This document shows positions 1 through 64,000 of a stretch of 64,000 bases of DNA, piece after piece. The DNA comes from Tenacibaculum aquimarinum (GTDB lineage Bacteria; Bacteroidota; Bacteroidia; Flavobacteriales; Flavobacteriaceae). The notes beneath the pieces were generated by a model. It was not told the origin of the DNA, ran no database searches, and was given only the letters and a program-made list of their open reading frames with translations. The stretch covers positions 124,001 through 188,000 of the forward strand of contig NZ_JAKGSC010000002.1 in NCBI RefSeq assembly GCF_022478115.1, written 5' to 3'. The number at the start of each line of letters is the position of its first letter. The stretch's first letter is position 1. The position numbers and the translations under genes are program-made.

Positions 1-1
1 C

Positions 2-2323
2 GCTCAATCATTAGATGAAGTAATAGTTACAGGAGTTGTAAATCCTAAATCTAAATTAGAGTCTAGTGTTTCTATTTCTACAATTAATGCAAAAGTAATA
101 GCACAGTCTTCTCCAAGAACCACTAGTGAAATTTTTAGAAATATACCTGGAGTTCGTGCAGAATCTTCAGCAGGAGAAGGAAATTCTAATTTTAATGTAC
201 GTGGTGTACCTGTTTCTTCTGGTGGATCAAGATATTTACAATTACAAGAAGACGGATTACCTTTAAATTTATTTGGAGATACTTCTTTTGGAAATTCAGA
301 TAACTGGTTAAGAGCAGATCGTAATGTTGCTAGAGTAGAGGCAATTAGAGGAGGTTCTGCCTCAACACAAACTTCAAATGGACCTGCAGGAATTATTAAC
401 TTGATTAGTAAGACAGGAAAAACAGAAGGTGGTTCTGTAAGTACAACAGTAGGTTTAGATTTTAATACAAATAGAGTAGATTTTGAATATGGTACACCGT
501 TAGAAAACGGTTTGTCTTACCATGTAGGTGGGTTTTTAAGAACTGGCGAAGGGCCAAGAGCAACAGGCTTTAATGCCAATAAGGGTGGGCAAATTAAAGC
601 CAATCTTACAAAGAGGTTTAAGTCTGGTTTTATAAGAACATATGTTAAGTTTTTAAATGATAAAACAGCAATGTATATGCCAATGCCAATGTTATTACAA
701 GGTACAGATGATAATCCAACATACGCTAACTTGCCTGGTTTTGATATTACTACAGATGCTTTACAATCTAAATATTTACAAGAAAGTTCTGGTCCAACAA
801 GTAGTGATAGAAACAGACAATCTAGAGATGTAAGAGATGGTAATAATGTTATATCTAAATCTATAGGTGTAGAGTTTTCTTTTGATCTTGGTGAAGGATG
901 GAAAGTAAGAAATAATGGTAGAATTGCAATAAACAATGGTGCCTTTATAGCTCCTTTTTCAGCAGGATTTGGTGAAACAAATGCTTTTGTAGCAGGATTA
1001 CCAATACCACAACCAGCAACATTAACTTATGCAGATAATGGAGACGCATATGCTCCTGCAAACGGTTTAATTCAAAATATCCATGTTTTTGACACTACGA
1101 TAGACGATTTAAGTAATGTAATGAATGATATAAAGGTAAGTAAAAAATTAGGCGATAAAGTTGCAGTTACTGCTGGATATTTTACGGCTACTCAAAACAC
1201 AAAAATATCTTGGCAATGGAACTCTTTTTTACAAGAAGTAAAAGGTGGTGGAGACGCAAGGTTAGTAAATGTAGAGGGTTTATCTAGAGGAGGTCAATAT
1301 GCTTATGGTACTCCGGTTTGGGGAAATTGTTGTCAACGTAAATACAACACTCAACATTCAGTAAACGCTCCATATGTAGGTTTAGATGCAGATTTAACTC
1401 CAAAATTAAATTTTGATGGAAGTATTCGTTTTGAAAATGTAAAAGTAGATGGTACAATCGCTACAACAAATCAAGTAGGAGAATTTGATGTAAATAACAA
1501 CAATACAATTGAAGCCATAGAAATGGCAGTGCCAATTGTACAACCAAATCAAAATCAAATTGTTTCAGATGAATATAGTTTTACTTCATATTCAGCAGGT
1601 TTAAATTATAAAATTGATGAAGGTTCAGCAGTATTTGGTAGATATAGTAAAGGAGCTTCAGGTAGAGCAGCAGATAGAAACGGATATAATACAGACGGTA
1701 CAGCAGATGTACAATATGATGAAGTATCTCAGTTTGAAGTTGGATATAAAAAACGTTTTGAAAAAGGAACACTTAACGTAACAGGTTTTTCATCGGTAAC
1801 AGATGAAGCTGCTGGTTTTGAATTACAAAATACTGTAGGTAGTAAATACACAGCTACAGGTTTAGAGGTAGAAAGTGCCTTTAGGTTTGGAGATTTTTCA
1901 ATAAATGGTTCTGCAACCTATACCAATGCTAAAATTAAAGAAGATAGAGGAGGTAATGGAGCAAATGATGGTAACAAACCAAGAAGACAGGCAGATTTAG
2001 TTTATAATTTGGCGCCTACATATTCTTTTGGAGTAGAAAAACAACATTTACTAGCGCTTACAGTATTAGGTACAACTGAATCTTATGCAACAGATGCAAA
2101 TGATTTAGTACAACCAGGTTATGCTTATATTAATCTTTTAGGAAGAGTTGGTCTTACCAAAGGTTTATCTTTATCTTTAAATATTAACAACCTTTTTGAC
2201 ACTGTAGGTATTACAGAAGTAGAAGGTCAAGATGGTATAGCAATTAACGGAACAGATCGTTATGTTAGAGCAAGATCTATTACAGGTCGTTCATCAGCTT
2301 TAACATTACAATACACATTTTAA
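2..2323 (+). CDS. TonB-dependent outer-membrane receptor (5' end outside window)
   Basis: The frame is open from base 2, so the true start, signal peptide and any N-terminal carboxypeptidase-like domain lie to the left; 773 residues are visible. They begin with a TonB-box-like LDEVIVTG, followed by a plug domain over roughly residues 15-130 (NIPGVRAE, NFNVRGVP, RVEAIRGGSAS) and a long beta-barrel region that ends in the aromatic QYTF typical of outer-membrane barrels. The internal ATG at 401 is not the start because the plug is upstream of it. It would take up a ligand across the outer membrane using TonB energy. No SusD gene follows; instead a sugar permease, sugar kinase and GH13 phosphorylase come next, which suggests sucrose or a similar oligosaccharide as ligand (inference from context only). 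Confidence 0.93.
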   Translation, partial: AQSLDEVIVTGVVNPKSKLESSVSISTINAKVIAQSSPRTTSEIFRNIPGVRAESSAGEGNSNFNVRGVPVSSGGSRYLQLQEDGLPLNLFGDTSFGNSDNWLRADRNVARVEAIRGGSASTQTSNGPAGIINLISKTGKTEGGSVSTTVGLDFNTNRVDFEYGTPLENGLSYHVGGFLRTGEGPRATGFNANKGGQIKANLTKRFKSGFIRTYVKFLNDKTAMYMPMPMLLQGTDDNPTYANLPGFDITTDALQSKYLQESSGPTSSDRNRQSRDVRDGNNVISKSIGVEFSFDLGEGWKVRNNGRIAINNGAFIAPFSAGFGETNAFVAGLPIPQPATLTYADNGDAYAPANGLIQNIHVFDTTIDDLSNVMNDIKVSKKLGDKVAVTAGYFTATQNTKISWQWNSFLQEVKGGGDARLVNVEGLSRGGQYAYGTPVWGNCCQRKYNTQHSVNAPYVGLDADLTPKLNFDGSIRFENVKVDGTIATTNQVGEFDVNNNNTIEAIEMAVPIVQPNQNQIVSDEYSFTSYSAGLNYKIDEGSAVFGRYSKGASGRAADRNGYNTDGTADVQYDEVSQFEVGYKKRFEKGTLNVTGFSSVTDEAAGFELQNTVGSKYTATGLEVESAFRFGDFSINGSATYTNAKIKEDRGGNGANDGNKPRRQADLVYNLAPTYSFGVEKQHLLALTVLGTTESYATDANDLVQPGYAYINLLGRVGLTKGLSLSLNINNLFDTVGITEVEGQDGIAINGTDRYVRARSITGRSSALTLQYTF

Positions 2324-2365
2324 GTATTAGTTTGTAATTATTAAATTAAGTTTGAATTAAGAGAA

Positions 2366-2400
2366 AAAGGGTCAGTGTAATTCTTCATTGACTCTTTTTT
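2366..2400 (+). terminator. Rho-independent terminator or attenuator after the TonB receptor
   Basis: AAAGGGTCAGTG (2366-2377) pairs with CATTGACTCTTT (2386-2397) using two G-U pairs, with a T run after it. It sits between the receptor and the permease gene, so it could lower expression of the inner-membrane and cytoplasmic genes relative to the receptor. Confidence 0.65.
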
Positions 2401-2429
2401 ATTAAACAACAAAGACTAAAATAAAAAAG

Positions 2430-3734
2430 ATGTTAAAAAAACCAAGTTTAACTTTCTGGCAGATACTAAACATGAATGTTGGGTTCTTTGGAATTCAGTA
2501 TAGTTTTGGTTTACAACAAAGTGCAATAACACCAATTTACGATTTTTTAGGAGCTAGTCCAGATCAAATTCCAATTTTACACCTTGCTGGCCCAGTAACA
2601 GGTTTGTTAGTTCAGCCAATTATTGGAGCATTAAGTGATAAAACATGGAGTCCAAGATTTGGAAGACGTAAACCTTACTTCTTAATTGGAGCTATTATAT
2701 GTAGTTTAACCTTACTTATATTTCCATACAGTAGTGCTTTATGGATGGCAGCAGGTTTGTTATGGATTTTAGATGTTGGTAATAATACAGCAATGGAGCC
2801 TTATCGTGCTCTTATTGCAGATAAATTAAATGATGATCAGCAACCTTTAGGTTTTCAGATGCAAAGCTTTTTTACAGGCTTAGGACAAGTATTGGTAAAT
2901 CTATCCATATTTGCTTTCACTTTCTTTTTTATGGGACAAATAGGTTTATTTGGCACAGGCGAATTACCTACATGGGTTTATTATTCTTTTTTCCTTGGCG
3001 CCTTTTGTTCTATTGCTTCTGTATTGTGGAGTATAAGTAAAACTGATGAAATTCCACCATCGCCAGAAGAATTAGAAAAACTTAAGACAGAAAAAGTAAG
3101 TGCATATGGCTCAATAGTAGAAATATTTTCTGCTATTAAAGATATGCCAAAAGTTATGTGGCAATTAGCATTAGTTTATTTGTTTCAATGGTATGCTTTA
3201 TTTTGTTATTGGCAAAATTCATCTAAAAGTATAGCGCTTTCTGTTTGGAATGCCACTCCAGATGATACAGAGCTTTATAGCGAAGCTGTAGGTTGGGGAG
3301 CTTTAGTAAATGGTTGGTATAATGTTGTCACTTTTTTAGTAGCATTTGCTTTAGTTGGTTTTGCAAAAAAAATAAGCCCTAAAAAAGTTCACGCTTTTTG
3401 TTTAATAATAGCTGCAGTAGGTTTTTTAGCATTTCCACATATAGAAGAAAAAAACATGCTACTTTTTGCTATCACCGGTTTTGGTATTGGTTGGGCAAGT
3501 ATAATGGGAATACCCTATTTAATGATAGTTTCAGAAATACCTAAAGAACGTTATGGTGTTTACATGGGAATTATTAATATGATGATTGTAATCCCAATGA
3601 TTATACAAACATTATCTTTTGGATTTATCTTAAAGAATTTTTTAAATAACGATCCAAGAAATGCAATTACTTTTGCTGGTGTTTTACTAGTAATAAGTGC
3701 AATTCTTACTCTTTTTATTAAAAGTAAAAAGTAG
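2430..3734 (+). CDS. Sugar permease, MFS/GPH superfamily, sucrose- or maltose-transporter-like (SLC45 type)
   Basis: A 434-residue polytopic membrane protein with about 12 hydrophobic segments. The loop after TM2-3 reads SDKTWSPRFGRRKPYFLIG, which matches the signature loop of SLC45 and plant sucrose transporters (SDR...RFGRRRPFI). The N-terminal LTFWQILNMNVGFFGIQYSFGLQ is also typical of this group. It likely moves a disaccharide, probably with a cation, across the inner membrane after the TonB receptor has delivered it to the periplasm. The fructokinase-like gene starts 36 bases downstream and the GH13 gene follows, consistent with one operon. Sucrose is favoured by these neighbours; maltose or another glucoside cannot be excluded from sequence alone. 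Confidence 0.85.
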   Translation: MLKKPSLTFWQILNMNVGFFGIQYSFGLQQSAITPIYDFLGASPDQIPILHLAGPVTGLLVQPIIGALSDKTWSPRFGRRKPYFLIGAIICSLTLLIFPYSSALWMAAGLLWILDVGNNTAMEPYRALIADKLNDDQQPLGFQMQSFFTGLGQVLVNLSIFAFTFFFMGQIGLFGTGELPTWVYYSFFLGAFCSIASVLWSISKTDEIPPSPEELEKLKTEKVSAYGSIVEIFSAIKDMPKVMWQLALVYLFQWYALFCYWQNSSKSIALSVWNATPDDTELYSEAVGWGALVNGWYNVVTFLVAFALVGFAKKISPKKVHAFCLIIAAVGFLAFPHIEEKNMLLFAITGFGIGWASIMGIPYLMIVSEIPKERYGVYMGIINMMIVIPMIIQTLSFGFILKNFLNNDPRNAITFAGVLLVISAILTLFIKSKK

Positions 3735-3770
3735 TAGTAGATTAACTTTTTTACATAAAATAACATACAA

Positions 3771-4703
3771 TTGGAAAATAATAATATCGACATTTTATGT
3801 GTTGGAGAAGTCTTAGTAGATTTCATTGGCCATCAAAAAGATGCACTTATAAGTAATACCAGAGACTATCATAGGTATTTAGGAGGTTCTCCAACCAACG
3901 TAGCAATGAATTCTGCAAGATTAGGTTTAAAATCCACAATGATTTCTACAGTAGGAAATGATGGATTTGGGCAATATATTTTTATGCGATTAAATGAAGT
4001 TGGTGTAGATACCACTAATATTAAAAAACATGATAAAAAACCTACTAGTGTAATTTTTGTTTCTAAATCTCAAGGAACTCCAGATTTTATCCCTTTTCGG
4101 GAATCAGATTCTTATATTACAGAAGATCAGATATCTAAAGAAACACTTCTTAGAACAAAGATATTTCATACAACATGTTTTGCTTTGAGTAAAGAACCTG
4201 CGCAATCTACAATACTACAAAAAGCTAAAGAAGCTTTTAAATTAGGATGTAAATTAAGTGTAGATCTTAACTATTCAGACAAATTATGGGAAAGTAAAGA
4301 ACAGGCCGTAAAAGTAATTAAAGCATATTGTAAATATAATCCATTAATTAAAATTAGTGAAGATGATATGTTACGATTATTTGGTAAAGAATTACCACAT
4401 CAAGAAATTTTTGACTTCTTTCATAATGAAGGCGTAGAAACGATTTGTTTAACATTAGGAAGTAAAGGTGTTAAATTATCTCAAAAAGGACATGAAATAA
4501 TTCAATTACCAGCTATAAAAGTAGAAACAATAATGGACACTACTGGAGCAGGAGATGCATTCTGGTCAGGCTTTTTATTTGCTTATATTAAAGAAAAACC
4601 AATGCTAGAATGTTTGCATGTGGCATTAAAGTTAGCAGCTTTAAAGCTTCAAAATGTAGGTAGGTTACCGGATAATATTAATATTTTATCAAAGCTTTTA
4701 TAA
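3771..4703 (+). CDS. PfkB-family sugar kinase, probable fructokinase
   Basis: 310 residues, the usual PfkB length. The N-terminal GEVLVDFIG and the GGSPTNVAMNSARLG motif form the sugar-binding part, and DTTGAGDAFWSGF near residue 260 carries the anion hole and catalytic aspartate. The expected reaction is ATP-dependent phosphorylation of fructose in the cytoplasm. The start is a TTG at 3771; no in-frame ATG gives a better N-terminus, and the next residues run straight into the conserved GEVLVDF strand. It lies 36 bases after the permease and 24 bases before the GH13 phosphorylase, the arrangement expected if sucrose is cleaved by phosphate to glucose-1-phosphate and fructose. PfkB members differ in substrate, so fructose is inferred from context. 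Confidence 0.85.
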   Translation: MENNNIDILCVGEVLVDFIGHQKDALISNTRDYHRYLGGSPTNVAMNSARLGLKSTMISTVGNDGFGQYIFMRLNEVGVDTTNIKKHDKKPTSVIFVSKSQGTPDFIPFRESDSYITEDQISKETLLRTKIFHTTCFALSKEPAQSTILQKAKEAFKLGCKLSVDLNYSDKLWESKEQAVKVIKAYCKYNPLIKISEDDMLRLFGKELPHQEIFDFFHNEGVETICLTLGSKGVKLSQKGHEIIQLPAIKVETIMDTTGAGDAFWSGFLFAYIKEKPMLECLHVALKLAALKLQNVGRLPDNINILSKLL

Positions 4704-4727
4704 GTCTCTTCCAAATAATATCATTTT

Positions 4728-6467
4728 ATGAAACTAGAAAATAAAAACACTATTTCTAACGGAGTAATGCTAAACGCATACCCAGATAGTATAGGTCATA
4801 AATTAAGTGACACCGTTAAGATGCTCCAAAGAAGAGAGTTTAAAGATGTCTTTTCTTTATTTTACATATTGCCAACCTTTTTTAATAGTGATTTAGATAG
4901 AGGTTTTTCTATAATAGATTATAACTTAAATGAAGAACTAGTTGCAACACAAGATTTAAAAGCGCTAGAAGATTTAAATATTGAACTAAAATTTGATATT
5001 GTTTTAAACCATTTATCGGTTAATTCTCCGCAATTTATAGATTTATTGGCTAATGGTGAGAAATCAAAATATAAAGATTTTTTTATTAATTGGAATACTT
5101 TTTGGAAAGATAATGGAACCTTAAATAACGATGGAATTATAATACCAAAAGAAGAATTTCTTAATAAGTTATTTATGAGAAAATCTGGACTTCCAATTTT
5201 AAAAGTACCTTTTCCAAATGGTGAAGAAAAACCATATTGGAATACTTTTTATCAGGAAGTAAATTATCAAAGGATTCAAATAAGTGATTTAGATTTATTT
5301 TCAAGTATAACCCTTGAAGATAAAAAAGATATATGTCAAAAAATAAATATTGCAATTCAAAATAAAGAAGATATTACTATTCTAGATTTTGAAGAAAAAA
5401 ATATTTTAAAGACAGATATTTTAAAAATAGTTAAAAAAAATAAATCCTTTTTAGGTCAAATGGATGTAAATGCCAAGTCAGAGTTAGTTTGGGATTTTTA
5501 TGAAGAAACCTTAAAAAAAGTAAAAAGTTTTGGTTGTAAAATTTTACGATTAGATGCTTTTTCTTATTTACACAAAGAAATTGGGCAAACTAATTTTTTT
5601 AACAAACCAGGTACTTGGAATTATTTAGATAGGATTAATGAGATAGCAAAGAAAAATGATTTAATACTATTACCAGAAATTCATGCAGAATATGGTTTAG
5701 ATTTACATGATGAAGTTGCAAAAGAAGGGTATCAAATCTACGATTTTTTCTTACCAGGATTAATGATTCACACTATAGAAAGTGCAACAAACAAAGCTCT
5801 TTTAAATTGGATAAATGAAATTGTAGAAAAAGGATATAAAACCGTTAATATGTTAGGATGCCATGATGGTATTCCGGTTTTAGATTTAAAAGGAAAAGAA
5901 GTAAATGGAACTTTTAATAAAGGTTTGTTAGAGGATTCTGAGCTAGATACTGTAATGAATACAATTATTGAGCGAGGAGGACGTGTTAAAAACTTATATG
6001 ATCCATCAGGAAAGAAAATATCTTATTATCAAGTTAACGCTACTTTCTTTAGTGCATTAGGAGAAAATGAAAATAAATTATTGCTTGCAAGAGCAATTCA
6101 ACTTTTTATGCCTGGTATTCCTCAAATTTGGTATTTAGACCTTTTTGCTGGAAAAAATAATTATATAGCAGCTGATAAAGGCGGTAGTGGAGGTCATAAA
6201 GAAATTAATAGAACAACCCTTACAGATAAAGATATTGAAGAAGGTATTAAAAAAGATATTGTTAAAAATCAACTTAAAATAATTCGTTTAAGGAACACTT
6301 TGTCAGCATTTTCTGGAGAGATTAAAATAAAAAACACCTCAGAAGAAACGCTAAGTATTTTATGGGTTTATAAAAATGCTACAGCAGCGTTAAATGCAAA
6401 CTTAAAAACATTTTCATTTACAATATCTTACAGTGAAGACGGTGATGTCAAAACTTTAAAATTTTAA
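4728..6467 (+). CDS. GH13 glycoside phosphorylase, sucrose-phosphorylase-like (GH13_18 type)
   Basis: 579 residues, longer than the roughly 500 of bifidobacterial sucrose phosphorylase. The fold markers are in order: NAYPDSIG at the start, DRGFSIIDY near 57-65, FDIVLNH near 89-95, the nucleophile D276 in LRLDAF, the acid/base E317 in LLPEIH, and D380 in MLGCHDGIPVLDLKG. With the permease and fructokinase it would convert sucrose and phosphate to glucose-1-phosphate and fructose in the cytoplasm; no signal peptide is seen. The odd point is about 65 extra residues (roughly 177-243) between the WNTF segment and MDVNAKS, where the bifidobacterial enzyme runs straight on. Related GH13_18 enzymes act on sucrose-6-phosphate, glucosylglycerol or glucosylglycerate, so the exact substrate is open. 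Confidence 0.8.
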   Translation: MKLENKNTISNGVMLNAYPDSIGHKLSDTVKMLQRREFKDVFSLFYILPTFFNSDLDRGFSIIDYNLNEELVATQDLKALEDLNIELKFDIVLNHLSVNSPQFIDLLANGEKSKYKDFFINWNTFWKDNGTLNNDGIIIPKEEFLNKLFMRKSGLPILKVPFPNGEEKPYWNTFYQEVNYQRIQISDLDLFSSITLEDKKDICQKINIAIQNKEDITILDFEEKNILKTDILKIVKKNKSFLGQMDVNAKSELVWDFYEETLKKVKSFGCKILRLDAFSYLHKEIGQTNFFNKPGTWNYLDRINEIAKKNDLILLPEIHAEYGLDLHDEVAKEGYQIYDFFLPGLMIHTIESATNKALLNWINEIVEKGYKTVNMLGCHDGIPVLDLKGKEVNGTFNKGLLEDSELDTVMNTIIERGGRVKNLYDPSGKKISYYQVNATFFSALGENENKLLLARAIQLFMPGIPQIWYLDLFAGKNNYIAADKGGSGGHKEINRTTLTDKDIEEGIKKDIVKNQLKIIRLRNTLSAFSGEIKIKNTSEETLSILWVYKNATAALNANLKTFSFTISYSEDGDVKTLKF

Positions 6468-6517
6468 TTTTAATTTCAAACCCATATACCTTTTTTATCA
6501 ACTAAAAGAAAGTTATT

Positions 6518-7915
6518 CTACTTCCCGATACAAAAATTCCCAAAAATATGCCCCAGAATATCTTTATCAACATCATATTCTCCGGTAATGTTGCCCAGAT
6601 GGCGTAAACATTCTCTAATATCGATTGAAAACAAATCCGTTCCAATTTCTAGGTCAATTCCTTCTTGTACAGAAGTAATAGCAATTAAAGCATTGTTTAA
6701 AGCTTCAAAATGGCGAGAATTGGTAACAATAGTTTCATTATTACTTAAAGCGCCTGTATTTACAAGAGAAGTTAGTTCAGTTTTAAGCTCGTCTATTCCT
6801 GTTTTTTGTTTTGCTGAAAGTAAAATTAAGTTTTCAATTTCAGATTGTAAAATTGAAGAATCGTGACAAGATAATGTATCAATTTTATTAGCAATAACTA
6901 ACAAACGTTTATAGGGAAAACGTTCTTTAATTGTTTCAATTTCTTGTAAAAATTCTTCACTAGAATGAGAGAATTTATTAGAATCAATTAAGAAAATAAT
7001 TAGTTGTGCATTTTCTGCTTTTTCGTATGCTTTTTTAATTCCGATACTTTCTACAACATCTTCCGTTTCTCTAATTCCGGCAGTATCAATAAATCTAAAA
7101 GCAACACCATCAATAATCATTTCATCTTCAATAGCATCTCTGGTGGTACCAGCAATGTCTGAAACTATGGCTTTTTCTTCGTTTAAAAGTGTATTTAATA
7201 AAGTGGATTTCCCAACATTTGGCTCACCAATTATTGCAACAGGAATTCCGTTTTTCATGGCATTTCCAAAGGCAAAAGAATCTATTAAACGTTTTAGAAC
7301 AAAGGTGATTTTTGTCACCAATTCTTTAAATTTAGTTCTGTCTGCAAACTCAACATCTTCACCAGAAAAATCGAGCTCCAATTCAATCAAAGCTGCAAAA
7401 TCTAGTAATTTAACACGCAATTCTTTTAGTTCATTTGTAATTCCACCACGCATTTGCTGAATTGCCATTTTATGACTTGCTTCAGAATTAGAAGCAATAA
7501 CATCAGCCACAGCTTCAGCTTGACTTAAATCCATCTTACCATTTAAAAAAGCACGCATGGTAAATTCTCCATTATCTGCCATTCTACAACCATTCTTTAA
7601 GAATAGTTGAATAATTTCTTGCTGAATAAAACTAGAACCATGACAAGAAATTTCAATAACATTTTCGCCAGTGTAGGAGTGAGGGTTTTTAAAAATTGAA
7701 ACCAAAACTTCATCTACAATACGTTCATTATCAATAATATTACCTAAATGTAATGTGTGCGTTTTTTGTTTGGTTAAATCCTTGTTTCTAATCGATTTAA
7801 AAAAAGGAGCTACAATATTAATTGCTTCTTTTCCAGAAAGGCGTATAACAGAAATTGCGCCAACACCTGCAGGAGTTGCCAAAGCTATAATTGTATCGTC
7901 GAAGTTAGAATTCAA
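6518..7915 (-). CDS. mnmE: tRNA uridine-5-carboxymethylaminomethyl modification GTPase MnmE
   Basis: MnmE with MnmG modifies the wobble uridine of several tRNAs. Visible are the N-terminal folate-binding domain (DTIIALATPAGVGAISVIRLSG), a central helical domain with an inserted G domain (GEPNVGKSTLLN, DIAGTTRD, NKID) and the C-terminal catalytic CIGK. I place the start at the TTG at 7915, giving 465 residues, the usual flavobacterial length. An in-frame TTG at 7963 would add 16 unlike residues, but it is the -33 element of a promoter whose -7 box lies at 7934-7941, so it is probably not transcribed. An ATT just upstream of 7915 is an alternative. The gene converges on the GH13 gene with only about 50 bases between them. 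Confidence 0.95.
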   Translation of the reverse strand: MNSNFDDTIIALATPAGVGAISVIRLSGKEAINIVAPFFKSIRNKDLTKQKTHTLHLGNIIDNERIVDEVLVSIFKNPHSYTGENVIEISCHGSSFIQQEIIQLFLKNGCRMADNGEFTMRAFLNGKMDLSQAEAVADVIASNSEASHKMAIQQMRGGITNELKELRVKLLDFAALIELELDFSGEDVEFADRTKFKELVTKITFVLKRLIDSFAFGNAMKNGIPVAIIGEPNVGKSTLLNTLLNEEKAIVSDIAGTTRDAIEDEMIIDGVAFRFIDTAGIRETEDVVESIGIKKAYEKAENAQLIIFLIDSNKFSHSSEEFLQEIETIKERFPYKRLLVIANKIDTLSCHDSSILQSEIENLILLSAKQKTGIDELKTELTSLVNTGALSNNETIVTNSRHFEALNNALIAITSVQEGIDLEIGTDLFSIDIRECLRHLGNITGEYDVDKDILGHIFGNFCIGK

Positions 7916-7933
7916 AATTGATGGTTTTTTGTG

Positions 7934-7963
7934 CAAAGATAGTTGTAAACTACTTTGAGGCAA
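7934..7963 (-). promoter_or_regulatory. Bacteroidota-type promoter of mnmE
   Basis: On the minus strand TTG (7961-7963), a 19-base spacer and TATCTTTG (7934-7941) match the Bacteroidota primary sigma consensus of -33 TTG and -7 TAnnTTTG. Transcription should begin about 7 bases after the -7 box, near 7927, upstream of the TTG at 7915. Confidence 0.75.
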
Positions 7964-8124
7964 ATCTAAGAGACATTAAATTGAAAATAACCTTAAAATT
8001 TTGACACAGGCTTGTCACATTTAAATCTCAATTATCGAGTAAGTAGCGTTAATTTCTTTAAAAACTGTAACAAAACAGCAAATTATGCGTCGTATATATA
8101 CAAACAACTACAAAAACAATAAAA

Positions 8125-8463
8125 ATGAAAAAGAACAAACAATTACTCGTTTTAACCCATTTAAGTCAATTATTAGATTTCGTTTCAGGAATTGGTGGCT
8201 TTATAGTTCCATTAATACTTTGGCTTGTAAAAAAGGATGAAGTTTTAGGAATGGACAAACAAGGTAAAGAAATACTTAACTTTAGAATATCAATGTTTAT
8301 TTATGCTTTAATCTGTATTCCGTTAGTAATTTTATTCGGATTAGGATTAATAGGCTTTTTTGTAATCGGAATTTTCTATTTAATCTTCCCCATTATAAAC
8401 GCCATCAAAGTAAGTAATAATGAAGAACCAAACTATCCTTTTAGCATACAATTTATAAGCTAA
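8125..8463 (+). CDS. DUF4870-family small membrane protein
   Basis: 112 residues with the DUF4870 pattern: a short polar N-terminus, LLVLTHLSQLLDFVSGIGGFIVPLILWLVKKDE as a first membrane segment, a polar DKQGKEILNFRIS stretch, and two further membrane segments (LICIPLVILFGLGLIGFFVIGIFYLIFPII). No catalytic residues are apparent and the family has no firm biochemical function. The gene stands alone, divergent from mnmE, and is followed directly by a strong terminator, so it is probably monocistronic. Confidence 0.85.
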   Translation: MKKNKQLLVLTHLSQLLDFVSGIGGFIVPLILWLVKKDEVLGMDKQGKEILNFRISMFIYALICIPLVILFGLGLIGFFVIGIFYLIFPIINAIKVSNNEEPNYPFSIQFIS

Positions 8464-8484
8464 AATCTATATATTATTTGAATT

Positions 8485-8523
8485 AAAACCTCTAAGTTTA
8501 TTTTATACTTAGAGGTTTTTTTC
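8485..8523 (+). terminator. Rho-independent terminator after the DUF4870 gene
   Basis: A perfect 13-base stem (8485-8497 with 8507-8519) around the core ACCTCTAAGT, with a T run to 8523. The rest of 8524-8729 is AT-rich and I see nothing else in it. Confidence 0.85.
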
Positions 8524-8729
8524 TGTTTTACATTTAATGAAATATATTAAAAGTAAAGTCTTTTTTAAAGAATAGTGTATTCTCTTTCATTAAGTTGAAT
8601 TGGTGGTTTATATTCAGTATATTATGTGTTTTGTTGTTGAATATTTATAAAAATTTCAAATAAAATTTGTTTTTAATAAAAAAGAAATACTAAATTAGCA
8701 TCAATATTAACCCCTAAATATTATTAATT

Positions 8730-9236
8730 ATGTTTACTTCCCCTAAACAAAAGTTCTTACCAATTGCCCTATGCCTAATTTTTTTTATTACATCTTGTTC
8801 TTCTAGTGAAGAATCAGTAGTTGTTGCTGCTGAAGAGCCTGTAGTAGAATATATTGCGCCTAGTTCATTAGAAAATGAAATTTTAAATCGAATTAACGAT
8901 TATAGAGTTTCAATTAACTTACCAGTACTTAATAACTTTAACATTGTAAAAGTTCCTGCACTTACTCACACACATTATATGATTGGTGAGCAAGAAGTTT
9001 CTCACGACGGGTTTCTCACTCGTGCAAATTATTTAGTAGAAAATGCAGATGTTATTAGTGCGGCAGAAAATGTTGCTTCTGGATATACCACTGCAGAAGG
9101 CGTTGTAGACGCTTGGATTGCTAGTGATGGACACAGAGCAAACATTGAAGGTGATTATAACTATTTCGATGTTATTGCTAGAAAAGACAGCGATGGACGT
9201 TGGTATTACACAAACATCTTTGTGAAAAAACCTTAA
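8730..9236 (+). CDS. CAP-domain (SCP/PR1-like) lipoprotein
   Basis: 168 residues. A signal peptide ends in a lipobox (FITSC, Cys near residue 23), followed by an acidic and serine-rich linker, so the mature protein is probably a lipid-anchored envelope protein. Residues about 47-168 form a compact CAP domain: ILNRINDYR, the His of LTHTHYM, SHDGFLTRA, AENVASGY, VVDAWIASDGHRANI, and the closing YTNIFVKK. The signature CAP histidines and glutamate (H in SHDG, E in AENV, H in DGHR) are present. Bacterial CAP proteins of this kind have no settled function. The gene is monocistronic, followed at once by a strong terminator. Confidence 0.9.
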   Translation: MFTSPKQKFLPIALCLIFFITSCSSSEESVVVAAEEPVVEYIAPSSLENEILNRINDYRVSINLPVLNNFNIVKVPALTHTHYMIGEQEVSHDGFLTRANYLVENADVISAAENVASGYTTAEGVVDAWIASDGHRANIEGDYNYFDVIARKDSDGRWYYTNIFVKKP

Positions 9237-9258
9237 TAAAGGTTTAATTTTACTATTT

Positions 9259-9308
9259 AAAGCCTGACTTTAAAGTTGATTTTTTTCAACATAAAGTCAG
9301 GCTTTTTT
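9259..9308 (+). terminator. Rho-independent terminator after the CAP gene
   Basis: AAAGCCTGACTTTA (9259-9272) pairs with TAAAGTCAGGCTTT (9292-9305), with a second inner stem AGTTGA/TCAAC in the loop and a T run afterwards. Confidence 0.85.
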
Positions 9309-9330
9309 TATTTTGGACGTTACCTTTCAG

Positions 9331-9399
9331 GTCGCGCTTTCCGTTATATCTTTTATTTATAAACTCATAAAAGGATGCCACTTCAATCGCTAACGCGGG
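9331..9399. repeat. Flavobacterial intergenic stem-loop repeat, copy 1
   Basis: Read on the minus strand this has TTAGCGATTGAAGTGGCATC at one end and ATAACGGAAAGC at the other, around an ATCCTTTTAT/ATAAAAGAT hairpin. A diverged second copy in the other orientation lies at 11081-11157. I recognise the general pattern (TTAGC..TGATTGAA..GG ... GAAAGC) as frequent in flavobacterial intergenic DNA, from memory and without a search. Confidence 0.5.
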
Positions 9400-9427
9400 C
9401 GTATTTATGAAATAAAAGTATAACTAT

Positions 9428-9868
9428 TTAAGAAACTGATTGTCTAATAAAGTCTTTGTATTCGTAAAAGAAAAGCTCAAACTTTGGCATAGTTTCTACA
9501 TAAAATTCAAAACAATCTCTCCAAGTATTTTTATTATGCACACTAAACTTACCTTCAAACGGAACGTAAATTCGGTGAATTATCTTTTTGCTTTCTTCCA
9601 ATTCAAAAGTTGCATCAAAAATTACTTCTGGTATTTCAGTTTCTAACAACACTTTTAAAGACAACATTTGGTCGTATAAAAGTTCGTTGTGTATTTCTTC
9701 TGGATGCTCAATATCCAAACAAACAGATGCTTTTTTTCTATCTGCCTGAAATTTAAAAGCAAAACCTTTTATTTTGGTATTGTACAACAACCATTTTCTT
9801 GGAAACGATTTTCCAAAACTTGTCCAAAACTCTTTACGTAATTGTGCTGATTCTTCTTTTGAAAACAT
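9428..9868 (-). CDS. DUF4268 domain-containing protein
   Basis: 146 residues with no signal peptide or membrane segment. The sequence FSKEESAQLRKEFWTSFG, the KWLLYNTKIKGFAFKFQADRKKA strand pair and the C-terminal WRDCFEFYVETMPKFELFFYEYKDFI match the DUF4268 family, a small alpha/beta fold sometimes fused to nuclease-like domains. Here the domain stands alone. No function can be assigned. It is 3 bases from the membrane protein gene transcribed ahead of it, so the two are probably cotranscribed. Confidence 0.8.
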   Translation of the reverse strand: MFSKEESAQLRKEFWTSFGKSFPRKWLLYNTKIKGFAFKFQADRKKASVCLDIEHPEEIHNELLYDQMLSLKVLLETEIPEVIFDATFELEESKKIIHRIYVPFEGKFSVHNKNTWRDCFEFYVETMPKFELFFYEYKDFIRQSVS

Positions 9869-9871
9869 ATT

Positions 9872-10384
9872 TTAGAGAGTATTTTGTTTAGGAGAATCAT
9901 TATTTAATAATTTAATTATTCTTGGTTGAATAATCCAAATACCAATTGGAAACATCCAAAAACCTAACATATACCAACCATAACCTTCTTTTTTATTTCT
10001 TAATGTTGTTATACATTTTGATAGAAAATAAATTGTGTGTATCATACAGAAAAACATAAGAAAGTGTAATGGAATGATTAACCAAGCTTTCCAACCATAT
10101 TCTGAAATATTCTCGTTATTAATCTCATATCCTCCTAAAAATATAAAAACAATGAAAAGATAAGTTACAACAAAATAAATTTGAAGTTTAAACTGCTTTA
10201 AGTTTAAAATCGATTTATCTTTTAATTTATTATATAAAATTTCACCTGTAGAAAGGGTCCAATAAGTAACTAATAGAAATAAAATACCAAATAGTAAATC
10301 TCCGATTATAGTTTCTGAAAATGTAGAAACTATAATTATTGCTAAAAATATTACCCATGGTTTAATCGTTAAAATCATTCTCAT
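9872..10384 (-). CDS. Membrane protein of unknown function
   Basis: 170 residues with four or five hydrophobic segments: VIFLAIIIVSTF and LLFGILFLLVTYW near the N-terminus, IYFVVTYLFIVFIFLGG in the middle, and WLIIPLHFLMFFCMIHTIYFL and WYMLGFWMFPIGIWIIQPRI toward the end. The closing FPIGIWIIQPRI is a motif I associate with small flavobacterial membrane proteins, but I cannot name the family. It is followed after 3 bases by the DUF4268 gene and is preceded by miaE on the same strand. Confidence 0.65.
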   Translation of the reverse strand: MRMILTIKPWVIFLAIIIVSTFSETIIGDLLFGILFLLVTYWTLSTGEILYNKLKDKSILNLKQFKLQIYFVVTYLFIVFIFLGGYEINNENISEYGWKAWLIIPLHFLMFFCMIHTIYFLSKCITTLRNKKEGYGWYMLGFWMFPIGIWIIQPRIIKLLNNDSPKQNTL

Positions 10385-10432
10385 ACTTTATTCTAATTTT
10401 TTTCTTCCTTTAGTATGGATTAAGATTGGATT

Positions 10433-11014
10433 TTACCCATGAATTTTAGCTTCCGATCCACGATTTTTCATCATTTCAGCTTCAAAGGCAACTAAAGCAT
10501 TCCATTTTTTATCTACAATTGCTCGGTCTTGGTATTGACGTGCAAATGCTAAAAAAGTTGTGTAATGGTTGGCTTCAGAAATCATTAAATCTTTATAGAA
10601 TTTAGATAATTCTTCGTCTTCCATATTTTCTGAAAACACCTTAAAACGCTCGCAACTTCTGGCTTCAATTAATGCTGCAATTAATAAACGTTGCACTAAA
10701 GCATCCGTTCTGTCGCCTGTTTTCTTAAAAAACTTTTGCAAACGAATTGCATAATCGTTTCTTTGTTCTCTACCTAAAACCATTCCGCGTTTTACCATTA
10801 ATAAATGTACCATTCTAAAATGTTCCATTTCTTCAATAGCAATATTGCTCATTTCTTTTACAAGTTCCGTTTCTTCGGAATAATTTATAATGATAGAAAC
10901 AGCATTTGAAGCAGCTTTTTGCTCTAAAAAGGCATGATCTGTTAATATTTGCTGTAAGTTGTCTTTGGCAATGTCTGCCCAAGAAGTTTCGGTTTCGAAT
11001 TGTAATCCTAACAT
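10433..11014 (-). CDS. miaE: tRNA-(ms[2]io[6]A)-hydroxylase MiaE
   Basis: MiaE is a non-haem diiron enzyme that hydroxylates the isopentenyl group of ms2i6A37 in tRNA. The ferritin-like helices carry the ligands: HAFLEQKAAS, AIEEMEHFRMVH (ExxH), LIEARSCERF and ISEANHYTTF (ExxH). I start at the ATG at 11014 (193 residues, MLGLQFETETSWADIAKDNL). An in-frame TTG at 11035 lies inside the TACTTTTG -7 box of the promoter at 11033-11040 and so cannot be the start if that promoter is used. It transcribes toward the membrane protein and DUF4268 genes, with a gap of 48 bases. Confidence 0.93.
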   Translation of the reverse strand: MLGLQFETETSWADIAKDNLQQILTDHAFLEQKAASNAVSIIINYSEETELVKEMSNIAIEEMEHFRMVHLLMVKRGMVLGREQRNDYAIRLQKFFKKTGDRTDALVQRLLIAALIEARSCERFKVFSENMEDEELSKFYKDLMISEANHYTTFLAFARQYQDRAIVDKKWNALVAFEAEMMKNRGSEAKIHG

Positions 11015-11032
11015 TGTTGTGGTTTCTTGTGG

Positions 11033-11040
11033 CAAAAGTA
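11033..11040 (-). promoter_or_regulatory. -7 promoter box of miaE
   Basis: TACTTTTG on the minus strand fits TAnnTTTG, placing the start of transcription roughly 12 bases upstream of the ATG at 11014. I do not see a clear -33 TTG at 19-21 bases. Confidence 0.55.
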
Positions 11041-11080
11041 AAAAATATTGTTCATAAAAAGTTAATTAGTTAGCAAACAA

Positions 11081-11157
11081 GTTTAGCCCTGATTGAACGG
11101 TTTGTTTGAGCTCGTTGAGGAACGAAACAGCGAGTAGTGAAAGCAGGAAATAGCTTC
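11081..11157. repeat. Flavobacterial intergenic stem-loop repeat, copy 2
   Basis: GTTTAGCCCTGATTGAACGG at the left and AGTAGTGAAAGCAGGAAATAG at the right flank a hairpin (CGTT GAGG AACG, extended by TGTTT/AAACA). It is in the opposite orientation to the copy at 9331-9399. It fills most of the gap between the divergent miaE and helicase genes. Confidence 0.5.
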
Positions 11158-11204
11158 TAAAAAATAAAAAAACAGTTGAACGGAGTTTCTGGTAAAAGAC
11201 TAAC

Positions 11205-11212
11205 TATCTTTG
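11205..11212 (+). promoter_or_regulatory. -7 promoter box of the DbpA-like helicase gene
   Basis: TATCTTTG fits TAnnTTTG exactly. It overlaps an in-frame TTG at 11210, which argues that translation starts at the ATG at 11237 instead. The -33 element is weak. Confidence 0.6.
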
Positions 11213-11236
11213 CCAAAATTTAAGTTTTACAACGGT

Positions 11237-12550
11237 ATGGCAAATAATATAAAAGGACAGGAAGAGATTTTAGCAAAACTAAATATCTACGAACTAAATG
11301 AAATGCAAAATGAAGCTATTGCTGTTGTAGAGGAAACTGCAAATACAGTGATTTTATCGCCTACTGGAACGGGTAAAACATTGGCTTTTTTGTTGCCAAC
11401 GCTTAAATTAATTGATCCTGAGAATAAAGATATTCAGGTTTTAATTTTGGTTCCGTCTAGAGAATTGGCAATTCAAATTGAGCAAGTTATCCGCGAAATG
11501 GGAACTGGTTTTAAGGTAAATGCGGTTTACGGCGGACGTTCTATGGCGAAGGATAAAATTGAAATTAAGCACACACCAAGTATTTTAATTGGAACGCCGG
11601 GAAGAATTTCGGACCATTTTGCAAACGATCGTTTTTCTAAAGAAAGCATAAAAACCTTAATTTTAGATGAGTTTGATAAGTCTTTAGAGGTTGGTTTTGA
11701 ATATGAAATGCGCGGAATTATTAATCAATTACCAAATCTTACCAAACGTATTTTAACTTCGGCAACGCAAGAAGCAGAAATACCAGGTTTTGTGGGTTTA
11801 AATAATGCAAAGACTTTAAATTACTTAACAGGAAAAAAATCTAAGAAATTAGATATTAAAATTGTGAGTTCTCCTGCTAAAAATAAGAATCAGACGTTGT
11901 TAGACTTGTTAAGACATGTTGGTAGCGAACCTGGAATTATTTTTTGTAACTTAAAAGATAGCATTCAGCATGTAAGTGCTTTTTTAGAGAAAAATAAAAT
12001 CAGTCATAGTTGTTTTTCTGGCGGAATGGAGCAAAAAGATAGAGAACGCTCTTTAATAAAATTTAGAAATGGAACCAGTCGCGTTTTAATTGCTACAGAT
12101 TTAGCTGCAAGAGGAATTGACATTCCAGAACTTAAATTTATTACACATTACGAACTTCCAGAACGTTTAGAAGAATTTACGCACAGAAATGGTAGAACCG
12201 CAAGAGTTGATGCCAAAGGAACTGCATATGTTATAAAATGGGAAAAAGAGCATTTGCCAGATTTTATTAAAGGTGCAACCAATGCAAATATTACTTCTAA
12301 AGAAAAAGTAAAAGCGCAATATTGGGAAACGTTATTTATTTCGGGCGGAAGAAAAGACAAGATTTCTAAAGGAGATATTGCTGGTTTATTCTTTAAAAAA
12401 GGCGATTTAACTAAAGATCAATTAGGTGTTATAGAATTAAAGCAAGATTGTGCTTTTATTGCTGTACCAGTTTCTGAAGCTGATAATTTGGTTGAAAAAC
12501 TAAACAATACACGTTTAAAAAGTAAAAAAGTTAGGATTCATACTATTTAA
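11237..12550 (+). CDS. DEAD-box RNA helicase, DbpA-like
   Basis: 437 residues from the ATG at 11237. Helicase motifs are in order: Q motif LNEMQNEAI, Walker A SPTGTGKT, Ia PSRELA, GGRS, GTPGRI, motif II DEFD, III SAT, IV IIFCN, V ATDLAARGID and VI HRNGRTAR. Motif II is DEFD rather than DEAD, and motif VI has N and A where HRIGRTGR is usual. The last 65 residues (GDIAGLFFKKGDLTKDQLGVIEL...VEKLNNTRLKSKKVRIHTI) resemble the RNA-binding domain of DbpA, which in Escherichia coli targets helix 92 of 23S rRNA; a role in large-subunit assembly is inferred. An upstream TTG at 11210 lies in the promoter -7 box, which decides the start. Confidence 0.9.
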   Translation: MANNIKGQEEILAKLNIYELNEMQNEAIAVVEETANTVILSPTGTGKTLAFLLPTLKLIDPENKDIQVLILVPSRELAIQIEQVIREMGTGFKVNAVYGGRSMAKDKIEIKHTPSILIGTPGRISDHFANDRFSKESIKTLILDEFDKSLEVGFEYEMRGIINQLPNLTKRILTSATQEAEIPGFVGLNNAKTLNYLTGKKSKKLDIKIVSSPAKNKNQTLLDLLRHVGSEPGIIFCNLKDSIQHVSAFLEKNKISHSCFSGGMEQKDRERSLIKFRNGTSRVLIATDLAARGIDIPELKFITHYELPERLEEFTHRNGRTARVDAKGTAYVIKWEKEHLPDFIKGATNANITSKEKVKAQYWETLFISGGRKDKISKGDIAGLFFKKGDLTKDQLGVIELKQDCAFIAVPVSEADNLVEKLNNTRLKSKKVRIHTI

Positions 12551-12653
12551 AAATAGAATTCACGAATTCTCAATAAAACAGCACACTTTCTAATTTGTAC
12601 AGTTTTGTATGCTTTAAATTAATTAAATTTGATTGCATTTAAAATTCTGCATT

Positions 12654-15600
12654 ATGAAAAAGTATGTTTATCTGTTTACTACGGTTTTATTATTAAGTAT
12701 TGTTGCTTGTAAAAAGACTACAAAAGAAGTTTCTAAAACCAACGATTTTGTTGAGTTTGTTAGTCATTTTCCAAAAGAGATTATTTCTACAACTGACAAA
12801 ATAAAGGTGCAATTGGTAAAACCGATAGCTTCTTCTACAATTCCAGAAAATATAATTACACTTTCTCCAAATGTAAAAGGAACCGTTTCTGTTGAAGGAA
12901 ATACGTTGGTTTTTACACCAACTGAAAAACTAAAAGGGAATCAAGAATATATTGTAACTACTAATTTATCAGTTATTTACACTGGCGTTTCTACGGATAA
13001 AAAAGATTTTGTTTTTAAGGTAAAAACCAAAGAACAAGTTTTTGTTGTTAATAATTTTTCTCCGCAGAGTTATGATAAAAATTGGAACTATATAGACGGA
13101 GTTATAAGCGCAAGCGATGTTATAGAAACTTCTAAATTAGAAAACATAGTAACGGCAACGTATAAAAACAAAAACATTCCTATTCAGTTTGATGCAACTG
13201 AAAAATATGCTTCAAAAATCAGTTTTACTATTGATAGTATTCAGCGTTTTGAAAATGATGAAAAATTGGAATTATCTTGGAACGGAAAGTCAATTAATTC
13301 TTCTTCCAAAGGAGAAAGAGACGTTTTTATAATTGGAAAAAACAATTTTAAAATTACAGCAATTGATGTTTCTAAAGATGGAAATCAAGAAATAGCAATC
13401 AGTTTTTCTGATCCTATAAAAACAACGCAGAATTTAAACGGACTAATTGCTTTCAACAACACAAAAAACACCAAGTTTACTTATAAGATTGATAAAAATA
13501 AGGTAACTGTTTTTCCTAAAATAGCACATAAAGAAGCAGTTGAAATCGAGGTTTTTAGCGGAATTAAAAACACAGATGGATATTCATTAAAAGAAAATAC
13601 CATTAGAAAATTGTTTTTTGAACAACCAAAACCTTCAATCAGTTTTTTACAAAGCGGAACCATTTTACCAAGTTCAGAAAATTTAAAAGTAAATTTTCAG
13701 GCAGTAAATTTAAAAGCAGTAGATGCAACCATTTATAAGGTGTATAAAGATAATATGCTGCAATTTTTACAGAGTAATAAAATAAGTAACGCTGGTTATA
13801 TTCGTACAGTTGGTCGACCAGTTGCAGCTCATACAATAAACTTAGCAAGTGGTGGTTTACAACTCGATAAAAACAATGCTTTTGCTATAGATTTAGCAGA
13901 TATTATTACACCAGAAGCAGGTGCAATGTATCGTTTGGAATTAAATTATAATCAAGAATATGCTACGTATCAATGTGATGGAAAAGAGAATAACATCAAC
14001 ATTGTCTATGGAAAAAAAGAATTAAACGAAGCGTTTTATAATTCTACAAACTACTATAACAACTATAATTATAGAAACTACAATTGGAACGATAGAGAAA
14101 ATCCATGTACTTCATCTTATTATTACAATAAAAATATTAGTAAAAATATTGTTGCTTCCAATTTAGGAGTAACGGTAAAAAAAGGAACTAACAATTCGAT
14201 TTTTATAGCAGTTACAGATTTATTAACTACAAAACCTGTAAAAGCGGCTAGTGTAAAGTTGGTTAATTTACAGCAGCAAGAAGTTAAAACTTCCAAAACA
14301 AGTTCCGATGGAATTGCTCGTTTTGAAAATGTACCACAAGCGTATTTTGCTGTTATTTCTAAAGGAAATAATACAACGTATATAAAGCTAAATGATGGTG
14401 AAGCACTTTCTATGAGTAAGTTTGATGTTTCTGGAATAAAGCTTCAAAAAGGAATAAAAGGGTATATATATGGAGAACGTGGTGTTTGGCGTCCTGGAGA
14501 CAATATTTTTCTAACATTTGTTTTAAATGACAATGCAAACCCAATTCCAGACGGACATCCAATAAAATTCGAATTAACAAATCCTCATGGAAAAATTATT
14601 GACCGTAAAATTTTACATAAAAATCCTGATAACGTATATGCGTACACTACAAAGACAGACCAAGATGCGCCAACAGGAAATTGGAAAGTAAAAACAATCG
14701 TTGGAGGCGCTATTTTTAATAAAACAATAAAAGTTGAAACTATTAAACCAAATCGATTAAAAATTAAGTTGAAAACAGATGAAGAAATTTTTACTTCAAA
14801 TGCTTCAATTTCTGGTGATGTAGAAGTAAAATGGTTGCATGGAGCTATTGCAAAAAGTTTAAAATTAGATATTAATGGGAAATTCAGCCCAACAAAAACT
14901 GAATTTAAAAATTTCAAAAATTATAATTTTGATGATGTAACTAAGCGTTTTAAAACAGAAGAGTTTTCAATATATGATGGAAAATTATCAGAAGCAGGAA
15001 CTGCAAAATTTTCTGTAAAACCAACGCTTAAAAGCAAAGCTCCTGGAATGCTAAAAGCATCGTTTATAACAAAAGCTTATGAAAATGGAGGTGATTTTAG
15101 CACCGATGTTTTTAGTAAAAAACTTTCTCCTTTTGCCCGTTATGTTGGTGTAGAATCTCCAGTTGAAAAAGGTTCTAGAAACTATTTATATACAGATAAA
15201 GAATATACTTTTAATGTTGCTTCAATTACTGAAAAAGGAAAACCAATTTCATTAAAAAATGTTGAAGTAAAAATTTATTCACTTACTTGGAGATGGTGGT
15301 GGAGTACAGGAGATGATAATTTATCTCGTTATGATGGTTCTCAATTTCATAAACCATACAAGCAATTAATAACCAGTACTTCATCTAACGGAAAAGGACA
15401 GTTTAAATTTAAAGTTGATGAAAATGATTGGGGAAGATATTTAATAAAAGTAACCGATAAAACAGGTAAACATAGTACTTCTGAAATTGTTTATTTCGAC
15501 TGGCCTTCTTGGTACAATAAAAAGAAATCGAACCAGAATAATGCAACTTTATTACAATTTACAACAGATAAAGAAAGCTATAAAGTTGATGAAAAAGCAA

Positions 15601-18137
15601 CTGTGAAGTTTCCTTCTTCAGTAGGTCAAAGAGCATTAGTTACTATTGAAAATGGCGTAGAAGTGTTAGAAAATTTTTGGGTAGAAACTGCTAAAAATCA
15701 AACTGAATTTACATTTCCTGTTCTAAAAACATACACACCAAATGTATTTGTAAACATTTCATTATTGCAAAAACATAACGAAACCAAAAACGATTTACCA
15801 ATTAGAATGTACGGTTCTATGCCAATGTTGGTAGAAAATCCGGCAACAAAATTACAACCTGTAATTTCTATGCCAGATGAAATTAGGCCAGAAGAAAGTA
15901 CAACAATAAAAGTAGCAGAAACAAACGGAAAACCAATGACATATACGTTGGCTTTAGTTGATGATGGTTTGTTAGATTTAACACGATTTAAAACACCAAA
16001 TGCGTGGAATATTTTCTTTGCAAAACAATCTTTAGGTGTAAAAACATGGGATATTTTTGATGATGTAATTGGCGCTTATGGTGGAAAAATAAATCAGATT
16101 TTAAGTATTGGAGGAGACGAGACAGAAGCAGGAAGCAAGAACAAAAAAGCCAACAGATTTAAGCCAATGGTAACGTATTTAGGTCCGTTTACTTTAAATG
16201 CTGGTAAAACGCAATCTCATGTGGTTAACATTCCAAAATATATTGGTTCTGTTAGAGCAATGGTTGTTGCAAGTGATACAAAAAAAGATGCTTACGGAAG
16301 TGCCGAAAAAACTGTTTTTGTGCGTAAACCTTTAATGATATTGGCTTCTCTACCAAGAAAAATTACACCTTCTGAAACTGTTACTTTGCCAGTTACCGTT
16401 TTTGCCATGAAAGATCATGTAAAAAATGTGTCTGTCAGTTTAAAACCGAATTCCTCTTTTACTGTTGTTGGAAATAAAACGCAAACAATTAATTTTAAGC
16501 AACCAGATGAAAAAATGGTTTATTTTAAAGTAAAAGTAAATGATTTTAAAGGCATTTGTAACGTAGATGTTATAGCAAGTTCTGGAAAAGAAAAAGCAAA
16601 TTATTCAGTAGAAATAGATGTTGTAAATCCAAATCCAGTTACAACAAAAACTTATGATATTATCTTAAAAGGAAATGAAACTAAGACCTTTAATTTTAGT
16701 TCTTTTGGAACCGTTGGAACTAACAACGCAAGTGTAGAATTTTCTACGTTGCCACCAATGAATTTTACGAAACGCTTGAATTACCTGGTTCGTTATCCAC
16801 ATGGTTGTGTAGAACAAACTACGTCTGGCGCATTTCCGCAGTTATATTTAACAAAATTATTTGATTTGTCAAATGAGAAAAAAGCTTCGGTAGAAAGAAA
16901 TGTAAAACATGCAATTAATAGATTATCTGGATTTCAATTAGCAAATGGCGGATTGTCTTATTGGAGTGGAAATAGCAATGCAAACGATTGGGGAACAACC
17001 TACGCAGGTCATTTCTTATTAGAAGCAGAAAAGCAAGGTTATGTGTTACCAATCGGATTTAAAAATAGTTGGGTTTCGTATCAAAAACAACAAGCTCGTA
17101 ATTGGAGAAAAGACAATCGTTATGGAAATGAACTGGCACAAGCTTATAGATTATACACGTTAGCGTTAGCAACTACGCCAGATTTAGCATCGATGAATCG
17201 TTTACGTGAAACCAAAAATATTTCTAATGAAGCTAAAATGAGACTAGCAATGGCGTATGCTTTAATTGGAAAAAAATCTATTGCTAACAGTGTTTTAAAT
17301 ACCTTAACTACAGAAAATAAGAGACGAAATTACTATTACTATGGTTCTGAAACCAGAGATGATGCAATGGCTTTAGAAACCTATTCTTTATTAAAAGATG
17401 AAGTTAAATCGATAAAATTGGCAAAGAAAATAGCCGATAAATTATCAAGTGAAAAATGGATGAGCACACAAACAACTTCTTATAGTTTATTAGCAATTGC
17501 AAAATTTGTAATGCAAAATGAACAAGCTGAAAATGTAAATGCAACGTATTCTTTCAATGGAAAAAATGTAAATGCAACAACAAATAAATCTCTTTTTGAC
17601 ACAAAATTGACTGCTATTAAAAAAGAGAACTCTTTAGAAGTTAAGAATAATTCAAATGGAATTTTATATGCTACTATTACTTCAGAAGGAATTTTACCAG
17701 TTGGAAGTGAAGACGTTTTTCATAAAAACTTAGAAGTATATGTACATTATAAAACCAAAGATGGAAAGTTAATTTCTCCAAAAGAATTACAACAAGGAAC
17801 TAATATTGTTGCTGAAGTATTTGTGAAAAATACATCAACAAATACTGTTAAAAATGTTGCTTTAACTCAAATATTACCTTCAGGTTGGGAAATTGTGAAT
17901 ACTCGTTTTACTGATTTTGGAGGACAACAAAATACTAAAGTTGATTATACTGATATTAGAGATGATCGTGTAAATTATTACTTTTCATTAGGAAGAAATG
18001 AGCAAAAAACATTTAAAATTTTATTAAATGCTTCTTATTTAGGAGATTATTATCTACCAGGAACACAAGTAGAAGCAATGTATGACAATGATTATGTTGC
18101 ACGTACAAAAGGGCAGTGGATTAAAGTTGTTAAGTAG
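12654..18137 (+). CDS. Bacterial alpha-2-macroglobulin lipoprotein with thioester motif
   Basis: 1827 residues from the ATG at 12654; an in-frame TTG at 12633 would only add seven residues before the signal peptide. The signal peptide ends in a lipobox (LLSIVAC-K), so the protein is lipid-anchored and periplasmic or inner-membrane associated. Macroglobulin-type beta domains fill the first two thirds, including GYIYGERGVWRPGDN (MG3/MG4 region) and a bait-region-like segment. The thioester motif GCVEQ is at Cys 1385, in YPHGCVEQTTSGAFP, followed by the alpha-helical thioester domain. Known bacterial members trap attacking proteases covalently. The next gene is pbpC, the partner seen in enterobacteria (yfhM-pbpC), suggesting protection of the periplasm when peptidoglycan is breached and repaired. 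The length is near that of the large bacterial class. Confidence 0.93.
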   Translation: MKKYVYLFTTVLLLSIVACKKTTKEVSKTNDFVEFVSHFPKEIISTTDKIKVQLVKPIASSTIPENIITLSPNVKGTVSVEGNTLVFTPTEKLKGNQEYIVTTNLSVIYTGVSTDKKDFVFKVKTKEQVFVVNNFSPQSYDKNWNYIDGVISASDVIETSKLENIVTATYKNKNIPIQFDATEKYASKISFTIDSIQRFENDEKLELSWNGKSINSSSKGERDVFIIGKNNFKITAIDVSKDGNQEIAISFSDPIKTTQNLNGLIAFNNTKNTKFTYKIDKNKVTVFPKIAHKEAVEIEVFSGIKNTDGYSLKENTIRKLFFEQPKPSISFLQSGTILPSSENLKVNFQAVNLKAVDATIYKVYKDNMLQFLQSNKISNAGYIRTVGRPVAAHTINLASGGLQLDKNNAFAIDLADIITPEAGAMYRLELNYNQEYATYQCDGKENNINIVYGKKELNEAFYNSTNYYNNYNYRNYNWNDRENPCTSSYYYNKNISKNIVASNLGVTVKKGTNNSIFIAVTDLLTTKPVKAASVKLVNLQQQEVKTSKTSSDGIARFENVPQAYFAVISKGNNTTYIKLNDGEALSMSKFDVSGIKLQKGIKGYIYGERGVWRPGDNIFLTFVLNDNANPIPDGHPIKFELTNPHGKIIDRKILHKNPDNVYAYTTKTDQDAPTGNWKVKTIVGGAIFNKTIKVETIKPNRLKIKLKTDEEIFTSNASISGDVEVKWLHGAIAKSLKLDINGKFSPTKTEFKNFKNYNFDDVTKRFKTEEFSIYDGKLSEAGTAKFSVKPTLKSKAPGMLKASFITKAYENGGDFSTDVFSKKLSPFARYVGVESPVEKGSRNYLYTDKEYTFNVASITEKGKPISLKNVEVKIYSLTWRWWWSTGDDNLSRYDGSQFHKPYKQLITSTSSNGKGQFKFKVDENDWGRYLIKVTDKTGKHSTSEIVYFDWPSWYNKKKSNQNNATLLQFTTDKESYKVDEKATVKFPSSVGQRALVTIENGVEVLENFWVETAKNQTEFTFPVLKTYTPNVFVNISLLQKHNETKNDLPIRMYGSMPMLVENPATKLQPVISMPDEIRPEESTTIKVAETNGKPMTYTLALVDDGLLDLTRFKTPNAWNIFFAKQSLGVKTWDIFDDVIGAYGGKINQILSIGGDETEAGSKNKKANRFKPMVTYLGPFTLNAGKTQSHVVNIPKYIGSVRAMVVASDTKKDAYGSAEKTVFVRKPLMILASLPRKITPSETVTLPVTVFAMKDHVKNVSVSLKPNSSFTVVGNKTQTINFKQPDEKMVYFKVKVNDFKGICNVDVIASSGKEKANYSVEIDVVNPNPVTTKTYDIILKGNETKTFNFSSFGTVGTNNASVEFSTLPPMNFTKRLNYLVRYPHGCVEQTTSGAFPQLYLTKLFDLSNEKKASVERNVKHAINRLSGFQLANGGLSYWSGNSNANDWGTTYAGHFLLEAEKQGYVLPIGFKNSWVSYQKQQARNWRKDNRYGNELAQAYRLYTLALATTPDLASMNRLRETKNISNEAKMRLAMAYALIGKKSIANSVLNTLTTENKRRNYYYYGSETRDDAMALETYSLLKDEVKSIKLAKKIADKLSSEKWMSTQTTSYSLLAIAKFVMQNEQAENVNATYSFNGKNVNATTNKSLFDTKLTAIKKENSLEVKNNSNGILYATITSEGILPVGSEDVFHKNLEVYVHYKTKDGKLISPKELQQGTNIVAEVFVKNTSTNTVKNVALTQILPSGWEIVNTRFTDFGGQQNTKVDYTDIRDDRVNYYFSLGRNEQKTFKILLNASYLGDYYLPGTQVEAMYDNDYVARTKGQWIKVVK

Positions 18138-18150
18138 ATGATATAAATTT

Positions 18151-18215
18151 GTCATTCCCGCGAAGGCAGGAATCCATAAAGAGTCAGAATAGATTCCTGC
18201 CTACGCAGGAATGAC
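18151..18215. repeat. Long imperfect inverted repeat between the A2M and pbpC genes
   Basis: The arms at 18151-18174 and 18192-18215 are complementary at 22 of 24 positions; each carries GTCATTCC and GGCAGGAATC. The loop is 17 bases. The GTCATTCC..GGAATC pattern is a common dispersed intergenic repeat in many bacteria. It fills the whole gap and could be transcribed as a processing or attenuation hairpin. Confidence 0.75.
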
Positions 18216-18227
18216 AGAAAAAAGAAA

Positions 18228-20576
18228 ATGAAAAAGCTAAAAAACATCATAAAAACGCATCCAAAGAAACTAATTGTTCTTTTGGTTTTATTGGTTGCGT
18301 ATTATTTTTGTTTACCTAAAACTCTTTTTAATGAACCAACTTCCACTGTTGTTTTAGCAAATAATAATGAATTGTTAGGAGCCGTAATAGCAGATGATGG
18401 ACAATGGCGTTTTCCAAAATCAGATAGTATTCCTGTAAAATTTCAACAAGCTATTGTACAGTTTGAAGATGCTCATTTTTATAAGCATATTGGTTTTAAT
18501 CCGATTTCAATTTACAAAGCATTTCAGCAAAACAGAAAAGCAGGAAAAGTGGTTCGAGGAGGAAGTACGTTAACCCAACAAGTAATTCGTTTATCCAGAA
18601 AAAATAAGAAACGAAGCTATACAGAAAAGTTAAAAGAAGTAATTCTTGCAACGCGATTAGAATTTAGACATTCAAAAAAAGAAATTCTGAATTTATACGC
18701 TTCTAATGCACCTTTTGGAGGAAATGTGGTTGGTTTAGAAATGGCTTCTTGGCGTTATTTTGGTTTAAAACCATCACAACTTTCTTGGGCAGAAAGTGCA
18801 ACTTTGGCCGTGTTGCCAAATGCACCAGCGTTAATTTATCCAGGAAAAAATCAAGAGAGATTAAAAGTAAAACGTAACAAATTACTTCATAAATTATTCA
18901 AAGAATCTATAATTGATAGCATAACTTTAGAATTAGCACTTGCGGAAGAATTACCTCAAAAACCCTATAAGTTGCCAACAACGGCAACACATTTAACGCA
19001 AGAAATTTCAAAAAAAGACAAAGGAAATCGTATTGAAACTTCTTTAGATATTCATTTGCAAAAACAAGTAAATCAATTAGTTAAAAGACATTATAATCGT
19101 TTAAAACAAAACGAAGTTTATAACATATCAGTTTTGGTTTTGGATGTAAAAACTAGAAAAGTTTTAGCCTATGTTGGTAATGCTCCAACGGATAAAAAAC
19201 ATCAAAAAAATGTAAATAATATTCTATCGAGAAGAAGTACAGGAAGTGTTTTAAAGCCTTTTTTATATGCAAATATGTTACAATCAGGAGATTTGTTACC
19301 ACAACAATTAGTTTCAGATATTCCCACAGAAATTGCTGGTTATACGCCTAAAAATTTTAATGAGAAATATGATGGCGCAGTTCCTGCTGATGAAGCTTTA
19401 ACACGTTCTTTGAATATACCTGCAGTACGAATGTTACAGCGTTATGGGCTAGAAAAATTTAGAGAAGATTTAAAAGAATACAATATTAAACACATTGATA
19501 GATCTGCAAATCATTATGGATTATCATTGATTTTAGGCGGAGCAGAGGCAAGTTTGTGGGATTTATGTAAAACATTTGCAGGAATGTCTTCAACCGTAAA
19601 TCATTTTGAAGAATTAAAACATCAATATTATTCAAATGAATTTGTTGAGCCTACTTATTTTAAAAATGAAAAAGTAAAGTTTGGTAAAGTTGTTAATCAG
19701 CCTAAAAATGTAGATGCAGGTTCTTGGTTTTTAACCTTAGAAACCTTGACTAATGTTAATCGTGTAGCAACAGATCAAGCTTGGAAATATTACGATTCTG
19801 CTAAAAAAATAGCCTGGAAAACAGGAACAAGTTTTGGAAATAGAGATGCTTGGGCAATTGGAGCTAACTCAAATTATGTTGTTGGTGTTTGGGTAGGAAA
19901 CTCAGACGGAGAAGGTAGAGCAGATTTAACAGGTGTTGGAAGTGCTTCTCCTTTATTGTTTGATGTGTTTAATTTAATGCCAAAATCAGATTGGTTTTTA
20001 GAACCTTTTGAAGCATTGATTGAAGAAAATATTTGTACAAAAAGTGGTTATTTAGCGTTGCCAATTTGTCCTTCAGTCATAAAAAGAATCCCTCAAAATG
20101 GATTTAAATCCAAGTCATGTCCTTTTCATAAAGAGATTTTGTTGAGTAAAGACAATTTGTATCGTGTAACTGCAAATTGTGAAGATATAGCTTCAATTTC
20201 TAAAAAAACTTGGTTTAGTTTGCCGCCTTTAATGGCTTATTATTATAAACAAAACAATGCAGATTATAAGCAATTACCAAGATTTAAAACAGGTTGTAAT
20301 CCGTTAGAAAAGAATAGTATTTCTTTTGTTTTTCCGAAGGAAAGAAATACCAAAATTAGTTTAACAAAAGGGTTTGATGAGAAAGTAAATTCAGTAGTAT
20401 TTAAATTAGTACATACTAATACTGAAGCAAAAGTATACTGGTATTTGAATGATGAGTTTTTAAAAATGACCGAAAATTACCATGAAATTGCTGTAAGCCC
20501 TAAAAAAGGTAAATACATATTAACTGTAATTGATGACCTTGGAAATGAAGTGAAAAAAAGTTTAGAAATTAACTAA
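18228..20576 (+). CDS. pbpC: Penicillin-binding protein 1C (bifunctional transglycosylase/transpeptidase)
   Basis: 782 residues. A single N-terminal membrane anchor (about residues 14-32) is followed by the GT51 transglycosylase domain (FEDAHFYKHIGFNP with the catalytic glutamate, RGGSTLTQQVIRL). The transpeptidase domain has S340 in GSVLKPF (SxxK), SLN in TRSLNIPAV, and KTG in WKTGTSFGNRDAW. A C-terminal BiPBP_C-type beta domain is visible from about residue 700. It polymerises and may crosslink peptidoglycan in the periplasm. It lies directly after the alpha-2-macroglobulin gene, separated only by an inverted repeat, matching the conserved A2M-pbpC pairing. Confidence 0.94.
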   Translation: MKKLKNIIKTHPKKLIVLLVLLVAYYFCLPKTLFNEPTSTVVLANNNELLGAVIADDGQWRFPKSDSIPVKFQQAIVQFEDAHFYKHIGFNPISIYKAFQQNRKAGKVVRGGSTLTQQVIRLSRKNKKRSYTEKLKEVILATRLEFRHSKKEILNLYASNAPFGGNVVGLEMASWRYFGLKPSQLSWAESATLAVLPNAPALIYPGKNQERLKVKRNKLLHKLFKESIIDSITLELALAEELPQKPYKLPTTATHLTQEISKKDKGNRIETSLDIHLQKQVNQLVKRHYNRLKQNEVYNISVLVLDVKTRKVLAYVGNAPTDKKHQKNVNNILSRRSTGSVLKPFLYANMLQSGDLLPQQLVSDIPTEIAGYTPKNFNEKYDGAVPADEALTRSLNIPAVRMLQRYGLEKFREDLKEYNIKHIDRSANHYGLSLILGGAEASLWDLCKTFAGMSSTVNHFEELKHQYYSNEFVEPTYFKNEKVKFGKVVNQPKNVDAGSWFLTLETLTNVNRVATDQAWKYYDSAKKIAWKTGTSFGNRDAWAIGANSNYVVGVWVGNSDGEGRADLTGVGSASPLLFDVFNLMPKSDWFLEPFEALIEENICTKSGYLALPICPSVIKRIPQNGFKSKSCPFHKEILLSKDNLYRVTANCEDIASISKKTWFSLPPLMAYYYKQNNADYKQLPRFKTGCNPLEKNSISFVFPKERNTKISLTKGFDEKVNSVVFKLVHTNTEAKVYWYLNDEFLKMTENYHEIAVSPKKGKYILTVIDDLGNEVKKSLEIN

Positions 20577-20755
20577 TTACCTTTTTAACGTAAAATGTAG
20601 TTTGATTTTCAGTCGTTTATCTTTTGTGTAGGGGTAAAAATTAAGAGCCAATTAATTATTTTTATTATCAAAAGTTTTATTTTACGTGTTCGAAGCTAAA
20701 AAAAGCTTATAACATATAAAAAAACTATTATATTTATCATTTACAAAATATACGA

Positions 20756-22594
20756 ATGTTAGAATTAGCTGGAATAGTAATATTAGGAATAATTGCACAA
20801 TGGTTTGCTTGGAAATTTAAAATTCCAGCAATTTTGCCCTTAATTTTAATAGGTCTTTTGGTTGGACCAATAGCTGCAGAGTTTCTTAGTGAAGATGGAT
20901 CTAAATGGATAGAACCAATTTGGAATGGTAAAAAAGGGTTGTTTCCTGGAGAAAGTTTGTACTATTTTGTTTCATTAGCAATAAGTATTATTCTTTTTGA
21001 AGGAGGTTTAACGCTTAAAAGAGAAGAAATTAAAAATGTAGGACCAGTAATTACTAAATTAATTACTTTAGGATCTGCTGTAACCTTTTTTGGAGCAGGT
21101 ATTGTTGCTCATTATATTTTTGGTTTAAGTTGGGAGATTTCTTATCTTTTCTCTGGACTAATAATTGTTACAGGTCCAACAGTAATTACACCAATTTTAA
21201 GAAATATACCTTTAAAAAGAGATGTTTCTACAGTTTTAAAATGGGAAGGAATTTTAATTGACCCAATTGGAGCATTAGTTGCCGTTTTAGTTTTTGAATT
21301 TATTTCAGTTGGCGGAGGCGGAGGCTTTACCAAAACAGCCTTATTAGAATTCGGAAAAATTGTTTTATTTGGAACAACTTTCGGATTTACCTTTGCACAT
21401 GCATTGGCTTTTGCAATTAATAAAAAATTGGTACCTCATTATTTAATGAATGTTGTTTCATTATCGGCAGTTTTATCCGTTTTTGTTTTATCTGAAGCTT
21501 TTGCCCATGAATCTGGTTTATTAGCTGTTGTAGTAATGGGAATGGTTTTAGGAAATAGTAATTTAAAAAGCTTAAAAGAATTACTTTATTTTAAAGAATC
21601 TTTAAGTGTATTGTTAATTTCAATGCTATTTATTTTACTTTCTGCTAATATTGATATTCAAGATTTAATGCTGTTATATTCTTGGAATACTTTAATATTA
21701 TTTGCTATAGTAGTATTTGTAATAAGGCCAGTTGCAGTTTTTTTAAGTACACATAATTCAAATTTAAAGTTTAACGAAAAATTATTTATAAGTTGGGTTG
21801 GTCCAAGAGGTATTGTGGCTGCCGGAATTGCTTCTCTATTTGGAAGTAAACTAATAAAGCAGGGTGTTGAAGGAGCAGAGTACATAACACCTTTAGTATT
21901 TATGATAGTATTAGGAACTGTACTTTTAAACGCTACTACAGCAAGATTATTTGCTAAAATGGTTGGTGTATTCTTAAAAAGTTCTAATGCAATTTTAATT
22001 GTAGGGGCTTCTGGACCAGCAAGGTTAATTGCTAGTTACTTAAAAGATTATGGAAAAAGAGTTGTATTAATAGATTCTAATAAAAACTATATTGATAAAG
22101 CTATTAAATCTAATTTAGAAGCTTTTTCTGTAGATATATATGGAGATAATTTGGCAGATAATATAGAGTTAAATGATGTTGGGTATTTACTTTCTATGAC
22201 TGGGAGTGAAGCCGTAAATGAATATGCAATTAATAATTTTTCTAAAGATTTTGGAGAGCACGGTGCTTATAGATTAGCAACTTCAGATGAAATTCGTAGT
22301 AATTCAGAAAAAAATAAATTTAATTTTCTTACTCCAAAAGACGATTATATTAATTTGAGCGAAGCATTTAGAGGTAATCCCGAAATTTTTGAAGTTAAAA
22401 TTAATAGTGAAGAAGAATATATCACAACATTCTCTAAACTTTATAATGAGGTAAAATCTGTTCCATTATTTGTAAAAAATGGAAAGAACTTATATTTAAT
22501 TCCTGAATTTGAGAATAAAAATGAAAAGAAGGAAAATATTTCTTTGGTGTATTTAGGTAAAAATGTAAATTCTAAAGAAGAATTACATGTCTAG
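20756..22594 (+). CDS. Cation:proton antiporter (CPA1/NhaP-type) with C-terminal TrkA-N-like domain
   Basis: 612 residues. About twelve membrane segments occupy residues 1-400, beginning MLELAGIVILGIIAQWFAWKF, with the ILFEGGLTL, GPTVITPIL and SWVGPRGIVAAGIASLFGS motifs of sodium/proton exchangers. From about residue 410 a soluble domain reads ILIVGASGPARLIASYLKDYGKRVVLIDSN, a Rossmann nucleotide-binding fold like KTN/RCK domains that would gate transport. Substrate sodium or potassium cannot be decided. Its last 12 bases overlap the end of dnaX on the opposite strand, so neither gene has room for its own intergenic terminator. The 180 bases upstream carry no clear promoter box. Confidence 0.9.
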   Translation: MLELAGIVILGIIAQWFAWKFKIPAILPLILIGLLVGPIAAEFLSEDGSKWIEPIWNGKKGLFPGESLYYFVSLAISIILFEGGLTLKREEIKNVGPVITKLITLGSAVTFFGAGIVAHYIFGLSWEISYLFSGLIIVTGPTVITPILRNIPLKRDVSTVLKWEGILIDPIGALVAVLVFEFISVGGGGGFTKTALLEFGKIVLFGTTFGFTFAHALAFAINKKLVPHYLMNVVSLSAVLSVFVLSEAFAHESGLLAVVVMGMVLGNSNLKSLKELLYFKESLSVLLISMLFILLSANIDIQDLMLLYSWNTLILFAIVVFVIRPVAVFLSTHNSNLKFNEKLFISWVGPRGIVAAGIASLFGSKLIKQGVEGAEYITPLVFMIVLGTVLLNATTARLFAKMVGVFLKSSNAILIVGASGPARLIASYLKDYGKRVVLIDSNKNYIDKAIKSNLEAFSVDIYGDNLADNIELNDVGYLLSMTGSEAVNEYAINNFSKDFGEHGAYRLATSDEIRSNSEKNKFNFLTPKDDYINLSEAFRGNPEIFEVKINSEEEYITTFSKLYNEVKSVPLFVKNGKNLYLIPEFENKNEKKENISLVYLGKNVNSKEELHV

Positions 22595-24283
22595 TTGAAA
22601 CTTTATACGAAGTTCTTCTAGTAATGGATTTTTCTCCTTTAATTTATCAAACTTTTCTTGAGGAGTGTAAGCAAACTTTTTTTCAACAGTTTCACTAACA
22701 TTGAGTTCCAAGTTAATTCCGTAGTTATTAAGAGACTCTCGTAAAAATGAAACTAGTTTTGTACTACCAGATTTTAATTGATTCTTCATTAAATCATTTG
22801 GCAATAAAAAACTAATTTTAAACTCCTCTAATAATTTAGGTTCACTAGAACTCATACCATAAGCCATGTTCTTTTCACCTTGCTTAATTAGCTTTTGTTG
22901 ATATAAATTCCAACTCTTAATAAGTTCTTTTTCAGTAAAAGGAGTTCTTGGATGATTATCGTAATTCTCTTCAACAACACTTTTAGTATTGTCTACTTTT
23001 TTCTCTAAAACCGATTTTAATGAAAATGCAGAAGAACGCCTCTTGGTAGATTTAAGAACCGGAGTTTTTAATGTTGTTTTAGGTTTTTCAATAACAGTTT
23101 TTTGAACTGATACAGGTTTCTTCTCTAAAGATTTTGGTTTTGCAATTTCTTTAACAGCAGGAGATAATGCAGTAAAAAAAGTAGCAGGAATTATGTAGTT
23201 AGCTGACTTTTTTTTTTCTCCATCAAAAGTGATAGAGGCAATTTGCATAAGTGTTAACTCGACCAACAAACGTTGATTTTTACTAGCTCTATATTTTAGA
23301 TCGCAATCATTTGCTTTATCAATAGAGGTTAATAAAAACGGTAGAGTTGCTTTTGTAGCTTGTTCTAAGTACTTCTTTTTAGTATTGTCTCCAACTTCTA
23401 ACAAAGAAACAGTAGCTTTATCTTTAGCTACTAATAAATCTCTAAAATGACTTGCTAAACCGTTAATAAAATGCTGTCCATCAAAACCTTTAGATAAAAT
23501 AGTATTGAAGTTAACTAACACTTCAGGAATTTTGTTTTCCAACAACAAATCTGTTATAGAAAAATAAGCATCATAATCTAAAACATTTAAGTTTTCAGTT
23601 ACAGCTTCACGCGTTAAATTATTTCCTGAAAAACTAACAACTCTATCAAAAATTGATAAAGCATCTCGCATTGCGCCATCTGCCTTTTGAGCTATTATGT
23701 GTAACGCATCATCATCTGCAGTTATGTTCTCTTTCTCACAAATTGTTTTTAGATAATTTTTGGCATCTAAAACACCAATTCGTTTAAAATCGAATATTTG
23801 ACAACGAGATAATATGGTAGGAATTATTTTATGCTTTTCCGTAGTTGCTAAAATGAAAATGGCATGTGCTGGTGGTTCTTCTAACGTTTTTAAAAATGCG
23901 TTAAATGCAGAAGCAGAAAGCATGTGCACCTCATCAATAATATAGATTTTATATTTACCTATTTGTGGTGGAATACGAACTTGTTCAGTAAGATTTCTAA
24001 TATCATCAACAGAGTTGTTAGACGCTGCATCCAATTCAAAAATATTGAAAGCAAAATCTTCATCTTCAGAAGAAAGTGCTGCATCTTGTTGATTTATTTT
24101 CTTGGCCAAAATACGTGCACAAGAAGTTTTACCAACACCACGTGGCCCTGTAAATAATAAAGCTTGCGCTAAATGGTTGTTTTTTATAGCGTTTTCTAAC
24201 GTATTTGTTATGGCTTGTTGCCCAACTACATCCTCAAAATTTTGAGGGCGATATTTACGTGCAGATACTATAAAATGTTCCAT
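22583..24283 (-). CDS. dnaX: DNA polymerase III subunits gamma/tau
   Basis: 566 residues: clamp-loader ATPase for loading the beta sliding clamp, with tau functions in the C-terminal part. Residues 1-360 hold the AAA+ module: Walker A GPRGVGKT at 46-53, Walker B IIDEVHML, sensor LATTEKHKIIPTILSRC and the SRC arginine finger. The Cys cluster that binds zinc in the E. coli protein between Walker A and FELDAAS is absent; the segment is NQQDAALSSEDEDFAFNI. Residues about 360-440 are a low-complexity Lys/Pro/Thr/Ser linker and the rest a C-terminal domain. No A-run frameshift signal for a short gamma form was identified. It has its own promoter at 24306-24336 and overlaps the antiporter 3' end by 12 bases. 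Confidence 0.96.
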   Translation of the reverse strand: MEHFIVSARKYRPQNFEDVVGQQAITNTLENAIKNNHLAQALLFTGPRGVGKTSCARILAKKINQQDAALSSEDEDFAFNIFELDAASNNSVDDIRNLTEQVRIPPQIGKYKIYIIDEVHMLSASAFNAFLKTLEEPPAHAIFILATTEKHKIIPTILSRCQIFDFKRIGVLDAKNYLKTICEKENITADDDALHIIAQKADGAMRDALSIFDRVVSFSGNNLTREAVTENLNVLDYDAYFSITDLLLENKIPEVLVNFNTILSKGFDGQHFINGLASHFRDLLVAKDKATVSLLEVGDNTKKKYLEQATKATLPFLLTSIDKANDCDLKYRASKNQRLLVELTLMQIASITFDGEKKKSANYIIPATFFTALSPAVKEIAKPKSLEKKPVSVQKTVIEKPKTTLKTPVLKSTKRRSSAFSLKSVLEKKVDNTKSVVEENYDNHPRTPFTEKELIKSWNLYQQKLIKQGEKNMAYGMSSSEPKLLEEFKISFLLPNDLMKNQLKSGSTKLVSFLRESLNNYGINLELNVSETVEKKFAYTPQEKFDKLKEKNPLLEELRIKFQLDM

Positions 24284-24305
24284 TAATTATTATAAATTTG
24301 AATAA

Positions 24306-24336
24306 CAAAAGTAAGTATCTATCTAGCATTTTACAA
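24306..24336 (-). promoter_or_regulatory. Bacteroidota-type promoter of dnaX
   Basis: On the minus strand TTG (24334-24336), a 20-base spacer and TACTTTTG (24306-24313) fit the consensus. Transcription would begin about 16 bases upstream of the dnaX ATG. Confidence 0.7.
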
Positions 24337-24366
24337 CTATCATTCTTAACAAAATGCTAAAGTTGT
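24324..24366. promoter_or_regulatory. Interleaved inverted repeats overlapping the dnaX promoter
   Basis: TAGCATTTT (24324-24332) is complementary to AAAATGCTA (24351-24359), and ACAACT (24333-24338) to AGTTGT (24361-24366). The order A, B, A', B' is that of an H-type pseudoknot or of two interleaved operator half-sites. The first arms lie across the -33 element and spacer of the dnaX promoter. Confidence 0.45.
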
Positions 24367-24470
24367 AAACAATTGTACGAAGTCTTGTTTTGATACGACC
24401 AAATAATAGATTCTAGTTAATTTTAATAAATTAATAATTTTGAATCTTTAAAACAAAAAATATATTTAAC

Positions 24471-25118
24471 ATGAAACTTTTAAAAACTTTACTTTTTTTA
24501 ACCGCATTAACATTTACACTATTTATTTTTTCTTCGGAAGAAAAGAAGGCAGAAACCTTTGTTTTTCAATCTGAAAAAGGTACTGAAGTTGCGTATTTTG
24601 CAAGTGGATGTTTTTGGTGTGTAGAAGCAATTTTTGAAAGCGTAAGTGGGGTAGAAGAAGCCGTTTCTGGTTACGCAGGCGGACACACTAAAAATCCAAC
24701 TTATAAATCTATAGGAACTGGTAGAACAGGACATTCAGAAACAGTTGCTGTGTATTATAATCCTAAAAAAGTATCTTTTAAAACACTTGTAGATGTGTTT
24801 TACGGTTCTCACAATCCAACTACTGTAAATGGTCAATATCCAGATTTTGGAACTCAATATCGTTCTATTGCATTTTATAAAACGGAAGTAGAAAAACAAA
24901 TTATAAACGCTGCTATTTCAAAATTAAATAGAGAAAAATATAACGGTAAAATTGTTACAGAAGTTACAAAGTTTACTAAGTTTTATGAGGCTGAAGAATA
25001 TCACCAAAATTACGAGAAATTACATCCAGAGAATCCTTACATCCAAAAGATATCTATACCAAGATTAAATGCTTTTAAAAGTAAGTTTCCTCATTTATTG
25101 AAAAAAGAAATACATTAA
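24471..25118 (+). CDS. msrA: Exported peptide-methionine (S)-S-oxide reductase MsrA
   Basis: 215 residues. A hydrophobic N-terminal segment (LLKTLLFLTALTFTLFIF) suggests export to the periplasm. The catalytic motif is GCFWCVEAIF, followed by GYAGGHTKNPTY, TGHSETVAVYY and YHQNYEKLHPENPYIQ, all standard for MsrA. The Cys of GCFWC would reduce methionine-S-sulfoxide in envelope proteins. C-terminal resolving cysteines are not evident, so recycling may need an outside thiol. No msrB neighbour is seen. It is convergent with the accessory cassette region that begins at about 25150. Confidence 0.94.
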   Translation: MKLLKTLLFLTALTFTLFIFSSEEKKAETFVFQSEKGTEVAYFASGCFWCVEAIFESVSGVEEAVSGYAGGHTKNPTYKSIGTGRTGHSETVAVYYNPKKVSFKTLVDVFYGSHNPTTVNGQYPDFGTQYRSIAFYKTEVEKQIINAAISKLNREKYNGKIVTEVTKFTKFYEAEEYHQNYEKLHPENPYIQKISIPRLNAFKSKFPHLLKKEIH

Positions 25119-25152
25119 GTTTTTTAGAAAAAGAAATACTTTTATTTTCTAG

Positions 25153-25170
25153 ATGTTTGTATATGAAAAA
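25153..25170. repeat. Fragment of a cassette-spacer element at the msrA edge
   Basis: ATGTTTGTATATGAAAA matches ATGTTTGTTTATGAAAA at 25893-25909 in spacer element A at 16 of 17 positions. No second half is seen, so this appears to be a truncated or decayed element at the outer edge of the array. Confidence 0.45.
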
Positions 25171-25199
25171 TAGTACTGAAATAAACGATAATTTTGCAT

Positions 25200-25871
25200 T
25201 TATTGTTTTTTGTTCTTCAGTATTTTAATAATCTCTCTGATATTTTTTATTTCATCTTCAGTTCCATAACTTTTAAGATCTTTAAGGGTTGATTTGTATT
25301 GCTCAAGAGCATTTAAACCTTCAAAATTTTTTAGATTAACATTGGCTTTTTTAGATAGTAAATATGACAAAATCTTTGGGCTACTCGTATATGTTAAAGC
25401 ACTATATCCATTGTCACATTGTAAATTTATATTTGCTTTACTCTCAACAAGAAACTTTACCAAGTCAAATTGATTTCTATTTGCTGCCATCATCAATATT
25501 GTCATTTCTTTATAACCTCTTTGATTAATACCCATTCCTTTGTTAATCAGGGCTTTTGCTACACTTGTAAGTCCAAAATAACTAGTTTTAAAAAAAGCAT
25601 TAATATTATCGTCATCAACTTTGTTAATGTCTGCATTTTGTTCAATTAAGTAAAGTGAAATTTTTTCTTTTCCACTTTGAATAGCTTTCATTAATAGGGT
25701 TTGTTCTCTTTCTACAATACAATTAATATCCTCTCCTTTTTCAATCAATTTTTGAACCAATTCCAGATTATCATTCTCAATAGCTAATTGAACTTCTTCA
25801 CTACATTTTTTTTGAGAAAACATTTTTAAGGAGATTATAATAAATATTAAAATTAGATAGTTATTTTTCAT
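25200..25871 (-). CDS. Exported ankyrin-repeat protein
   Basis: 223 residues with a signal peptide (NYLILIFIIISLKMFSQ). About five ankyrin repeats follow: DNLELVQKLIEKGEDINCIV, QTLLMKAIQSGKEKISLYLIEQNADINKVDD, TSYFGLTSVAKALINKGMGINQRG, TILMMAANRNQFDLVKFLVESKANINLQCDNG and SYLLSKKANVNLKNFEGLNAL. Ankyrin repeats bind proteins; a partner cannot be named. It is the last gene, in minus-strand order, of the cassette-like array and is preceded by spacer element A. It converges on msrA. No neighbour suggests a pathway, so I treat it as accessory cargo. Confidence 0.8.
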   Translation of the reverse strand: MKNNYLILIFIIISLKMFSQKKCSEEVQLAIENDNLELVQKLIEKGEDINCIVEREQTLLMKAIQSGKEKISLYLIEQNADINKVDDDNINAFFKTSYFGLTSVAKALINKGMGINQRGYKEMTILMMAANRNQFDLVKFLVESKANINLQCDNGYSALTYTSSPKILSYLLSKKANVNLKNFEGLNALEQYKSTLKDLKSYGTEDEIKNIREIIKILKNKKQ

Positions 25872-25886
25872 TTGAGTACTATTAAA

Positions 25887-26021
25887 TACAACATGTTTGT
25901 TTATGAAAAGTTGCGTTTTTGTATGTGAGGATTTTACGAAGAAAAATCAGAGTTACAAAAACGCACGGACTTTTAATTAAGCACTAAATTAAGTATTATT
26001 TTTATACGTTGTTGGCTAAAG
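25887..26021 (-). repeat. Cassette spacer element A (attC-like)
   Basis: On the plus strand it runs from TACAAC (25887-25892) to GTTGGCTAAAG (26011-26021). A perfect 12-base inverted pair lies inside, TGCGTTTTTGTA (25912-25923) and TACAAAAACGCA (25954-25965), with a smaller ATTTT/AAAAT hairpin at the tip. An asymmetric, unpaired AATTAAGCACTAAATTAAG stretch lies on one side, also present in element C. Confidence 0.6.
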
Positions 26022-26100
26022 TTTTTCTGTTTGAATTTTAAAATGAATCAATTTTTAAAATCTTTTTAGATTTGGTATTTTATTAAGTATACATTTATTA

Positions 26101-26532
26101 TTATCTAAAGTACTTAATAAAATGAGCAATATCTTCAGAGTTTTTTAAACCTTGATTTTCAGGAAAATCAATAATTTCACTAGCAGCACCATAATTAATA
26201 TTTACATCAATTATTTGATAGTAAAAATGAGAGTTTATATCATTATTTCTAATTCGATTGATAACCTCAGTTAGTTCATCATCTGTAATATTTGTCTTTT
26301 TAGGTGGTATTTGAGCAATATCTCTAGCTAAATCTTCTATTTTTTCATATTTTCTAAAGTTTTGAAAATACTCTTTGTTATAGTCTCTGTAACTAAATTC
26401 ATTTAGTTTATCAATTAATTTACTTACTTTATTGGTATTGTTTAAATGAGTTTCAATCTCTTTAATTTTAGAGAGAACTTTACTAATTCTTTCTTCAGAA
26501 GCATTTGGAAGTAATTCATCTCTTAATTTCAT
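26101..26532 (-). CDS. Hypothetical protein, cassette cargo
   Basis: I do not recognise this protein. From the ATG at 26532 it has 143 residues; an ATG at 26619 would add 29 residues but that stretch runs into spacer element B, so I prefer the shorter form. It is charged and soluble with no signal peptide: a helical N-terminal half (SEERISKVLSKIKEIETHLNN, VSKLIDKLNEF) and a C-terminal part with DDELTEVINRIRNNDINSHFYYQIIDVNINYGAASEII and ENQGLKNSEDIAHFIKYF. It fills a cassette of about 600 bases alone, between elements A and B, on the same strand as the other cargo genes. Small orphan proteins in such arrays are often immunity or toxin-like, but nothing here shows that. Confidence 0.6.
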   Translation of the reverse strand: MKLRDELLPNASEERISKVLSKIKEIETHLNNTNKVSKLIDKLNEFSYRDYNKEYFQNFRKYEKIEDLARDIAQIPPKKTNITDDELTEVINRIRNNDINSHFYYQIIDVNINYGAASEIIDFPENQGLKNSEDIAHFIKYFR

Positions 26533-26597
26533 TTTATTATCGAGTTTTATCAAATATTTGCAATCCTTCTTGAGTGTGTTTGTTTCGTGTTTATGCA

Positions 26598-26691
26598 CTA
26601 AAGTTAGCAAATAAATCACAGATAGAAAGTCCGCGAGGACTTTCGTAAATAGGCAAAAACTAGCAATTAATTTTATACGGTGTTAGGCACA
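26598..26691 (-). repeat. Cassette spacer element B (attC-like)
   Basis: It carries a perfect 8-base hairpin, GAAAGTCC GCGA GGACTTTC (26625-26644), then TTATACGGTGTTAGGCACA. The right core GTTAGGC (26682-26688) fits the integron GTTRRRY consensus. The left end, CTAAAGTTAGCAAA, is a degenerate relative of the complement of the GTTGGCTAAAG core of element A. Confidence 0.6.
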
Positions 26692-26700
26692 GTTTTTATG

Positions 26701-28131
26701 TCAATATTTTCTTCTATCTTTCCATTTATACTTTTCCTTATTTGACAAATTCCATTTTTCCAAATTTGAAAGCATTTTCTCAATTTGTTCTTTATCGAGC
26801 CAAGTTCCGTTAACAAAAACTCCATTAATAGTTCTTGTGTTTTTAATGTCTTCAAGTGGATTTGCATCTAACAAAATTAGGTCTGCATATTTGTTTATTT
26901 CTATAGTTCCGATATTGTTTTCGATTTCTAACCATTCAGCAGGTAATCGTGTTGCTGAAAATAAAGCTTCTTCATTTGTTAGACCTGCATCGACTAATAA
27001 TTCTAGTTCGTCGTGAAGTGAGAAACCTGTTACTATGCCAGAAACTCCTGCATCGGTTCCTGCTACCATTGGTACTCCTGCTTCTTTAAATGCTACAACC
27101 ATTCCTTTATGAAATGTAATTAAGCTATCTAAATAATCAATAAATTCTGAACTTGAATGTTTATTGTAATTGTTCGATGTTAACCATTTATCTTGTAAAA
27201 GTGGATGTACATACTTTAATGTCTCCATTAGTCGAATTGAATCGAGCGATTGAACTTGGTCTCTTATCTTGACGATAGCTATTAAATTAGGGATTAGCCA
27301 CGTATCATTTTCTTTTGATAATTGAGCGAAATATTGAGCATCTTTTTTTGTCTTGGTCTGATTTCTTATTTGTTTAGAAAATTCCTCTGCGTGAGCAACT
27401 AAACCAAAATTTGGTACAAAAGCTTTTTCTGTTTGACCTTTAAACGCATCTGGAATATGTCCAACAACCTTGAGCCCTTGTTTTTTTGATTCGTCGATAA
27501 TGGTTTCGAAAGATTCAATATTCAACTTAGAGTAGACTTTGACAAAGTTGTAACCTTCAGCTTTTATACTTCGGACTACCTGTCTTGCATCTGAAGCTGT
27601 ATTTACAATTCTTCCACTATTATTTGGGTTTCCACCATTTATCAATGCTGCTATTGCCATTCTTGGACCAATAACTTTTCCTTTTGCAATCTCATTCCTT
27701 TGCCCAAAGTGTTCAACTCTACCTTCAAGTTCAAATATAGTAGTGACACCATTAGCTATATATGTTGTCATAACATCTTGTGTGTCCATAAAAAATGTAG
27801 CTCCTTGAGTTGGTGCGTTTTCTCTGAAATTTAAATCTGCATTTGTGTGAACGTGCATATCAACGAGACCAGGAATTAACCATTTTCCAGTTCCGTCTAT
27901 AATTTTTGCATTATTAGGAATAGTTTCATTGATAGACAGGATTTTTTTATTTTTTATTACTACTGTTGCATTTTCAATGAGATTATTTTCAATTGTCATT
28001 GGAATTATATTCACATTCTTGATTACAAAAAGAGATTGTTCTTTTGGTTTGTTTTCAGTTGAATTTGAACATCCGTAAAAAGTAAAGGCAAATAATAAAA
28101 TGACAAAGTTCAAATGTTTAAAATAGTTCAT
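26701..28131 (-). CDS. Amidohydrolase-family lipoprotein, cassette cargo
   Basis: 476 residues from the ATG at 28131; an ATG at 28161 adds ten residues ahead of a good signal peptide and is less likely. The signal peptide ends in a lipobox (FTFYGC). The metal-dependent amidohydrolase fold is clear: PGLVDMHVH supplies two histidine ligands, VVGHIP and VAHAEE further histidines, and AGTDAG the catalytic aspartate; a C-terminal beta part has GTIEINKYADLILLDANPLEDI. Relatives include imidazolonepropionase-like and prolidase-like enzymes, so the substrate is uncertain. It fills one cassette bounded by GTTAGGCACA (26682-26691) and its exact complement TGTGCCTAAC (28211-28220). Confidence 0.88.
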   Translation of the reverse strand: MNYFKHLNFVILLFAFTFYGCSNSTENKPKEQSLFVIKNVNIIPMTIENNLIENATVVIKNKKILSINETIPNNAKIIDGTGKWLIPGLVDMHVHTNADLNFRENAPTQGATFFMDTQDVMTTYIANGVTTIFELEGRVEHFGQRNEIAKGKVIGPRMAIAALINGGNPNNSGRIVNTASDARQVVRSIKAEGYNFVKVYSKLNIESFETIIDESKKQGLKVVGHIPDAFKGQTEKAFVPNFGLVAHAEEFSKQIRNQTKTKKDAQYFAQLSKENDTWLIPNLIAIVKIRDQVQSLDSIRLMETLKYVHPLLQDKWLTSNNYNKHSSSEFIDYLDSLITFHKGMVVAFKEAGVPMVAGTDAGVSGIVTGFSLHDELELLVDAGLTNEEALFSATRLPAEWLEIENNIGTIEINKYADLILLDANPLEDIKNTRTINGVFVNGTWLDKEQIEKMLSNLEKWNLSNKEKYKWKDRRKY

Positions 28132-28210
28132 TAAGTGTTTTTTATTTAAAAGACTAATCAATATGCTAATTGTTACAGTTTTCTTTAGTAGTTACACCGT
28201 TTTTTTAAAT

Positions 28211-28350
28211 TGTGCCTAACGTGTTTTTGTATGGAAAGTTGCGTTTTAAGTTGACGGCTATTTTCCGCAGGAAAATAGGAGTTGACAGAAATGCAACAAC
28301 CTTTAATTAAGTACTAATTTAGCAATTTTTTATACAAGGTGTTGGCATTA
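28211..28350 (-). repeat. Cassette spacer element C (attC-like)
   Basis: The best preserved element, 140 bases. Left core TGTGCCTAAC (28211-28220, RYYYAAC as GCCTAAC); right core GTTGGCATTA (28341-28350). GTTGCGTTT pairs with AAATGCAAC except at one base, and a perfect tip hairpin is TATTTTCC GCA GGAAAATA (28259-28277). An unpaired asymmetric stretch, TTAATTAAGTACTAATTTAG, lies on the right side. Confidence 0.7.
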
Positions 28351-28353
28351 GTT

Positions 28354-28875
28354 TTAATTCAGAATGTTTAATGTTTCATTTATAAATTTGATAAATTCGA
28401 ATTCAACTTTCCATTTTTTGTTATGGTAAATTCCTTCAGTAATTATTTTCGGATTTTTATAATTAGAAAATTCAGAATCATTATATTTATTTTTCCCATT
28501 TTCCAATGGATGAGTATCTGTTTCTTCAAAATCAATTGAATAATATTCGGCGTGAATAATTTTGTTACAAGATTCTCTATAGTTAAGGTTTTTAATTTCC
28601 TTATTTTCATATTTTATTTTTCCAACTAAACCATAATTTTCTGCATTTAAACTATGCATATCTAAAATAGCTCTAATTAGTCCAGCTAATTCTATTAATT
28701 CTTTGAAGAAAGTTTTTTGAAAAGAGTCTTTAAAGTCAGTTCCAAACTTACACCAATATTCATTGTATGGATGAACCATTTTTTGGAAGTCATATTCAGC
28801 TAATAAAAATGCGCTTAATTTCCAACATTTCTCGCTTATTAATTCTCCAGTTTGTTCAACTTGTAATTTTTCCAT
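28354..28875 (-). CDS. Hypothetical protein, cassette cargo, weak HEPN-like motif
   Basis: 173 residues, soluble, no signal peptide, and not a family I can name. The N-terminal half is helical and aromatic (KCWKLSAFLLAEYDFQKMVHPYNEYWCKFG, FFKELIELAGLIRAILDMHSLNAENYG). RESCNKIIHAEYY has an Arg and a His separated by seven residues, close to but outside the Rx4-6H rule of HEPN nucleases. The C-terminal part is beta-rich (IITEGIYHNKKWKVEFEFIKFINETL). It follows the 82-residue membrane protein gene on the minus strand after 9 bases, and the two share one cassette. A HEPN-like role is only a suggestion. Confidence 0.65.
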   Translation of the reverse strand: MEKLQVEQTGELISEKCWKLSAFLLAEYDFQKMVHPYNEYWCKFGTDFKDSFQKTFFKELIELAGLIRAILDMHSLNAENYGLVGKIKYENKEIKNLNYRESCNKIIHAEYYSIDFEETDTHPLENGKNKYNDSEFSNYKNPKIITEGIYHNKKWKVEFEFIKFINETLNILN

Positions 28876-28884
28876 TTTAAATTT

Positions 28885-29133
28885 TTACTTTCTTTCATTA
28901 ATTTTTTTTTCAAAATATGGTTTTGCCAAATTTCGAAGTATTATATAAATTATGATAAAAGCGACCACAATTAAAGTTCCACTTAAACTCGTTTTTTCTT
29001 CGGGTATTCTGCCTAAAAAATAAAGTAAAGTTCTTATTCCAACAAATATTGACGCTATAATCAAAACACCATAAAAGAAGTTGATAGTTTTCCACAAGTA
29101 TTCAAATATTATTTCTTTTTCGTCTTTTTCCAA
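28885..29133 (-). CDS. Small two-helix membrane protein, cassette cargo
   Basis: 82 residues with two membrane segments (INFFYGVLIIASIFVGIRTLLYFLG and LSGTLIVVAFIIIYIILRNLA), an acidic N-terminus MEKDEKEIIFEYLW and a basic end FEKKINERK. No family is recognised. It is the first gene of a two-gene cassette; the 173-residue gene begins 9 bases after its stop. A pair of soluble and small membrane proteins in one cassette hints at a linked function, but this is inference. Confidence 0.6.
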   Translation of the reverse strand: MEKDEKEIIFEYLWKTINFFYGVLIIASIFVGIRTLLYFLGRIPEEKTSLSGTLIVVAFIIIYIILRNLAKPYFEKKINERK

Positions 29134-29147
29134 TGTTAGTTTTTAAT

Positions 29148-29201
29148 TAATGCCAACGTATTATATAGTAAGTTTTATAGTCGTTATCCCATAATGATAA
29201 C
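29148..29201 (-). repeat. Half cassette spacer element D at the acyl-CoA ligase edge
   Basis: TAATGCCAAC (29148-29157) is the exact complement of the GTTGGCATTA core at 28341-28350, closing the two-gene cassette. A short hairpin, GTTATC and GATAAC (29183-29201), follows. No matching distal core is seen before the acyl-CoA ligase terminator, so this looks like half an element. Confidence 0.55.
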
Positions 29202-29257
29202 TTTTAAAGAATGTGTTTTGTTTAATTACAAATTTAGAAATAGGCTAAAATATTGGA

Positions 29258-29286
29258 ATAGAAAACTCGTAACTTTCGTTACGAGT
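29258..29286 (-). terminator. Rho-independent terminator of the first acyl-CoA ligase
   Basis: ACTCGTAAC (29265-29273) pairs perfectly with GTTACGAGT (29278-29286) around a TTTC loop; on the minus strand the stem is followed by TTTTCTATT. It separates the core gene from the cassette array. Confidence 0.85.
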
Positions 29287-29293
29287 CTGTATT

Positions 29294-31075
29294 TTATCCT
29301 CTATAAATTTCTTCGTACAAATCGTTATAAATCTTTTTAATAACTGTACGTTTCATTTTCATTGTTGGTGTAAGATGTCCAGCTTCTAATGTCCACTCGT
29401 CTGGTGTTAATTTAAAAACTTTAATCTGTTCCCATTTACCAAAACAGCTATTACATAATTTAACAGCTTTAGTAAACTCTTCTACTACTTTTTCGTTTGC
29501 AATTAAGTCTTTATTAGAAGTGTAGCTAATATTATTTTCTTTAGCCCATTCTTTTAAATACTCAAAATTTGGTTGAATTAATGCTGCTGGCATTTTTTCT
29601 CCTTCTCCAACAACCATAACTTGTTCAACAAACATAGATTGTTTTAATTCTCCTTCTAATAAAGGTGGTACAACATATTTTCCTCCAGAAGTTTTAAACA
29701 TTTCTTTAGTTCTTCCGGTAATCTTTAAAAAGCCATCTGCATCAATTTCTCCTTTATCTCCTGAGTGAAAGTAGCCGTCTTTAATAACTTCAGCAGTTTT
29801 TTCTGGATCTTTGTAATAGCCTTGCATTACATTTGGTCCTTTTATTAAAATCTCTCCATTCTCTGCAATTTTAACTTCAACACCTTCAATAACTTTACCT
29901 ACGGTTCCAACTCTAAAGCCTTTTTTGCCTCCATATTCAATAAAATTTACAGACGTTACAGGAGAGGTTTCGGTTAATCCATAACCTTCCATTATAGGCA
30001 TTCCTGCGGCTGCAAAAATACGTGTTAAACGAGGTTGTAATGCAGCGCTACCAGAAACCATTAATTTTAATTTTCCGCCCAAAGCGTCTTGCCATTTAGA
30101 AAATATAAGTTTGCGTGCTAAACCTAATTGTTTTTCATACCACCAACCGTTTTGTCCGTATGGCTCATAACGTAATCCTAAGTTTACTGCCCAGAAAAAT
30201 AATTTCTTTTTTATTCCTGTTAAGTCTTCACCTTTTAAGATTATTTTGTCGTATATCTTTTCATATAAACGCGGTACAGCCGTCATAACATCGGGCTTAA
30301 TTTCTTGTGCATTTTCGGTTAATTTATCAATTCCTTCAGCAAAATAAATTTCTGCTCCACAAAATTGATATAAATACAGAATCATTCTTTCAAATACATG
30401 ACAAACTGGTAAAAAGCTTAAAGCTTTGTCTTTACCGTATTCTAATGGAACTGGATCGTCACTGGCTAACACGTTGGAAACAATATTTCCGTGAGATAAC
30501 ATAACTCCTTTTGGTCTTCCTGTTGTACCAGAGGTATAAATTAAAGTAGCTAAATCGTTTGGTGTTACTTCATTTTTTCTAGCTTCAACTTCTTCTTGAT
30601 TACTAGTGTCTTTACCAAGTTCTAAAACTTCATTCCAGTTTTTTTCTCCAGCAATGTCATCAAAAGTAAAAATTTCTTTTAAGCTTGTATTTCCTTTAAT
30701 TTGATTCAGTTTTTCAAGTATTGTTGAATCAGAAACAAAGCAATAAGTTGCTTCAGAATGATTTAAAACATACTCGTAATCTTCTTTAGAAATTGTAGGG
30801 TAAATTGGTACATTTTGCGCTCCAACTTGTAATATACCTATATCGCAAATGTTCCACTCAGTTCTGTTAGTAGAAGAAATTACAGCAATTTTATCGTTAG
30901 GTTTTATTCCTAATTTTAATAATCCTCTACTAATTGCATTAGCTTGGTCTACATATTCCTGTGATGAAGTAGAAATCCATTTACCATTGTATTTTGTTGT
31001 TAATGCTTTATCTAGATTGTATTTTTCTAGTTGATAATAAGGAAAATCAAAAATGCGTGTAATTTCTATTGCCAT
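29294..31075 (-). CDS. Long-chain fatty acid--CoA ligase, paralogue 1
   Basis: 593 residues of the ANL adenylating superfamily: P-loop YTSGTTGRPKGVMLSHGN, the GYGLTETSPVTS A5 motif, HSGDKGEIDADGFLKITGR (A7-A8), and a C-terminal lysine region HLTPTMKMKRTVIKK. It would activate long-chain fatty acids to acyl-CoA via an acyl-adenylate in the cytoplasm, at the entry to beta-oxidation or lipid recycling. A close paralogue lies 75 bases upstream on the same strand, with the same length, motifs and C-terminus (LTPTMKMKR), which points to tandem duplication. The gene ends in a strong terminator. Substrate chain length cannot be read from the sequence. Confidence 0.92.
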   Translation of the reverse strand: MAIEITRIFDFPYYQLEKYNLDKALTTKYNGKWISTSSQEYVDQANAISRGLLKLGIKPNDKIAVISSTNRTEWNICDIGILQVGAQNVPIYPTISKEDYEYVLNHSEATYCFVSDSTILEKLNQIKGNTSLKEIFTFDDIAGEKNWNEVLELGKDTSNQEEVEARKNEVTPNDLATLIYTSGTTGRPKGVMLSHGNIVSNVLASDDPVPLEYGKDKALSFLPVCHVFERMILYLYQFCGAEIYFAEGIDKLTENAQEIKPDVMTAVPRLYEKIYDKIILKGEDLTGIKKKLFFWAVNLGLRYEPYGQNGWWYEKQLGLARKLIFSKWQDALGGKLKLMVSGSAALQPRLTRIFAAAGMPIMEGYGLTETSPVTSVNFIEYGGKKGFRVGTVGKVIEGVEVKIAENGEILIKGPNVMQGYYKDPEKTAEVIKDGYFHSGDKGEIDADGFLKITGRTKEMFKTSGGKYVVPPLLEGELKQSMFVEQVMVVGEGEKMPAALIQPNFEYLKEWAKENNISYTSNKDLIANEKVVEEFTKAVKLCNSCFGKWEQIKVFKLTPDEWTLEAGHLTPTMKMKRTVIKKIYNDLYEEIYRG

Positions 31076-31150
31076 AAATTTCTGTTTTGAAGAACTGCAA
31101 AGTAGTAAAATTACATTGATTTAACAAATAGAAAATTTATAGGTTTAAAA

Positions 31151-32914
31151 TTAAGAATTATATATTTTTTGATATAGTTTTTTGTATTTTTCTTTAATTA
31201 CCTTTCTTTTCATTTTCATAGTAGGAGTGAGGCATTCATTTTCTATAGTCCATTGTTCTGGAGTAATTTCGAAACGTTTTATTTGTTCCCATTTTCCAAA
31301 CTTTTTATTGTAAAAATCTACTTCTTCTTGTATTCTTTCTATTATTTTTTTATCAGAAGTAATGTCTATAATTTTATGATTGTGTCTTTTAGCCCAATCT
31401 GCAATAAATTCAAACTGAACTTGTATTAATGCTGCTGGCATTTTTTCTCCTTCACCAATAACCATAATTTGTTCTATAAATCGAGATTGTTTAAACTCGC
31501 TTTCTAATGCTGCAGGAGCAATATATTTTCCTCCAGAGGTTTTAAATATTTCTTTTTTACGGTCTGTTATTGTTAAAAAACCTTCGTTGTCTAATACGCC
31601 AATATCTCCAGTGTGTAAATAACCGTTAATTATTGTTCTATTTGTTAACGCTTCATTTTTATAGTAGCCTAACATTACGTTTTCTCCTTTCATTAAAATT
31701 TCACCGTCTTCAGCAATTTTAATTTCTACACCTTCTAATGGTTTACCTACAGATCCAATTTTTAGATTATTGTTTCTTAGGTCATTTACTGTTCCTCCTG
31801 GTGAAGACTCTGTCATTCCGTAACCTTCAAAAACAGGAATTCCTGCAGCTGTAAATACTCTAATTAATCTTTGTTGTAAAGGAGCACTTCCAGATACCAT
31901 GAACTCTAAGTTGTTTCCTAAAGCTTCTCTCCATTTAGAAAAAATAATTTTATTAGCTATTTTAAGTTTAAAATGATACCAATTTCCGTTTTTGTAATAG
32001 GGTTCATATTTTTCAGCAAGTGCTAAAGCCCAAAAGAATAATTGCTTTTTTAAGCCTTTTAAATTACTTCCTTTATCTACAATTTTATCAAATATTTTTT
32101 CTAATAATCTTGGAACAACTGCTAAAAAATGAGGTTTTATTTCTCTGATATTGTCTCCAATTTTTTCTAAACTTTCTGCAAAATAAACTTCAAACCCTTT
32201 GTATAAATTATAATATGAAGCGGTACGTTCATAAATATGACAAATAGGTAAGTAGCTTAAAACACGTTTTTTAGAAGAATTTAAGTTAAATGCTTTTGCA
32301 GTTTTAAAAACAGTAAAAACAATATTATTATGACTAAGCATTACGCCTTTAGGAGTTCCTGTTGTTCCAGAAGTGTAAATAATTGTAGCTAAATCGTTTG
32401 GTTTTACATTGTCTTTTAATATTTCTATTTCAGATGTATAATCTTTAGTGGTTCCAATTTCTAAGAAGTTAGTAAAACTGTGGTCCATTTCTAATTCTTC
32501 TAAAGAGAAAATACCTTTAAGTTGTGTTTTGCTTTCTATGGATTTTACTTTGTTATATAAATCGTTGTTGGAAACAAAACAATATTGTGCGTCAGAATGA
32601 TTTAAGATGTATTCGTAATCCTTTTCGGAAAGTGTTGCATATAAAGGAACATTTTGCGCTCCGATTTGTAAGATACCAACATCTAAAATATGCCAATTAG
32701 GATTATTATGTTCTGTAATTACAGCTATTTTATCGTTTGGTTTTACTCCTAATTTTAATAAAGAACTACTTACTTTATTTGCAGAGTGAATTAATTCTTC
32801 AGTAGAAATAGATTTCCATTCGTTATTAACTTTGTAGTTGTAGCATTTTTCTTGAGGGCAATTTCTTAGTTGATTATAAGCAAAATCGAAAATACGTGTT
32901 ATAGTTTTAGACAT
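31151..32914 (-). CDS. Long-chain fatty acid--CoA ligase, paralogue 2
   Basis: 587 residues with the same architecture as the neighbour: YTSGTTGTPKGVMLSHNN P-loop, EGYGMTESSPGGTVN, LHTGDIGVLDNEGFLTITDRKKE, and a C-terminal ECLTPTMKMKRKVIK. Both belong to the group of bacterial AMP-binding ligases near 590 residues. It is expressed ahead of paralogue 1 on the minus strand. Upstream lies a leader with a stem-loop and a terminator-like hairpin just before the ATG at 32914, so expression may depend on read-through. Divergence of the two paralogues suggests separate substrates or conditions. Confidence 0.92.
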   Translation of the reverse strand: MSKTITRIFDFAYNQLRNCPQEKCYNYKVNNEWKSISTEELIHSANKVSSSLLKLGVKPNDKIAVITEHNNPNWHILDVGILQIGAQNVPLYATLSEKDYEYILNHSDAQYCFVSNNDLYNKVKSIESKTQLKGIFSLEELEMDHSFTNFLEIGTTKDYTSEIEILKDNVKPNDLATIIYTSGTTGTPKGVMLSHNNIVFTVFKTAKAFNLNSSKKRVLSYLPICHIYERTASYYNLYKGFEVYFAESLEKIGDNIREIKPHFLAVVPRLLEKIFDKIVDKGSNLKGLKKQLFFWALALAEKYEPYYKNGNWYHFKLKIANKIIFSKWREALGNNLEFMVSGSAPLQQRLIRVFTAAGIPVFEGYGMTESSPGGTVNDLRNNNLKIGSVGKPLEGVEIKIAEDGEILMKGENVMLGYYKNEALTNRTIINGYLHTGDIGVLDNEGFLTITDRKKEIFKTSGGKYIAPAALESEFKQSRFIEQIMVIGEGEKMPAALIQVQFEFIADWAKRHNHKIIDITSDKKIIERIQEEVDFYNKKFGKWEQIKRFEITPEQWTIENECLTPTMKMKRKVIKEKYKKLYQKIYNS

Positions 32915-32942
32915 AAAAGGAGTTTATGATGCTAAAGCTAAT

Positions 32943-33016
32943 AAAAAAAATCGGTTTCTGTAAAAACAGTAACCGATTTAAGAATTCATAAATTAGCCCC
33001 CTAACTCTAATTTATG
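32943..33016 (-). ncRNA. Candidate attenuator leader or small RNA upstream of the acyl-CoA ligase genes
   Basis: On the minus strand a perfect 11-base stem-loop (33006-33016 with 32986-32996; TCATAAATTAG and CTAATTTATGA arms) is followed by a 14-base stem with one mismatch (32966-32979 with 32948-32961) and eight T residues, which is a standard intrinsic terminator. A TATATTTG box at 33020-33027 would start a transcript here. The transcript would be a free RNA of about 70 nt or a leader that stops before the ATG at 32914 unless anti-terminated. The second hairpin could instead be the terminator of the aminotransferase operon. Confidence 0.5.
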
Positions 33017-33019
33017 AAA

Positions 33020-33027
33020 CAAATATA
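33020..33027 (-). promoter_or_regulatory. -7 promoter box for the leader RNA and acyl-CoA ligase genes
   Basis: TATATTTG on the minus strand matches TAnnTTTG and lies just before the first stem-loop. No TTG is seen at 19-21 bases upstream, so confidence is limited. Confidence 0.4.
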
Positions 33028-33154
33028 ATTATATTTTTCTTATTTTGTGGTGTGTTTTAATAATATTTAAAGAATTACTTTAGTGTTATGTTAAATTTTT
33101 AGTTTATATAACCATTTTTAAACAGTTGATTTACAGGTTTTAATATTCAATCCG

Positions 33155-34348
33155 CTATAACTTGTTAGTCAAGTTTTTTTGATTAATGATATTAATTAAT
33201 ATCGTACATCCTTCTATTAATTCTTTATCAGAAACATTTAAAGGAGGTGTGATTCTAATTGCATTTTTCTCAAAAAGGAGCCAAAATAATATCAATCCTT
33301 TATCTAAACAATCTAGAATTACTTCAGATGTAATTTCTGGAGTTTCTAAAATTAAAGCTAACATTAAACCTTTTCCTCTTATTTCTTTTATTGAAGGATG
33401 CTTTAAATGTTTTCTAATTAATTCTTCTTTCCTTATAGTTTCATTTATTAATGAAGAAGTAACTATTTCATTTACTGTAGCTAAACCTGCGGCAGCAATT
33501 ACAGGATGACCACCAAAGGTTGTTATATGACCTAGTTTGGGATTATCTTTTAGAATATCCATTATTTCTATTGATGAAATAAAAGCGCCAATTGGCATTC
33601 CGCCACCTAAACCTTTACCAGCAATAATAATATCTGGTATTACATTGTAATTTTCAAATCCCCAAAATTTACCTGTACGTCCAATTCCAGTTTGTATTTC
33701 ATCTAAAATTAATAAAGCACCCACTTCTGTGCAGCGTTGTTTTATTTTCTGTAAATAATTATCTTTGGGTTCAATAAAACCTGCGCCACCTTGAATTGTT
33801 TCTAATATTACTGCTGCAGTTTTGGTTGTTATTTTTTTAATATCAAGAACATTGTTAAATTCAATAAACTTAACACCTGGAATTAATGGCCTAAAAGCAC
33901 TGTTTTGTTCCTCAGCACCACAAACACTCATTGCACCTTGTGTATTACCGTGATATGCGTTCTTTGCAGAGATTATTTCGCTACGTTCCGTAAATCTTTT
34001 AGCTAATTTTAAAGCGCCTTCTGTAGCTTCTGTACCTGAATTTGTTAAATATATAGATTGTAGGTTTTTAGGTAATGTTTTTGCTAGGGCTTTACAAAGT
34101 TGTAATTGTGGTTGCTGAATAAATTCTCCATAAACCATTACATGATCGTAAGTTTCTAATTGCTCTTTTACAGCATTAACAACTTTAGGATGACTGTGCC
34201 CTAAACTGTTTGCGGAAACTCCAGCAACAAAATCTAAATACTTTTTACCTTTCGAGTCATAAATATAACTTCCTTTTGCCTTTGAAATTTCTAAAGCAAG
34301 TGGGTGAGGAGTAGTTTGTGCTTGATATTTGTAAAAGTCTGATTTCAT
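33155..34348 (-). CDS. Class III PLP-dependent aminotransferase
   Basis: 397 residues, ArgD/GabT-like. Features: SNSLGHSHPKVV, the YLTNSGTEATEGALKLAKR phosphate-binding loop, LILDEIQTGIGRTGKF with the PLP-contacting aspartate, and the PLP lysine in IIAGKGLGGGMPIGAF. The fold transfers an amino group, commonly from acetylornithine, ornithine or another omega-amine to 2-oxoglutarate; the substrate here cannot be fixed. Its ATG overlaps the stop of the OstA-like gene by one base (TAATG), so the two are translationally coupled. I see no arginine biosynthesis genes next to it, which argues against assuming ArgD. Confidence 0.88.
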   Translation of the reverse strand: MKSDFYKYQAQTTPHPLALEISKAKGSYIYDSKGKKYLDFVAGVSANSLGHSHPKVVNAVKEQLETYDHVMVYGEFIQQPQLQLCKALAKTLPKNLQSIYLTNSGTEATEGALKLAKRFTERSEIISAKNAYHGNTQGAMSVCGAEEQNSAFRPLIPGVKFIEFNNVLDIKKITTKTAAVILETIQGGAGFIEPKDNYLQKIKQRCTEVGALLILDEIQTGIGRTGKFWGFENYNVIPDIIIAGKGLGGGMPIGAFISSIEIMDILKDNPKLGHITTFGGHPVIAAAGLATVNEIVTSSLINETIRKEELIRKHLKHPSIKEIRGKGLMLALILETPEITSEVILDCLDKGLILFWLLFEKNAIRITPPLNVSDKELIEGCTILINIINQKNLTNKL

Positions 34349-36012
34349 TATAAACCTTTCTTTAAAACTTTAGGAGTACTCTTTCTATCGGAAGCTCTCT
34401 TTTTTTTCTTAGTTGCGTTTTCTCTTGCAAAATTTAATTTTGCATTTTGTACATCAATATTTTCTTTTACCTCAGTTTTTTCATCTTTGGTAAAAATATC
34501 TTGCATAACCTTTGGTTGCTCTTTTTCTCTCCAGATAAAGCCTTTGAGTTTTCTCTCTTCTTTTGGATAATCTAGCGGAGGGTAGGTTTTTCCTTCCGTT
34601 TCTTTAAAGCATTTAATACTTTGTATTTCATTGTTTAGCAGATCGAATTCAATATCGCTACAAATTTGTTTAGTTATAGTTTCTAACTTTAGCGTTTTCT
34701 CGTTTCTATTAAAGTTAATTACTTCAGCATTTCCTTTTACCCATAAAGTTCTTATTTCGTTTTCAATAAATTTACCATAAATATTTCTACCTTTTATTTG
34801 GTTGAAATCATCTTCAGCTAAGGAATCTTTCTGAATTATTAATGCATTATTTAACACCTTTAAAGAGTCTAGTTTATTGGTTTCTAAATTAGAAACTAAA
34901 TGAATAGTGTCTCCTGTAATTTGTTGTTTCCCAGACCAAAGTACAGGTTCTCTAAACATTCTTGTTAAACCTGTTGTTTGATTTGTGTGTATAGAATCGC
35001 ACTTACCTTGTAAATCAGATTTAAAAATTTTTACATTATTAAATGTTCTTACAATTCTGTTTTCTGGTTTACCTGTTACTAAAATTTTATCTCCGTGCAT
35101 GTACAAAGAATCTTTTTCTAAAACAGAGATTGCTACTGCTTTGTCTATAATAAAAAGCGAGTCTTTTTCTTCAAATATTTCGGCATAGTTTCCTTTAATA
35201 ACAAAGTTTTTTACGGTGTCTATAACTATAATGTTATTTGTAGCTGAGGCAAACCCTTTACGTTTGTCATAATACAAACTATCTCCTTCTATGGTTCTTT
35301 CTTTTAAAAACAATTTTGCGTTTTTTACAAAATAAGAAACATCTGTTTTTGTGTTGTAAAAACCTCTTTCGCTGTATAATTTATTCTTGTTTTTGTTATT
35401 TGTTACTGTTGAAGGTCCGTATAAATATGCAATTCCTGTGTTTGTATAATACTCTAAATGATTTGATTCTAGATTGTTTTCCGGATTTGTAACTGTTACG
35501 TTAGATTTAGCAATAAACTTTTTATTTCTAAGTAAATAGGTTCCTCCAATACTTTTTAAGGTATTTGTTTTGTCCTGGATAGTTCCACCAGTTTTGTAAA
35601 AAAGTTTCTGATTTATTCTATCAAAATGAAGCGTATCAGTTTTTAGTTTCATTGTTGGGTCATTCATTTCTACATTTCCCCAAGAAACAGCTTGTTTTGT
35701 ATTACCGTTATAATCTGCGTAGTCGCTATATTGAATAATAGAATCTCCTTGTTCTATTATAACTTCACCTAAAGCTTTAAAAAGGTTTTTATCTCTGTAG
35801 TAAAGTGCTTTTTGAGAATCTAATGTTACACCTTCGTGTATCATGTGTACATTACCTATTAATATAATTGCTCCAGGATACTTGTCTTCATCTGCAGATT
35901 GAATTTTTGCAGTGTAATTTATTCTCTTTTGCTGAGAAAAAGTGTAAGCAGTAATAAATAGTGCTAAAAAAAGAAATATTCTTTTCAAAAGTTTTGTTTT
36001 AAAGTGGAACAA
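34348..36012 (-). CDS. OstA-like (LptA/LptD N-terminal-like) periplasmic protein
   Basis: 554 residues with a signal peptide (IFLFLALFITAYTFSQ). Repeating OstA beta-jellyroll units follow: AIILIGNVHMIHEGVTLDSQKALYYRDKNLFKALGEVIIEQGDSI, then VEMNDPTMKLKTDTLHFDRINQKLFY and several more to about residue 450, with a basic Lys/Arg-rich tail. LptA/OstA proteins bridge the periplasm for lipopolysaccharide transport; the flavobacterial OstA-like protein is larger and its exact role is not settled. It is transcribed after purA, 44 bases downstream, and is coupled to the aminotransferase. Confidence 0.85.
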   Translation of the reverse strand: MFHFKTKLLKRIFLFLALFITAYTFSQQKRINYTAKIQSADEDKYPGAIILIGNVHMIHEGVTLDSQKALYYRDKNLFKALGEVIIEQGDSIIQYSDYADYNGNTKQAVSWGNVEMNDPTMKLKTDTLHFDRINQKLFYKTGGTIQDKTNTLKSIGGTYLLRNKKFIAKSNVTVTNPENNLESNHLEYYTNTGIAYLYGPSTVTNNKNKNKLYSERGFYNTKTDVSYFVKNAKLFLKERTIEGDSLYYDKRKGFASATNNIIVIDTVKNFVIKGNYAEIFEEKDSLFIIDKAVAISVLEKDSLYMHGDKILVTGKPENRIVRTFNNVKIFKSDLQGKCDSIHTNQTTGLTRMFREPVLWSGKQQITGDTIHLVSNLETNKLDSLKVLNNALIIQKDSLAEDDFNQIKGRNIYGKFIENEIRTLWVKGNAEVINFNRNEKTLKLETITKQICSDIEFDLLNNEIQSIKCFKETEGKTYPPLDYPKEERKLKGFIWREKEQPKVMQDIFTKDEKTEVKENIDVQNAKLNFARENATKKKKRASDRKSTPKVLKKGL

Positions 36013-36056
36013 AAATAATGAAAAGAATATGCCAAAGTCTTAAACTTTATATAAAT

Positions 36057-37328
36057 CTATCTATTGATAGTTTGTTTTCTGTCTGGACCAACCGAAACGA
36101 TTGATACTGGAACTCCAGTTTCCTTTTCAATAAAAGCAACATAGTCCAATAAATTCTGTGGTAATTGCTCAGCAGAAGTCATTTTTGTTAAATCTTCTTC
36201 CCAACCTTTAAATTCAGAATAATTTACAGAAACATTTTCTGGTTCAATATTATAAGGTAAGTGAGAAATTTCTTTTCCTTTATAGTTATAAGATGTACAA
36301 ACTTTTAATGTATCAAATCCAGATAAAACATCACCTTTCATCATCATTAATTGTGTAACTCCGTTTACATCTACAGCGTATTTTAACGCAACTAAATCTA
36401 ACCAACCACATCTTCTTGGTCTACCAGTTGTAGCTCCAAATTCATGACCAATTCTAGCCATATCTTCTCCATCTTTATCAAATAATTCAGTAGGAAAAGG
36501 TCCAGAACCAACTCTAGTTGTGTAAGCTTTAAAAATTCCGAATACATCTCCAATTCTGTTTGGAGCAACTCCTAAACCTGTACAAGCACCTGCTGCTGTT
36601 GTGTTAGATGAAGTTACAAAAGGATATGTACCAAAGTCAATATCTAATAAAGAACCTTGAGCTCCTTCTGCCAAAATTGTTTTTTTATCTTTTATAGCTT
36701 GATTTAAAAACTCTTCGCTATCAATAAATTGTAATGTTTTTAATTTATCGATTCCTTTGCAAAACTCTGTTTCTAATTCTTTTAAGTCATATTCAATTTG
36801 AACATCAAAGAATTCTAACATTTTAATATGCTTTGCAGTTAAAGCATCGTATTTTTCTTTCCAGTTTTCTAATTCTAAATCTCCAACACGCATACCGTTT
36901 CTACCAGTTTTGTCCATATATGTTGGGCCAATTCCTTTTAAAGTAGAACCAATTTTTGCTTTTCCTTTAGAAGTTTCTGAAGCTGCATCAAGTAATCTGT
37001 GTGTTGGTAAAATTAAATGTGCTTTTCTTGAAATTAATAATTTAGATGTGTAATCTATATTGTGTTTGTCTAAATTTTCTAATTCTTTTTGAAAAATAAC
37101 AGGATCAATTACAACACCATTACCAACAACATTTAATGCTGTTTTATGAAAAATTCCTGAAGGAATTGTGTGTAAAACATGTTTAAATCCGTCAAAGATT
37201 AAAGTATGCCCAGCATTTGGACCTCCTTGAAAACGCGCAATAATATCGTAATTTGATGTAAGTACGTCTACAATTTTACCTTTTCCTTCATCTCCCCATT
37301 GTAATCCAAGTAATAAATCTACAGCCAT
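36057..37328 (-). CDS. purA: Adenylosuccinate synthetase
   Basis: 423 residues, the normal length. It catalyses GTP-dependent formation of adenylosuccinate from IMP and aspartate in purine synthesis. The P-loop is GLQWGDEGKGKIVD at the N-terminus; RFQGGPNAGHT, ISRKAHLILPTH, GIGPTYMDK, LAEGAQGSLLDIDFGTYPFVTSS, TRVGSGPFPTE, GRPRRCGWLDL and SVGPDRKQTI follow in the expected order. It is preceded on the minus strand by the Fur-family gene (80 bases) and followed by the OstA-like gene. Confidence 0.97.
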   Translation of the reverse strand: MAVDLLLGLQWGDEGKGKIVDVLTSNYDIIARFQGGPNAGHTLIFDGFKHVLHTIPSGIFHKTALNVVGNGVVIDPVIFQKELENLDKHNIDYTSKLLISRKAHLILPTHRLLDAASETSKGKAKIGSTLKGIGPTYMDKTGRNGMRVGDLELENWKEKYDALTAKHIKMLEFFDVQIEYDLKELETEFCKGIDKLKTLQFIDSEEFLNQAIKDKKTILAEGAQGSLLDIDFGTYPFVTSSNTTAAGACTGLGVAPNRIGDVFGIFKAYTTRVGSGPFPTELFDKDGEDMARIGHEFGATTGRPRRCGWLDLVALKYAVDVNGVTQLMMMKGDVLSGFDTLKVCTSYNYKGKEISHLPYNIEPENVSVNYSEFKGWEEDLTKMTSAEQLPQNLLDYVAFIEKETGVPVSIVSVGPDRKQTINR

Positions 37329-37408
37329 TAGTTGTTTAATTTGTTGTTGTGTGTTGTGTTGTTAAATTGTTTTATTGTTATTTACAGTAAACGGTTAATT
37401 GAATACTG

Positions 37409-37855
37409 TTATTCTTTCTTTTTTGTTCCGTAAAAATAAAGTGAATGATTATGAATGTCAATATCAAAAATATCTTCAATAGTTTTTTTGATAATCTGTA
37501 TTCTAGGATCACAAAATTCTTTTACTTCTCCAGAATCTGTGAAAATTACGTGATCGTGATTTTTATCGAAATAACTTTTTTCGTAACGCGCCATAGATTG
37601 CCCGTCAAATTGATGTTTACGAACTAAGCCGCAATCGAGTAATAAGTCTATGGTATTGTATAAAGTAGCACGGCTAACACGATAGTTTTTGTTTTTCATG
37701 TTAATGTACAGAGATTCTATATCAAAATGTTCTTCAACATCGTATATTTCTTGTAGAATTGCGTAGCGTTCAGGAGTTTTTCTATGCTTATTTTCTTCTA
37801 AATAAGCAGTAAAAACTTTTTTTACAACATCTTGATTTTCGGCAGAATTGCTCAT
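37409..37855 (-). CDS. Fur-family metal-dependent transcriptional regulator
   Basis: 148 residues. The winged-helix half has [52 protein letters not shown] and the dimerisation half has [33 protein letters not shown], with the HDH metal site. The CxxC structural-zinc motif of classical Fur, expected at about FTDSG, is absent; only the Cys of EFCDPR remains. It may sense iron, zinc or peroxide; sequence does not decide. A TAAATTTG -7 box is at 37878-37885. It is followed by purA on the same strand. Confidence 0.9.
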
Positions 37856-37877
37856 AAATACTTTAGTTATTAAGTAA

Positions 37878-37885
37878 CAAATTTA
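37878..37885 (-). promoter_or_regulatory. -7 promoter box of the Fur-family gene
   Basis: TAAATTTG on the minus strand, about 22 bases before the ATG. No good -33 TTG is seen. Confidence 0.45.
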
Positions 37886-37971
37886 CACATATTTTGCAAT
37901 ATTTTGATACCTAATTAAAAAGTAATAAATAAGTTTTAAACAGTTGTTAATTTGTTTTGTAATAAACTGTA

Positions 37972-40188
37972 TTATAGCGAGTTAATTCTTTCGACTTTTT
38001 GAACTCCTTCTATTTTTTTGATACTTTCAATTAATTTTGTTAATTGATTTTTGTTTTTTACGCTTAGAGATAATTTTCCATCAAAAACACCATCATCTCC
38101 AGAGATATTTATACTGTGTATAAAAACACTCATGTTATTAGAGATTACTTTGGTAAGATTGTTAACTATACCTTTGTTGTCTACACCAGATAAATTTAAA
38201 ACTGCTTTAAATTCTTGTTTTGTAGAATCAATCCATTTTGCAGGCATAATTCTATACGCATAATTAGATTGTAAAGAAATGGCGTTTGGGCAATTGTTCT
38301 TATGTACTTTAATACCTTCATTAATAGTTACAAAACCAAAAACTTTATCTCCTGGAATTGGGTTGCAGCATTTAGATAGTTTAAAGTCTAGTTTTTCTTC
38401 ATCTTTACCAAAAACCAATGCATCATACTTACTTGTAACTTCTTCTTTGTCAGTTATTTCTTTGGGCTGTGGTCTTTTAAAGCTATTTTTTATAAAGCTC
38501 ATTATTGCGCCGCTACGCTGGTTGGCATATGCTTTTAATTGTTTATTGTCAATAGCGCCATTTCCTATTCTGTAAAATAAATCGAAACTAGTTTTAAGGT
38601 TAAAATAATTAACCATTTCATTTACAGCTTTGTCGTCAAAGTTAATTTTTAAATGACGTAGTTTTCTTGAAAGAACAGCTTTTCCTTCTTCTGCAATAAT
38701 TTTTTCTTCTTCTTTAAGTGCTGTTTTTATTTTTGTTCTAGCACGAGCCGTAATAACAAAATCTAACCATCTTGCTTTTGGTTTATTTGTAGATGTGGTT
38801 AGTACTTCTATTTGATCTCCACTTGTAAGTGTATGACTTAGTGGAACTAATTTTCCGTTAACTTTAACACCTCTTGTTTTTAAACCAACGTCTGTATGCA
38901 CTGAAAAAGCAAAATCTAACGCTGAAGCTCCTTTTGGTAGCGATTTTAAATCTCCATTTGGAGTAAATACATATATTTCTTTTGAATATAAATTCAATTT
39001 AAAATCTTCAACAAAATCTACCGCATCTAAGCTTTGGTTTTCTAAAGTTTCTTTTAGTTTATTTAACCAAGATTCTAAACCGCTTTCGTTTTCATTACCT
39101 TGTTTGTATTTAAAATGTGCTGCATATCCTTTTTCAGCAATTTCATTCATTCTATTAGAACGAATTTGAACTTCTACCCATTGTGCATTTGGTCCAACTA
39201 CAGTAATATGTAATGCTTCGTAACCTGTAGATTTGGGTTGAGAAATCCAATCTCTTAATCGAGTAGGGTTGGGTTTAAAATAATCTGTAACAATTGAATA
39301 TATTTTCCAAGCATCAAATTTTTCATCTTTAGAGGTTGGTTCAAAAATTATTCTAATAGCAAACTTATCATAGACTTCATCAAAAGAAACATTTTGCTTT
39401 CGCATTTTTCTTCTAATTGAAAAAATAGATTTAAACCTACCTTTTATTTCATAGGTGAAGTTTTCTTTATCTAAACCAGATTTTAGTTTGTCTGAAAAAG
39501 ATTTTATGTATAAATCTTGCTCTTCTTTACTTTCTTTAATTTTACTTAAAATATCGTTGTAAACTTCTGGTTCAGTATATTTTAATCCAAGATCTTCTAA
39601 CTCTGTTTTTATATTATATAAACCTAAACGATGGGCTAGTGGAGCGTAAATATATAATGTTTCTGATGCAATTTTAAGTTGTTTGTACGCTGGCATTGCA
39701 TCCATTGTTTGCATATTATGCAATCTATCTGCAATTTTTATTAAAATTACACGAACATCATCATTTAAAGTTAAGAGCATTTTTCGAAAATTCTCTGCTT
39801 GTATAGAGTAATCTTGATCTTTCTTTAAACGAGAAATTTTTGTTAATCCGCTTACAATACGAGCAATTGTTTCTCCAAACAACTGTTCCATATCTTCAAT
39901 TGTGTAATGTGTGTCTTCTACAACATCGTGTAATAGGGCAGCGGCAATAGAGGTTGCTCCTAAGCCAATTTCGTTGGCAACAATTTTTGCAACAGCAATT
40001 GGATGATATATATAAGGTTCGCCAGTTTTTCTTCTTTGTTCAGAATGGGCTTCTACAGCAATATCAAAAGCTTTACGGATTAGTATTTTATCTTCTTTTG
40101 ATAAAACTTCATACGTTCCTTTTAGCAAATCTTTATATCTATTTGCTATCTCCTTATTTTCCTCCTCTATAGTTGCTGTGTATGCCAT
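37972..40188 (-). CDS. Bifunctional (p)ppGpp synthetase/hydrolase, RelA/SpoT family
   Basis: 738 residues. The N-terminal HD hydrolase domain has YIYHPIAVAKIVANEIGLG and the HDVVEDT metal motif; the synthetase domain has FAIRIIFEPT, RLRDWISQPKSTGYEALHITVVGP and VEVQIRSNRMNEIAEKGYAAHFKYK. A TGS domain follows (IYVFTPNGDLKSLPKGASALDFAFSVHTDVG), then a zinc-finger-like CCNPIPGDKVFGF and an ACT domain at the end. It makes and degrades ppGpp in response to starvation. The presence of HDxxED argues that the hydrolase is active. It is the first gene of its strand block, just upstream of the Fur gene. Confidence 0.95.
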   Translation of the reverse strand: MAYTATIEEENKEIANRYKDLLKGTYEVLSKEDKILIRKAFDIAVEAHSEQRRKTGEPYIYHPIAVAKIVANEIGLGATSIAAALLHDVVEDTHYTIEDMEQLFGETIARIVSGLTKISRLKKDQDYSIQAENFRKMLLTLNDDVRVILIKIADRLHNMQTMDAMPAYKQLKIASETLYIYAPLAHRLGLYNIKTELEDLGLKYTEPEVYNDILSKIKESKEEQDLYIKSFSDKLKSGLDKENFTYEIKGRFKSIFSIRRKMRKQNVSFDEVYDKFAIRIIFEPTSKDEKFDAWKIYSIVTDYFKPNPTRLRDWISQPKSTGYEALHITVVGPNAQWVEVQIRSNRMNEIAEKGYAAHFKYKQGNENESGLESWLNKLKETLENQSLDAVDFVEDFKLNLYSKEIYVFTPNGDLKSLPKGASALDFAFSVHTDVGLKTRGVKVNGKLVPLSHTLTSGDQIEVLTTSTNKPKARWLDFVITARARTKIKTALKEEEKIIAEEGKAVLSRKLRHLKINFDDKAVNEMVNYFNLKTSFDLFYRIGNGAIDNKQLKAYANQRSGAIMSFIKNSFKRPQPKEITDKEEVTSKYDALVFGKDEEKLDFKLSKCCNPIPGDKVFGFVTINEGIKVHKNNCPNAISLQSNYAYRIMPAKWIDSTKQEFKAVLNLSGVDNKGIVNNLTKVISNNMSVFIHSINISGDDGVFDGKLSLSVKNKNQLTKLIESIKKIEGVQKVERINSL

Positions 40189-40400
40189 AGATTAAAAGTA
40201 ACGCAAAGAATTTTATTAAGCAAGTTTTAATCCGTATTGTTTAAAATTACTATTTTTAGAATTACAGAAAACGAAAGAATGTAGATATTCTTAAAAAACT
40301 GTTAAACTAAAAATTAAACTGTAACTAATTTCATAAAGTGTCGTCTTATAAATGATTACTTACTACAGGTTAGTGATTAGTTAGTTTTTAATAGTTGATA

Positions 40401-40434
40401 AAAAGGGTTGAAATTTCACAATTTCAACCCTTTT
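40401..40434. terminator. Bidirectional rho-independent terminator
   Basis: A perfect 14-base stem, AAAAGGGTTGAAAT (40401-40414) and ATTTCAACCCTTTT (40421-40434). It serves the 40455 gene on the minus strand. The remaining intergenic DNA from 40189 to 40400 shows nothing I can name. Confidence 0.85.
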
Positions 40435-40454
40435 GAATTATATAAGTTTTTTGT

Positions 40455-41258
40455 TTAATTACCGTTGCTATTTAGCTTTTTATCAGGAACACGGTTACGT
40501 TCAATTTTACCTTTTTTAACAGCTTTATAATTTTCATAACAGTCTAAAACCGCCTCAATAAGTTGTAAATCACTTGCTTTTTTGATAAAATATTCTGAAT
40601 AATTACAATCGGTAAGTAACTTAGTTAGTTCTTGACGGTCCATTTCTAGGTATTCCATCATTACTTCACGGTCAAATTTACCTTGTAACATTTTACGTAA
40701 ATCGTCTTCTTTCTTTAATTTTTGAAGTTTTTTAAGTTGTTTTGGCTTTTTTCCGAAGAGATTATACACTAAATCTACCGGATTAAAAAGTTTGGCAATT
40801 GGAGAAGAAATTTTTTGAGGACGACCAACTTCATACGTTTGTGGTAATCCATTTATATGAATTCTAGTAAACTTATCTGTAGGAACTTGTTTTACATCTA
40901 CTTCCAAAACACCAATCAATTTGGTAGATTTTATGATAACTTCTTTAACTTCTTCTGGTTTTTCAATTAAGGCAATTTCTAGTTCATTACCTTTTAATAA
41001 ATCGTTTGTTACTTTCAGTTTTATTGATTCAAAACCTAAATAAGAAACCAATACAGTATCATTAGCTTTTGCAACTAATTCAAAAAAACCTTTGTCGTTT
41101 GTAATTGTTCCAACAACTGAATTTAGGTTTAAAATATGAGCTGCGCTTAAGCCTTTTTTATTTTCTGAATGAATAATTTGACCTTTTAACTTATTGTTTT
41201 GTGAAAATCCAACAATAGAAATTAACAAAAAAGATAGTAAGAATAGATGTTTTTGCAT
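40455..41258 (-). CDS. Exported protein with carboxypeptidase-regulatory-like (CarboxypepD_reg) domain
   Basis: 267 residues. A signal peptide (LFLLSFLLISIVGFSQ) is followed by a CarboxypepD_reg-like beta-sandwich (KLKGQIIHSENKKGLSAAHILNLNSVVGTITNDKGFFELVAKANDTVLVSYLGFESIKL). In Bacteroidota this domain usually starts TonB receptors, but here there is no barrel. The remaining 150 residues are basic and helical (KKPKQLKKLQKLKKEDDLRKMLQGKF, DRQELTKLLTDCNYSEYFIKKASDLQLIEAVLDCYENYK). No function is known. It is alone between the tRNA gene and the RelA/SpoT gene, with its own terminator. Confidence 0.8.
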   Translation of the reverse strand: MQKHLFLLSFLLISIVGFSQNNKLKGQIIHSENKKGLSAAHILNLNSVVGTITNDKGFFELVAKANDTVLVSYLGFESIKLKVTNDLLKGNELEIALIEKPEEVKEVIIKSTKLIGVLEVDVKQVPTDKFTRIHINGLPQTYEVGRPQKISSPIAKLFNPVDLVYNLFGKKPKQLKKLQKLKKEDDLRKMLQGKFDREVMMEYLEMDRQELTKLLTDCNYSEYFIKKASDLQLIEAVLDCYENYKAVKKGKIERNRVPDKKLNSNGN

Positions 41259-41328
41259 GTTGCAATAATAATAATAATAGTGTGTAATGACGTTAATAAT
41301 CTGTGAAAAGTAGTAACAAAAAATATAC

Positions 41329-41359
41329 CATAAAAAAAATCGAAGTAAAACTTCGATTT
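41329..41359 (-). terminator. Rho-independent terminator of tRNA-Leu
   Basis: AAATCGAAGT (41337-41346) and ACTTCGATTT (41350-41359) form a perfect 10-base stem with a 3-base loop; on the minus strand a T run follows. Confidence 0.85.
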
Positions 41360-41363
41360 ATTG

Positions 41364-41447
41364 TGCGCACGAGAAGACTCGAACTTCCACGGACTAATGT
41401 CCACCAACCCCTCAAGCTGACGCGTCTACCAATTCCGCCACGTGCGC
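41364..41447 (-). tRNA. tRNA-Leu (anticodon GAG)
   Basis: 84 bases, class II with a long variable arm. The acceptor GCGCACG (5') pairs perfectly with CGTGCGC (3'). The D arm contains GCGGAATTGGTAGACGC, the anticodon stem-loop is TCAGC TTGAGGG GTTGG with anticodon GAG, and the T arm contains GTTCGAGTC. CCA is not encoded. Confidence 0.95.
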
Positions 41448-41455
41448 TTTTAAAC

Positions 41456-41489
41456 AAAAAAAAGTTAAGCTTACACTTAACTTTTTTTT
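41456..41489 (-). terminator. Terminator between the two tRNA genes
   Basis: AAAAAAAAGTTAAG (41456-41469) and CTTAACTTTTTTTT (41476-41489) form a perfect 14-base stem with a 6-base loop directly after the tRNA-Lys 3' end. The two tRNA genes therefore probably do not share a full-length transcript. Confidence 0.8.
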
Positions 41490-41491
41490 TG

Positions 41492-41564
41492 TGACCGGGC
41501 TGGGGCTCGAACCCAGGACCCTCTCCTTAAAAGGGAGATGCTCTACCAACTGAGCTACCAGGTC
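41492..41564 (-). tRNA. tRNA-Lys (anticodon TTT)
   Basis: 73 bases. The D arm is GCTCAGTTGGTAGAGC, the anticodon stem-loop TCTCC CTTTTAA GGAGA with anticodon TTT, the T arm CTGGG TTCGAGC CCCAG. The acceptor GACCTGG and CCCGGTC pair except for position 5 (T) against 68 (C), a mismatch in the middle of the stem. CCA is not encoded. Confidence 0.93.
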
Positions 41565-41657
41565 ATTGCTTTTTGTAAAAGCGAGTGCAAATATACAATG
41601 GTAAGTTTTATTTACACAATTTTTTTTGAGATATTTTATCGATATTTGTAAAATATT

Positions 41658-42173
41658 ATGAAGATAGTTTTAATTGGTTATATGGCAAGCGGTAAAAGTA
41701 CCGTTGGAAAGGAATTGAGTAGTAAATTATACATTCCTTTTATAGATTTAGATGATTATATTGAAGAAGGTGAGGGGAAATCAGTTTCTAAAATATTTGA
41801 AGAAGATGGAGAAATCTATTTTAGACGAAAAGAGCATGAATATTTAAAACAGTTATTAAATTCTGAAGCTGATTTTGTTTTATCTTTAGGAGGAGGAACA
41901 CCATGTTATGCAGGTAATATGGATTTAGTTTTAAATTCTACAGCTATTTCAATCTATTTAAAAGCAAGTTTAAAAACATTATATAATAGACTTCAAAAGC
42001 AAAAAGAAACTAGACCTTTAGTAGCTTCAATTTCTGATGAAAAATTATCAGAGTTTATTGCAAAACATTTATTTGAAAGAAGATTTTACTATGAAAAAGC
42101 AAATTTCAATCTTACAATTGATGATAAAAAAGTGTCGGAAATAATAGCGGAATTAAGGATTTTATTACATTAA
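41658..42173 (+). CDS. aroK: Shikimate kinase
   Basis: 171 residues. It phosphorylates shikimate in the aromatic amino acid pathway. Walker A is GYMASGKSTVGKEL, shikimate-binding is in DLDDYIEEGEGKSVSKIFEEDGEIYFRRKEHEYL, the second binding loop is LSLGGGTPC, and ETRPLVA and FERRFYYEKAN form the lid and adenine regions. Its last nine bases overlap the end of the phosphoribosyltransferase gene on the other strand. It stands apart from other aromatic pathway genes. Confidence 0.94.
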   Translation: MKIVLIGYMASGKSTVGKELSSKLYIPFIDLDDYIEEGEGKSVSKIFEEDGEIYFRRKEHEYLKQLLNSEADFVLSLGGGTPCYAGNMDLVLNSTAISIYLKASLKTLYNRLQKQKETRPLVASISDEKLSEFIAKHLFERRFYYEKANFNLTIDDKKVSEIIAELRILLH

Positions 42174-42671
42174 GTAAGCTACAGCTTCTTTTCCTTTAAA
42201 TTCTACAACAATATGTTCTTTTAGAGATGTTGATAAAGAAATACCTTTAAAATCGGCTTTAACAGGGTACTTTTTATGATTTCTATTTACTAATACAGCA
42301 GTCTTAAATCTTTTTAAAGGCACATCTAAAAAATGTTTTATACCATAAATTAAGGTTGTACCAGAGTTTAAAACATCATCTACCAAAACTAAAGATTTGT
42401 TTTTGTACTCTTCAGGTTTAATAGAAGTGGTTATTGGGCTCAACGGTTTTTTCTTATTAATTTTAACTTCACAAAGTTGTACTTTTAAGTCAGAAATTTC
42501 TGAAAGAATAGCAGCGATTTTTGTTGCAAATAAAAAACCATTATCCGCAATTCCGGCTATAATAATTTCGTCTTCCTTACTATTGCTTTCAAAAATCTGA
42601 TAAGCAATTCTTCGAGTTTTATGTGCTACTTCTGTAGAATTTAAAATTATATTATTGGTTGTTGTCATCAT
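42165..42671 (-). CDS. Phosphoribosyltransferase, PyrR-like
   Basis: 168 residues. The PRPP motif is SLVLVDDVLNSGTTL; IIIAGIADNGFLFATKIA is the usual hood-side region, and VLVNRNHKKYPVKADFKGISLSTSLKEHIVVEF matches the PyrR pattern in which a basic segment follows the PRPP loop. PyrR proteins act as uracil phosphoribosyltransferase and as pyrimidine attenuation regulators. No pyr genes are nearby, so the regulatory role is not supported by context. The start ATG overlaps the stop of the S4-domain gene (ATGA), indicating translational coupling; the 3' end overlaps aroK by nine bases. Confidence 0.85.
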   Translation of the reverse strand: MMTTTNNIILNSTEVAHKTRRIAYQIFESNSKEDEIIIAGIADNGFLFATKIAAILSEISDLKVQLCEVKINKKKPLSPITTSIKPEEYKNKSLVLVDDVLNSGTTLIYGIKHFLDVPLKRFKTAVLVNRNHKKYPVKADFKGISLSTSLKEHIVVEFKGKEAVAYLM

Positions 42672-43054
42672 GTTATTTGTTCTTCTTCGGGTGATTCGTA
42701 ATAATCATCAATATCTCTTCTATCTTTTTTGGTTGGTCTTCCAGCACCTTTTTTTCTGTAATAATCCTTAGAATATTTTAAAAGTTCAGTTTTTTCAAAC
42801 TCTTCTTTTGGTGTAATATCTTTTCGATATAAATCTACCAATTTTGCGCCAACTCTACTTGAAGGAATATCTAATACTTTTATTTTATAATTAATTTGAT
42901 TTTTTCTAATCGTAAGTTCTTCGTTACCAAAAATTTCTTTTGAAGGTTTTAAATTGTTTCCTTCAGTCTTTATATGCCCTTTTTTACAGGCTTCTGTTGC
43001 TAAACTTCTTGTTTTAAAAAGCCGAATACACCATAAGTATTTATCTATTCTCAT
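42668..43054 (-). CDS. S4-domain RNA-binding protein, Hsp15-like
   Basis: 128 residues. The S4 domain is residues 1-65 (MRIDKYLWCIRLFKTRSLATEACKKGHIKTEGNNLKPS), followed by a basic tail (YYRKKGAGRPTKKDRRDIDDYYESPEEEQIT). Hsp15 (HslR) recycles stalled 50S subunits carrying peptidyl-tRNA. A -7 box TACCTTTG is at 43088-43095 on the minus strand. The 3' end overlaps the phosphoribosyltransferase gene, an unusual pairing of ribosome rescue and nucleotide salvage functions that may be only chance packing. Confidence 0.85.
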   Translation of the reverse strand: MRIDKYLWCIRLFKTRSLATEACKKGHIKTEGNNLKPSKEIFGNEELTIRKNQINYKIKVLDIPSSRVGAKLVDLYRKDITPKEEFEKTELLKYSKDYYRKKGAGRPTKKDRRDIDDYYESPEEEQIT

Positions 43055-43133
43055 ACAAAAAGTTAAATTTTTACGTTAGGTTTTTTACAAAGGTATAAAA
43101 ATGCTAACTTGCGCCTTAAAATTTTTAGAATAA

Positions 43134-44024
43134 ATGATTAAAATTAAACACGTTTTTATTGTAGTATTATTTTCAATTGCATTTTATGCTTGTGGAGATG
43201 ATAATGATAGTTCTACTGAAGTCTTTGACCATGAAGCTCAAGCCTTAATTGATAAGGATTCTTTAACTAGTTTTTTTAAGAAACATTATTATGATACAAC
43301 TTCTGGTTTAGTAAAGCCATTAATATCTGGTGAAACAGCATTATCTGACGATTCTAATTTAAAATCTCAAGAAGTTACTGAGCAGGAAGTAGACTATACT
43401 TTATATTATTACAAAATAGGAGATGAAGGTTCTGATCCAGATGCTAAAGGAAATCCTTCAGTTGTAGATTCTGTGTATGCTAAGTATAATGGTTTAAGAA
43501 TAGTTAATACAGATAGTATTAGTAGTTCTTTTGACACCAATACTTCTTGGTTTACACTTGACGGAGTTATACGTGGGTGGTCTTATAGTTTCCCTAATTT
43601 TAAAGGAGGAGAAAACGTATCTTCTAGTAGCCCTGGTGAGCCAATTAACTTTATTAATGGTGGTAAAGGTATTTTGTTTATTCCTTCTGGATTAGGATAT
43701 AGGGAAATTGGTACAACTACAGGATCTATACCTGGAAATTCTAACCTTATTTTTTATATTGAATTATGGGATATTGTAGTAAATACTGATCATGATCAAG
43801 ATGGGATACCTTCAATCGAAGAAGATTTAGACGGAGATGGAGATCCAAGAAATGATGATACTGATGAAAACTTTATAGCTAATTATGGAGATGCAGATGA
43901 TGATGGAGACGGTAAATTAACTAAAGAAGAAGATAGAAATGGTGATGGAGATCCAAGAAATGATTTTAATGACCCAGAGAACCCAACTATACCTGATTAT
44001 TTAAATCCAAATATTTTTGGTTAA
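43134..44024 (+). CDS. FKBP-type peptidyl-prolyl isomerase lipoprotein with C-terminal DxDxDG repeats
   Basis: 296 residues. The signal peptide ends in a lipobox (IAFYAC-G). Residues about 80-215 resemble the Bacteroidota FKBP domain: DSVYAKYNGLRIVNTDSISSSFDTN, LDGVIRGWSYSFPNFKGGE, GILFIPSGLGYREIG and PGNSNLIFYIELWDI. The last 80 residues contain three acidic calcium-binding-like loops (DHDQDGIPS, DLDGDGDPRND, DADDDGDGKLT, DRNGDGDPRND), as in thrombospondin type 3 repeats. FKBP proteins fold prolyl bonds in the envelope, and the repeats may bind calcium or serve as a spacer. It is a single gene ended by a strong terminator. Confidence 0.82.
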   Translation: MIKIKHVFIVVLFSIAFYACGDDNDSSTEVFDHEAQALIDKDSLTSFFKKHYYDTTSGLVKPLISGETALSDDSNLKSQEVTEQEVDYTLYYYKIGDEGSDPDAKGNPSVVDSVYAKYNGLRIVNTDSISSSFDTNTSWFTLDGVIRGWSYSFPNFKGGENVSSSSPGEPINFINGGKGILFIPSGLGYREIGTTTGSIPGNSNLIFYIELWDIVVNTDHDQDGIPSIEEDLDGDGDPRNDDTDENFIANYGDADDDGDGKLTKEEDRNGDGDPRNDFNDPENPTIPDYLNPNIFG

Positions 44025-44044
44025 TAGATTTAAAAGATAGAAAT

Positions 44045-44083
44045 AAAAAAAGCTCGCTTACATTTTGTAAGCGAGCTTTTTTT
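44045..44083. terminator. Bidirectional rho-independent terminator
   Basis: AGCTCGCTTACA (44051-44062) pairs with TGTAAGCGAGCT (44066-44077), with A and T runs on both sides. It serves the FKBP gene and the convergent barrel gene. Confidence 0.9.
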
Positions 44084-44100
44084 ATAGTTAATAATATTTC

Positions 44101-44709
44101 TTAAAATCTATAAGATAAACCTACAATAATTTGGTTAACTCTTGTATCAAAATTAACTTCATTTCCTCCAACATTACTATCTACAAAAGAAGATTCTGTA
44201 TCAGATAAAGCTCTTTCCCAACGAACATCTAAACCTAATTTACCTAACTCTAATCCAGCTCCAAATTGTAAACCAAGTGAAAATCCATCAGAATTAACAT
44301 CTTTTAGATCTTCAATGTCAAAGTCAGAATCAAGTATATATTGAAAAGAAGGACCTCCAAAAATATGTGCTACTCCAAAAACTTTTGTTCCTAATAATAC
44401 TGGAATATCTATTTTTTGAAAATCATATGTGGTTTTAATCCCTTTATTTAAATAAGTAACTTCATTACTTAATTGCGTATAGACCAATTCTGGCCTTATA
44501 TATAAACCTAAAACTGGTAATTTAATACGAGTCCAAATACCTGCATGAAAACCAGTTTTACTTTTTGCACCATCAAAGATATCTGTTTGTACTTCTTCAA
44601 TTGACTCTGAATTGTAATTTACACCTCCTTTAATACCAAAATCAATTTGTGAATTTACAAATTGATTGAATCCTAAAGTAAAAATAGCTACTAAAATTAT
44701 TCTTTTCAT
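44101..44709 (-). CDS. Outer-membrane beta-barrel protein (PorT/OMP_b-brl_2 type)
   Basis: 202 residues. A signal peptide (IILVAIFTLGFNQFVNSQ) is followed by IDFGIKGGVNYNSES, a repetitive beta pattern, and a terminal aromatic (GLSYRF), typical of an eight-stranded barrel of the kind annotated as porin family or PorT-like in Bacteroidota. The function is not known; the name PorT would imply a gliding or secretion role that this sequence does not show. It is followed 9 bases upstream by the transketolase gene on the same strand, so the two may be cotranscribed. Confidence 0.8.
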   Translation of the reverse strand: MKRIILVAIFTLGFNQFVNSQIDFGIKGGVNYNSESIEEVQTDIFDGAKSKTGFHAGIWTRIKLPVLGLYIRPELVYTQLSNEVTYLNKGIKTTYDFQKIDIPVLLGTKVFGVAHIFGGPSFQYILDSDFDIEDLKDVNSDGFSLGLQFGAGLELGKLGLDVRWERALSDTESSFVDSNVGGNEVNFDTRVNQIIVGLSYRF

Positions 44710-44718
44710 AATTAATTA

Positions 44719-45669
44719 TTATTTACGAGTTAATACTTTTTCTACTGCTTTAACGATTGCAGCATCGTTAATGTTGTATTTAGCCATTAATTCTTCTGGA
44801 GTTGCAGATTCTCCAAAACTATCGTTTACTGCAACAAACTCTTGTGGTGTTGGGTTGTTTATAGCTAAACAACGTGCTACACTTTCTCCTAAACCACCAA
44901 ATTTATTATGTTCTTCTGCAGTTACTACACAACCTGTTTTAGCAACAGATTTTAAAATAGCTTCTTCGTCTAAAGGTTTTATTGTGTGGATATTTATTAC
45001 TTCAGCAGAAATTCCTTTTGCTTCTAATGCTTCTGATGCTTGTAATGCTTCCCAAACTAAATGACCTGTTGCAATAATTGTTACATCTGTACCTTCTGTT
45101 AATTGAACAGCTTTACCAATTTTAAACTCGCCAGTTGGCATATAAACAGGTACTTTTGGACGACCAAAACGTAAATAAACTGGGCCTTCATGTTCTGCAA
45201 TAGCAATTGTAGCTTCTTTTGTTTGATTATAGTCGCAAGTATTAATTACCGTCATTCCTGGTAACATTTTCATTAAGCCTATATCTTCTAAAATTTGATG
45301 CGTTGCTCCGTCTTCTCCTAAAGTTAAACCAGCATGTGAAGCACAAATTTTTACATTTTTGTCTGAATATGCAATTGATTGACGAATTTGATCATAAACT
45401 CTTCCTGTAGAAAAGTTAGCAAATGTTCCTGTAAAAGGAATTTTACCTCCAATTGTCATTCCTGCAGCAATACCAATCATGTTTGCTTCAGCAATTCCTA
45501 TTTGAAAAAAGCGTTCTGGATGATTCTTTTCAAATTCATTCATTTTTAAAGAACCTGTTAAGTCGGCACAAAGTGCAACAACATTTGGATTTGTTTTTCC
45601 TAATTCAGTTAAACCATCTCCAAAACCAGATCTAGTATCTTTTTTTTCTGTATAGGTGTATTTTTTCAT
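44719..45669 (-). CDS. Transketolase C-terminal subunit (split transketolase)
   Basis: 316 residues. It has the PYR domain (FGDGLTELGKTNPNVVALCADLTGSLKMNEFEKNHPERFFQIGIAEANMIGIAAGMT with the catalytic glutamate) and the transketolase C-terminal domain (VTIIATGHLVWEALQASEALEAKGISAEVINIHTIKPLDEEAI). The thiamine diphosphate-binding PP domain (about 280 residues) is absent from this gene and from its neighbours. Split transketolases are common in Bacteroidota, so the partner is expected elsewhere. It acts in the pentose phosphate pathway. A -7 box TATTTTTG is at 45704-45711 on the minus strand. Confidence 0.93.
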   Translation of the reverse strand: MKKYTYTEKKDTRSGFGDGLTELGKTNPNVVALCADLTGSLKMNEFEKNHPERFFQIGIAEANMIGIAAGMTIGGKIPFTGTFANFSTGRVYDQIRQSIAYSDKNVKICASHAGLTLGEDGATHQILEDIGLMKMLPGMTVINTCDYNQTKEATIAIAEHEGPVYLRFGRPKVPVYMPTGEFKIGKAVQLTEGTDVTIIATGHLVWEALQASEALEAKGISAEVINIHTIKPLDEEAILKSVAKTGCVVTAEEHNKFGGLGESVARCLAINNPTPQEFVAVNDSFGESATPEELMAKYNINDAAIVKAVEKVLTRK

Positions 45670-45703
45670 TTTTTTATTATTTGTGTGTTGTTATTTTAGT
45701 CAT

Positions 45704-45711
45704 CAAAAATA
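45704..45711 (-). promoter_or_regulatory. -7 promoter box of the split transketolase gene
   Basis: TATTTTTG on the minus strand, matching TAnnTTTG, about 35 bases before the ATG. The -33 element is not clear. Confidence 0.4.
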
Positions 45712-45790
45712 ATCTTTTTATTCCTTTTTGAGGTAAAGAAAAAGGCAATAAAATAAAGACTTTTTAACAGTTAGTGTGTAATGTTTATAA

Positions 45791-46375
45791 TTAATCTAAT
45801 TTTAGTAATTCATCATATAATTTATGTACTGGTAAGCCCATTACATTAAAGTAGCTTCCTTCTATTTTAGTAATTCCAATTCTACCAATCCATTCTTGAA
45901 TTCCGTATGCGCCAGCTTTGTCGTAAGGCTTGTATTTGTTGATGTAATAACTGATTTCTTCATCAGATAAATCTTTAAAATAGACTATTGTAACGTCATT
46001 AATAATTGTTTGACAATTAATGCCTTTTATACTTACTGAAGTAATAACGTCATGTTTTTTACCAGACATTTTTTTAATCATATTAAAAGCATCTTCGTAG
46101 TTTTTTGGTTTTCCAAGAGCTTCATTTTTAAACCAAACAATAGTATCTGATGTTATTAAGATGTCTTTTTTAGTAAGTTCATTGTTAAAAGGTTGCGATT
46201 TTAAGTCCGCTAAGAAATCGGTTATTTCTGCTCCTTTTAATTCCTTCGGATACACTTCTTCGACCTCTTTTATGCGAATTTCATAATCGATATCTAAATC
46301 TTTAAAAAAAGCTTGTCTTCTTGGAGAACCAGAAGCTAAAATGATGTTGTATTTTGATAGTTTTTCTCGTAACAT
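45791..46375 (-). CDS. maf: Maf-like nucleoside triphosphate pyrophosphatase
   Basis: 194 residues. The N-terminal ILASGSPRRQAFFKDL, DYEIRIKEVEEVYPKEL, ITSDTIVWFKNEALGKPKNYEDAFNMIKKMSGKKHDVITSV and KAGAYGIQEWIG are Maf signatures. It hydrolyses non-canonical or specific NTPs to monophosphates. The stop lies near the C-terminal IEGSYFNVMGLPVHKLYDEL. Its ATG overlaps the last base of the prenyltransferase stop, indicating coupling in a smpB-prenyltransferase-maf cluster. Confidence 0.92.
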   Translation of the reverse strand: MLREKLSKYNIILASGSPRRQAFFKDLDIDYEIRIKEVEEVYPKELKGAEITDFLADLKSQPFNNELTKKDILITSDTIVWFKNEALGKPKNYEDAFNMIKKMSGKKHDVITSVSIKGINCQTIINDVTIVYFKDLSDEEISYYINKYKPYDKAGAYGIQEWIGRIGITKIEGSYFNVMGLPVHKLYDELLKLD

Positions 46376-47280
46376 TATATTAGTTTGAATAGTAGCATTG
46401 ATAAAATTCCGAAGAACATAATCAGTTTCATTAATTTGCTTAAATAGGAGTAGTCTTTTTTAGTTTTTGCATCGTATAATTTATAGATAAAGTTTCCAAT
46501 TGGAATCAATAAAAACACAATTGAATATGCTAAAAATACTGGCTCTTCAATTATAAACTCTCTAATTAGAACAATTAAAAAAAGCAATAATAATACAGAA
46601 AATCCTAATGCAACTCTGTTGGCTCGTTTTCTACCAATTACTATTGGGAGCGTTTTTGCGTTAATTTTTAAATCTCCGTTTATGTCTTCTATGTCTTTTA
46701 TGATTTCTCTTACAAGTGTTGTAAAAAAGGAAAAAATAATATAACTAAAAATTATATTTTGTAATAAAAGACTTGTAAAGTTTTCATTAATTAGAGCTAA
46801 TTTATAATGAAATTCATAAACAAGAAGTATTGATAAAGAAATCAAAAATGAAATTATTAAATTTCCAATTAATGAAACTCTTTTGAAAAAATAAGAATAA
46901 ATAAAAAGTAAAATAGAACAAATAACAAATATTAATGAATATTTAATATCTAATAAAGTTACAGATAAATATTTACCAATAATTATTCCCCAAAAAGTAA
47001 ATACAAGATAAAATCTCCAAGCATTACTTTTAGAAATTGTTACATCAATAAAAACTTTATTTGGTTTGTTTATTTTATCAGTTTCAATATCAAAAATATC
47101 ATTTATAATATAACCTCCTGCAGTTATACACAGAACACTAATAGTTAAAAGGACAAACTTAAAATTAGATAAATAACTAGGGGAAACAAAAGATTCAATC
47201 AACGCATATTTAGTTAAAACCATCGTTAATAAAACCATTAATAGGTTTTTGTAACGTATTAGTTTTAAGAAAGAAATCAT
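46375..47280 (-). CDS. UbiA-family prenyltransferase, geranylgeranylglycerol-phosphate geranylgeranyltransferase-like
   Basis: 301 residues, about eight membrane segments. The aspartate motifs are GGYIINDIFDIETDKINKPNK and EIIKDIEDINGDLKINAKTLPIVIGRKRA, which bind the prenyl diphosphate through magnesium. In Bacteroidota this subgroup is often named after the archaeal enzyme that adds the second geranylgeranyl group to the glycerol backbone; a real ether-lipid role is not shown here. The start abuts the stop of smpB with no gap, and the stop overlaps maf. This order is a compact cluster. Confidence 0.85.
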   Translation of the reverse strand: MISFLKLIRYKNLLMVLLTMVLTKYALIESFVSPSYLSNFKFVLLTISVLCITAGGYIINDIFDIETDKINKPNKVFIDVTISKSNAWRFYLVFTFWGIIIGKYLSVTLLDIKYSLIFVICSILLFIYSYFFKRVSLIGNLIISFLISLSILLVYEFHYKLALINENFTSLLLQNIIFSYIIFSFFTTLVREIIKDIEDINGDLKINAKTLPIVIGRKRANRVALGFSVLLLLFLIVLIREFIIEEPVFLAYSIVFLLIPIGNFIYKLYDAKTKKDYSYLSKLMKLIMFFGILSMLLFKLI

Positions 47281-47739
47281 TTAATTAAAATTCTTTTTAA
47301 TACGAGCTAAGTCTTTTTTATTGTCGCGATCTTTCATGGTTTCTCGCTTGTCGTGTAGTTTTTTTCCTTTAGCTAATGCAATTTCTAGTTTTGCAAATCC
47401 ACGTTCGTTTATAAACAAACGTAACGGAACAATTGCGTTTCCTTTTGCTTCAACTTCTTTCTTTAGAGTTTTTAATTCGCGCTTATTTAAAAGTAACCTT
47501 CGTTCACTTTTTGGCTTGTGATTAAACTGATGTCCGTAGATATATTCTTCAATATACATGTTTATTACAAACAATTCTCCTCTTTCGTTAAATTCACAAA
47601 AGCTTTCGGTAATACGAGCTTTGCTTAATCTAATCGACTTTATTTCTGTTCCAGTTAACTGAATTCCAGCCGTATACTTATCGATTATCTCGAATTCGAA
47701 ACGGGCTTTTTTGTTCTTAATGTTAATATTCTTCTGCAT
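47281..47739 (-). CDS. smpB: SsrA-binding protein SmpB
   Basis: 152 residues from the ATG at 47739; an ATG at 47766 adds nine hydrophobic residues not found in the family, and a TATATTTG -7 box at 47764-47771 overlaps it. The protein binds tmRNA in trans-translation: NIKNKKARFEFEIIDKYTAGIQLTGTEIKSIRLSKARI, FVINMYIEEYIYGHQFNHKP, RRLLLNKRELKTL and the basic C-terminal tail GKKLHDKRETMKDRDNKKDLARIKKN. The tmRNA gene itself is not seen in this window. Confidence 0.96.
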   Translation of the reverse strand: MQKNINIKNKKARFEFEIIDKYTAGIQLTGTEIKSIRLSKARITESFCEFNERGELFVINMYIEEYIYGHQFNHKPKSERRLLLNKRELKTLKKEVEAKGNAIVPLRLFINERGFAKLEIALAKGKKLHDKRETMKDRDNKKDLARIKKNFN

Positions 47740-47763
47740 ATAGCATCTTTTATAAAAGATTAA

Positions 47764-47804
47764 CAAATATACATTATTGATTTACATAAAGAAGTGTAAT
47801 TTTG
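47764..47804. promoter_or_regulatory. Divergent promoter region of smpB and the DUF6503-like gene
   Basis: Minus-strand TATATTTG (47764-47771) faces smpB, and plus-strand TAATTTTG (47797-47804) faces the lipoprotein gene. A TTG at 47777-47779 lies 17 bases from the latter box, slightly short of the 19-21 norm. Confidence 0.45.
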
Positions 47805-47829
47805 AATCTAGAAAATCGACCTATATTTT

Positions 47830-48579
47830 ATGAGAAATATTATACTATTTGCACTTTTTATACTTGTTGCTTGTAAACCAAATAAAATAAAAGATTTAAA
47901 TGCTCAAGAAATTGTAGATAAAGCAATTGTAGCTTCAGGATCAGATAAAGTTTCAAACTCTATTATTAGCTTTCAATTTAGAGACAAAAAGTATGTTGCG
48001 GAAAGAGAAAATGGTTTGTATAGATTATCTAGGTATTTTACAAATAAAATGTCTGATCATGAAGAAGACCAAGTTACTAATTATGGTTATAGAAGGTATT
48101 TAAATGGTCATAAATTACCAGCTGCTTTAGATTCTTTATTAGATTTAAATAGAGCTAATGCAGTAAATTCTGTTCATTATTTTTCAGTTTTACCTTATGG
48201 ATTAAATGATAAAGCTGTAAATAAGAAATTATTAACTTCTGCTACAGTTAATAATAAGGAATATTATAAAATCCAAGTTACTTTTAATGAAGAAGGTGGA
48301 GGAGAAGATTTTGACGATGTTTTTGTATATTGGATCGGTAAAGAAGATTTTTTAGTTGATTATTTAGCGTACTCTTATCACACTAATGGAGGTGGAATGC
48401 GTTTTAGAGAATTAACAGAACAATGTGTTAAAAACGGAATTAGATTTGTTGATTATGCAAATTACAAACCTCTAAAAAATGACATTCAATTAGAAAATTT
48501 AGACAAAGCTTTTGAGGAAAATAAACTTAAAAAAGTTTCAGAAATTATATTAAGGAATATTGAAGTTACTTTAAATTAA
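47830..48579 (+). CDS. DUF6503-like lipoprotein
   Basis: 249 residues. The signal peptide is short, with lipobox LFILVAC-K. The mature part is a beta-rich LolA/LolB-like fold: AQEIVDKAIVASGSDKVSNSIISFQFRDKKYVAERENG, MSDHEEDQVTNYGYRRYLNGHKL, NAVNSVHYFSVLPYGLNDKAV, and EEGGGEDFDDVFVYWIGKEDFLVDYLAYSYHTNGGGMRF. This agrees with the DUF6503 family as I remember it, which has no known function. It is followed 15 bases later by the sulfotransferase-like gene on the same strand. Confidence 0.7.
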   Translation: MRNIILFALFILVACKPNKIKDLNAQEIVDKAIVASGSDKVSNSIISFQFRDKKYVAERENGLYRLSRYFTNKMSDHEEDQVTNYGYRRYLNGHKLPAALDSLLDLNRANAVNSVHYFSVLPYGLNDKAVNKKLLTSATVNNKEYYKIQVTFNEEGGGEDFDDVFVYWIGKEDFLVDYLAYSYHTNGGGMRFRELTEQCVKNGIRFVDYANYKPLKNDIQLENLDKAFEENKLKKVSEIILRNIEVTLN

Positions 48580-48594
48580 AAAAAACTAACAAAA

Positions 48595-50229
48595 ATGAAA
48601 AAACAACTACTTTTTCTTTCAATAATTTTTACAACATTAATAATTAATGCGCAAAATACAATAGGTACCGTTGATGTTACAAATGATGCTTATGAAGGTT
48701 ATACGCTTTTTACTACACATAAAAACACCTACTTAATTAATAATTGCGGACAAGTAATTAATAAATGGGAAAGTGATTTTTTGCCAGGTAATTCCGTGTA
48801 TCTATTACCTAATGGTAATTTATTAAGAGCTGGTAGAAGTAATGGACAAAGTGATATTGTTTTTGGAGGAACTGGTGGTAATATAGAACTGTTTAATTGG
48901 GAAGGCGAAAAAATTTGGTCTTATAGTGTTAATAATAATGAACAAAGACAGCATCACGATGTTTTTCCAATGCCTAATGGAAATATATTGATTTTAATTG
49001 CAGAAGATTGGTCTGGTGAAGATGCTATAAAAGCAGGTAGAGATCCTTTGAAAATTAGTGATAACGAATTATTGTATAACGAAAAAATACTAGAAGTTAA
49101 ACCTATTGGTAATAACCAAGTAGAAGAGATATGGGAATGGAATATTAAAGACCATCTTGTACAAGATTTCGATGCTACAAAAGACAATTTTGGAACAGTT
49201 TCTGAATTTCCAGGAAGACTGGATGTGAATTTTATAAATGGAAATGGGGTTAACTCTAATTGGCTACATGTAAATTCAATTCAGTATAATGAAAAGTTAG
49301 ATCAGATTGTATTGAGCTCAAGAAACTTAAGTGAAATATGGGTTATAGATCACTCAACAACAACTGAGGAAGCTAAAACTAGTTCTGGCGGTAATTCTAA
49401 TTTAGGAGGAGATTTTTTATATCGATGGGGAAACCCTCAATCATATCAACGTGGAACAGAAAATGATAGAAAATTATATGGACAACATTTTCCTCACTTT
49501 ATTGAAGAAGGTTTTCAAGATGCAGGAAAGATATTATTATTTAATAATGGAAATGGGCGAACTCCAGGTTTCTCTGAAGTAATGGTAATTAATCCTCCGT
49601 TAATAAATAATCTTTATCAATTACCATCAAATAATGCGTATTCTCCTTCAAATCCAGATTATGTTTATTCAAAATTTGTAGCTGATAATGAATCTGAATT
49701 TTATTCAGCAATACTAAGTGGTGCTCAAAGGTTAAAAAATGGTAATACCCTTATATGTGAAGGAACTAAAGGTAGGTTTTTTGAAATTGACACTAATGAT
49801 AATATTGTTTGGGAATATATAGCTCCTATAAGAAATAATGATGGACAGATTTATAATCAAGGAGATCTTGCAGTTAATAATACAATATTTAGAGCAACAA
49901 AATATGGAGTAGATTATGAGGCTTTTATAGGGCGAAATTTAACTGTTGGAGATCCAATTGAAAATGATTTCAATTTAAATCCTTGTAATAAGTTAAGTGT
50001 AGATCAATTTAGTTTTAATGAATTTACTCTTTATCCTAATCCTACTAAAGGGATTTTAAACTTAGCTAAAGAAGTAGATAAAATTGAAATATTTTCAGTT
50101 TTAGGAACTCAATTAGCTGAATTTAAAAACACTAAACAAATTGATGTATTTGGCTTTAAAACAGGTGTTTATTTAGTTAAAACTTATAAAGATGATACAG
50201 TTTTTACTTCCAAATTTATTAAAAACTAA
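48595..50229 (+). CDS. Arylsulfate sulfotransferase-like protein with type IX secretion tail
   Basis: 544 residues. The signal peptide (LFLSIIFTTLIINAQ) is followed by a six-bladed-propeller-like ASST domain: YEGYTLFTTHKNTYLINNCGQVINKWESDFLPGNSVYLLPNGNLLRAG, QRQHHDVFPMPNGNILIL and ISHVNSIQYNEKLDQIVLSSRNLSEIWVIDHST, with candidate catalytic His residues in QHHD, LHVNS and GQHFPHF. The last 75 residues (FSFNEFTLYPNPTKGILNL ... VYLVKTYKDDTVFTSKFIKN) form a type A sorting domain for the type IX secretion system. It is expected at the cell surface. ASST transfers sulfate between phenolic compounds; activity is not shown here. Sulfatases and sulfated polysaccharides are common in marine flavobacteria, but no linked locus is seen. 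Confidence 0.82.
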   Translation: MKKQLLFLSIIFTTLIINAQNTIGTVDVTNDAYEGYTLFTTHKNTYLINNCGQVINKWESDFLPGNSVYLLPNGNLLRAGRSNGQSDIVFGGTGGNIELFNWEGEKIWSYSVNNNEQRQHHDVFPMPNGNILILIAEDWSGEDAIKAGRDPLKISDNELLYNEKILEVKPIGNNQVEEIWEWNIKDHLVQDFDATKDNFGTVSEFPGRLDVNFINGNGVNSNWLHVNSIQYNEKLDQIVLSSRNLSEIWVIDHSTTTEEAKTSSGGNSNLGGDFLYRWGNPQSYQRGTENDRKLYGQHFPHFIEEGFQDAGKILLFNNGNGRTPGFSEVMVINPPLINNLYQLPSNNAYSPSNPDYVYSKFVADNESEFYSAILSGAQRLKNGNTLICEGTKGRFFEIDTNDNIVWEYIAPIRNNDGQIYNQGDLAVNNTIFRATKYGVDYEAFIGRNLTVGDPIENDFNLNPCNKLSVDQFSFNEFTLYPNPTKGILNLAKEVDKIEIFSVLGTQLAEFKNTKQIDVFGFKTGVYLVKTYKDDTVFTSKFIKN

Positions 50230-50232
50230 TTC

Positions 50233-50730
50233 TTAATTAATTTTTAATAAAGTACTTGTTTTTTTATCTCCAATAACTGTAATAATATATAGGTTTCCGT
50301 TATTAGTTTCATCTATTTGCGGGTACTTTTCTATTCCTAAAATCTTATTAGCAAATGAAGGCGTAGTATTGCTATGACCAACAATTAATATTGTTTTACC
50401 TTTTGTATTGTATTGAAAAGCGTCATCAAACATATTTCTAGGATTGTAACCAAGAATAGGTAGTTCTTTACTGTCTGCAATAAATTTAGCTGTTTGTTTT
50501 GTTCTTTTATAATCAGTAGAATATACTGCGTCAAAAGATACATCACTTAAGATTTTTACCCAATTTTCAGAACGTTTAATACCTTCATTATTTAATGTTG
50601 GGTCTTTATCAGTTGTGTCTGTTTTTACTTTTTCTGCATGTCTAATTAAATAGTAAGTTGTAGTTTCATCTTGAGAAAAAACTGTAAAAGAACTAAATAG
50701 TACTGCAATAATTAAAATAATTTTTTTCAT
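50233..50730 (-). CDS. Exported histidine-phosphatase-family protein
   Basis: 165 residues. A signal peptide (IILIIAVLFSSFTVFSQ) precedes YYLIRHAEK (catalytic His), FDAVYSTDYKRTKQTAKFIADS, and IVGHSNTTPSFANKIL with the second histidine. These are the RHG-motif residues of the branch 1 histidine phosphatases. It is probably periplasmic, so a role in phosphate release from extracellular substrates or in signalling cannot be decided. It converges on the sulfotransferase-like gene with a gap of only 3 bases. Confidence 0.88.
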   Translation of the reverse strand: MKKIILIIAVLFSSFTVFSQDETTTYYLIRHAEKVKTDTTDKDPTLNNEGIKRSENWVKILSDVSFDAVYSTDYKRTKQTAKFIADSKELPILGYNPRNMFDDAFQYNTKGKTILIVGHSNTTPSFANKILGIEKYPQIDETNNGNLYIITVIGDKKTSTLLKIN

Positions 50731-50757
50731 AATATTAAATTTATAAAGCGAATATAC

Positions 50758-50796
50758 TTAAAAAAAGAAAAGAGCGATGTTTTTTTCAAACACCGC
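50758..50796 (-). terminator. Rho-independent terminator of clpB
   Basis: On the plus strand GCGATGTTT (50774-50782) pairs with AAACACCGC (50788-50796) using one G-U or mismatch; reading on the minus strand, T residues follow (TCTTTTCTTTTTTTAAG). Confidence 0.7.
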
Positions 50797-50823
50797 CTTA
50801 ATCAACTATTAAAAAACTAACTA

Positions 50824-53424
50824 TTAACCACCAATCAATTCAGATTGATTTCTAAAAACTAACTCATTATCAAAAGCATCTAATAAAATAATGCTGTCTG
50901 TTGTTATTTTTCCTGCTAAAATTTCTTTAGAAAGCTGATTTAATACTTCTTTCTGAATTACTCTTTTTACAGGTCTTGCGCCAAACTCTGGCTGATATCC
51001 TTTTTTAGCTAGGTACGAAATTGCTTCGTCTGTTGCATCAAAAGTTATGTTTTGCTCAGCAATCATTTTTTTCAGACTGTCTAATTGTATTTTTACAATC
51101 TTATTTATATTCTCTTCCGTTAGAGGCGTAAACATAATAATATCATCAATTCTATTTAAAAACTCTGGTCTTACAGTTTGTTTTAGTAATCCTAAAACTT
51201 CTGTTTTTGCTGTTTCCATTGTTGTATAAATATCACCTTTAAAATTGTCGAATTTCTCTTGAATAATATGGCTTCCCATATTAGAAGTCATAATAATTAT
51301 GGTGTTCTTAAAATCGGCAATTCTACCTTTATTATCTGTTAATCTTCCTTCATCTAAAACTTGTAATAAAATATTAAAAGTATCTGGATGCGCTTTTTCA
51401 ATTTCGTCTAAAAGTACTACAGAATAAGGTTTTCTACGAACAGCTTCTGTTAATTGTCCGCCTTCATCATAACCAACATAACCAGGAGGAGCACCAATTA
51501 ATCTACTCACAGAATGACGTTCTTGATATTCACTCATATCAATCCTTGTAAGTGCATTTTCATCATCAAAAAGATATTCTGCTAATGCTTTTGCAAGTTC
51601 TGTTTTACCAACACCAGTTGTTCCTAAAAACAAGAAACTACCAATTGGTTTATTTGGATTTTGTAATCCTGATCGGGAACGACGAACGGCATCTGAAACT
51701 GCTTCAATAGCTTCTTCTTGACCAACAACTCGTTTATGCAATTCATCTTCTAATCTTAAAAGTTTATCACGATCCGATTGTAACATTTTTGTAACCGGAA
51801 TTCCAGTCCATTTTGCTACAACTTCAGCAATATCATCATAAGTAACTTCTTCTTTAATTAAAGAGTTTTCGCTTTTACTAACTAGTTTTTGTTGATTTTC
51901 TAGTTCGTTTTGAGCATCCTTAATTTTACCATAACGCAGTTCTGCAACTTTACCATAATCTCCATTTCTTTCTGCTTTATCAGCTTCAATTTTATAGTTT
52001 TCAATATCTGTTTTTAAATTCTGAATAGCATCTACAACATTTTTTTCAGACTGCCATTTGGCATTAATCTCGTTGCGTTCTTCCTTTAAATTAGCTAAAT
52101 CTGCATGTAAAGATTTTAATTTGGTTTCATCTTTTTCTCTTTTAATGGCTTCAATTTCAATTTCTAACTGCATTATTTTTCTATCCAAAACATCTAAAGT
52201 TTCTGGTTTAGAGTTTATTTCCATTCGCAATTTAGAAGCCGCTTCATCCATTAAATCAATAGCTTTATCGGGTAAAAATCGATTGGTAATATAACGTTGA
52301 GACAATTCTACAGCACCAATAATTGCTTCATCTTTTATACGAACCTTGTGGTGTGTTTCATATTTATCTTTAATTCCACGTAAAATTGAAATTGCACTTT
52401 CTGTATCGGGTTCATCAACCATAACTTTTTGAAAACGACGTTCTAATGCTTTGTCTTTTTCAAAATATTTTTGATATTCATCTAAAGTAGTTGCACCAAT
52501 AGCTCTTAATTCTCCACGAGCCAAGGCGGGTTTTAAAATATTTGCAGCATCCATTGCACCTTGTCCGCCACCAGCGCCAACAAGTGTGTGGATTTCATCA
52601 ATAAATAAAACAATATCACCTTCAGAAGTTGTTACCTCTTTAATTACGGCTTTTAAGCGTTCTTCAAATTCGCCTTTAAATTTTGCGCCGGCAATTAGAG
52701 CTCCCATGTCTAAAGAAAAAATGAGTTTGTCTTTTAGGTTTTCAGGTACATCTCCATCTACAATTCTGTGTGCTAAACCTTCTGCAATAGCCGTTTTACC
52801 AGTTCCTGGTTCTCCAACCAAAATTGGATTATTTTTTGTTCTTCTTGATAAAATTTGAAGTAATCTACGGATTTCTTCATCTCTACCAATTACAGGATCT
52901 AGCTTACCGTCTTGCGCTAATTTATTAAGGTTTTTAGCAAATTTATTTAAAGAATTATACGTTTCTTCTGCACTTTGTGAAGTAACACGTTCTCCTTTTC
53001 TAATTTCTGAAATTGCCGTATTTATATCCTTTTCAGTGGCTCCTTGGTCTTTTAAAACTTGAGATATTTTACTTTTTGATTTAAAAATTGCTAAGATTAA
53101 ATGTTCTATAGAAACATATTCGTCATTCATTTTTTTAGCAATAATAGATGCTTCAGTTAAGGTCTTATTAGCTTCTCTTGATAGCATTAATTCTGCTCCA
53201 GAAACTTTTGGTAAACTTTCTAACTGTTTGTCTAATATTTGCTGAATAATATCAATATTTATATTCAACTTCTTTAAAATGAATGGTAATATGTTTTCAT
53301 CAACAGAAAATATAGCTTTAAAAATATGCTCATTTTCTATTTGATTATGGCCAAAACTTTGCGCTATTTGTTGCGCTTGTTGTATGGTTTCTTGAGATTT
53401 TATTGTATAATTGTTAAAGTTCAT
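50824..53424 (-). CDS. clpB: ATP-dependent disaggregase ClpB
   Basis: 866 residues, the normal ClpB length. The N domain is [20 protein letters not shown], with two AAA+ modules: NBD1 Walker [16 protein letters not shown] and [46 protein letters not shown]; a middle coiled-coil domain (about residues 400-525); NBD2 Walker [17 protein letters not shown] and arginine-finger region, with the [11 protein letters not shown] pore loop. It works with DnaK to solubilise aggregated proteins. A TACTTTTG -7 box is at 53462-53469; no CIRCE or obvious heat-shock operator is seen upstream. The terminator after the gene is at 50758-50796. Confidence 0.97.
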
Positions 53425-53461
53425 AATTGTTGTGTTTTAACTTTTTCTATCAACAGAAAAG

Positions 53462-53469
53462 CAAAAGTA
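53462..53469 (-). promoter_or_regulatory. -7 promoter box of clpB
   Basis: TACTTTTG on the minus strand, about 38 bases before the ATG. No clear -33 TTG lies at the usual distance, and no inverted-repeat operator is seen. Confidence 0.45.
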
Positions 53470-53590
53470 ATACCAATAAAAAAAGAGCTTTATTTACAGT
53501 CATTTTGTCTGTAAACGCCTTGATTTTACTGACTATTTGTCTTTTTTGAAAGATTTTATCTGCAGTAACGACAGAGATTAAAATTATACT

Positions 53591-53983
53591 ATGGGAATAT
53601 TGAATAACATTTTTGGAAATAGAGGAGAAGCAAAGCAAGAAAAGGCTTCAAATATTAATTGGATTCCGCTTACAAATCTAGAGCAGTTAGAAATAATTAA
53701 AGAACAATCTAAAACCGAATCGATCTTAATTTTTAAACATTCTACACGATGTGGAATTAGTAGAATGGTTATTAAACAATTCGAGAAAATGTTTGACGAA
53801 GATTTAAAGAATTTGAAGGTTTATTATTTAGATTTATTAAATTATAGGTCCATTTCTGATGAAGTTGGTTACCAATTTCAAGTTATGCACCAATCTCCAC
53901 AATTATTGGTTGTAAAAGAGGCAGTTGCAGTTGCACATGCATCTCATTATGATATTACACAAATAGACCTTACCAAATTTTAA
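53591..53983 (+). CDS. YtxJ-family bacillithiol-system redox protein
   Basis: 130 residues. The family (DUF2847, YtxJ) has a thioredoxin-like fold with a single redox Cys: ILIFKHSTRCGISRMVIKQFEKMF. The remaining fold is visible (LKVYYLDLLNYRSISDEVGYQFQVMHQSPQLLVVKEAVAVAHASHYDIT), with a cis-Pro after MHQS. In Bacteroidota and Firmicutes the family is linked to bacillithiol metabolism; this organism is therefore likely to make bacillithiol, although no bsh genes are in the window. It is divergent from clpB. Confidence 0.9.
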   Translation: MGILNNIFGNRGEAKQEKASNINWIPLTNLEQLEIIKEQSKTESILIFKHSTRCGISRMVIKQFEKMFDEDLKNLKVYYLDLLNYRSISDEVGYQFQVMHQSPQLLVVKEAVAVAHASHYDITQIDLTKF

Positions 53984-54017
53984 CGATAATTCTATAGATA
54001 ATACCTATAATTAGTTG

Positions 54018-54025
54018 TATTTTTG
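54018..54025 (+). promoter_or_regulatory. -7 promoter box of the SF2 helicase gene
   Basis: TATTTTTG fits TAnnTTTG and overlaps an in-frame TTG at 54023. No clear -33 element is seen. Confidence 0.5.
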
Positions 54026-54043
54026 TTGCTCAATTTTTTACAT

Positions 54044-55594
54044 TTGGCTACAGAAAACACTACAATTCTTACGGAAGAAAAACAACTTTACGGATATCAA
54101 CAAGAAGCTTTAGATAAAATTTTTAAGGCATTTGAAAAAGCTCCGGAAGATTATCATTTGTTATATCAATTACCAACAGGTGGTGGTAAAACGGTAATTT
54201 TTTCAGAAATAGTTCGTCAATACATAAAGACTTATAAAAAGAAAGTTCTTGTATTAACGCATAGAATTGAACTTTCTAAGCAAACATCTAAAATGCTAGA
54301 TGAGTTTAAAGTTGAAAATAAAATTATTAATAGTACTGCTAAGTTAGACGACCAACACAAATACAACTGTTTTGTGGCAATGGTAGAAACGCTTAAAAAT
54401 AGGTTAAATGATAATAAGGTAGATATCTCTGATATCGGTTTAGTTATTGTTGATGAGGCACACTACAATTCATTTACTAAAATATTTAAGTTTTTTGATA
54501 AGTCTTTTATTCTTGGAGTAACGGCAACACCGTTAAGTTCTAATAATAAATTACCAATGCATGAAAACTATAAAGAGTTAATTGTTGGTGAAACTATTGA
54601 AAACTTAATAGAAAACGAATACTTAGCACAAGCAAATGTATATTCTTATAATGTTGGTTTAACTTCTTTAGAAGTAGGAGCAAATGGAGATTATACTGTT
54701 AAATCTTCGGAAGATTTATATACAAATTCCGACATGATTTCTAAGCTAATTACAGCTTATGAAGAAAGAGCAAAAGGACAAAAAACATTAATTTTTAATA
54801 ATGGTATAAACACTTCTATTGAAGTTTTTCATGCCTTTAAAAAAGCAGGTTATCCAATTGCACATTTAGACAATACAAACTCTAGAAAAGAAAGAGATTT
54901 TATCTTAAAATGGTTTAAAAAGACACCAAATGCAATTCTTACTTCTGTAAGTATTTTAACTACTGGTTTTGATGAGCCTACAATTGGTGCTATTATTTTA
55001 AACAGAGCAACAAAATCTTTAACTTTATACTACCAAATGATTGGTCGTGGTTCAAGAATCTTAAAAAACAAACCAACTTTTAACGTAATAGATTTAGGTA
55101 ATAATTTTTATCGTTTTGGTGCTTGGGGAGCAGATTTAGATTGGCAACGTATGTTTAAGAATCCTGATTTTTACATGGATGCGTTACTGTCTGATGAAGA
55201 AATTGAACGTACTTTTAGTTATGAGTTACCTGCAGCAGTTAAAGCTGAATTTGCCAAAAGTGAAGACATTTCGTTTGATATGAAGGCAACTTATATAGAT
55301 ACTATTAGAGCAGGAGAAAGTTCTAAAAGAGTGCTAGAAAAATCTATTGCACATCATACAAAAATGTGTGTAGAGAATAGCGAAGATATGTTTGATGCTT
55401 TAATTTTAGCAAAATTATTAGGAGGAGATATTGATGATAGAATTCATAAATACTCTAAATGTATTTCTAAAAGTACACACAACTTTTTAACTTGGTTACG
55501 AGATGATTATCGTAAAAAATTAAACTCTAATATTAGAACAAACTTTGACGAAGTGTATGAAGAAATTCATGGATTTCCTCCACCAGAAGAGTAA
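54044..55594 (+). CDS. DEAD/DEAH-box SF2 helicase (type III restriction-like)
   Basis: About 516 residues if translation starts at the TTG at 54044; a TTG at 54023 is in the promoter -7 box and less likely, so the start is uncertain. Motifs: LLYQLPTGGGKTVIFSEIVRQY (Walker A), VLTHRIELSKQT, GLVIVDEAHYNSFTKI (DEAH), GVTATPL, LIFNNGINTS, LTTGFDEPTIGAIILNRATKSLTLYYQMIGRGSRIL (motifs V-VI). The C-terminal third is specific to this group and unfamiliar. It resembles the helicase part of ResIII-like enzymes without an evident nuclease, methylase or other partner nearby. Nucleic-acid substrate unknown. Confidence 0.85.
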   Translation: MATENTTILTEEKQLYGYQQEALDKIFKAFEKAPEDYHLLYQLPTGGGKTVIFSEIVRQYIKTYKKKVLVLTHRIELSKQTSKMLDEFKVENKIINSTAKLDDQHKYNCFVAMVETLKNRLNDNKVDISDIGLVIVDEAHYNSFTKIFKFFDKSFILGVTATPLSSNNKLPMHENYKELIVGETIENLIENEYLAQANVYSYNVGLTSLEVGANGDYTVKSSEDLYTNSDMISKLITAYEERAKGQKTLIFNNGINTSIEVFHAFKKAGYPIAHLDNTNSRKERDFILKWFKKTPNAILTSVSILTTGFDEPTIGAIILNRATKSLTLYYQMIGRGSRILKNKPTFNVIDLGNNFYRFGAWGADLDWQRMFKNPDFYMDALLSDEEIERTFSYELPAAVKAEFAKSEDISFDMKATYIDTIRAGESSKRVLEKSIAHHTKMCVENSEDMFDALILAKLLGGDIDDRIHKYSKCISKSTHNFLTWLRDDYRKKLNSNIRTNFDEVYEEIHGFPPPEE

Positions 55595-55614
55595 AATATT
55601 AAATTCTATATAAT

Positions 55615-55644
55615 AAAAAACCACTTCAATTAAGTGGTTTTTTT
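55615..55644. terminator. Bidirectional rho-independent terminator
   Basis: AAAAAACCACTT (55615-55626) and AAGTGGTTTTTTT (55632-55644) form a perfect 12-base stem. It serves the SF2 helicase gene and the convergent CorA gene. Confidence 0.9.
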
Positions 55645-55662
55645 TGTGTCTAAAGTAATAGA

Positions 55663-56727
55663 TTAAAACCACTTTTTATATTTGAAATAACTAACCATAG
55701 AAATTATAATAAAAAGCATTGAGCCTAACATTATAAAGTAAGAATTCTTGTATTTCAACTCAGGAATATAGTCAAAGTTAGTTCCGTAAATACCAGCAAT
55801 AAAGGTAATTGGAATGAAAATTACAGAAAACATAGTTAAGACTTTCATGATGTCGTTTAAACGATTATTTAAGTTTGTAGAATAAACTGTTAATTGTTCG
55901 CTCAACATACTTTTATAATTCTCTAAATTTTCATGAGCTCTATGAATTAATTCATTTAGATCATTAAAAAATGGTTGTTCTTTCTTGGTTATTAAATCGG
56001 TTTTAAAAGATTTAAAATTACTAATTGCTTCTTTAGTAGGCCTAATTGTTTTTCTAAAATAGTTAAGTTCAATTTTAGTAGCATTAATCTCTTTTAATGT
56101 GTTTTTACTTGGTTGAAGTAAAATTTTGTCTTCTAATTCCTCAACTCTTAAACCAAAAACCTCCAATAAAAAGTTGTAATTTTCTACAATAGTATCTAAT
56201 AAGCAGTATTTTAAGTAAGTTGTATTATGTGTTCTAACACGTCCTTTACTAGTTCTTAGGCGTTCTCTAATTGGCTCAAAAATATCACCTTGTTTTTCTT
56301 GAAAAGTTAATAATATGTTCTTAGTTAAATACATAGAAACCTGTTCTGCTTCTAATTCTTTTTTCTGTGGATTTAAAAGCATCATTTTAATAATAGTGAA
56401 AATATAATTTTCCTCTATATCTACTTTAGCTCTAGAACCTGTATGAGCAATGCTTTCTGTAACTATTGGATGCATATTAAATAACAAGCCCACTTCTTTA
56501 AGAATAGCAACATCATGTAAACCATCAATGTTTATCCAAATATTAGCGTACTTTTCCTTATAACTAGCTATTTCATTTAAGTTTTCTAACTCAATTTCAA
56601 CAAAGTTTGTGGCGTCAAAACCAATTAATCGGATTCTTACGTTTTCTTCTTTTTGTTTACCTATAAATACAGGTTTACCAGGAATTGCGCCTTTTTTTAT
56701 TTTTTGATTTATTATAAATCTAGTCAT
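55663..56727 (-). CDS. CorA-family divalent cation channel
   Basis: 354 residues. A soluble N-terminal alpha/beta and long-helix domain ends in two membrane helices (VLTMFSVIFIPITFIAGIYGTNF and YFIMLGSMLFIIISMVSYFKYKKW). The pore motif reads YGTNF where CorA normally has YGMN, so the selectivity loop is non-standard; ZntB-type relatives also vary at this residue. CorA transports magnesium or other divalent ions across the inner membrane. It is followed on the minus strand by no close gene, and the universal stress protein gene lies 20 bases upstream, so the two may be cotranscribed. Confidence 0.9.
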   Translation of the reverse strand: MTRFIINQKIKKGAIPGKPVFIGKQKEENVRIRLIGFDATNFVEIELENLNEIASYKEKYANIWINIDGLHDVAILKEVGLLFNMHPIVTESIAHTGSRAKVDIEENYIFTIIKMMLLNPQKKELEAEQVSMYLTKNILLTFQEKQGDIFEPIRERLRTSKGRVRTHNTTYLKYCLLDTIVENYNFLLEVFGLRVEELEDKILLQPSKNTLKEINATKIELNYFRKTIRPTKEAISNFKSFKTDLITKKEQPFFNDLNELIHRAHENLENYKSMLSEQLTVYSTNLNNRLNDIMKVLTMFSVIFIPITFIAGIYGTNFDYIPELKYKNSYFIMLGSMLFIIISMVSYFKYKKWF

Positions 56728-56747
56728 TAGTGTATAAAATTATTAAT

Positions 56748-57581
56748 TTAAGAAATTTCAGGTAAAATTAATAAAGGAATTTTACTGTGAAAAGCAGCTT
56801 TTTTAACTACGTTTTCCTCTAAAAACTGATTAAAGAACGTGTATTTGTGGTTTATTAACACCAGCAATTGGCTCTTTGTTGTTTCTATATGTTTTTCTAT
56901 AGTATTGGTTTCAGATTCTGCCCAATCTAATTTTTTATATTCAACATTTAAACCGCTTAAAATTTCTTTTAAACTTGATTTATTTGTTTGTTGTTTGGTT
57001 GATAAAAATGATTCCTCGGCCAGATTTACAACTTCTAATTTAGATTTTTTAAATGTTGTTAACCAGTTTAAATATCCTAATTCATTTGTATTAAAAGCTC
57101 TTTTATAATTTGTAGAGAACACAATTTGATTAAAATTTAAGAACTTATAATCTGTAGGTACAACTAAAATAGGGCAACGGTTATTGGCATTAATAATTTT
57201 CATAGTATTTGTACCAATAAATGTTTCAGCCAAACTTTTAGTTCCTTTTGTTCCAGTTATTACAAGATCTATATTTTTTTCTTTAATAGTGCTTATAATG
57301 GCTTTGGTTAAAGTGTTAGATTTTACAACAGATTTATAATTAAAGTTGCTCTTTTCTTTCTGTAATACGTTTACTAAATATTTTAATTCATCTTCAATTT
57401 CGTTATCAATTTCATTAAAATAAGTGTCATTTTTTTCGTCACTCATCATTTCTGACGGGTTACTAATATATACATCTAACAAAAAAATGTTTACCTCCAA
57501 ACCATCAAACATTTTTTTGGTATAATTTAGTGCATTTATAGCTGTATTAGAAAAATCATAAGGAATTAAAATATTTTTCAT
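56748..57581 (-). CDS. Tandem-domain universal stress protein
   Basis: 277 residues, two UspA domains. Domain 1 is MKNILIPYDFSNTAINALNYTKKMF with the ATP-binding loop LVITGTKGTKSLAETFIGTNTMKIINANNRCPILVVP (GxxGxxxx(9)GxxS-like); domain 2 is shorter and more diverged (VFSTNYKRAFNTNELGYLNWL ... LLVLINHKYTFFNQFLEENVVKKAAFHSKIPLLILPE) and lacks the ATP loop. Such proteins respond to stress and growth arrest. It is transcribed ahead of the CorA-type channel gene and is divergent from the MscS gene. Confidence 0.87.
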   Translation of the reverse strand: MKNILIPYDFSNTAINALNYTKKMFDGLEVNIFLLDVYISNPSEMMSDEKNDTYFNEIDNEIEDELKYLVNVLQKEKSNFNYKSVVKSNTLTKAIISTIKEKNIDLVITGTKGTKSLAETFIGTNTMKIINANNRCPILVVPTDYKFLNFNQIVFSTNYKRAFNTNELGYLNWLTTFKKSKLEVVNLAEESFLSTKQQTNKSSLKEILSGLNVEYKKLDWAESETNTIEKHIETTKSQLLVLINHKYTFFNQFLEENVVKKAAFHSKIPLLILPEIS

Positions 57582-57607
57582 GATAATTAAAATTTAGTAT
57601 TCTCTAC

Positions 57608-57660
57608 CAAATATAATTTTTTATTCTGATAAAATATTTAGAAAACCATAAGTATATTTG
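57608..57660. promoter_or_regulatory. Divergent -7 promoter boxes of the universal stress protein and MscS genes
   Basis: TATATTTG on the minus strand (57608-57615) faces the stress protein, and TATATTTG on the plus strand (57653-57660) faces the MscS gene 19 bases before its ATG. The -33 elements are weak. Confidence 0.45.
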
Positions 57661-57678
57661 TATTAAAATTTAAAAGAA

Positions 57679-58203
57679 ATGAATAATCGTTTTTTAGAGT
57701 TAAGTGTTTATAGTCCTTTTTTTCAATTTATAATTTTAATAGTTGTATTATTTTTTTTAATTGTAATTACTAAGAAATTAACTAAGTCTTATGTTATTAG
57801 AAATGCTATAGAACCGCATAGAAGGTTATTAATTTTAAAGTTTAGTTATTTTATTTATTACACATTAACTTTATTTATAGCTTTAATAATTTTTGGGATT
57901 AATTTTAAAGAAGTTATTGTCTTTGCATCGTCTATTTTAGCCGTCTTAGGAGTTGGTTTTTTTGCACAATGGTCAATTTTATCAAATATTACAGCTGGCG
58001 TTTTGCTGTTTTTTTATCACCCGATGAGAATAGGAAATACCATTAAAATTTTAGATAAAGATTACGATTTTACAGGAGAAATAAAGAATATTACTAGCTT
58101 TTATGTAGTGTTACATATACATGAAGGCAATAGAGAAATTACGATTCCTAATACAATAATCTTGTATAAAAGTATAGAATTATTAAAAGACGAAAAAAAA
58201 TAA
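57679..58203 (+). CDS. Small MscS-family mechanosensitive channel
   Basis: 174 residues, shorter than the about 290 of MscS. Three membrane segments (FFQFIILIVVLFFLIVITKKL, FSYFIYYTLTLFIALIIFGI and VIVFASSILAVLGVGFFAQWSILSNITAGVLLFFYHPMRIGNTI), of which the last is the pore helix with the MscS-like small-residue pattern. The beta domain is partly present (IKILDKDYDFTGEIKNITSFYVVLH ... REITIPNTIILYKSIELL), but the C-terminal alpha/beta cage is missing, so it is a minimal member. It releases osmotic pressure. Its own promoter box is at 57653-57660. Confidence 0.88.
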   Translation: MNNRFLELSVYSPFFQFIILIVVLFFLIVITKKLTKSYVIRNAIEPHRRLLILKFSYFIYYTLTLFIALIIFGINFKEVIVFASSILAVLGVGFFAQWSILSNITAGVLLFFYHPMRIGNTIKILDKDYDFTGEIKNITSFYVVLHIHEGNREITIPNTIILYKSIELLKDEKK

Positions 58204-58232
58204 CAAAATATTTTTTGTTTTAAAAAAAAGAT

Positions 58233-58240
58233 TACATTTG
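58233..58240 (+). promoter_or_regulatory. -7 promoter box of the polyamine operon
   Basis: TACATTTG fits TAnnTTTG. A TTG at 58215-58217 is only 15 bases away, shorter than the 19-21 norm. Transcription from here would leave a leader of about 270 bases before the decarboxylase, filled by the short ORF and a hairpin. Confidence 0.5.
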
Positions 58241-58259
58241 CTTCACTTATTTAAGTAAA

Positions 58260-58424
58260 ATGTTTAGTTTTTCTTATTTCGGAAATAACTTTCAATCGGA
58301 GAATGATAGTTATATAGCATTTTGGAAATGCAACGAAAAAATTAAGGTATCTCCACTTACTTTTCTTAAAGAACTGCAGCTTTTCTCAAAGCTGCATGTA
58401 GTTTACTTGCAAATATTACAGTGA
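58260..58424 (+). CDS. Possible 54-residue leader ORF upstream of the polyamine operon
   Basis: The 315 bases between the MscS gene and the decarboxylase hold one short ORF. From ATG 58260 it would encode 54 residues, MFSFSYFGNNFQSENDSYIA at the start and VSPLTFLKELQLFSKLHVVY near the end, and stop at TGA. It begins about 13 bases after the expected transcript start. Its second half contains a perfect hairpin, TGCAGCTTT TCTC AAAGCTGCA (58375-58396). The remaining bases to 58518 show no second gene. It could be a real small protein, a regulatory leader peptide, or chance; I found nothing to decide. Confidence 0.35.
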   Translation: MFSFSYFGNNFQSENDSYIAFWKCNEKIKVSPLTFLKELQLFSKLHVVYLQILQ

Positions 58425-58518
58425 TAACAACCTTTTTATAGGGTTATAATTTCTATTCTAAAACTTTTAATTGTTTTAGTCTGGACAGGTTTATCATACA
58501 ATTAATTTAAAAATACAA

Positions 58519-59967
58519 GTGAATACAAAATACATCGATTTAATTGAACAAACGTTCGATTTTCCACAGGAAGAATTCAAAACAGAAAATAATAAATTGT
58601 TTTGGCACGGAATTAATTTAATGGAATTAACTGCAAAATATGGAGCTCCATTAAAGTTTACCTACTTGCCAAAAATATCAGAGAACATCAATAAAGCAAA
58701 AGGATGGTTTCAAGATAGTATAGAAAAACACAATTATAAAGGGAAATACTTTTATAGTTATTGTACAAAAAGTTCTCACTTTAAACACATTTTAAATGAA
58801 GCTTTAAAAAACGATATTCATATAGAAACTTCATCTGCTTTTGATATTGATATTGTCAATAATTTAAAAAAAGAAGGTAAAATAAAAGACAATACGTTTG
58901 TAATCTGCAACGGATTTAAACGTGATCAATACATTAAAAATATTGGAGGTCTAATTAATTCTGGTCATAAAAATGTAATTCCGATTATCGATAATTATGA
59001 AGAGATTAATTTATTATTAGATGAAACAGATAAAAAACTAAATGTTGGTATTAGAATAGCTTCTGAAGAAGAACCAAAGTTTGAGTTTTATACATCTCGT
59101 TTAGGAATTGGTTACAAAAACATTGTGTCTTTTTACGAAAGAGAAATAGCAACGAATAAGCAAGTTGATTTAAAAATGTTACATTTTTTCATCAATACAG
59201 GTATAAAAGACAATGCATATTATTGGAACGAATTAATGAAATGTTTAAACGTTTACATTAACCTTAAAAAAGTATGCCCAACGTTAGATAGTTTAAATAT
59301 TGGAGGTGGTTTTCCTATAAAAAACTCTTTAGCTTTTGATTATGATTACGCGTATATGATTGATGAAATTATCAATCAAATACAACAAGTATGTGAAGAA
59401 GCAGGAGTAGATGTTCCACATATTTTTACTGAATTTGGAAGTTTTACTGTTGGAGAATCTGGAGCAGCTATTTATGAAATTTTATATCAGAAAAAACAAA
59501 ATGATAGAGAACGTTGGAACATGATAAACTCTTCATTTATAACAACTTTACCCGATGCTTGGGCAATTAATAAGCGTTTTATTATGTTGCCAATTAACAA
59601 ATGGAACAGACAATATGAACGCGTTTTATTAGGTGGCTTAACTTGTGATAGTGATGATTATTACAACTCAGAACAACACATTAACGGAATATATTTACCC
59701 GTTTATGAAAAAGATAATCCGCTTTTTATAGGGTTTTTCAACACTGGTGCTTATCAAGAATCTATTGGTGGTTTTGGTGGATTACAACACTGTTTAATTC
59801 CGCACCCAAAGCATTTAATTATAGATAGAGATGAAGATGGAAATTTAGTCACTAAAATATTTAAAGAGCAACAAAAAAGTAGCGAGTTACTTTCTATTTT
59901 AGGATACGGAGAAGTAGCAGAAAGCAAAAATGAGTTACAAAAATTAATAAAAGAAGAAGTTATTTAA
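58519..59967 (+). CDS. PLP-dependent amino acid decarboxylase, fold type III, probable arginine decarboxylase
   Basis: 482 residues from a GTG start. The alanine-racemase-like barrel has the PLP lysine in YFYSYCTKSSHF and the glycine loop DSLNIGGGFP, and the C-terminal beta domain carries the active-site CDSDDY motif (LLGGLTCDSDDYY) and the NTGAYQESIGGFGG loop. The fold covers ornithine, arginine, lysine, diaminopimelate and carboxynorspermidine decarboxylases. The following agmatinase gene makes arginine the likely substrate, giving agmatine. It begins a four-gene polyamine operon with gaps of 9-17 bases. Confidence 0.8.
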   Translation: MNTKYIDLIEQTFDFPQEEFKTENNKLFWHGINLMELTAKYGAPLKFTYLPKISENINKAKGWFQDSIEKHNYKGKYFYSYCTKSSHFKHILNEALKNDIHIETSSAFDIDIVNNLKKEGKIKDNTFVICNGFKRDQYIKNIGGLINSGHKNVIPIIDNYEEINLLLDETDKKLNVGIRIASEEEPKFEFYTSRLGIGYKNIVSFYEREIATNKQVDLKMLHFFINTGIKDNAYYWNELMKCLNVYINLKKVCPTLDSLNIGGGFPIKNSLAFDYDYAYMIDEIINQIQQVCEEAGVDVPHIFTEFGSFTVGESGAAIYEILYQKKQNDRERWNMINSSFITTLPDAWAINKRFIMLPINKWNRQYERVLLGGLTCDSDDYYNSEQHINGIYLPVYEKDNPLFIGFFNTGAYQESIGGFGGLQHCLIPHPKHLIIDRDEDGNLVTKIFKEQQKSSELLSILGYGEVAESKNELQKLIKEEVI

Positions 59968-59984
59968 GCTTCAAAAAATATAAA

Positions 59985-60923
59985 ATGAATACAAATAAAA
60001 CATATGCAGGAATTTCAGAAGAATTTGGAAACCTGTCAACATCTAAAATAGTGATAATTCCAGTTCCTTATGATGGAACAAGTACTTGGCAAAAAGGTGC
60101 AGATAAAGGCCCACAGGCTTTTTTAGAAGCGTCAGAAAACATGGAGTTGTATGATATTGAAACAGATTCTGAAGTATACAAAGAGGGTGTTTATTTAGCA
60201 GATGAAATTACAGAAAATTCATCGCCAGAAGCTATGGTAGAAGCTGTACATCAAGAAACTAAAAAGTACATTAATAGAAATAAATTTGTTACTGTTTTTG
60301 GAGGCGAACATTCAGTTTCAATAGGAACAATTAGAGCTTTTAACGAATGTTTTAATAACCTAACAGTGTTGCATATTGATGCACATGCAGATTTAAGAAA
60401 AGAATACGAAGGTTCTAAATGCAATCACGCTTGTGCTGTTTATGAGGCAAATCAAAATACAAATTTGGTGCAAGTTGGTATTAGAAGTATGGATATTTCC
60501 GAAAAAAGAGAAATGAATTTAGACAAAGTTTTCTTTGCACATGATATGGCTGTAAATGAAGATTGGATGGAAGATGTTATCGACCAATTAACTGAAAACG
60601 TTTTTATTACGTTCGATTTAGATGCGTTAGATCCTTCAATTATGCCTTCTACAGGAACTCCAGAACCTGGAGGTTTATTTTATTATGAAACGTTAGAATT
60701 CTTAAAACAAGTTTTTGAACAAAAGAATGTGGTTGGTTTTGATATGGTAGAATTATGCCCTAATAAAAATGAGAAATCATCTGACTTTTTAGCAGCAAAA
60801 CTATTCTATAAAATGTTAAGCTATAAATTTTCTTCTGATGTTGATGCTTATGACACAGATGAAGATGATGTTATTTCTGTTAATAAATTACCGAAGTTTA
60901 AAGATAATTATGACGATTATTAG
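59985..60923 (+). CDS. speB: Agmatinase (ureohydrolase family)
   Basis: 312 residues. Manganese ligands are in GGEHSVSIGT, HIDAHADLR and TFDLDALDPSIMPSTGTPEPGG, the full set for the ureohydrolase fold. It hydrolyses agmatine to putrescine and urea; arginase and formimidoylglutamase share the fold, and agmatinase is preferred because the decarboxylase precedes it by 17 bases. The C-terminus is unusually acidic (DVDAYDTDEDD). The GNAT-nitrilase gene starts 9 bases after its stop. Confidence 0.88.
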   Translation: MNTNKTYAGISEEFGNLSTSKIVIIPVPYDGTSTWQKGADKGPQAFLEASENMELYDIETDSEVYKEGVYLADEITENSSPEAMVEAVHQETKKYINRNKFVTVFGGEHSVSIGTIRAFNECFNNLTVLHIDAHADLRKEYEGSKCNHACAVYEANQNTNLVQVGIRSMDISEKREMNLDKVFFAHDMAVNEDWMEDVIDQLTENVFITFDLDALDPSIMPSTGTPEPGGLFYYETLEFLKQVFEQKNVVGFDMVELCPNKNEKSSDFLAAKLFYKMLSYKFSSDVDAYDTDEDDVISVNKLPKFKDNYDDY

Positions 60924-60932
60924 TCTTCTATA

Positions 60933-62462
60933 ATGATACAAAACATAGAAAATATAGAGCTGAAATATTTAACTCTTAAAGATTATCAAGAGTTAAAAGC
61001 AGCAATGATTCAGGCATATTCAAGCATGCCTGAATCTTATTGGAAAGAAAATCAGATTAAATCCTTAATTGATAAATTTCCTGAAGGACAGGTTGTTATA
61101 AAGATAAACGGAGAGTTGGCAGGTTGTGCACTTGCTATTAAATTAGATTATGACAGTTTTGATGACCAGCATACCTATGAAGACATAACGGGAAATTACA
61201 CGTTTGATACGCACGATGAAGAAGGTGATGTTTTATACGGAATTGATGTTTTTATAAAAAAAGAGTTTAGAGGTTTACGTTTGGGTAGAAGATTGTATGA
61301 TTACAGAAAAGAGCTTGCAGAAAAACTGAATTTAAGAGGAATTGCCTTTGGCGGAAGAATTCCTAATTATCATAAATATGCAGCTACTTTATCCCCAAAA
61401 GAGTATATCGCTAAAGTAAAACGTAAAGAAATTCATGATCCAGTTTTAAACTTTCAAATTTCGAATGATTTTCATCCTTCAAAAATTTTAAAAGGATATT
61501 TAGAAGGAGATAAGAATTCTGGTGAGTTTGCTGTTTTATTAGAATGGGATAACATTTATTACGAGAAAAAGTCTAAAAAAGCAGCTACAAAGAAAAAAGT
61601 AGTGCGTTTAGGATTAATTCAATGGCAAATGCGTTTGTATAAAGATTTAGAAGAATTAATGCAACAAGCAGAATACTTTGTGGATGCAGTTGCTGCTTAC
61701 AGATCAGATTTTGCATTATTTCCAGAGTTTTTTAATGCACCATTAATGGCTGATAATAATCATTTGCCAGAATCGGAAGCAATTAGAGAGTTAGCTAAAT
61801 ACACGCCTGTAATTGTTCAGAAATTTTCTGAATTGGCTATTACTTATAATATCAATATTATAACTGGTAGTATGCCAGAAATGAGAGATAGTTTGTTATA
61901 TAATGTAGGTTATATCTGTAAAAGAGATGGTTCTACAGAACGTTATGAAAAATTACATGTTACGCCAGACGAAGCAAAAGTTTGGGGAATGCAAGGCGGT
62001 AATGAGATAAAAACTTTTGATACAGATTGCGGAAAAATAGGTGTGTTAATTTGTTATGATTCTGAGTTCCCAGAACTAAGTAGAATTTTAGCAGAAGAAG
62101 GAATGGATATTCTATTTATTCCGTTTTTAACAGATACTCAAAATGGATATTCGCGAGTTAGACATTGCGCACAAGCAAGAGCTATAGAAAACGAATGTTA
62201 TGTAGCCATTGCTGGTAGTGTTGGTAATTTACCGAAAGTAAATAATATGGATATTCAGTATGCGCAATCTATGGTATTTACACCTTGCGATTTTTCGTTT
62301 CCTGCAAACGGAATAAAAGCAGAAGCAACCACAAATACAGAAATGATTTTAATTGCTGATGTAGATTTAGACTTGTTAAAAGACCTAAATCAATTTGGTA
62401 GTGTACGTAATTTAAAAGATAGAAGAACAGATATATTCGAGGTTAAAAAACTTCAAAAATAA
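60933..62462 (+). CDS. GNAT acetyltransferase fused to a nitrilase-family amidohydrolase
   Basis: 509 residues. Residues 1-200 are a GNAT domain (YLTLKDYQELKAAMIQAYSSMPESYW, GIDVFIKKEFRGLRLGRRLYDYRKELAEKLNLRG acetyl-CoA loop); residues about 215-505 are a carbon-nitrogen hydrolase. The nitrilase triad is Glu in LFPEFFNAP, Lys in YEKLHVTPDE and Cys in GVLICYDSEFPE. The combination occurs in many bacteria under this dual name. The position inside a polyamine operon suggests acetylation and amide hydrolysis of a polyamine derivative, but no precise substrate follows from the sequence. N-carbamoylputrescine amidohydrolase has the same nitrilase family but is not needed if the agmatinase is active. 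Confidence 0.85.
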   Translation: MIQNIENIELKYLTLKDYQELKAAMIQAYSSMPESYWKENQIKSLIDKFPEGQVVIKINGELAGCALAIKLDYDSFDDQHTYEDITGNYTFDTHDEEGDVLYGIDVFIKKEFRGLRLGRRLYDYRKELAEKLNLRGIAFGGRIPNYHKYAATLSPKEYIAKVKRKEIHDPVLNFQISNDFHPSKILKGYLEGDKNSGEFAVLLEWDNIYYEKKSKKAATKKKVVRLGLIQWQMRLYKDLEELMQQAEYFVDAVAAYRSDFALFPEFFNAPLMADNNHLPESEAIRELAKYTPVIVQKFSELAITYNINIITGSMPEMRDSLLYNVGYICKRDGSTERYEKLHVTPDEAKVWGMQGGNEIKTFDTDCGKIGVLICYDSEFPELSRILAEEGMDILFIPFLTDTQNGYSRVRHCAQARAIENECYVAIAGSVGNLPKVNNMDIQYAQSMVFTPCDFSFPANGIKAEATTNTEMILIADVDLDLLKDLNQFGSVRNLKDRRTDIFEVKKLQK

Positions 62463-62474
62463 CAATATTTAAAA

Positions 62475-63443
62475 ATGAAAAAACCAATTACAAATTTTAT
62501 AGAAAAATACTTTTTACACTTTAACGCAGCTGCTTTAGTTGATGCAGCTAAAGGATATGAAGCACAATTAAACAAAGGGTCTAAAATGTTAGTTTCTTTA
62601 GCAGGAGCAATGAGCACTGCAGAGTTAGGAAAGATTTTTGCAGAAATGATTCGACAAGATAAAGTGCAAATAGTTTCTTGTACAGGTGCAAACTTAGAAG
62701 AAGATGTTATGAATTTAGTAGCACATTCTCACTACAAACGTGTGCCAAATTACAGAGATTTAACGCCACAAGATGAGTGGGATTTATTAGAAAAAGGTTT
62801 AAACCGAGTTACAGATACATGTATTCCAGAAGAAGAAGCTTTTAGAAGAATTCAAGAACATATTGTAAAAATATGGAAAGATGCTGAAGCAAAAGGTGAA
62901 CGTTATTTACCACATGAATACATGTATAAATTATTGTTGTCTGGTGTTTTAGAACAATATTATGAAATAGACATTAAAGATTCTTGGATGTACGCTGCTG
63001 CAGAAAAAAATCTACCAATTATTTGTCCAGGTTGGGAAGACTCTACTATGGGAAATATTTTTGCATCGTATGTGTTAAAAGGCGAATTAAAAGCAAGTAC
63101 TGTAAAGTCTGGAATAGAATACATGACTTTTTTAGCTGATTGGTACACAGCTAATTCTGAAAACGGAATTGGATTTTTCCAAATAGGAGGAGGAATTGCT
63201 GGAGATTTCCCGATTTGTGTAGTGCCAATGTTATACCAAGATATGGAAAAACCAGAAACACCATTTTGGAGTTATTTTTGTCAGATTTCAGATTCTACTA
63301 CAAGTTATGGTTCGTATTCAGGCGCAGTTCCAAATGAGAAAATTACTTGGGGTAAATTAGATATTGATACACCTAAATTTATTATAGAAAGTGATGCGAC
63401 TATTGTTGCTCCATTAATCTTTGCTTATTTATTAGAAATGTAA
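62475..63443 (+). CDS. Deoxyhypusine-synthase-like protein, probable homospermidine synthase
   Basis: 322 residues. The family's NAD-binding and active-site features are visible: LVSLAGAMSTAELGKIFAEMI, SCTGANLEEDVMN, CPGWEDSTMGNIFASYV, GGGIAGDFPICVVP, SDSTTSYGSYSGAVPNEKITWGK, with the active-site Lys 294 in TWGK, then IIESDATIVAPLIFAYLLEM. In eukaryotes and archaea the enzyme transfers the aminobutyl group of spermidine to eIF5A, which bacteria lack. Flavobacteria are known to contain homospermidine, and the neighbours supply putrescine, so transfer of an aminobutyl group to putrescine is the likely reaction (inference). It is 12 bases after the fusion gene, the last enzyme of the operon. Confidence 0.85.
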   Translation: MKKPITNFIEKYFLHFNAAALVDAAKGYEAQLNKGSKMLVSLAGAMSTAELGKIFAEMIRQDKVQIVSCTGANLEEDVMNLVAHSHYKRVPNYRDLTPQDEWDLLEKGLNRVTDTCIPEEEAFRRIQEHIVKIWKDAEAKGERYLPHEYMYKLLLSGVLEQYYEIDIKDSWMYAAAEKNLPIICPGWEDSTMGNIFASYVLKGELKASTVKSGIEYMTFLADWYTANSENGIGFFQIGGGIAGDFPICVVPMLYQDMEKPETPFWSYFCQISDSTTSYGSYSGAVPNEKITWGKLDIDTPKFIIESDATIVAPLIFAYLLEM

Positions 63444-63450
63444 TTATAAT

Positions 63451-63493
63451 TGTCATTCTGAAATGAGTTTTTTTTAAACGATTGAGGAATCTA
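63451..63493. repeat. Half or decayed GTCATTC-type intergenic repeat
   Basis: GTCATTCTGAAATGAG and GATTGAGGAATC lie around an octa-T tract in the gap between the deoxyhypusine-synthase-like and small acidic protein genes. It resembles the common GTCATTC...GAATC dispersed repeat in damaged form. Low certainty. Confidence 0.35.
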
Positions 63494-63521
63494 AAAAACA
63501 ACAAAATAAAAGTATTAAAAA

Positions 63522-63794
63522 ATGAAAAGAGTAATCGTAGAATACGCAAAATTAACAAAAGACATATTAGATATGTTAATTGATAAATATCCTGATGGTT
63601 ATGATTATAGTGATGTAATTTCCTTTAAAAATGCAAAAGGGGAAACTGTAAAAGCAGTAGAAGTAAAAACTGAAGACACACATTATTTAGTCAAAATAAG
63701 TGATCGTTTAGAAAATGCAATGGAAGAATATGCAGAAGATGAAGAGTTTTTTGATGATAATGATGATTTTGATATAAATGATTTAGAAGATTAA
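63522..63794 (+). CDS. Small acidic protein of unknown function
   Basis: 90 residues: a basic start (MKRVIVEYAKLTKDILDMLIDKYPDGYDYSDVISF), a beta segment (ETVKAVEVKTEDTHYLVKIS) and a strongly acidic tail (AMEEYAEDEEFFDDNDDFDINDLED). It lies 78 bases after the deoxyhypusine-synthase-like gene and is followed directly by a strong terminator. The acidic tail recalls RNA polymerase delta and nucleic-acid mimics, but that is a loose resemblance. No function is assigned. Confidence 0.7.
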   Translation: MKRVIVEYAKLTKDILDMLIDKYPDGYDYSDVISFKNAKGETVKAVEVKTEDTHYLVKISDRLENAMEEYAEDEEFFDDNDDFDINDLED

Positions 63795-63804
63795 TTAAAT
63801 AACA

Positions 63805-63840
63805 AAAAAATCCGTTTCAATTTTGAAACGGATTTTTTAT
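63805..63840 (+). terminator. Rho-independent terminator at the end of the polyamine operon
   Basis: AAAAAATCCGTTTCAA (63805-63820) and TTGAAACGGATTTTTT (63823-63838) form a perfect 16-base inverted repeat with a T run. Confidence 0.92.
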
Positions 63841-63856
63841 TATAAATAACCACTTA

Positions 63857-64000
63857 TTAATTTACTTCTTGTCCTCTGCTTCTGTAACGTAAAACTTTCA
63901 TGTGTTGTATATATGCCTTTAAAACATCATCTTTAGTCTCTAAATTAGATAAGTTTTGTTTTGCAAAACTATTTTGAACTTCTTTGACTTTCAGTTTTGA
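63857..64000 (-). CDS. C-terminal end of an unidentified protein (5' part outside window)
   Basis: On the minus strand the frame is open from base 64000 to a TAA at 63857, giving 47 residues: a helical, basic sequence including LETKDDVLKAYIQHMKVL and the end YRSRGQEVN. The frame has no stop and a composition like its neighbours, so I take it as a real gene that begins to the right. I do not recognise the family from so short a piece. Confidence 0.6.
   Translation of the reverse strand, partial: SKLKVKEVQNSFAKQNLSNLETKDDVLKAYIQHMKVLRYRSRGQEVN

Follow-up and report, generated by a model that had tools for sequence, protein, structure and literature searches.

Integron-like gene cassettes with complementary ends in Tenacibaculum aquimarinum and a linked XerA-like recombinase

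An inverted pair at the edges of attC-like sites

Within a 64,000-nucleotide stretch of the Tenacibaculum aquimarinum genome (Flavobacteriaceae; assembly GCF_022478115.1, contig NZ_JAKGSC010000002.1, positions 124,001 to 188,000), hereafter the window, an amidohydrolase gene lies between two short sequences that are complementary across about 1.5 kb. Do they mark the ends of a mobile gene cassette, and if so, what would move it? A sequence-only reading of the window had pointed out the pair as exact complements, and so it is: GTTAGGCACA (26682-26691) is the reverse complement of TGTGCCTAAC (28211-28220). The next cassette (28341-29157) has a different pair of its own, GTTGGCATTA / TAATGCCAAC, again as claimed. 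The 10-nt pair itself is not new, since pairing of 9 to 11 nt between the ends has already been described for classical integron cassettes (PMC2727003). By itself it also proves nothing, because such pairs are common in this AT-rich window: we counted 814 exact 10-nt inverted pairs 200 to 2500 nt apart, no more than in five Markov simulations (733 to 883). The pair is meaningful because each half forms the outer edge of an attC-like site of ~125 bp. A covariance model of this site, R1, was built from 41 curated copies, and the array in the window reads as follows.

25890..26013, minus strand: attC-like site 1, body from AAC to GTT (model R1, 89.4 bits; a row of the site alignment; gene sense minus)
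26011..26563, minus strand: cassette 1, with an ORF at 26101-26619 (GTG start), which shortens to 26532 if the first in-frame ATG is the start; far end degenerate
26563..26684, minus strand: attC-like site 2 (model R1, 75.8 bits); outer GTT end damaged
26682..26696, minus strand: 3' end, in gene sense, of the amidohydrolase cassette; the plus strand reads GTTAGGCACA-G-TTTT
26682..28220, minus strand: cassette 2, the amidohydrolase cassette, ORF 26701-28161 (PF01979)
28206..28220, minus strand: 5' end, in gene sense, of the amidohydrolase cassette; the reverse complement reads GTTAGGCACA-A-TTTA
28218..28343, minus strand: attC-like site 3 (model R1, 107.9 bits), assigned to cassette 3, the gene of which lies before it in the sense direction
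28341..29157, minus strand: cassette 3, with ORF 28354-28875 plus a short second ORF that reaches about 29140 (by eye); its ends are GTTGGCATTA / TAATGCCAAC
29158..29190, minus strand: host side of the insertion, in sense ending in TATATAATAC directly before GTT; weakly resembles, by eye, the attI-like motif described below

Site 3 was assigned to cassette 3 because in two duplicated units of this genome the body moves with the preceding gene, as in integrons. No protein family was found above cut-off for the ORF of cassette 1, none was assigned to ORF 28354-28875 of cassette 3, and Rfam at gathering thresholds gave no match in 22000-34000 of the window. In a search of 29 congeners for an empty insertion site of the window array, no attC-like site was found in the retrieved loci of the ligase that adjoins the array, and by eye their intergenic DNA gave no alignment. 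An ankyrin-repeat ORF (window 25200-25871) adjoins the array. At site 1 its upstream edge has the sequence GTTGTATTTAA, so that the ORF may once have been a cassette and have lost its site.

Pairing across units and the strand that folds

Model R1 has 57 matches in the genome at E≤1, of which 23 lie at C10:76-100 kb, 6 at C5:1.008-1.012 Mb, and 3 in the window, with the rest scattered. Read in gene sense, a unit starts with GTT-N7, continues through the gene to N7-AAC, and is followed by the attC-like body of ~125 nt and then by the next GTT; the body typically starts ACCGTATA and finishes TATACAAACAC (typical letters). The sequence-only reading had proposed comparing the end pairs across many cassettes of the genome. 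We compared the ends cassette by cassette in 26 intervals from three arrays: 156 of 182 positions match (positions 4 to 10), against at most 103 in 20,000 permutations. All seven positions match in 14 of the 26 same-unit comparisons and in 2 of 650 comparisons between different units, and the two ends of one site never match fully (0/29). Two independent sets of units from other genomes gave at least six of seven matches in 104 of 117 and 76 of 86 units; the first set was reduced from 119 units by excluding those whose sites are more than 2.5 kb apart and those that lack GTT at one or both ends. The permutation result refutes the idea that the amidohydrolase pair is a chance inverted pair in AT-rich DNA. 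The abundance of such pairs in the window is what that idea has in its favor; against it stand the position of the pair at two site edges, the independent unit sets, and a homologous cassette in another genus described below, and we give it practically no weight.

Fewer than six of seven matches were found in 4/26 units of this genome and in 13/117 and 10/86 units of the two other sets. Of the four failing intervals here (1 to 4 of 7), three are on C10, two of them longer than 3 kb and the other 1.5 kb long; the fourth is the window's first unit, which has a degenerate far end. Among them, one has a damaged site edge and another a low-scoring site inside; no inner site was found in the failing interval C10:77271-81000.

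Just inside the matched positions, position 11 pairs in none of the 26 units of this genome and in 7/117 and 4/86 units of the other genomes, and positions 12 to 14 pair again at 0.77 to 0.88 (26 intervals). In the 117 units, which come from other genera, position 11 has A on its 5' side in 116 cases and, after complementing, G on its 3' side in 100, giving the A/G combination in 100/117; it is present in 73 of the 86 named units. This makes A.C on the gene strand and T.G on the bottom strand, and therefore a wobble that, as a rule, only the bottom strand can use. As a canonical control we took 50 IntI-adjacent cassettes of the phylum (from 5 of 20 loci, with one spurious unit of locus L251 dropped), in which position 11 pairs at 0.76 and positions 12 to 15 at 0.30 to 0.40, about background; only positions 11 to 15 allow an unbiased comparison, because these chains had been picked for at least six of seven matches at positions 4 to 10. 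The present units thus differ from classical cassettes in a near-constant mispair at position 11 and about three more pairs. The integron R-box pattern GTTRRRY / RYYYAAC does not describe them, with GTTRRRY at the 5' end of 10 of 211 units, and it is a poor divider because it holds for only 7 of the 50 canonical cassettes at one end and for 9 at the other.

The outer helix of the body is conserved with compensatory changes. In the alignment, 95.6% of its cells are paired, and 67 are double-change cells, compared with 25.3 after shuffling and 9 to 28 when the helix is slid. Folding as single-stranded DNA was computed for sites of 118 to 140 nt. With a unit's own ends joined, the bottom strand is more stable than the top in 172 of 174 sites (mean, −4.05 kcal/mol), and the joined form of the bottom strand is more stable than the form found in the array in 157 of 174. 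The longest ORF runs in the sense direction in 163 of 175 units. These are arrays of cassettes that each end in a foldable attC-like site and run in one direction, as in integrons. The array statistics, the covariation of the body, and the folding of joined ends support the proposal of the sequence-only reading that the two ends are paired, as in integrons, because they are adjacent in an excised circle; the identical cassette in two places with unit-exact edges and the linked recombinase with its attI-like motif, both described below, also fit this proposal.

Copies of the amidohydrolase cassette with mismatching ends, which the earlier reading had named as counterevidence, were sought among homologues at E≤1e-80, which occur in 14 of 298 other genomes. 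One of them, from a different genus and 60% identical, is part of a cassette that also has the GTTAGGCACA / GTTAGGCACA pair, beside a weak site (32 bits). Another, 59% identical, retains 9/10 of the pair, with position 11 paired and no site detected. The other 12 of the 14 have no clear cassette ends.

A recombinase beside the sites

The array on C5 adjoins a gene for a 389-aa tyrosine recombinase (C5:1015409-1016578), which is transcribed toward the array. The window array and the C10 array, the largest of the genome, do not adjoin it. From the 72 recombinase-bearing genomes of the family, 20 recombinase neighborhoods in other genera were chosen, with long contigs favored; 18 of them hold sites, and all 153 counted sites lie downstream and on the recombinase strand (a 154th match, the partial L122 1-72 on the same strand, was excluded). 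No site was found in neighborhood L131. Likewise, 38 of the best 80 of 575 named recombinase loci hold sites, with 137 of 137 downstream and on the recombinase strand and none upstream; in these 80 loci, 37 contigs end less than 1.5 kb past the gene, and of the 43 that are longer, 32 have a site and 11 do not.

The motif TATAACNN followed directly by GTT often stands just past the stop codon of the recombinase gene, and at many loci the first unit starts at the GTT of this motif. TATAACNNGTT occurs within 350 nt after the recombinase in 38 of the 57 loci that have at least one site and in none of 1216 upstream windows, and in T. aquimarinum it lies 36 nt after the last codon. Judged by sequence, this motif is a putative attI beside the recombinase, as in integrons. 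Four GCGTTGGC direct repeats (L047:3240-3326, the same as C5:1015239-1015325) had been considered as attI and were dropped, because the cross-genus comparison put attI nearer to the recombinase; the repeats sit between attI and the next gene. In the stretch that separates attI from the first strong site in the C5 array, a 1025-aa protein is encoded (C5:1012117-1015194) that by eye looks like a restriction-modification enzyme.

The best sequence and fold match of the recombinase is archaeal XerA, and the nearest named recombinases, among the best 80 of 575, are those of Polaribacter (71 to 74%). The distance between KDR and HxxRH is 57 to 59 in 96 recombinases of the present family, 99 to 100 in 22 IntI, and 60 to 66 in 4 Xer/XerA; by this measure the present enzyme lacks the ~40-residue insertion of IntI. 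It scores 206.9 bits against the integrase_gron profile, whose cut-off is 265, and no match above that cut-off was found in this genome. In the family alignment, the residues at the positions expected to be catalytic are invariant or nearly so, and we take them to have the corresponding roles. In a tree made by a quick method with SH-aLRT support only, all 22 IntI group together (support 100), as do 54 of the present recombinases (92); with the Xer rows on long branches, the latter clade is weakly placed as the sister of IntI (87). About residues 1 to 90 (L090-L119) are an additional N-terminal part, predicted to fold into strands and helices, for which no Pfam match was found. This part and the linkage to cassette arrays set the family apart from archaeal XerA. 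The XerA-like sequence and fold are also what could be said for Xer/dif modules (pdif) or a repeat family of the REP/RAYT type. pdif sites are fixed duplex sites of ~28 bp, in contrast to the covarying hairpins of ~125 nt with unit-specific ends found here, and we regard this explanation as very improbable.

Movement, distribution and relation to known integrons

Two identical copies of a 593-bp unit were found, one within the C10 array and one standing by itself at C9:68 kb, and the identity starts and stops at the unit edges; a second duplicated unit is also present. Single units were further found in a dispersed repeat with 19 matches at E≤0.02, whose core is an attC-like palindrome of ~60 bp (TTTCGCTAAC...GTTAGCGAAG). 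At least five single units sit inside this repeat; without a unit, its ends CTTCGCTAAC/GTTAGCGAAA and its attC-like inner helix would make up the ~60-bp palindrome, and such uninterrupted (empty) copies exist. Other units and the window array lie at sites that by eye resemble the attI motif.

C7:248557, C6:471890, C9:67854, C7:262317, C5:459622 and others (L283-L301): copies of the dispersed repeat

In our view, the amidohydrolase unit is very probably a mobile gene cassette that belongs to an integron-like system whose recombinase is not IntI. That this recombinase acts in cassette movement is suggested by its linkage to the sites. In a circular cassette, where the two ends are adjacent, their complementarity would close the base of the hairpin, and the T.G wobble would favor folding of the bottom strand over the top and thereby help to fix the orientation. 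The recombinase would then cut the folded bottom strand at G^TT, as IntI does, and join the cassette to attI. In this genome, single units and short arrays, including that in the window, also lie away from the recombinase, at sites resembling attI or inside the ~60-bp palindrome.

The arrays could instead be immobile remnants, kept by hairpin terminators or by selection on their genes. The degenerate far end of cassette 1 and the many genomes with sites in which no recombinase was detected are in line with this. Against it stand the unit that is 100% identical at two places and whose identity ends exactly at its edges, the second duplicated unit, and the intact end pairs of most units, and we consider immobility improbable. 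Among 149 sampled genomes of the family, sites (E≤1e-5, with the top 23 candidates scored per genome) occur in 125 and the recombinase (E≤1e-60) in 72, with both in 68. Sites are thus found in 68/72 genomes with the recombinase versus 57/77 without it (Fisher p = 0.0007). Since these 57 genomes still hold sites, other enzymes may act on them, or arrays may outlive the recombinase gene. In the phylum sample, 34 of 296 genomes have sites at E≤1e-6.

A further explanation is that a classical IntI, acquired now and then or acting in trans, moves the cassettes and that the nearby recombinase is incidental. Canonical IntI is present above cut-off in 105 of 395 phylum genomes. Some of the 106 genomes with a strong match also hold sites of the present type, and at E≤0.01 such sites were found close to canonical IntI genes at 2 of 20 loci. 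Moreover, IntI1 is reported to recombine an attC of the Polaribacter phage P12002L, attC2, through the bottom strand, with no recombinants from the top strand (PMC9892861), and this phage carries R1-type sites. Weighing against this, nothing in the T. aquimarinum genome exceeds the integrase_gron cut-off, the 106 phylum genomes that match IntI strongly include no member of the Flavobacteriaceae, and the sites are strictly linked to the other recombinase. An IntI mover is, in our judgment, about as improbable as immobile arrays. The sites near canonical IntI (L242:14149-14272, which is G212:C116:36148-36271, and L240:2841-2962 and 5382-5504) hint at an exchange of cassettes between two platforms; in genome G212 the layout is the classical divergent one.

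The mobile cassettes proposed here share with integrons the GTT/AAC core, the cassette-specific complementary ends of about 10 nt, the palindromic site after the gene, the single gene direction, the attI-like site beside a tyrosine recombinase, and the better folding of the bottom strand. They differ in the position-11 mispair with its additional pairs, in the separate clade of a recombinase that lacks the IntI insertion, and in its transcription toward the array. In Treponema integrons, too, the integrase gene points toward attI and runs the same way as the cassettes, but these genes are classed as intI (PMC3607928). The window array, with attC-like sites and no recombinase alongside, resembles CALIN elements, i.e., attC clusters without an integrase (PMC9024848), but on C5 this genome does have a non-IntI recombinase linked to an array.

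We recognized no paper on such arrays in Flavobacteriaceae among the titles and abstract openings listed by an open library that excludes preprints. For Bacteroidetes, the text of the IntegronFinder 2.0 survey mentions In0 elements from an earlier study and one complete integron, that of Salinibacter ruber (PMC9024848). On balance, but with clearly less confidence than for the cassette itself, we favor the view that Bacteroidota have a second, IntI-independent integron lineage. It would combine an XerA-like recombinase lacking the IntI insertion with unit-specific stems of ~14 bp, in which a near-invariant bottom-strand wobble sets strand choice; it would dock cassettes both at the attI beside it and at an attC-like palindrome scattered over the chromosome, and cassettes may be exchanged with IntI integrons. 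If this is true, a large bacterial group has a cassette reservoir that such surveys miss. That the recombinase lacks the IntI insertion, which has been called essential for integron function (PMC8138268), speaks against the reading; if the reading is right, the recombinase would test whether this insertion is needed at all, and the position-11 wobble would be a built-in sequence test of how strand choice is set.

In phage P12002L, sites of the present type lie at L252:39123-39244, 14503-14624, and 38036-38089. Its attC2 was not matched to any particular one of them, as the passages of PMC9892861 that concern it give no coordinates. The third site lies between genes annotated as DNA modification and methyltransferase.
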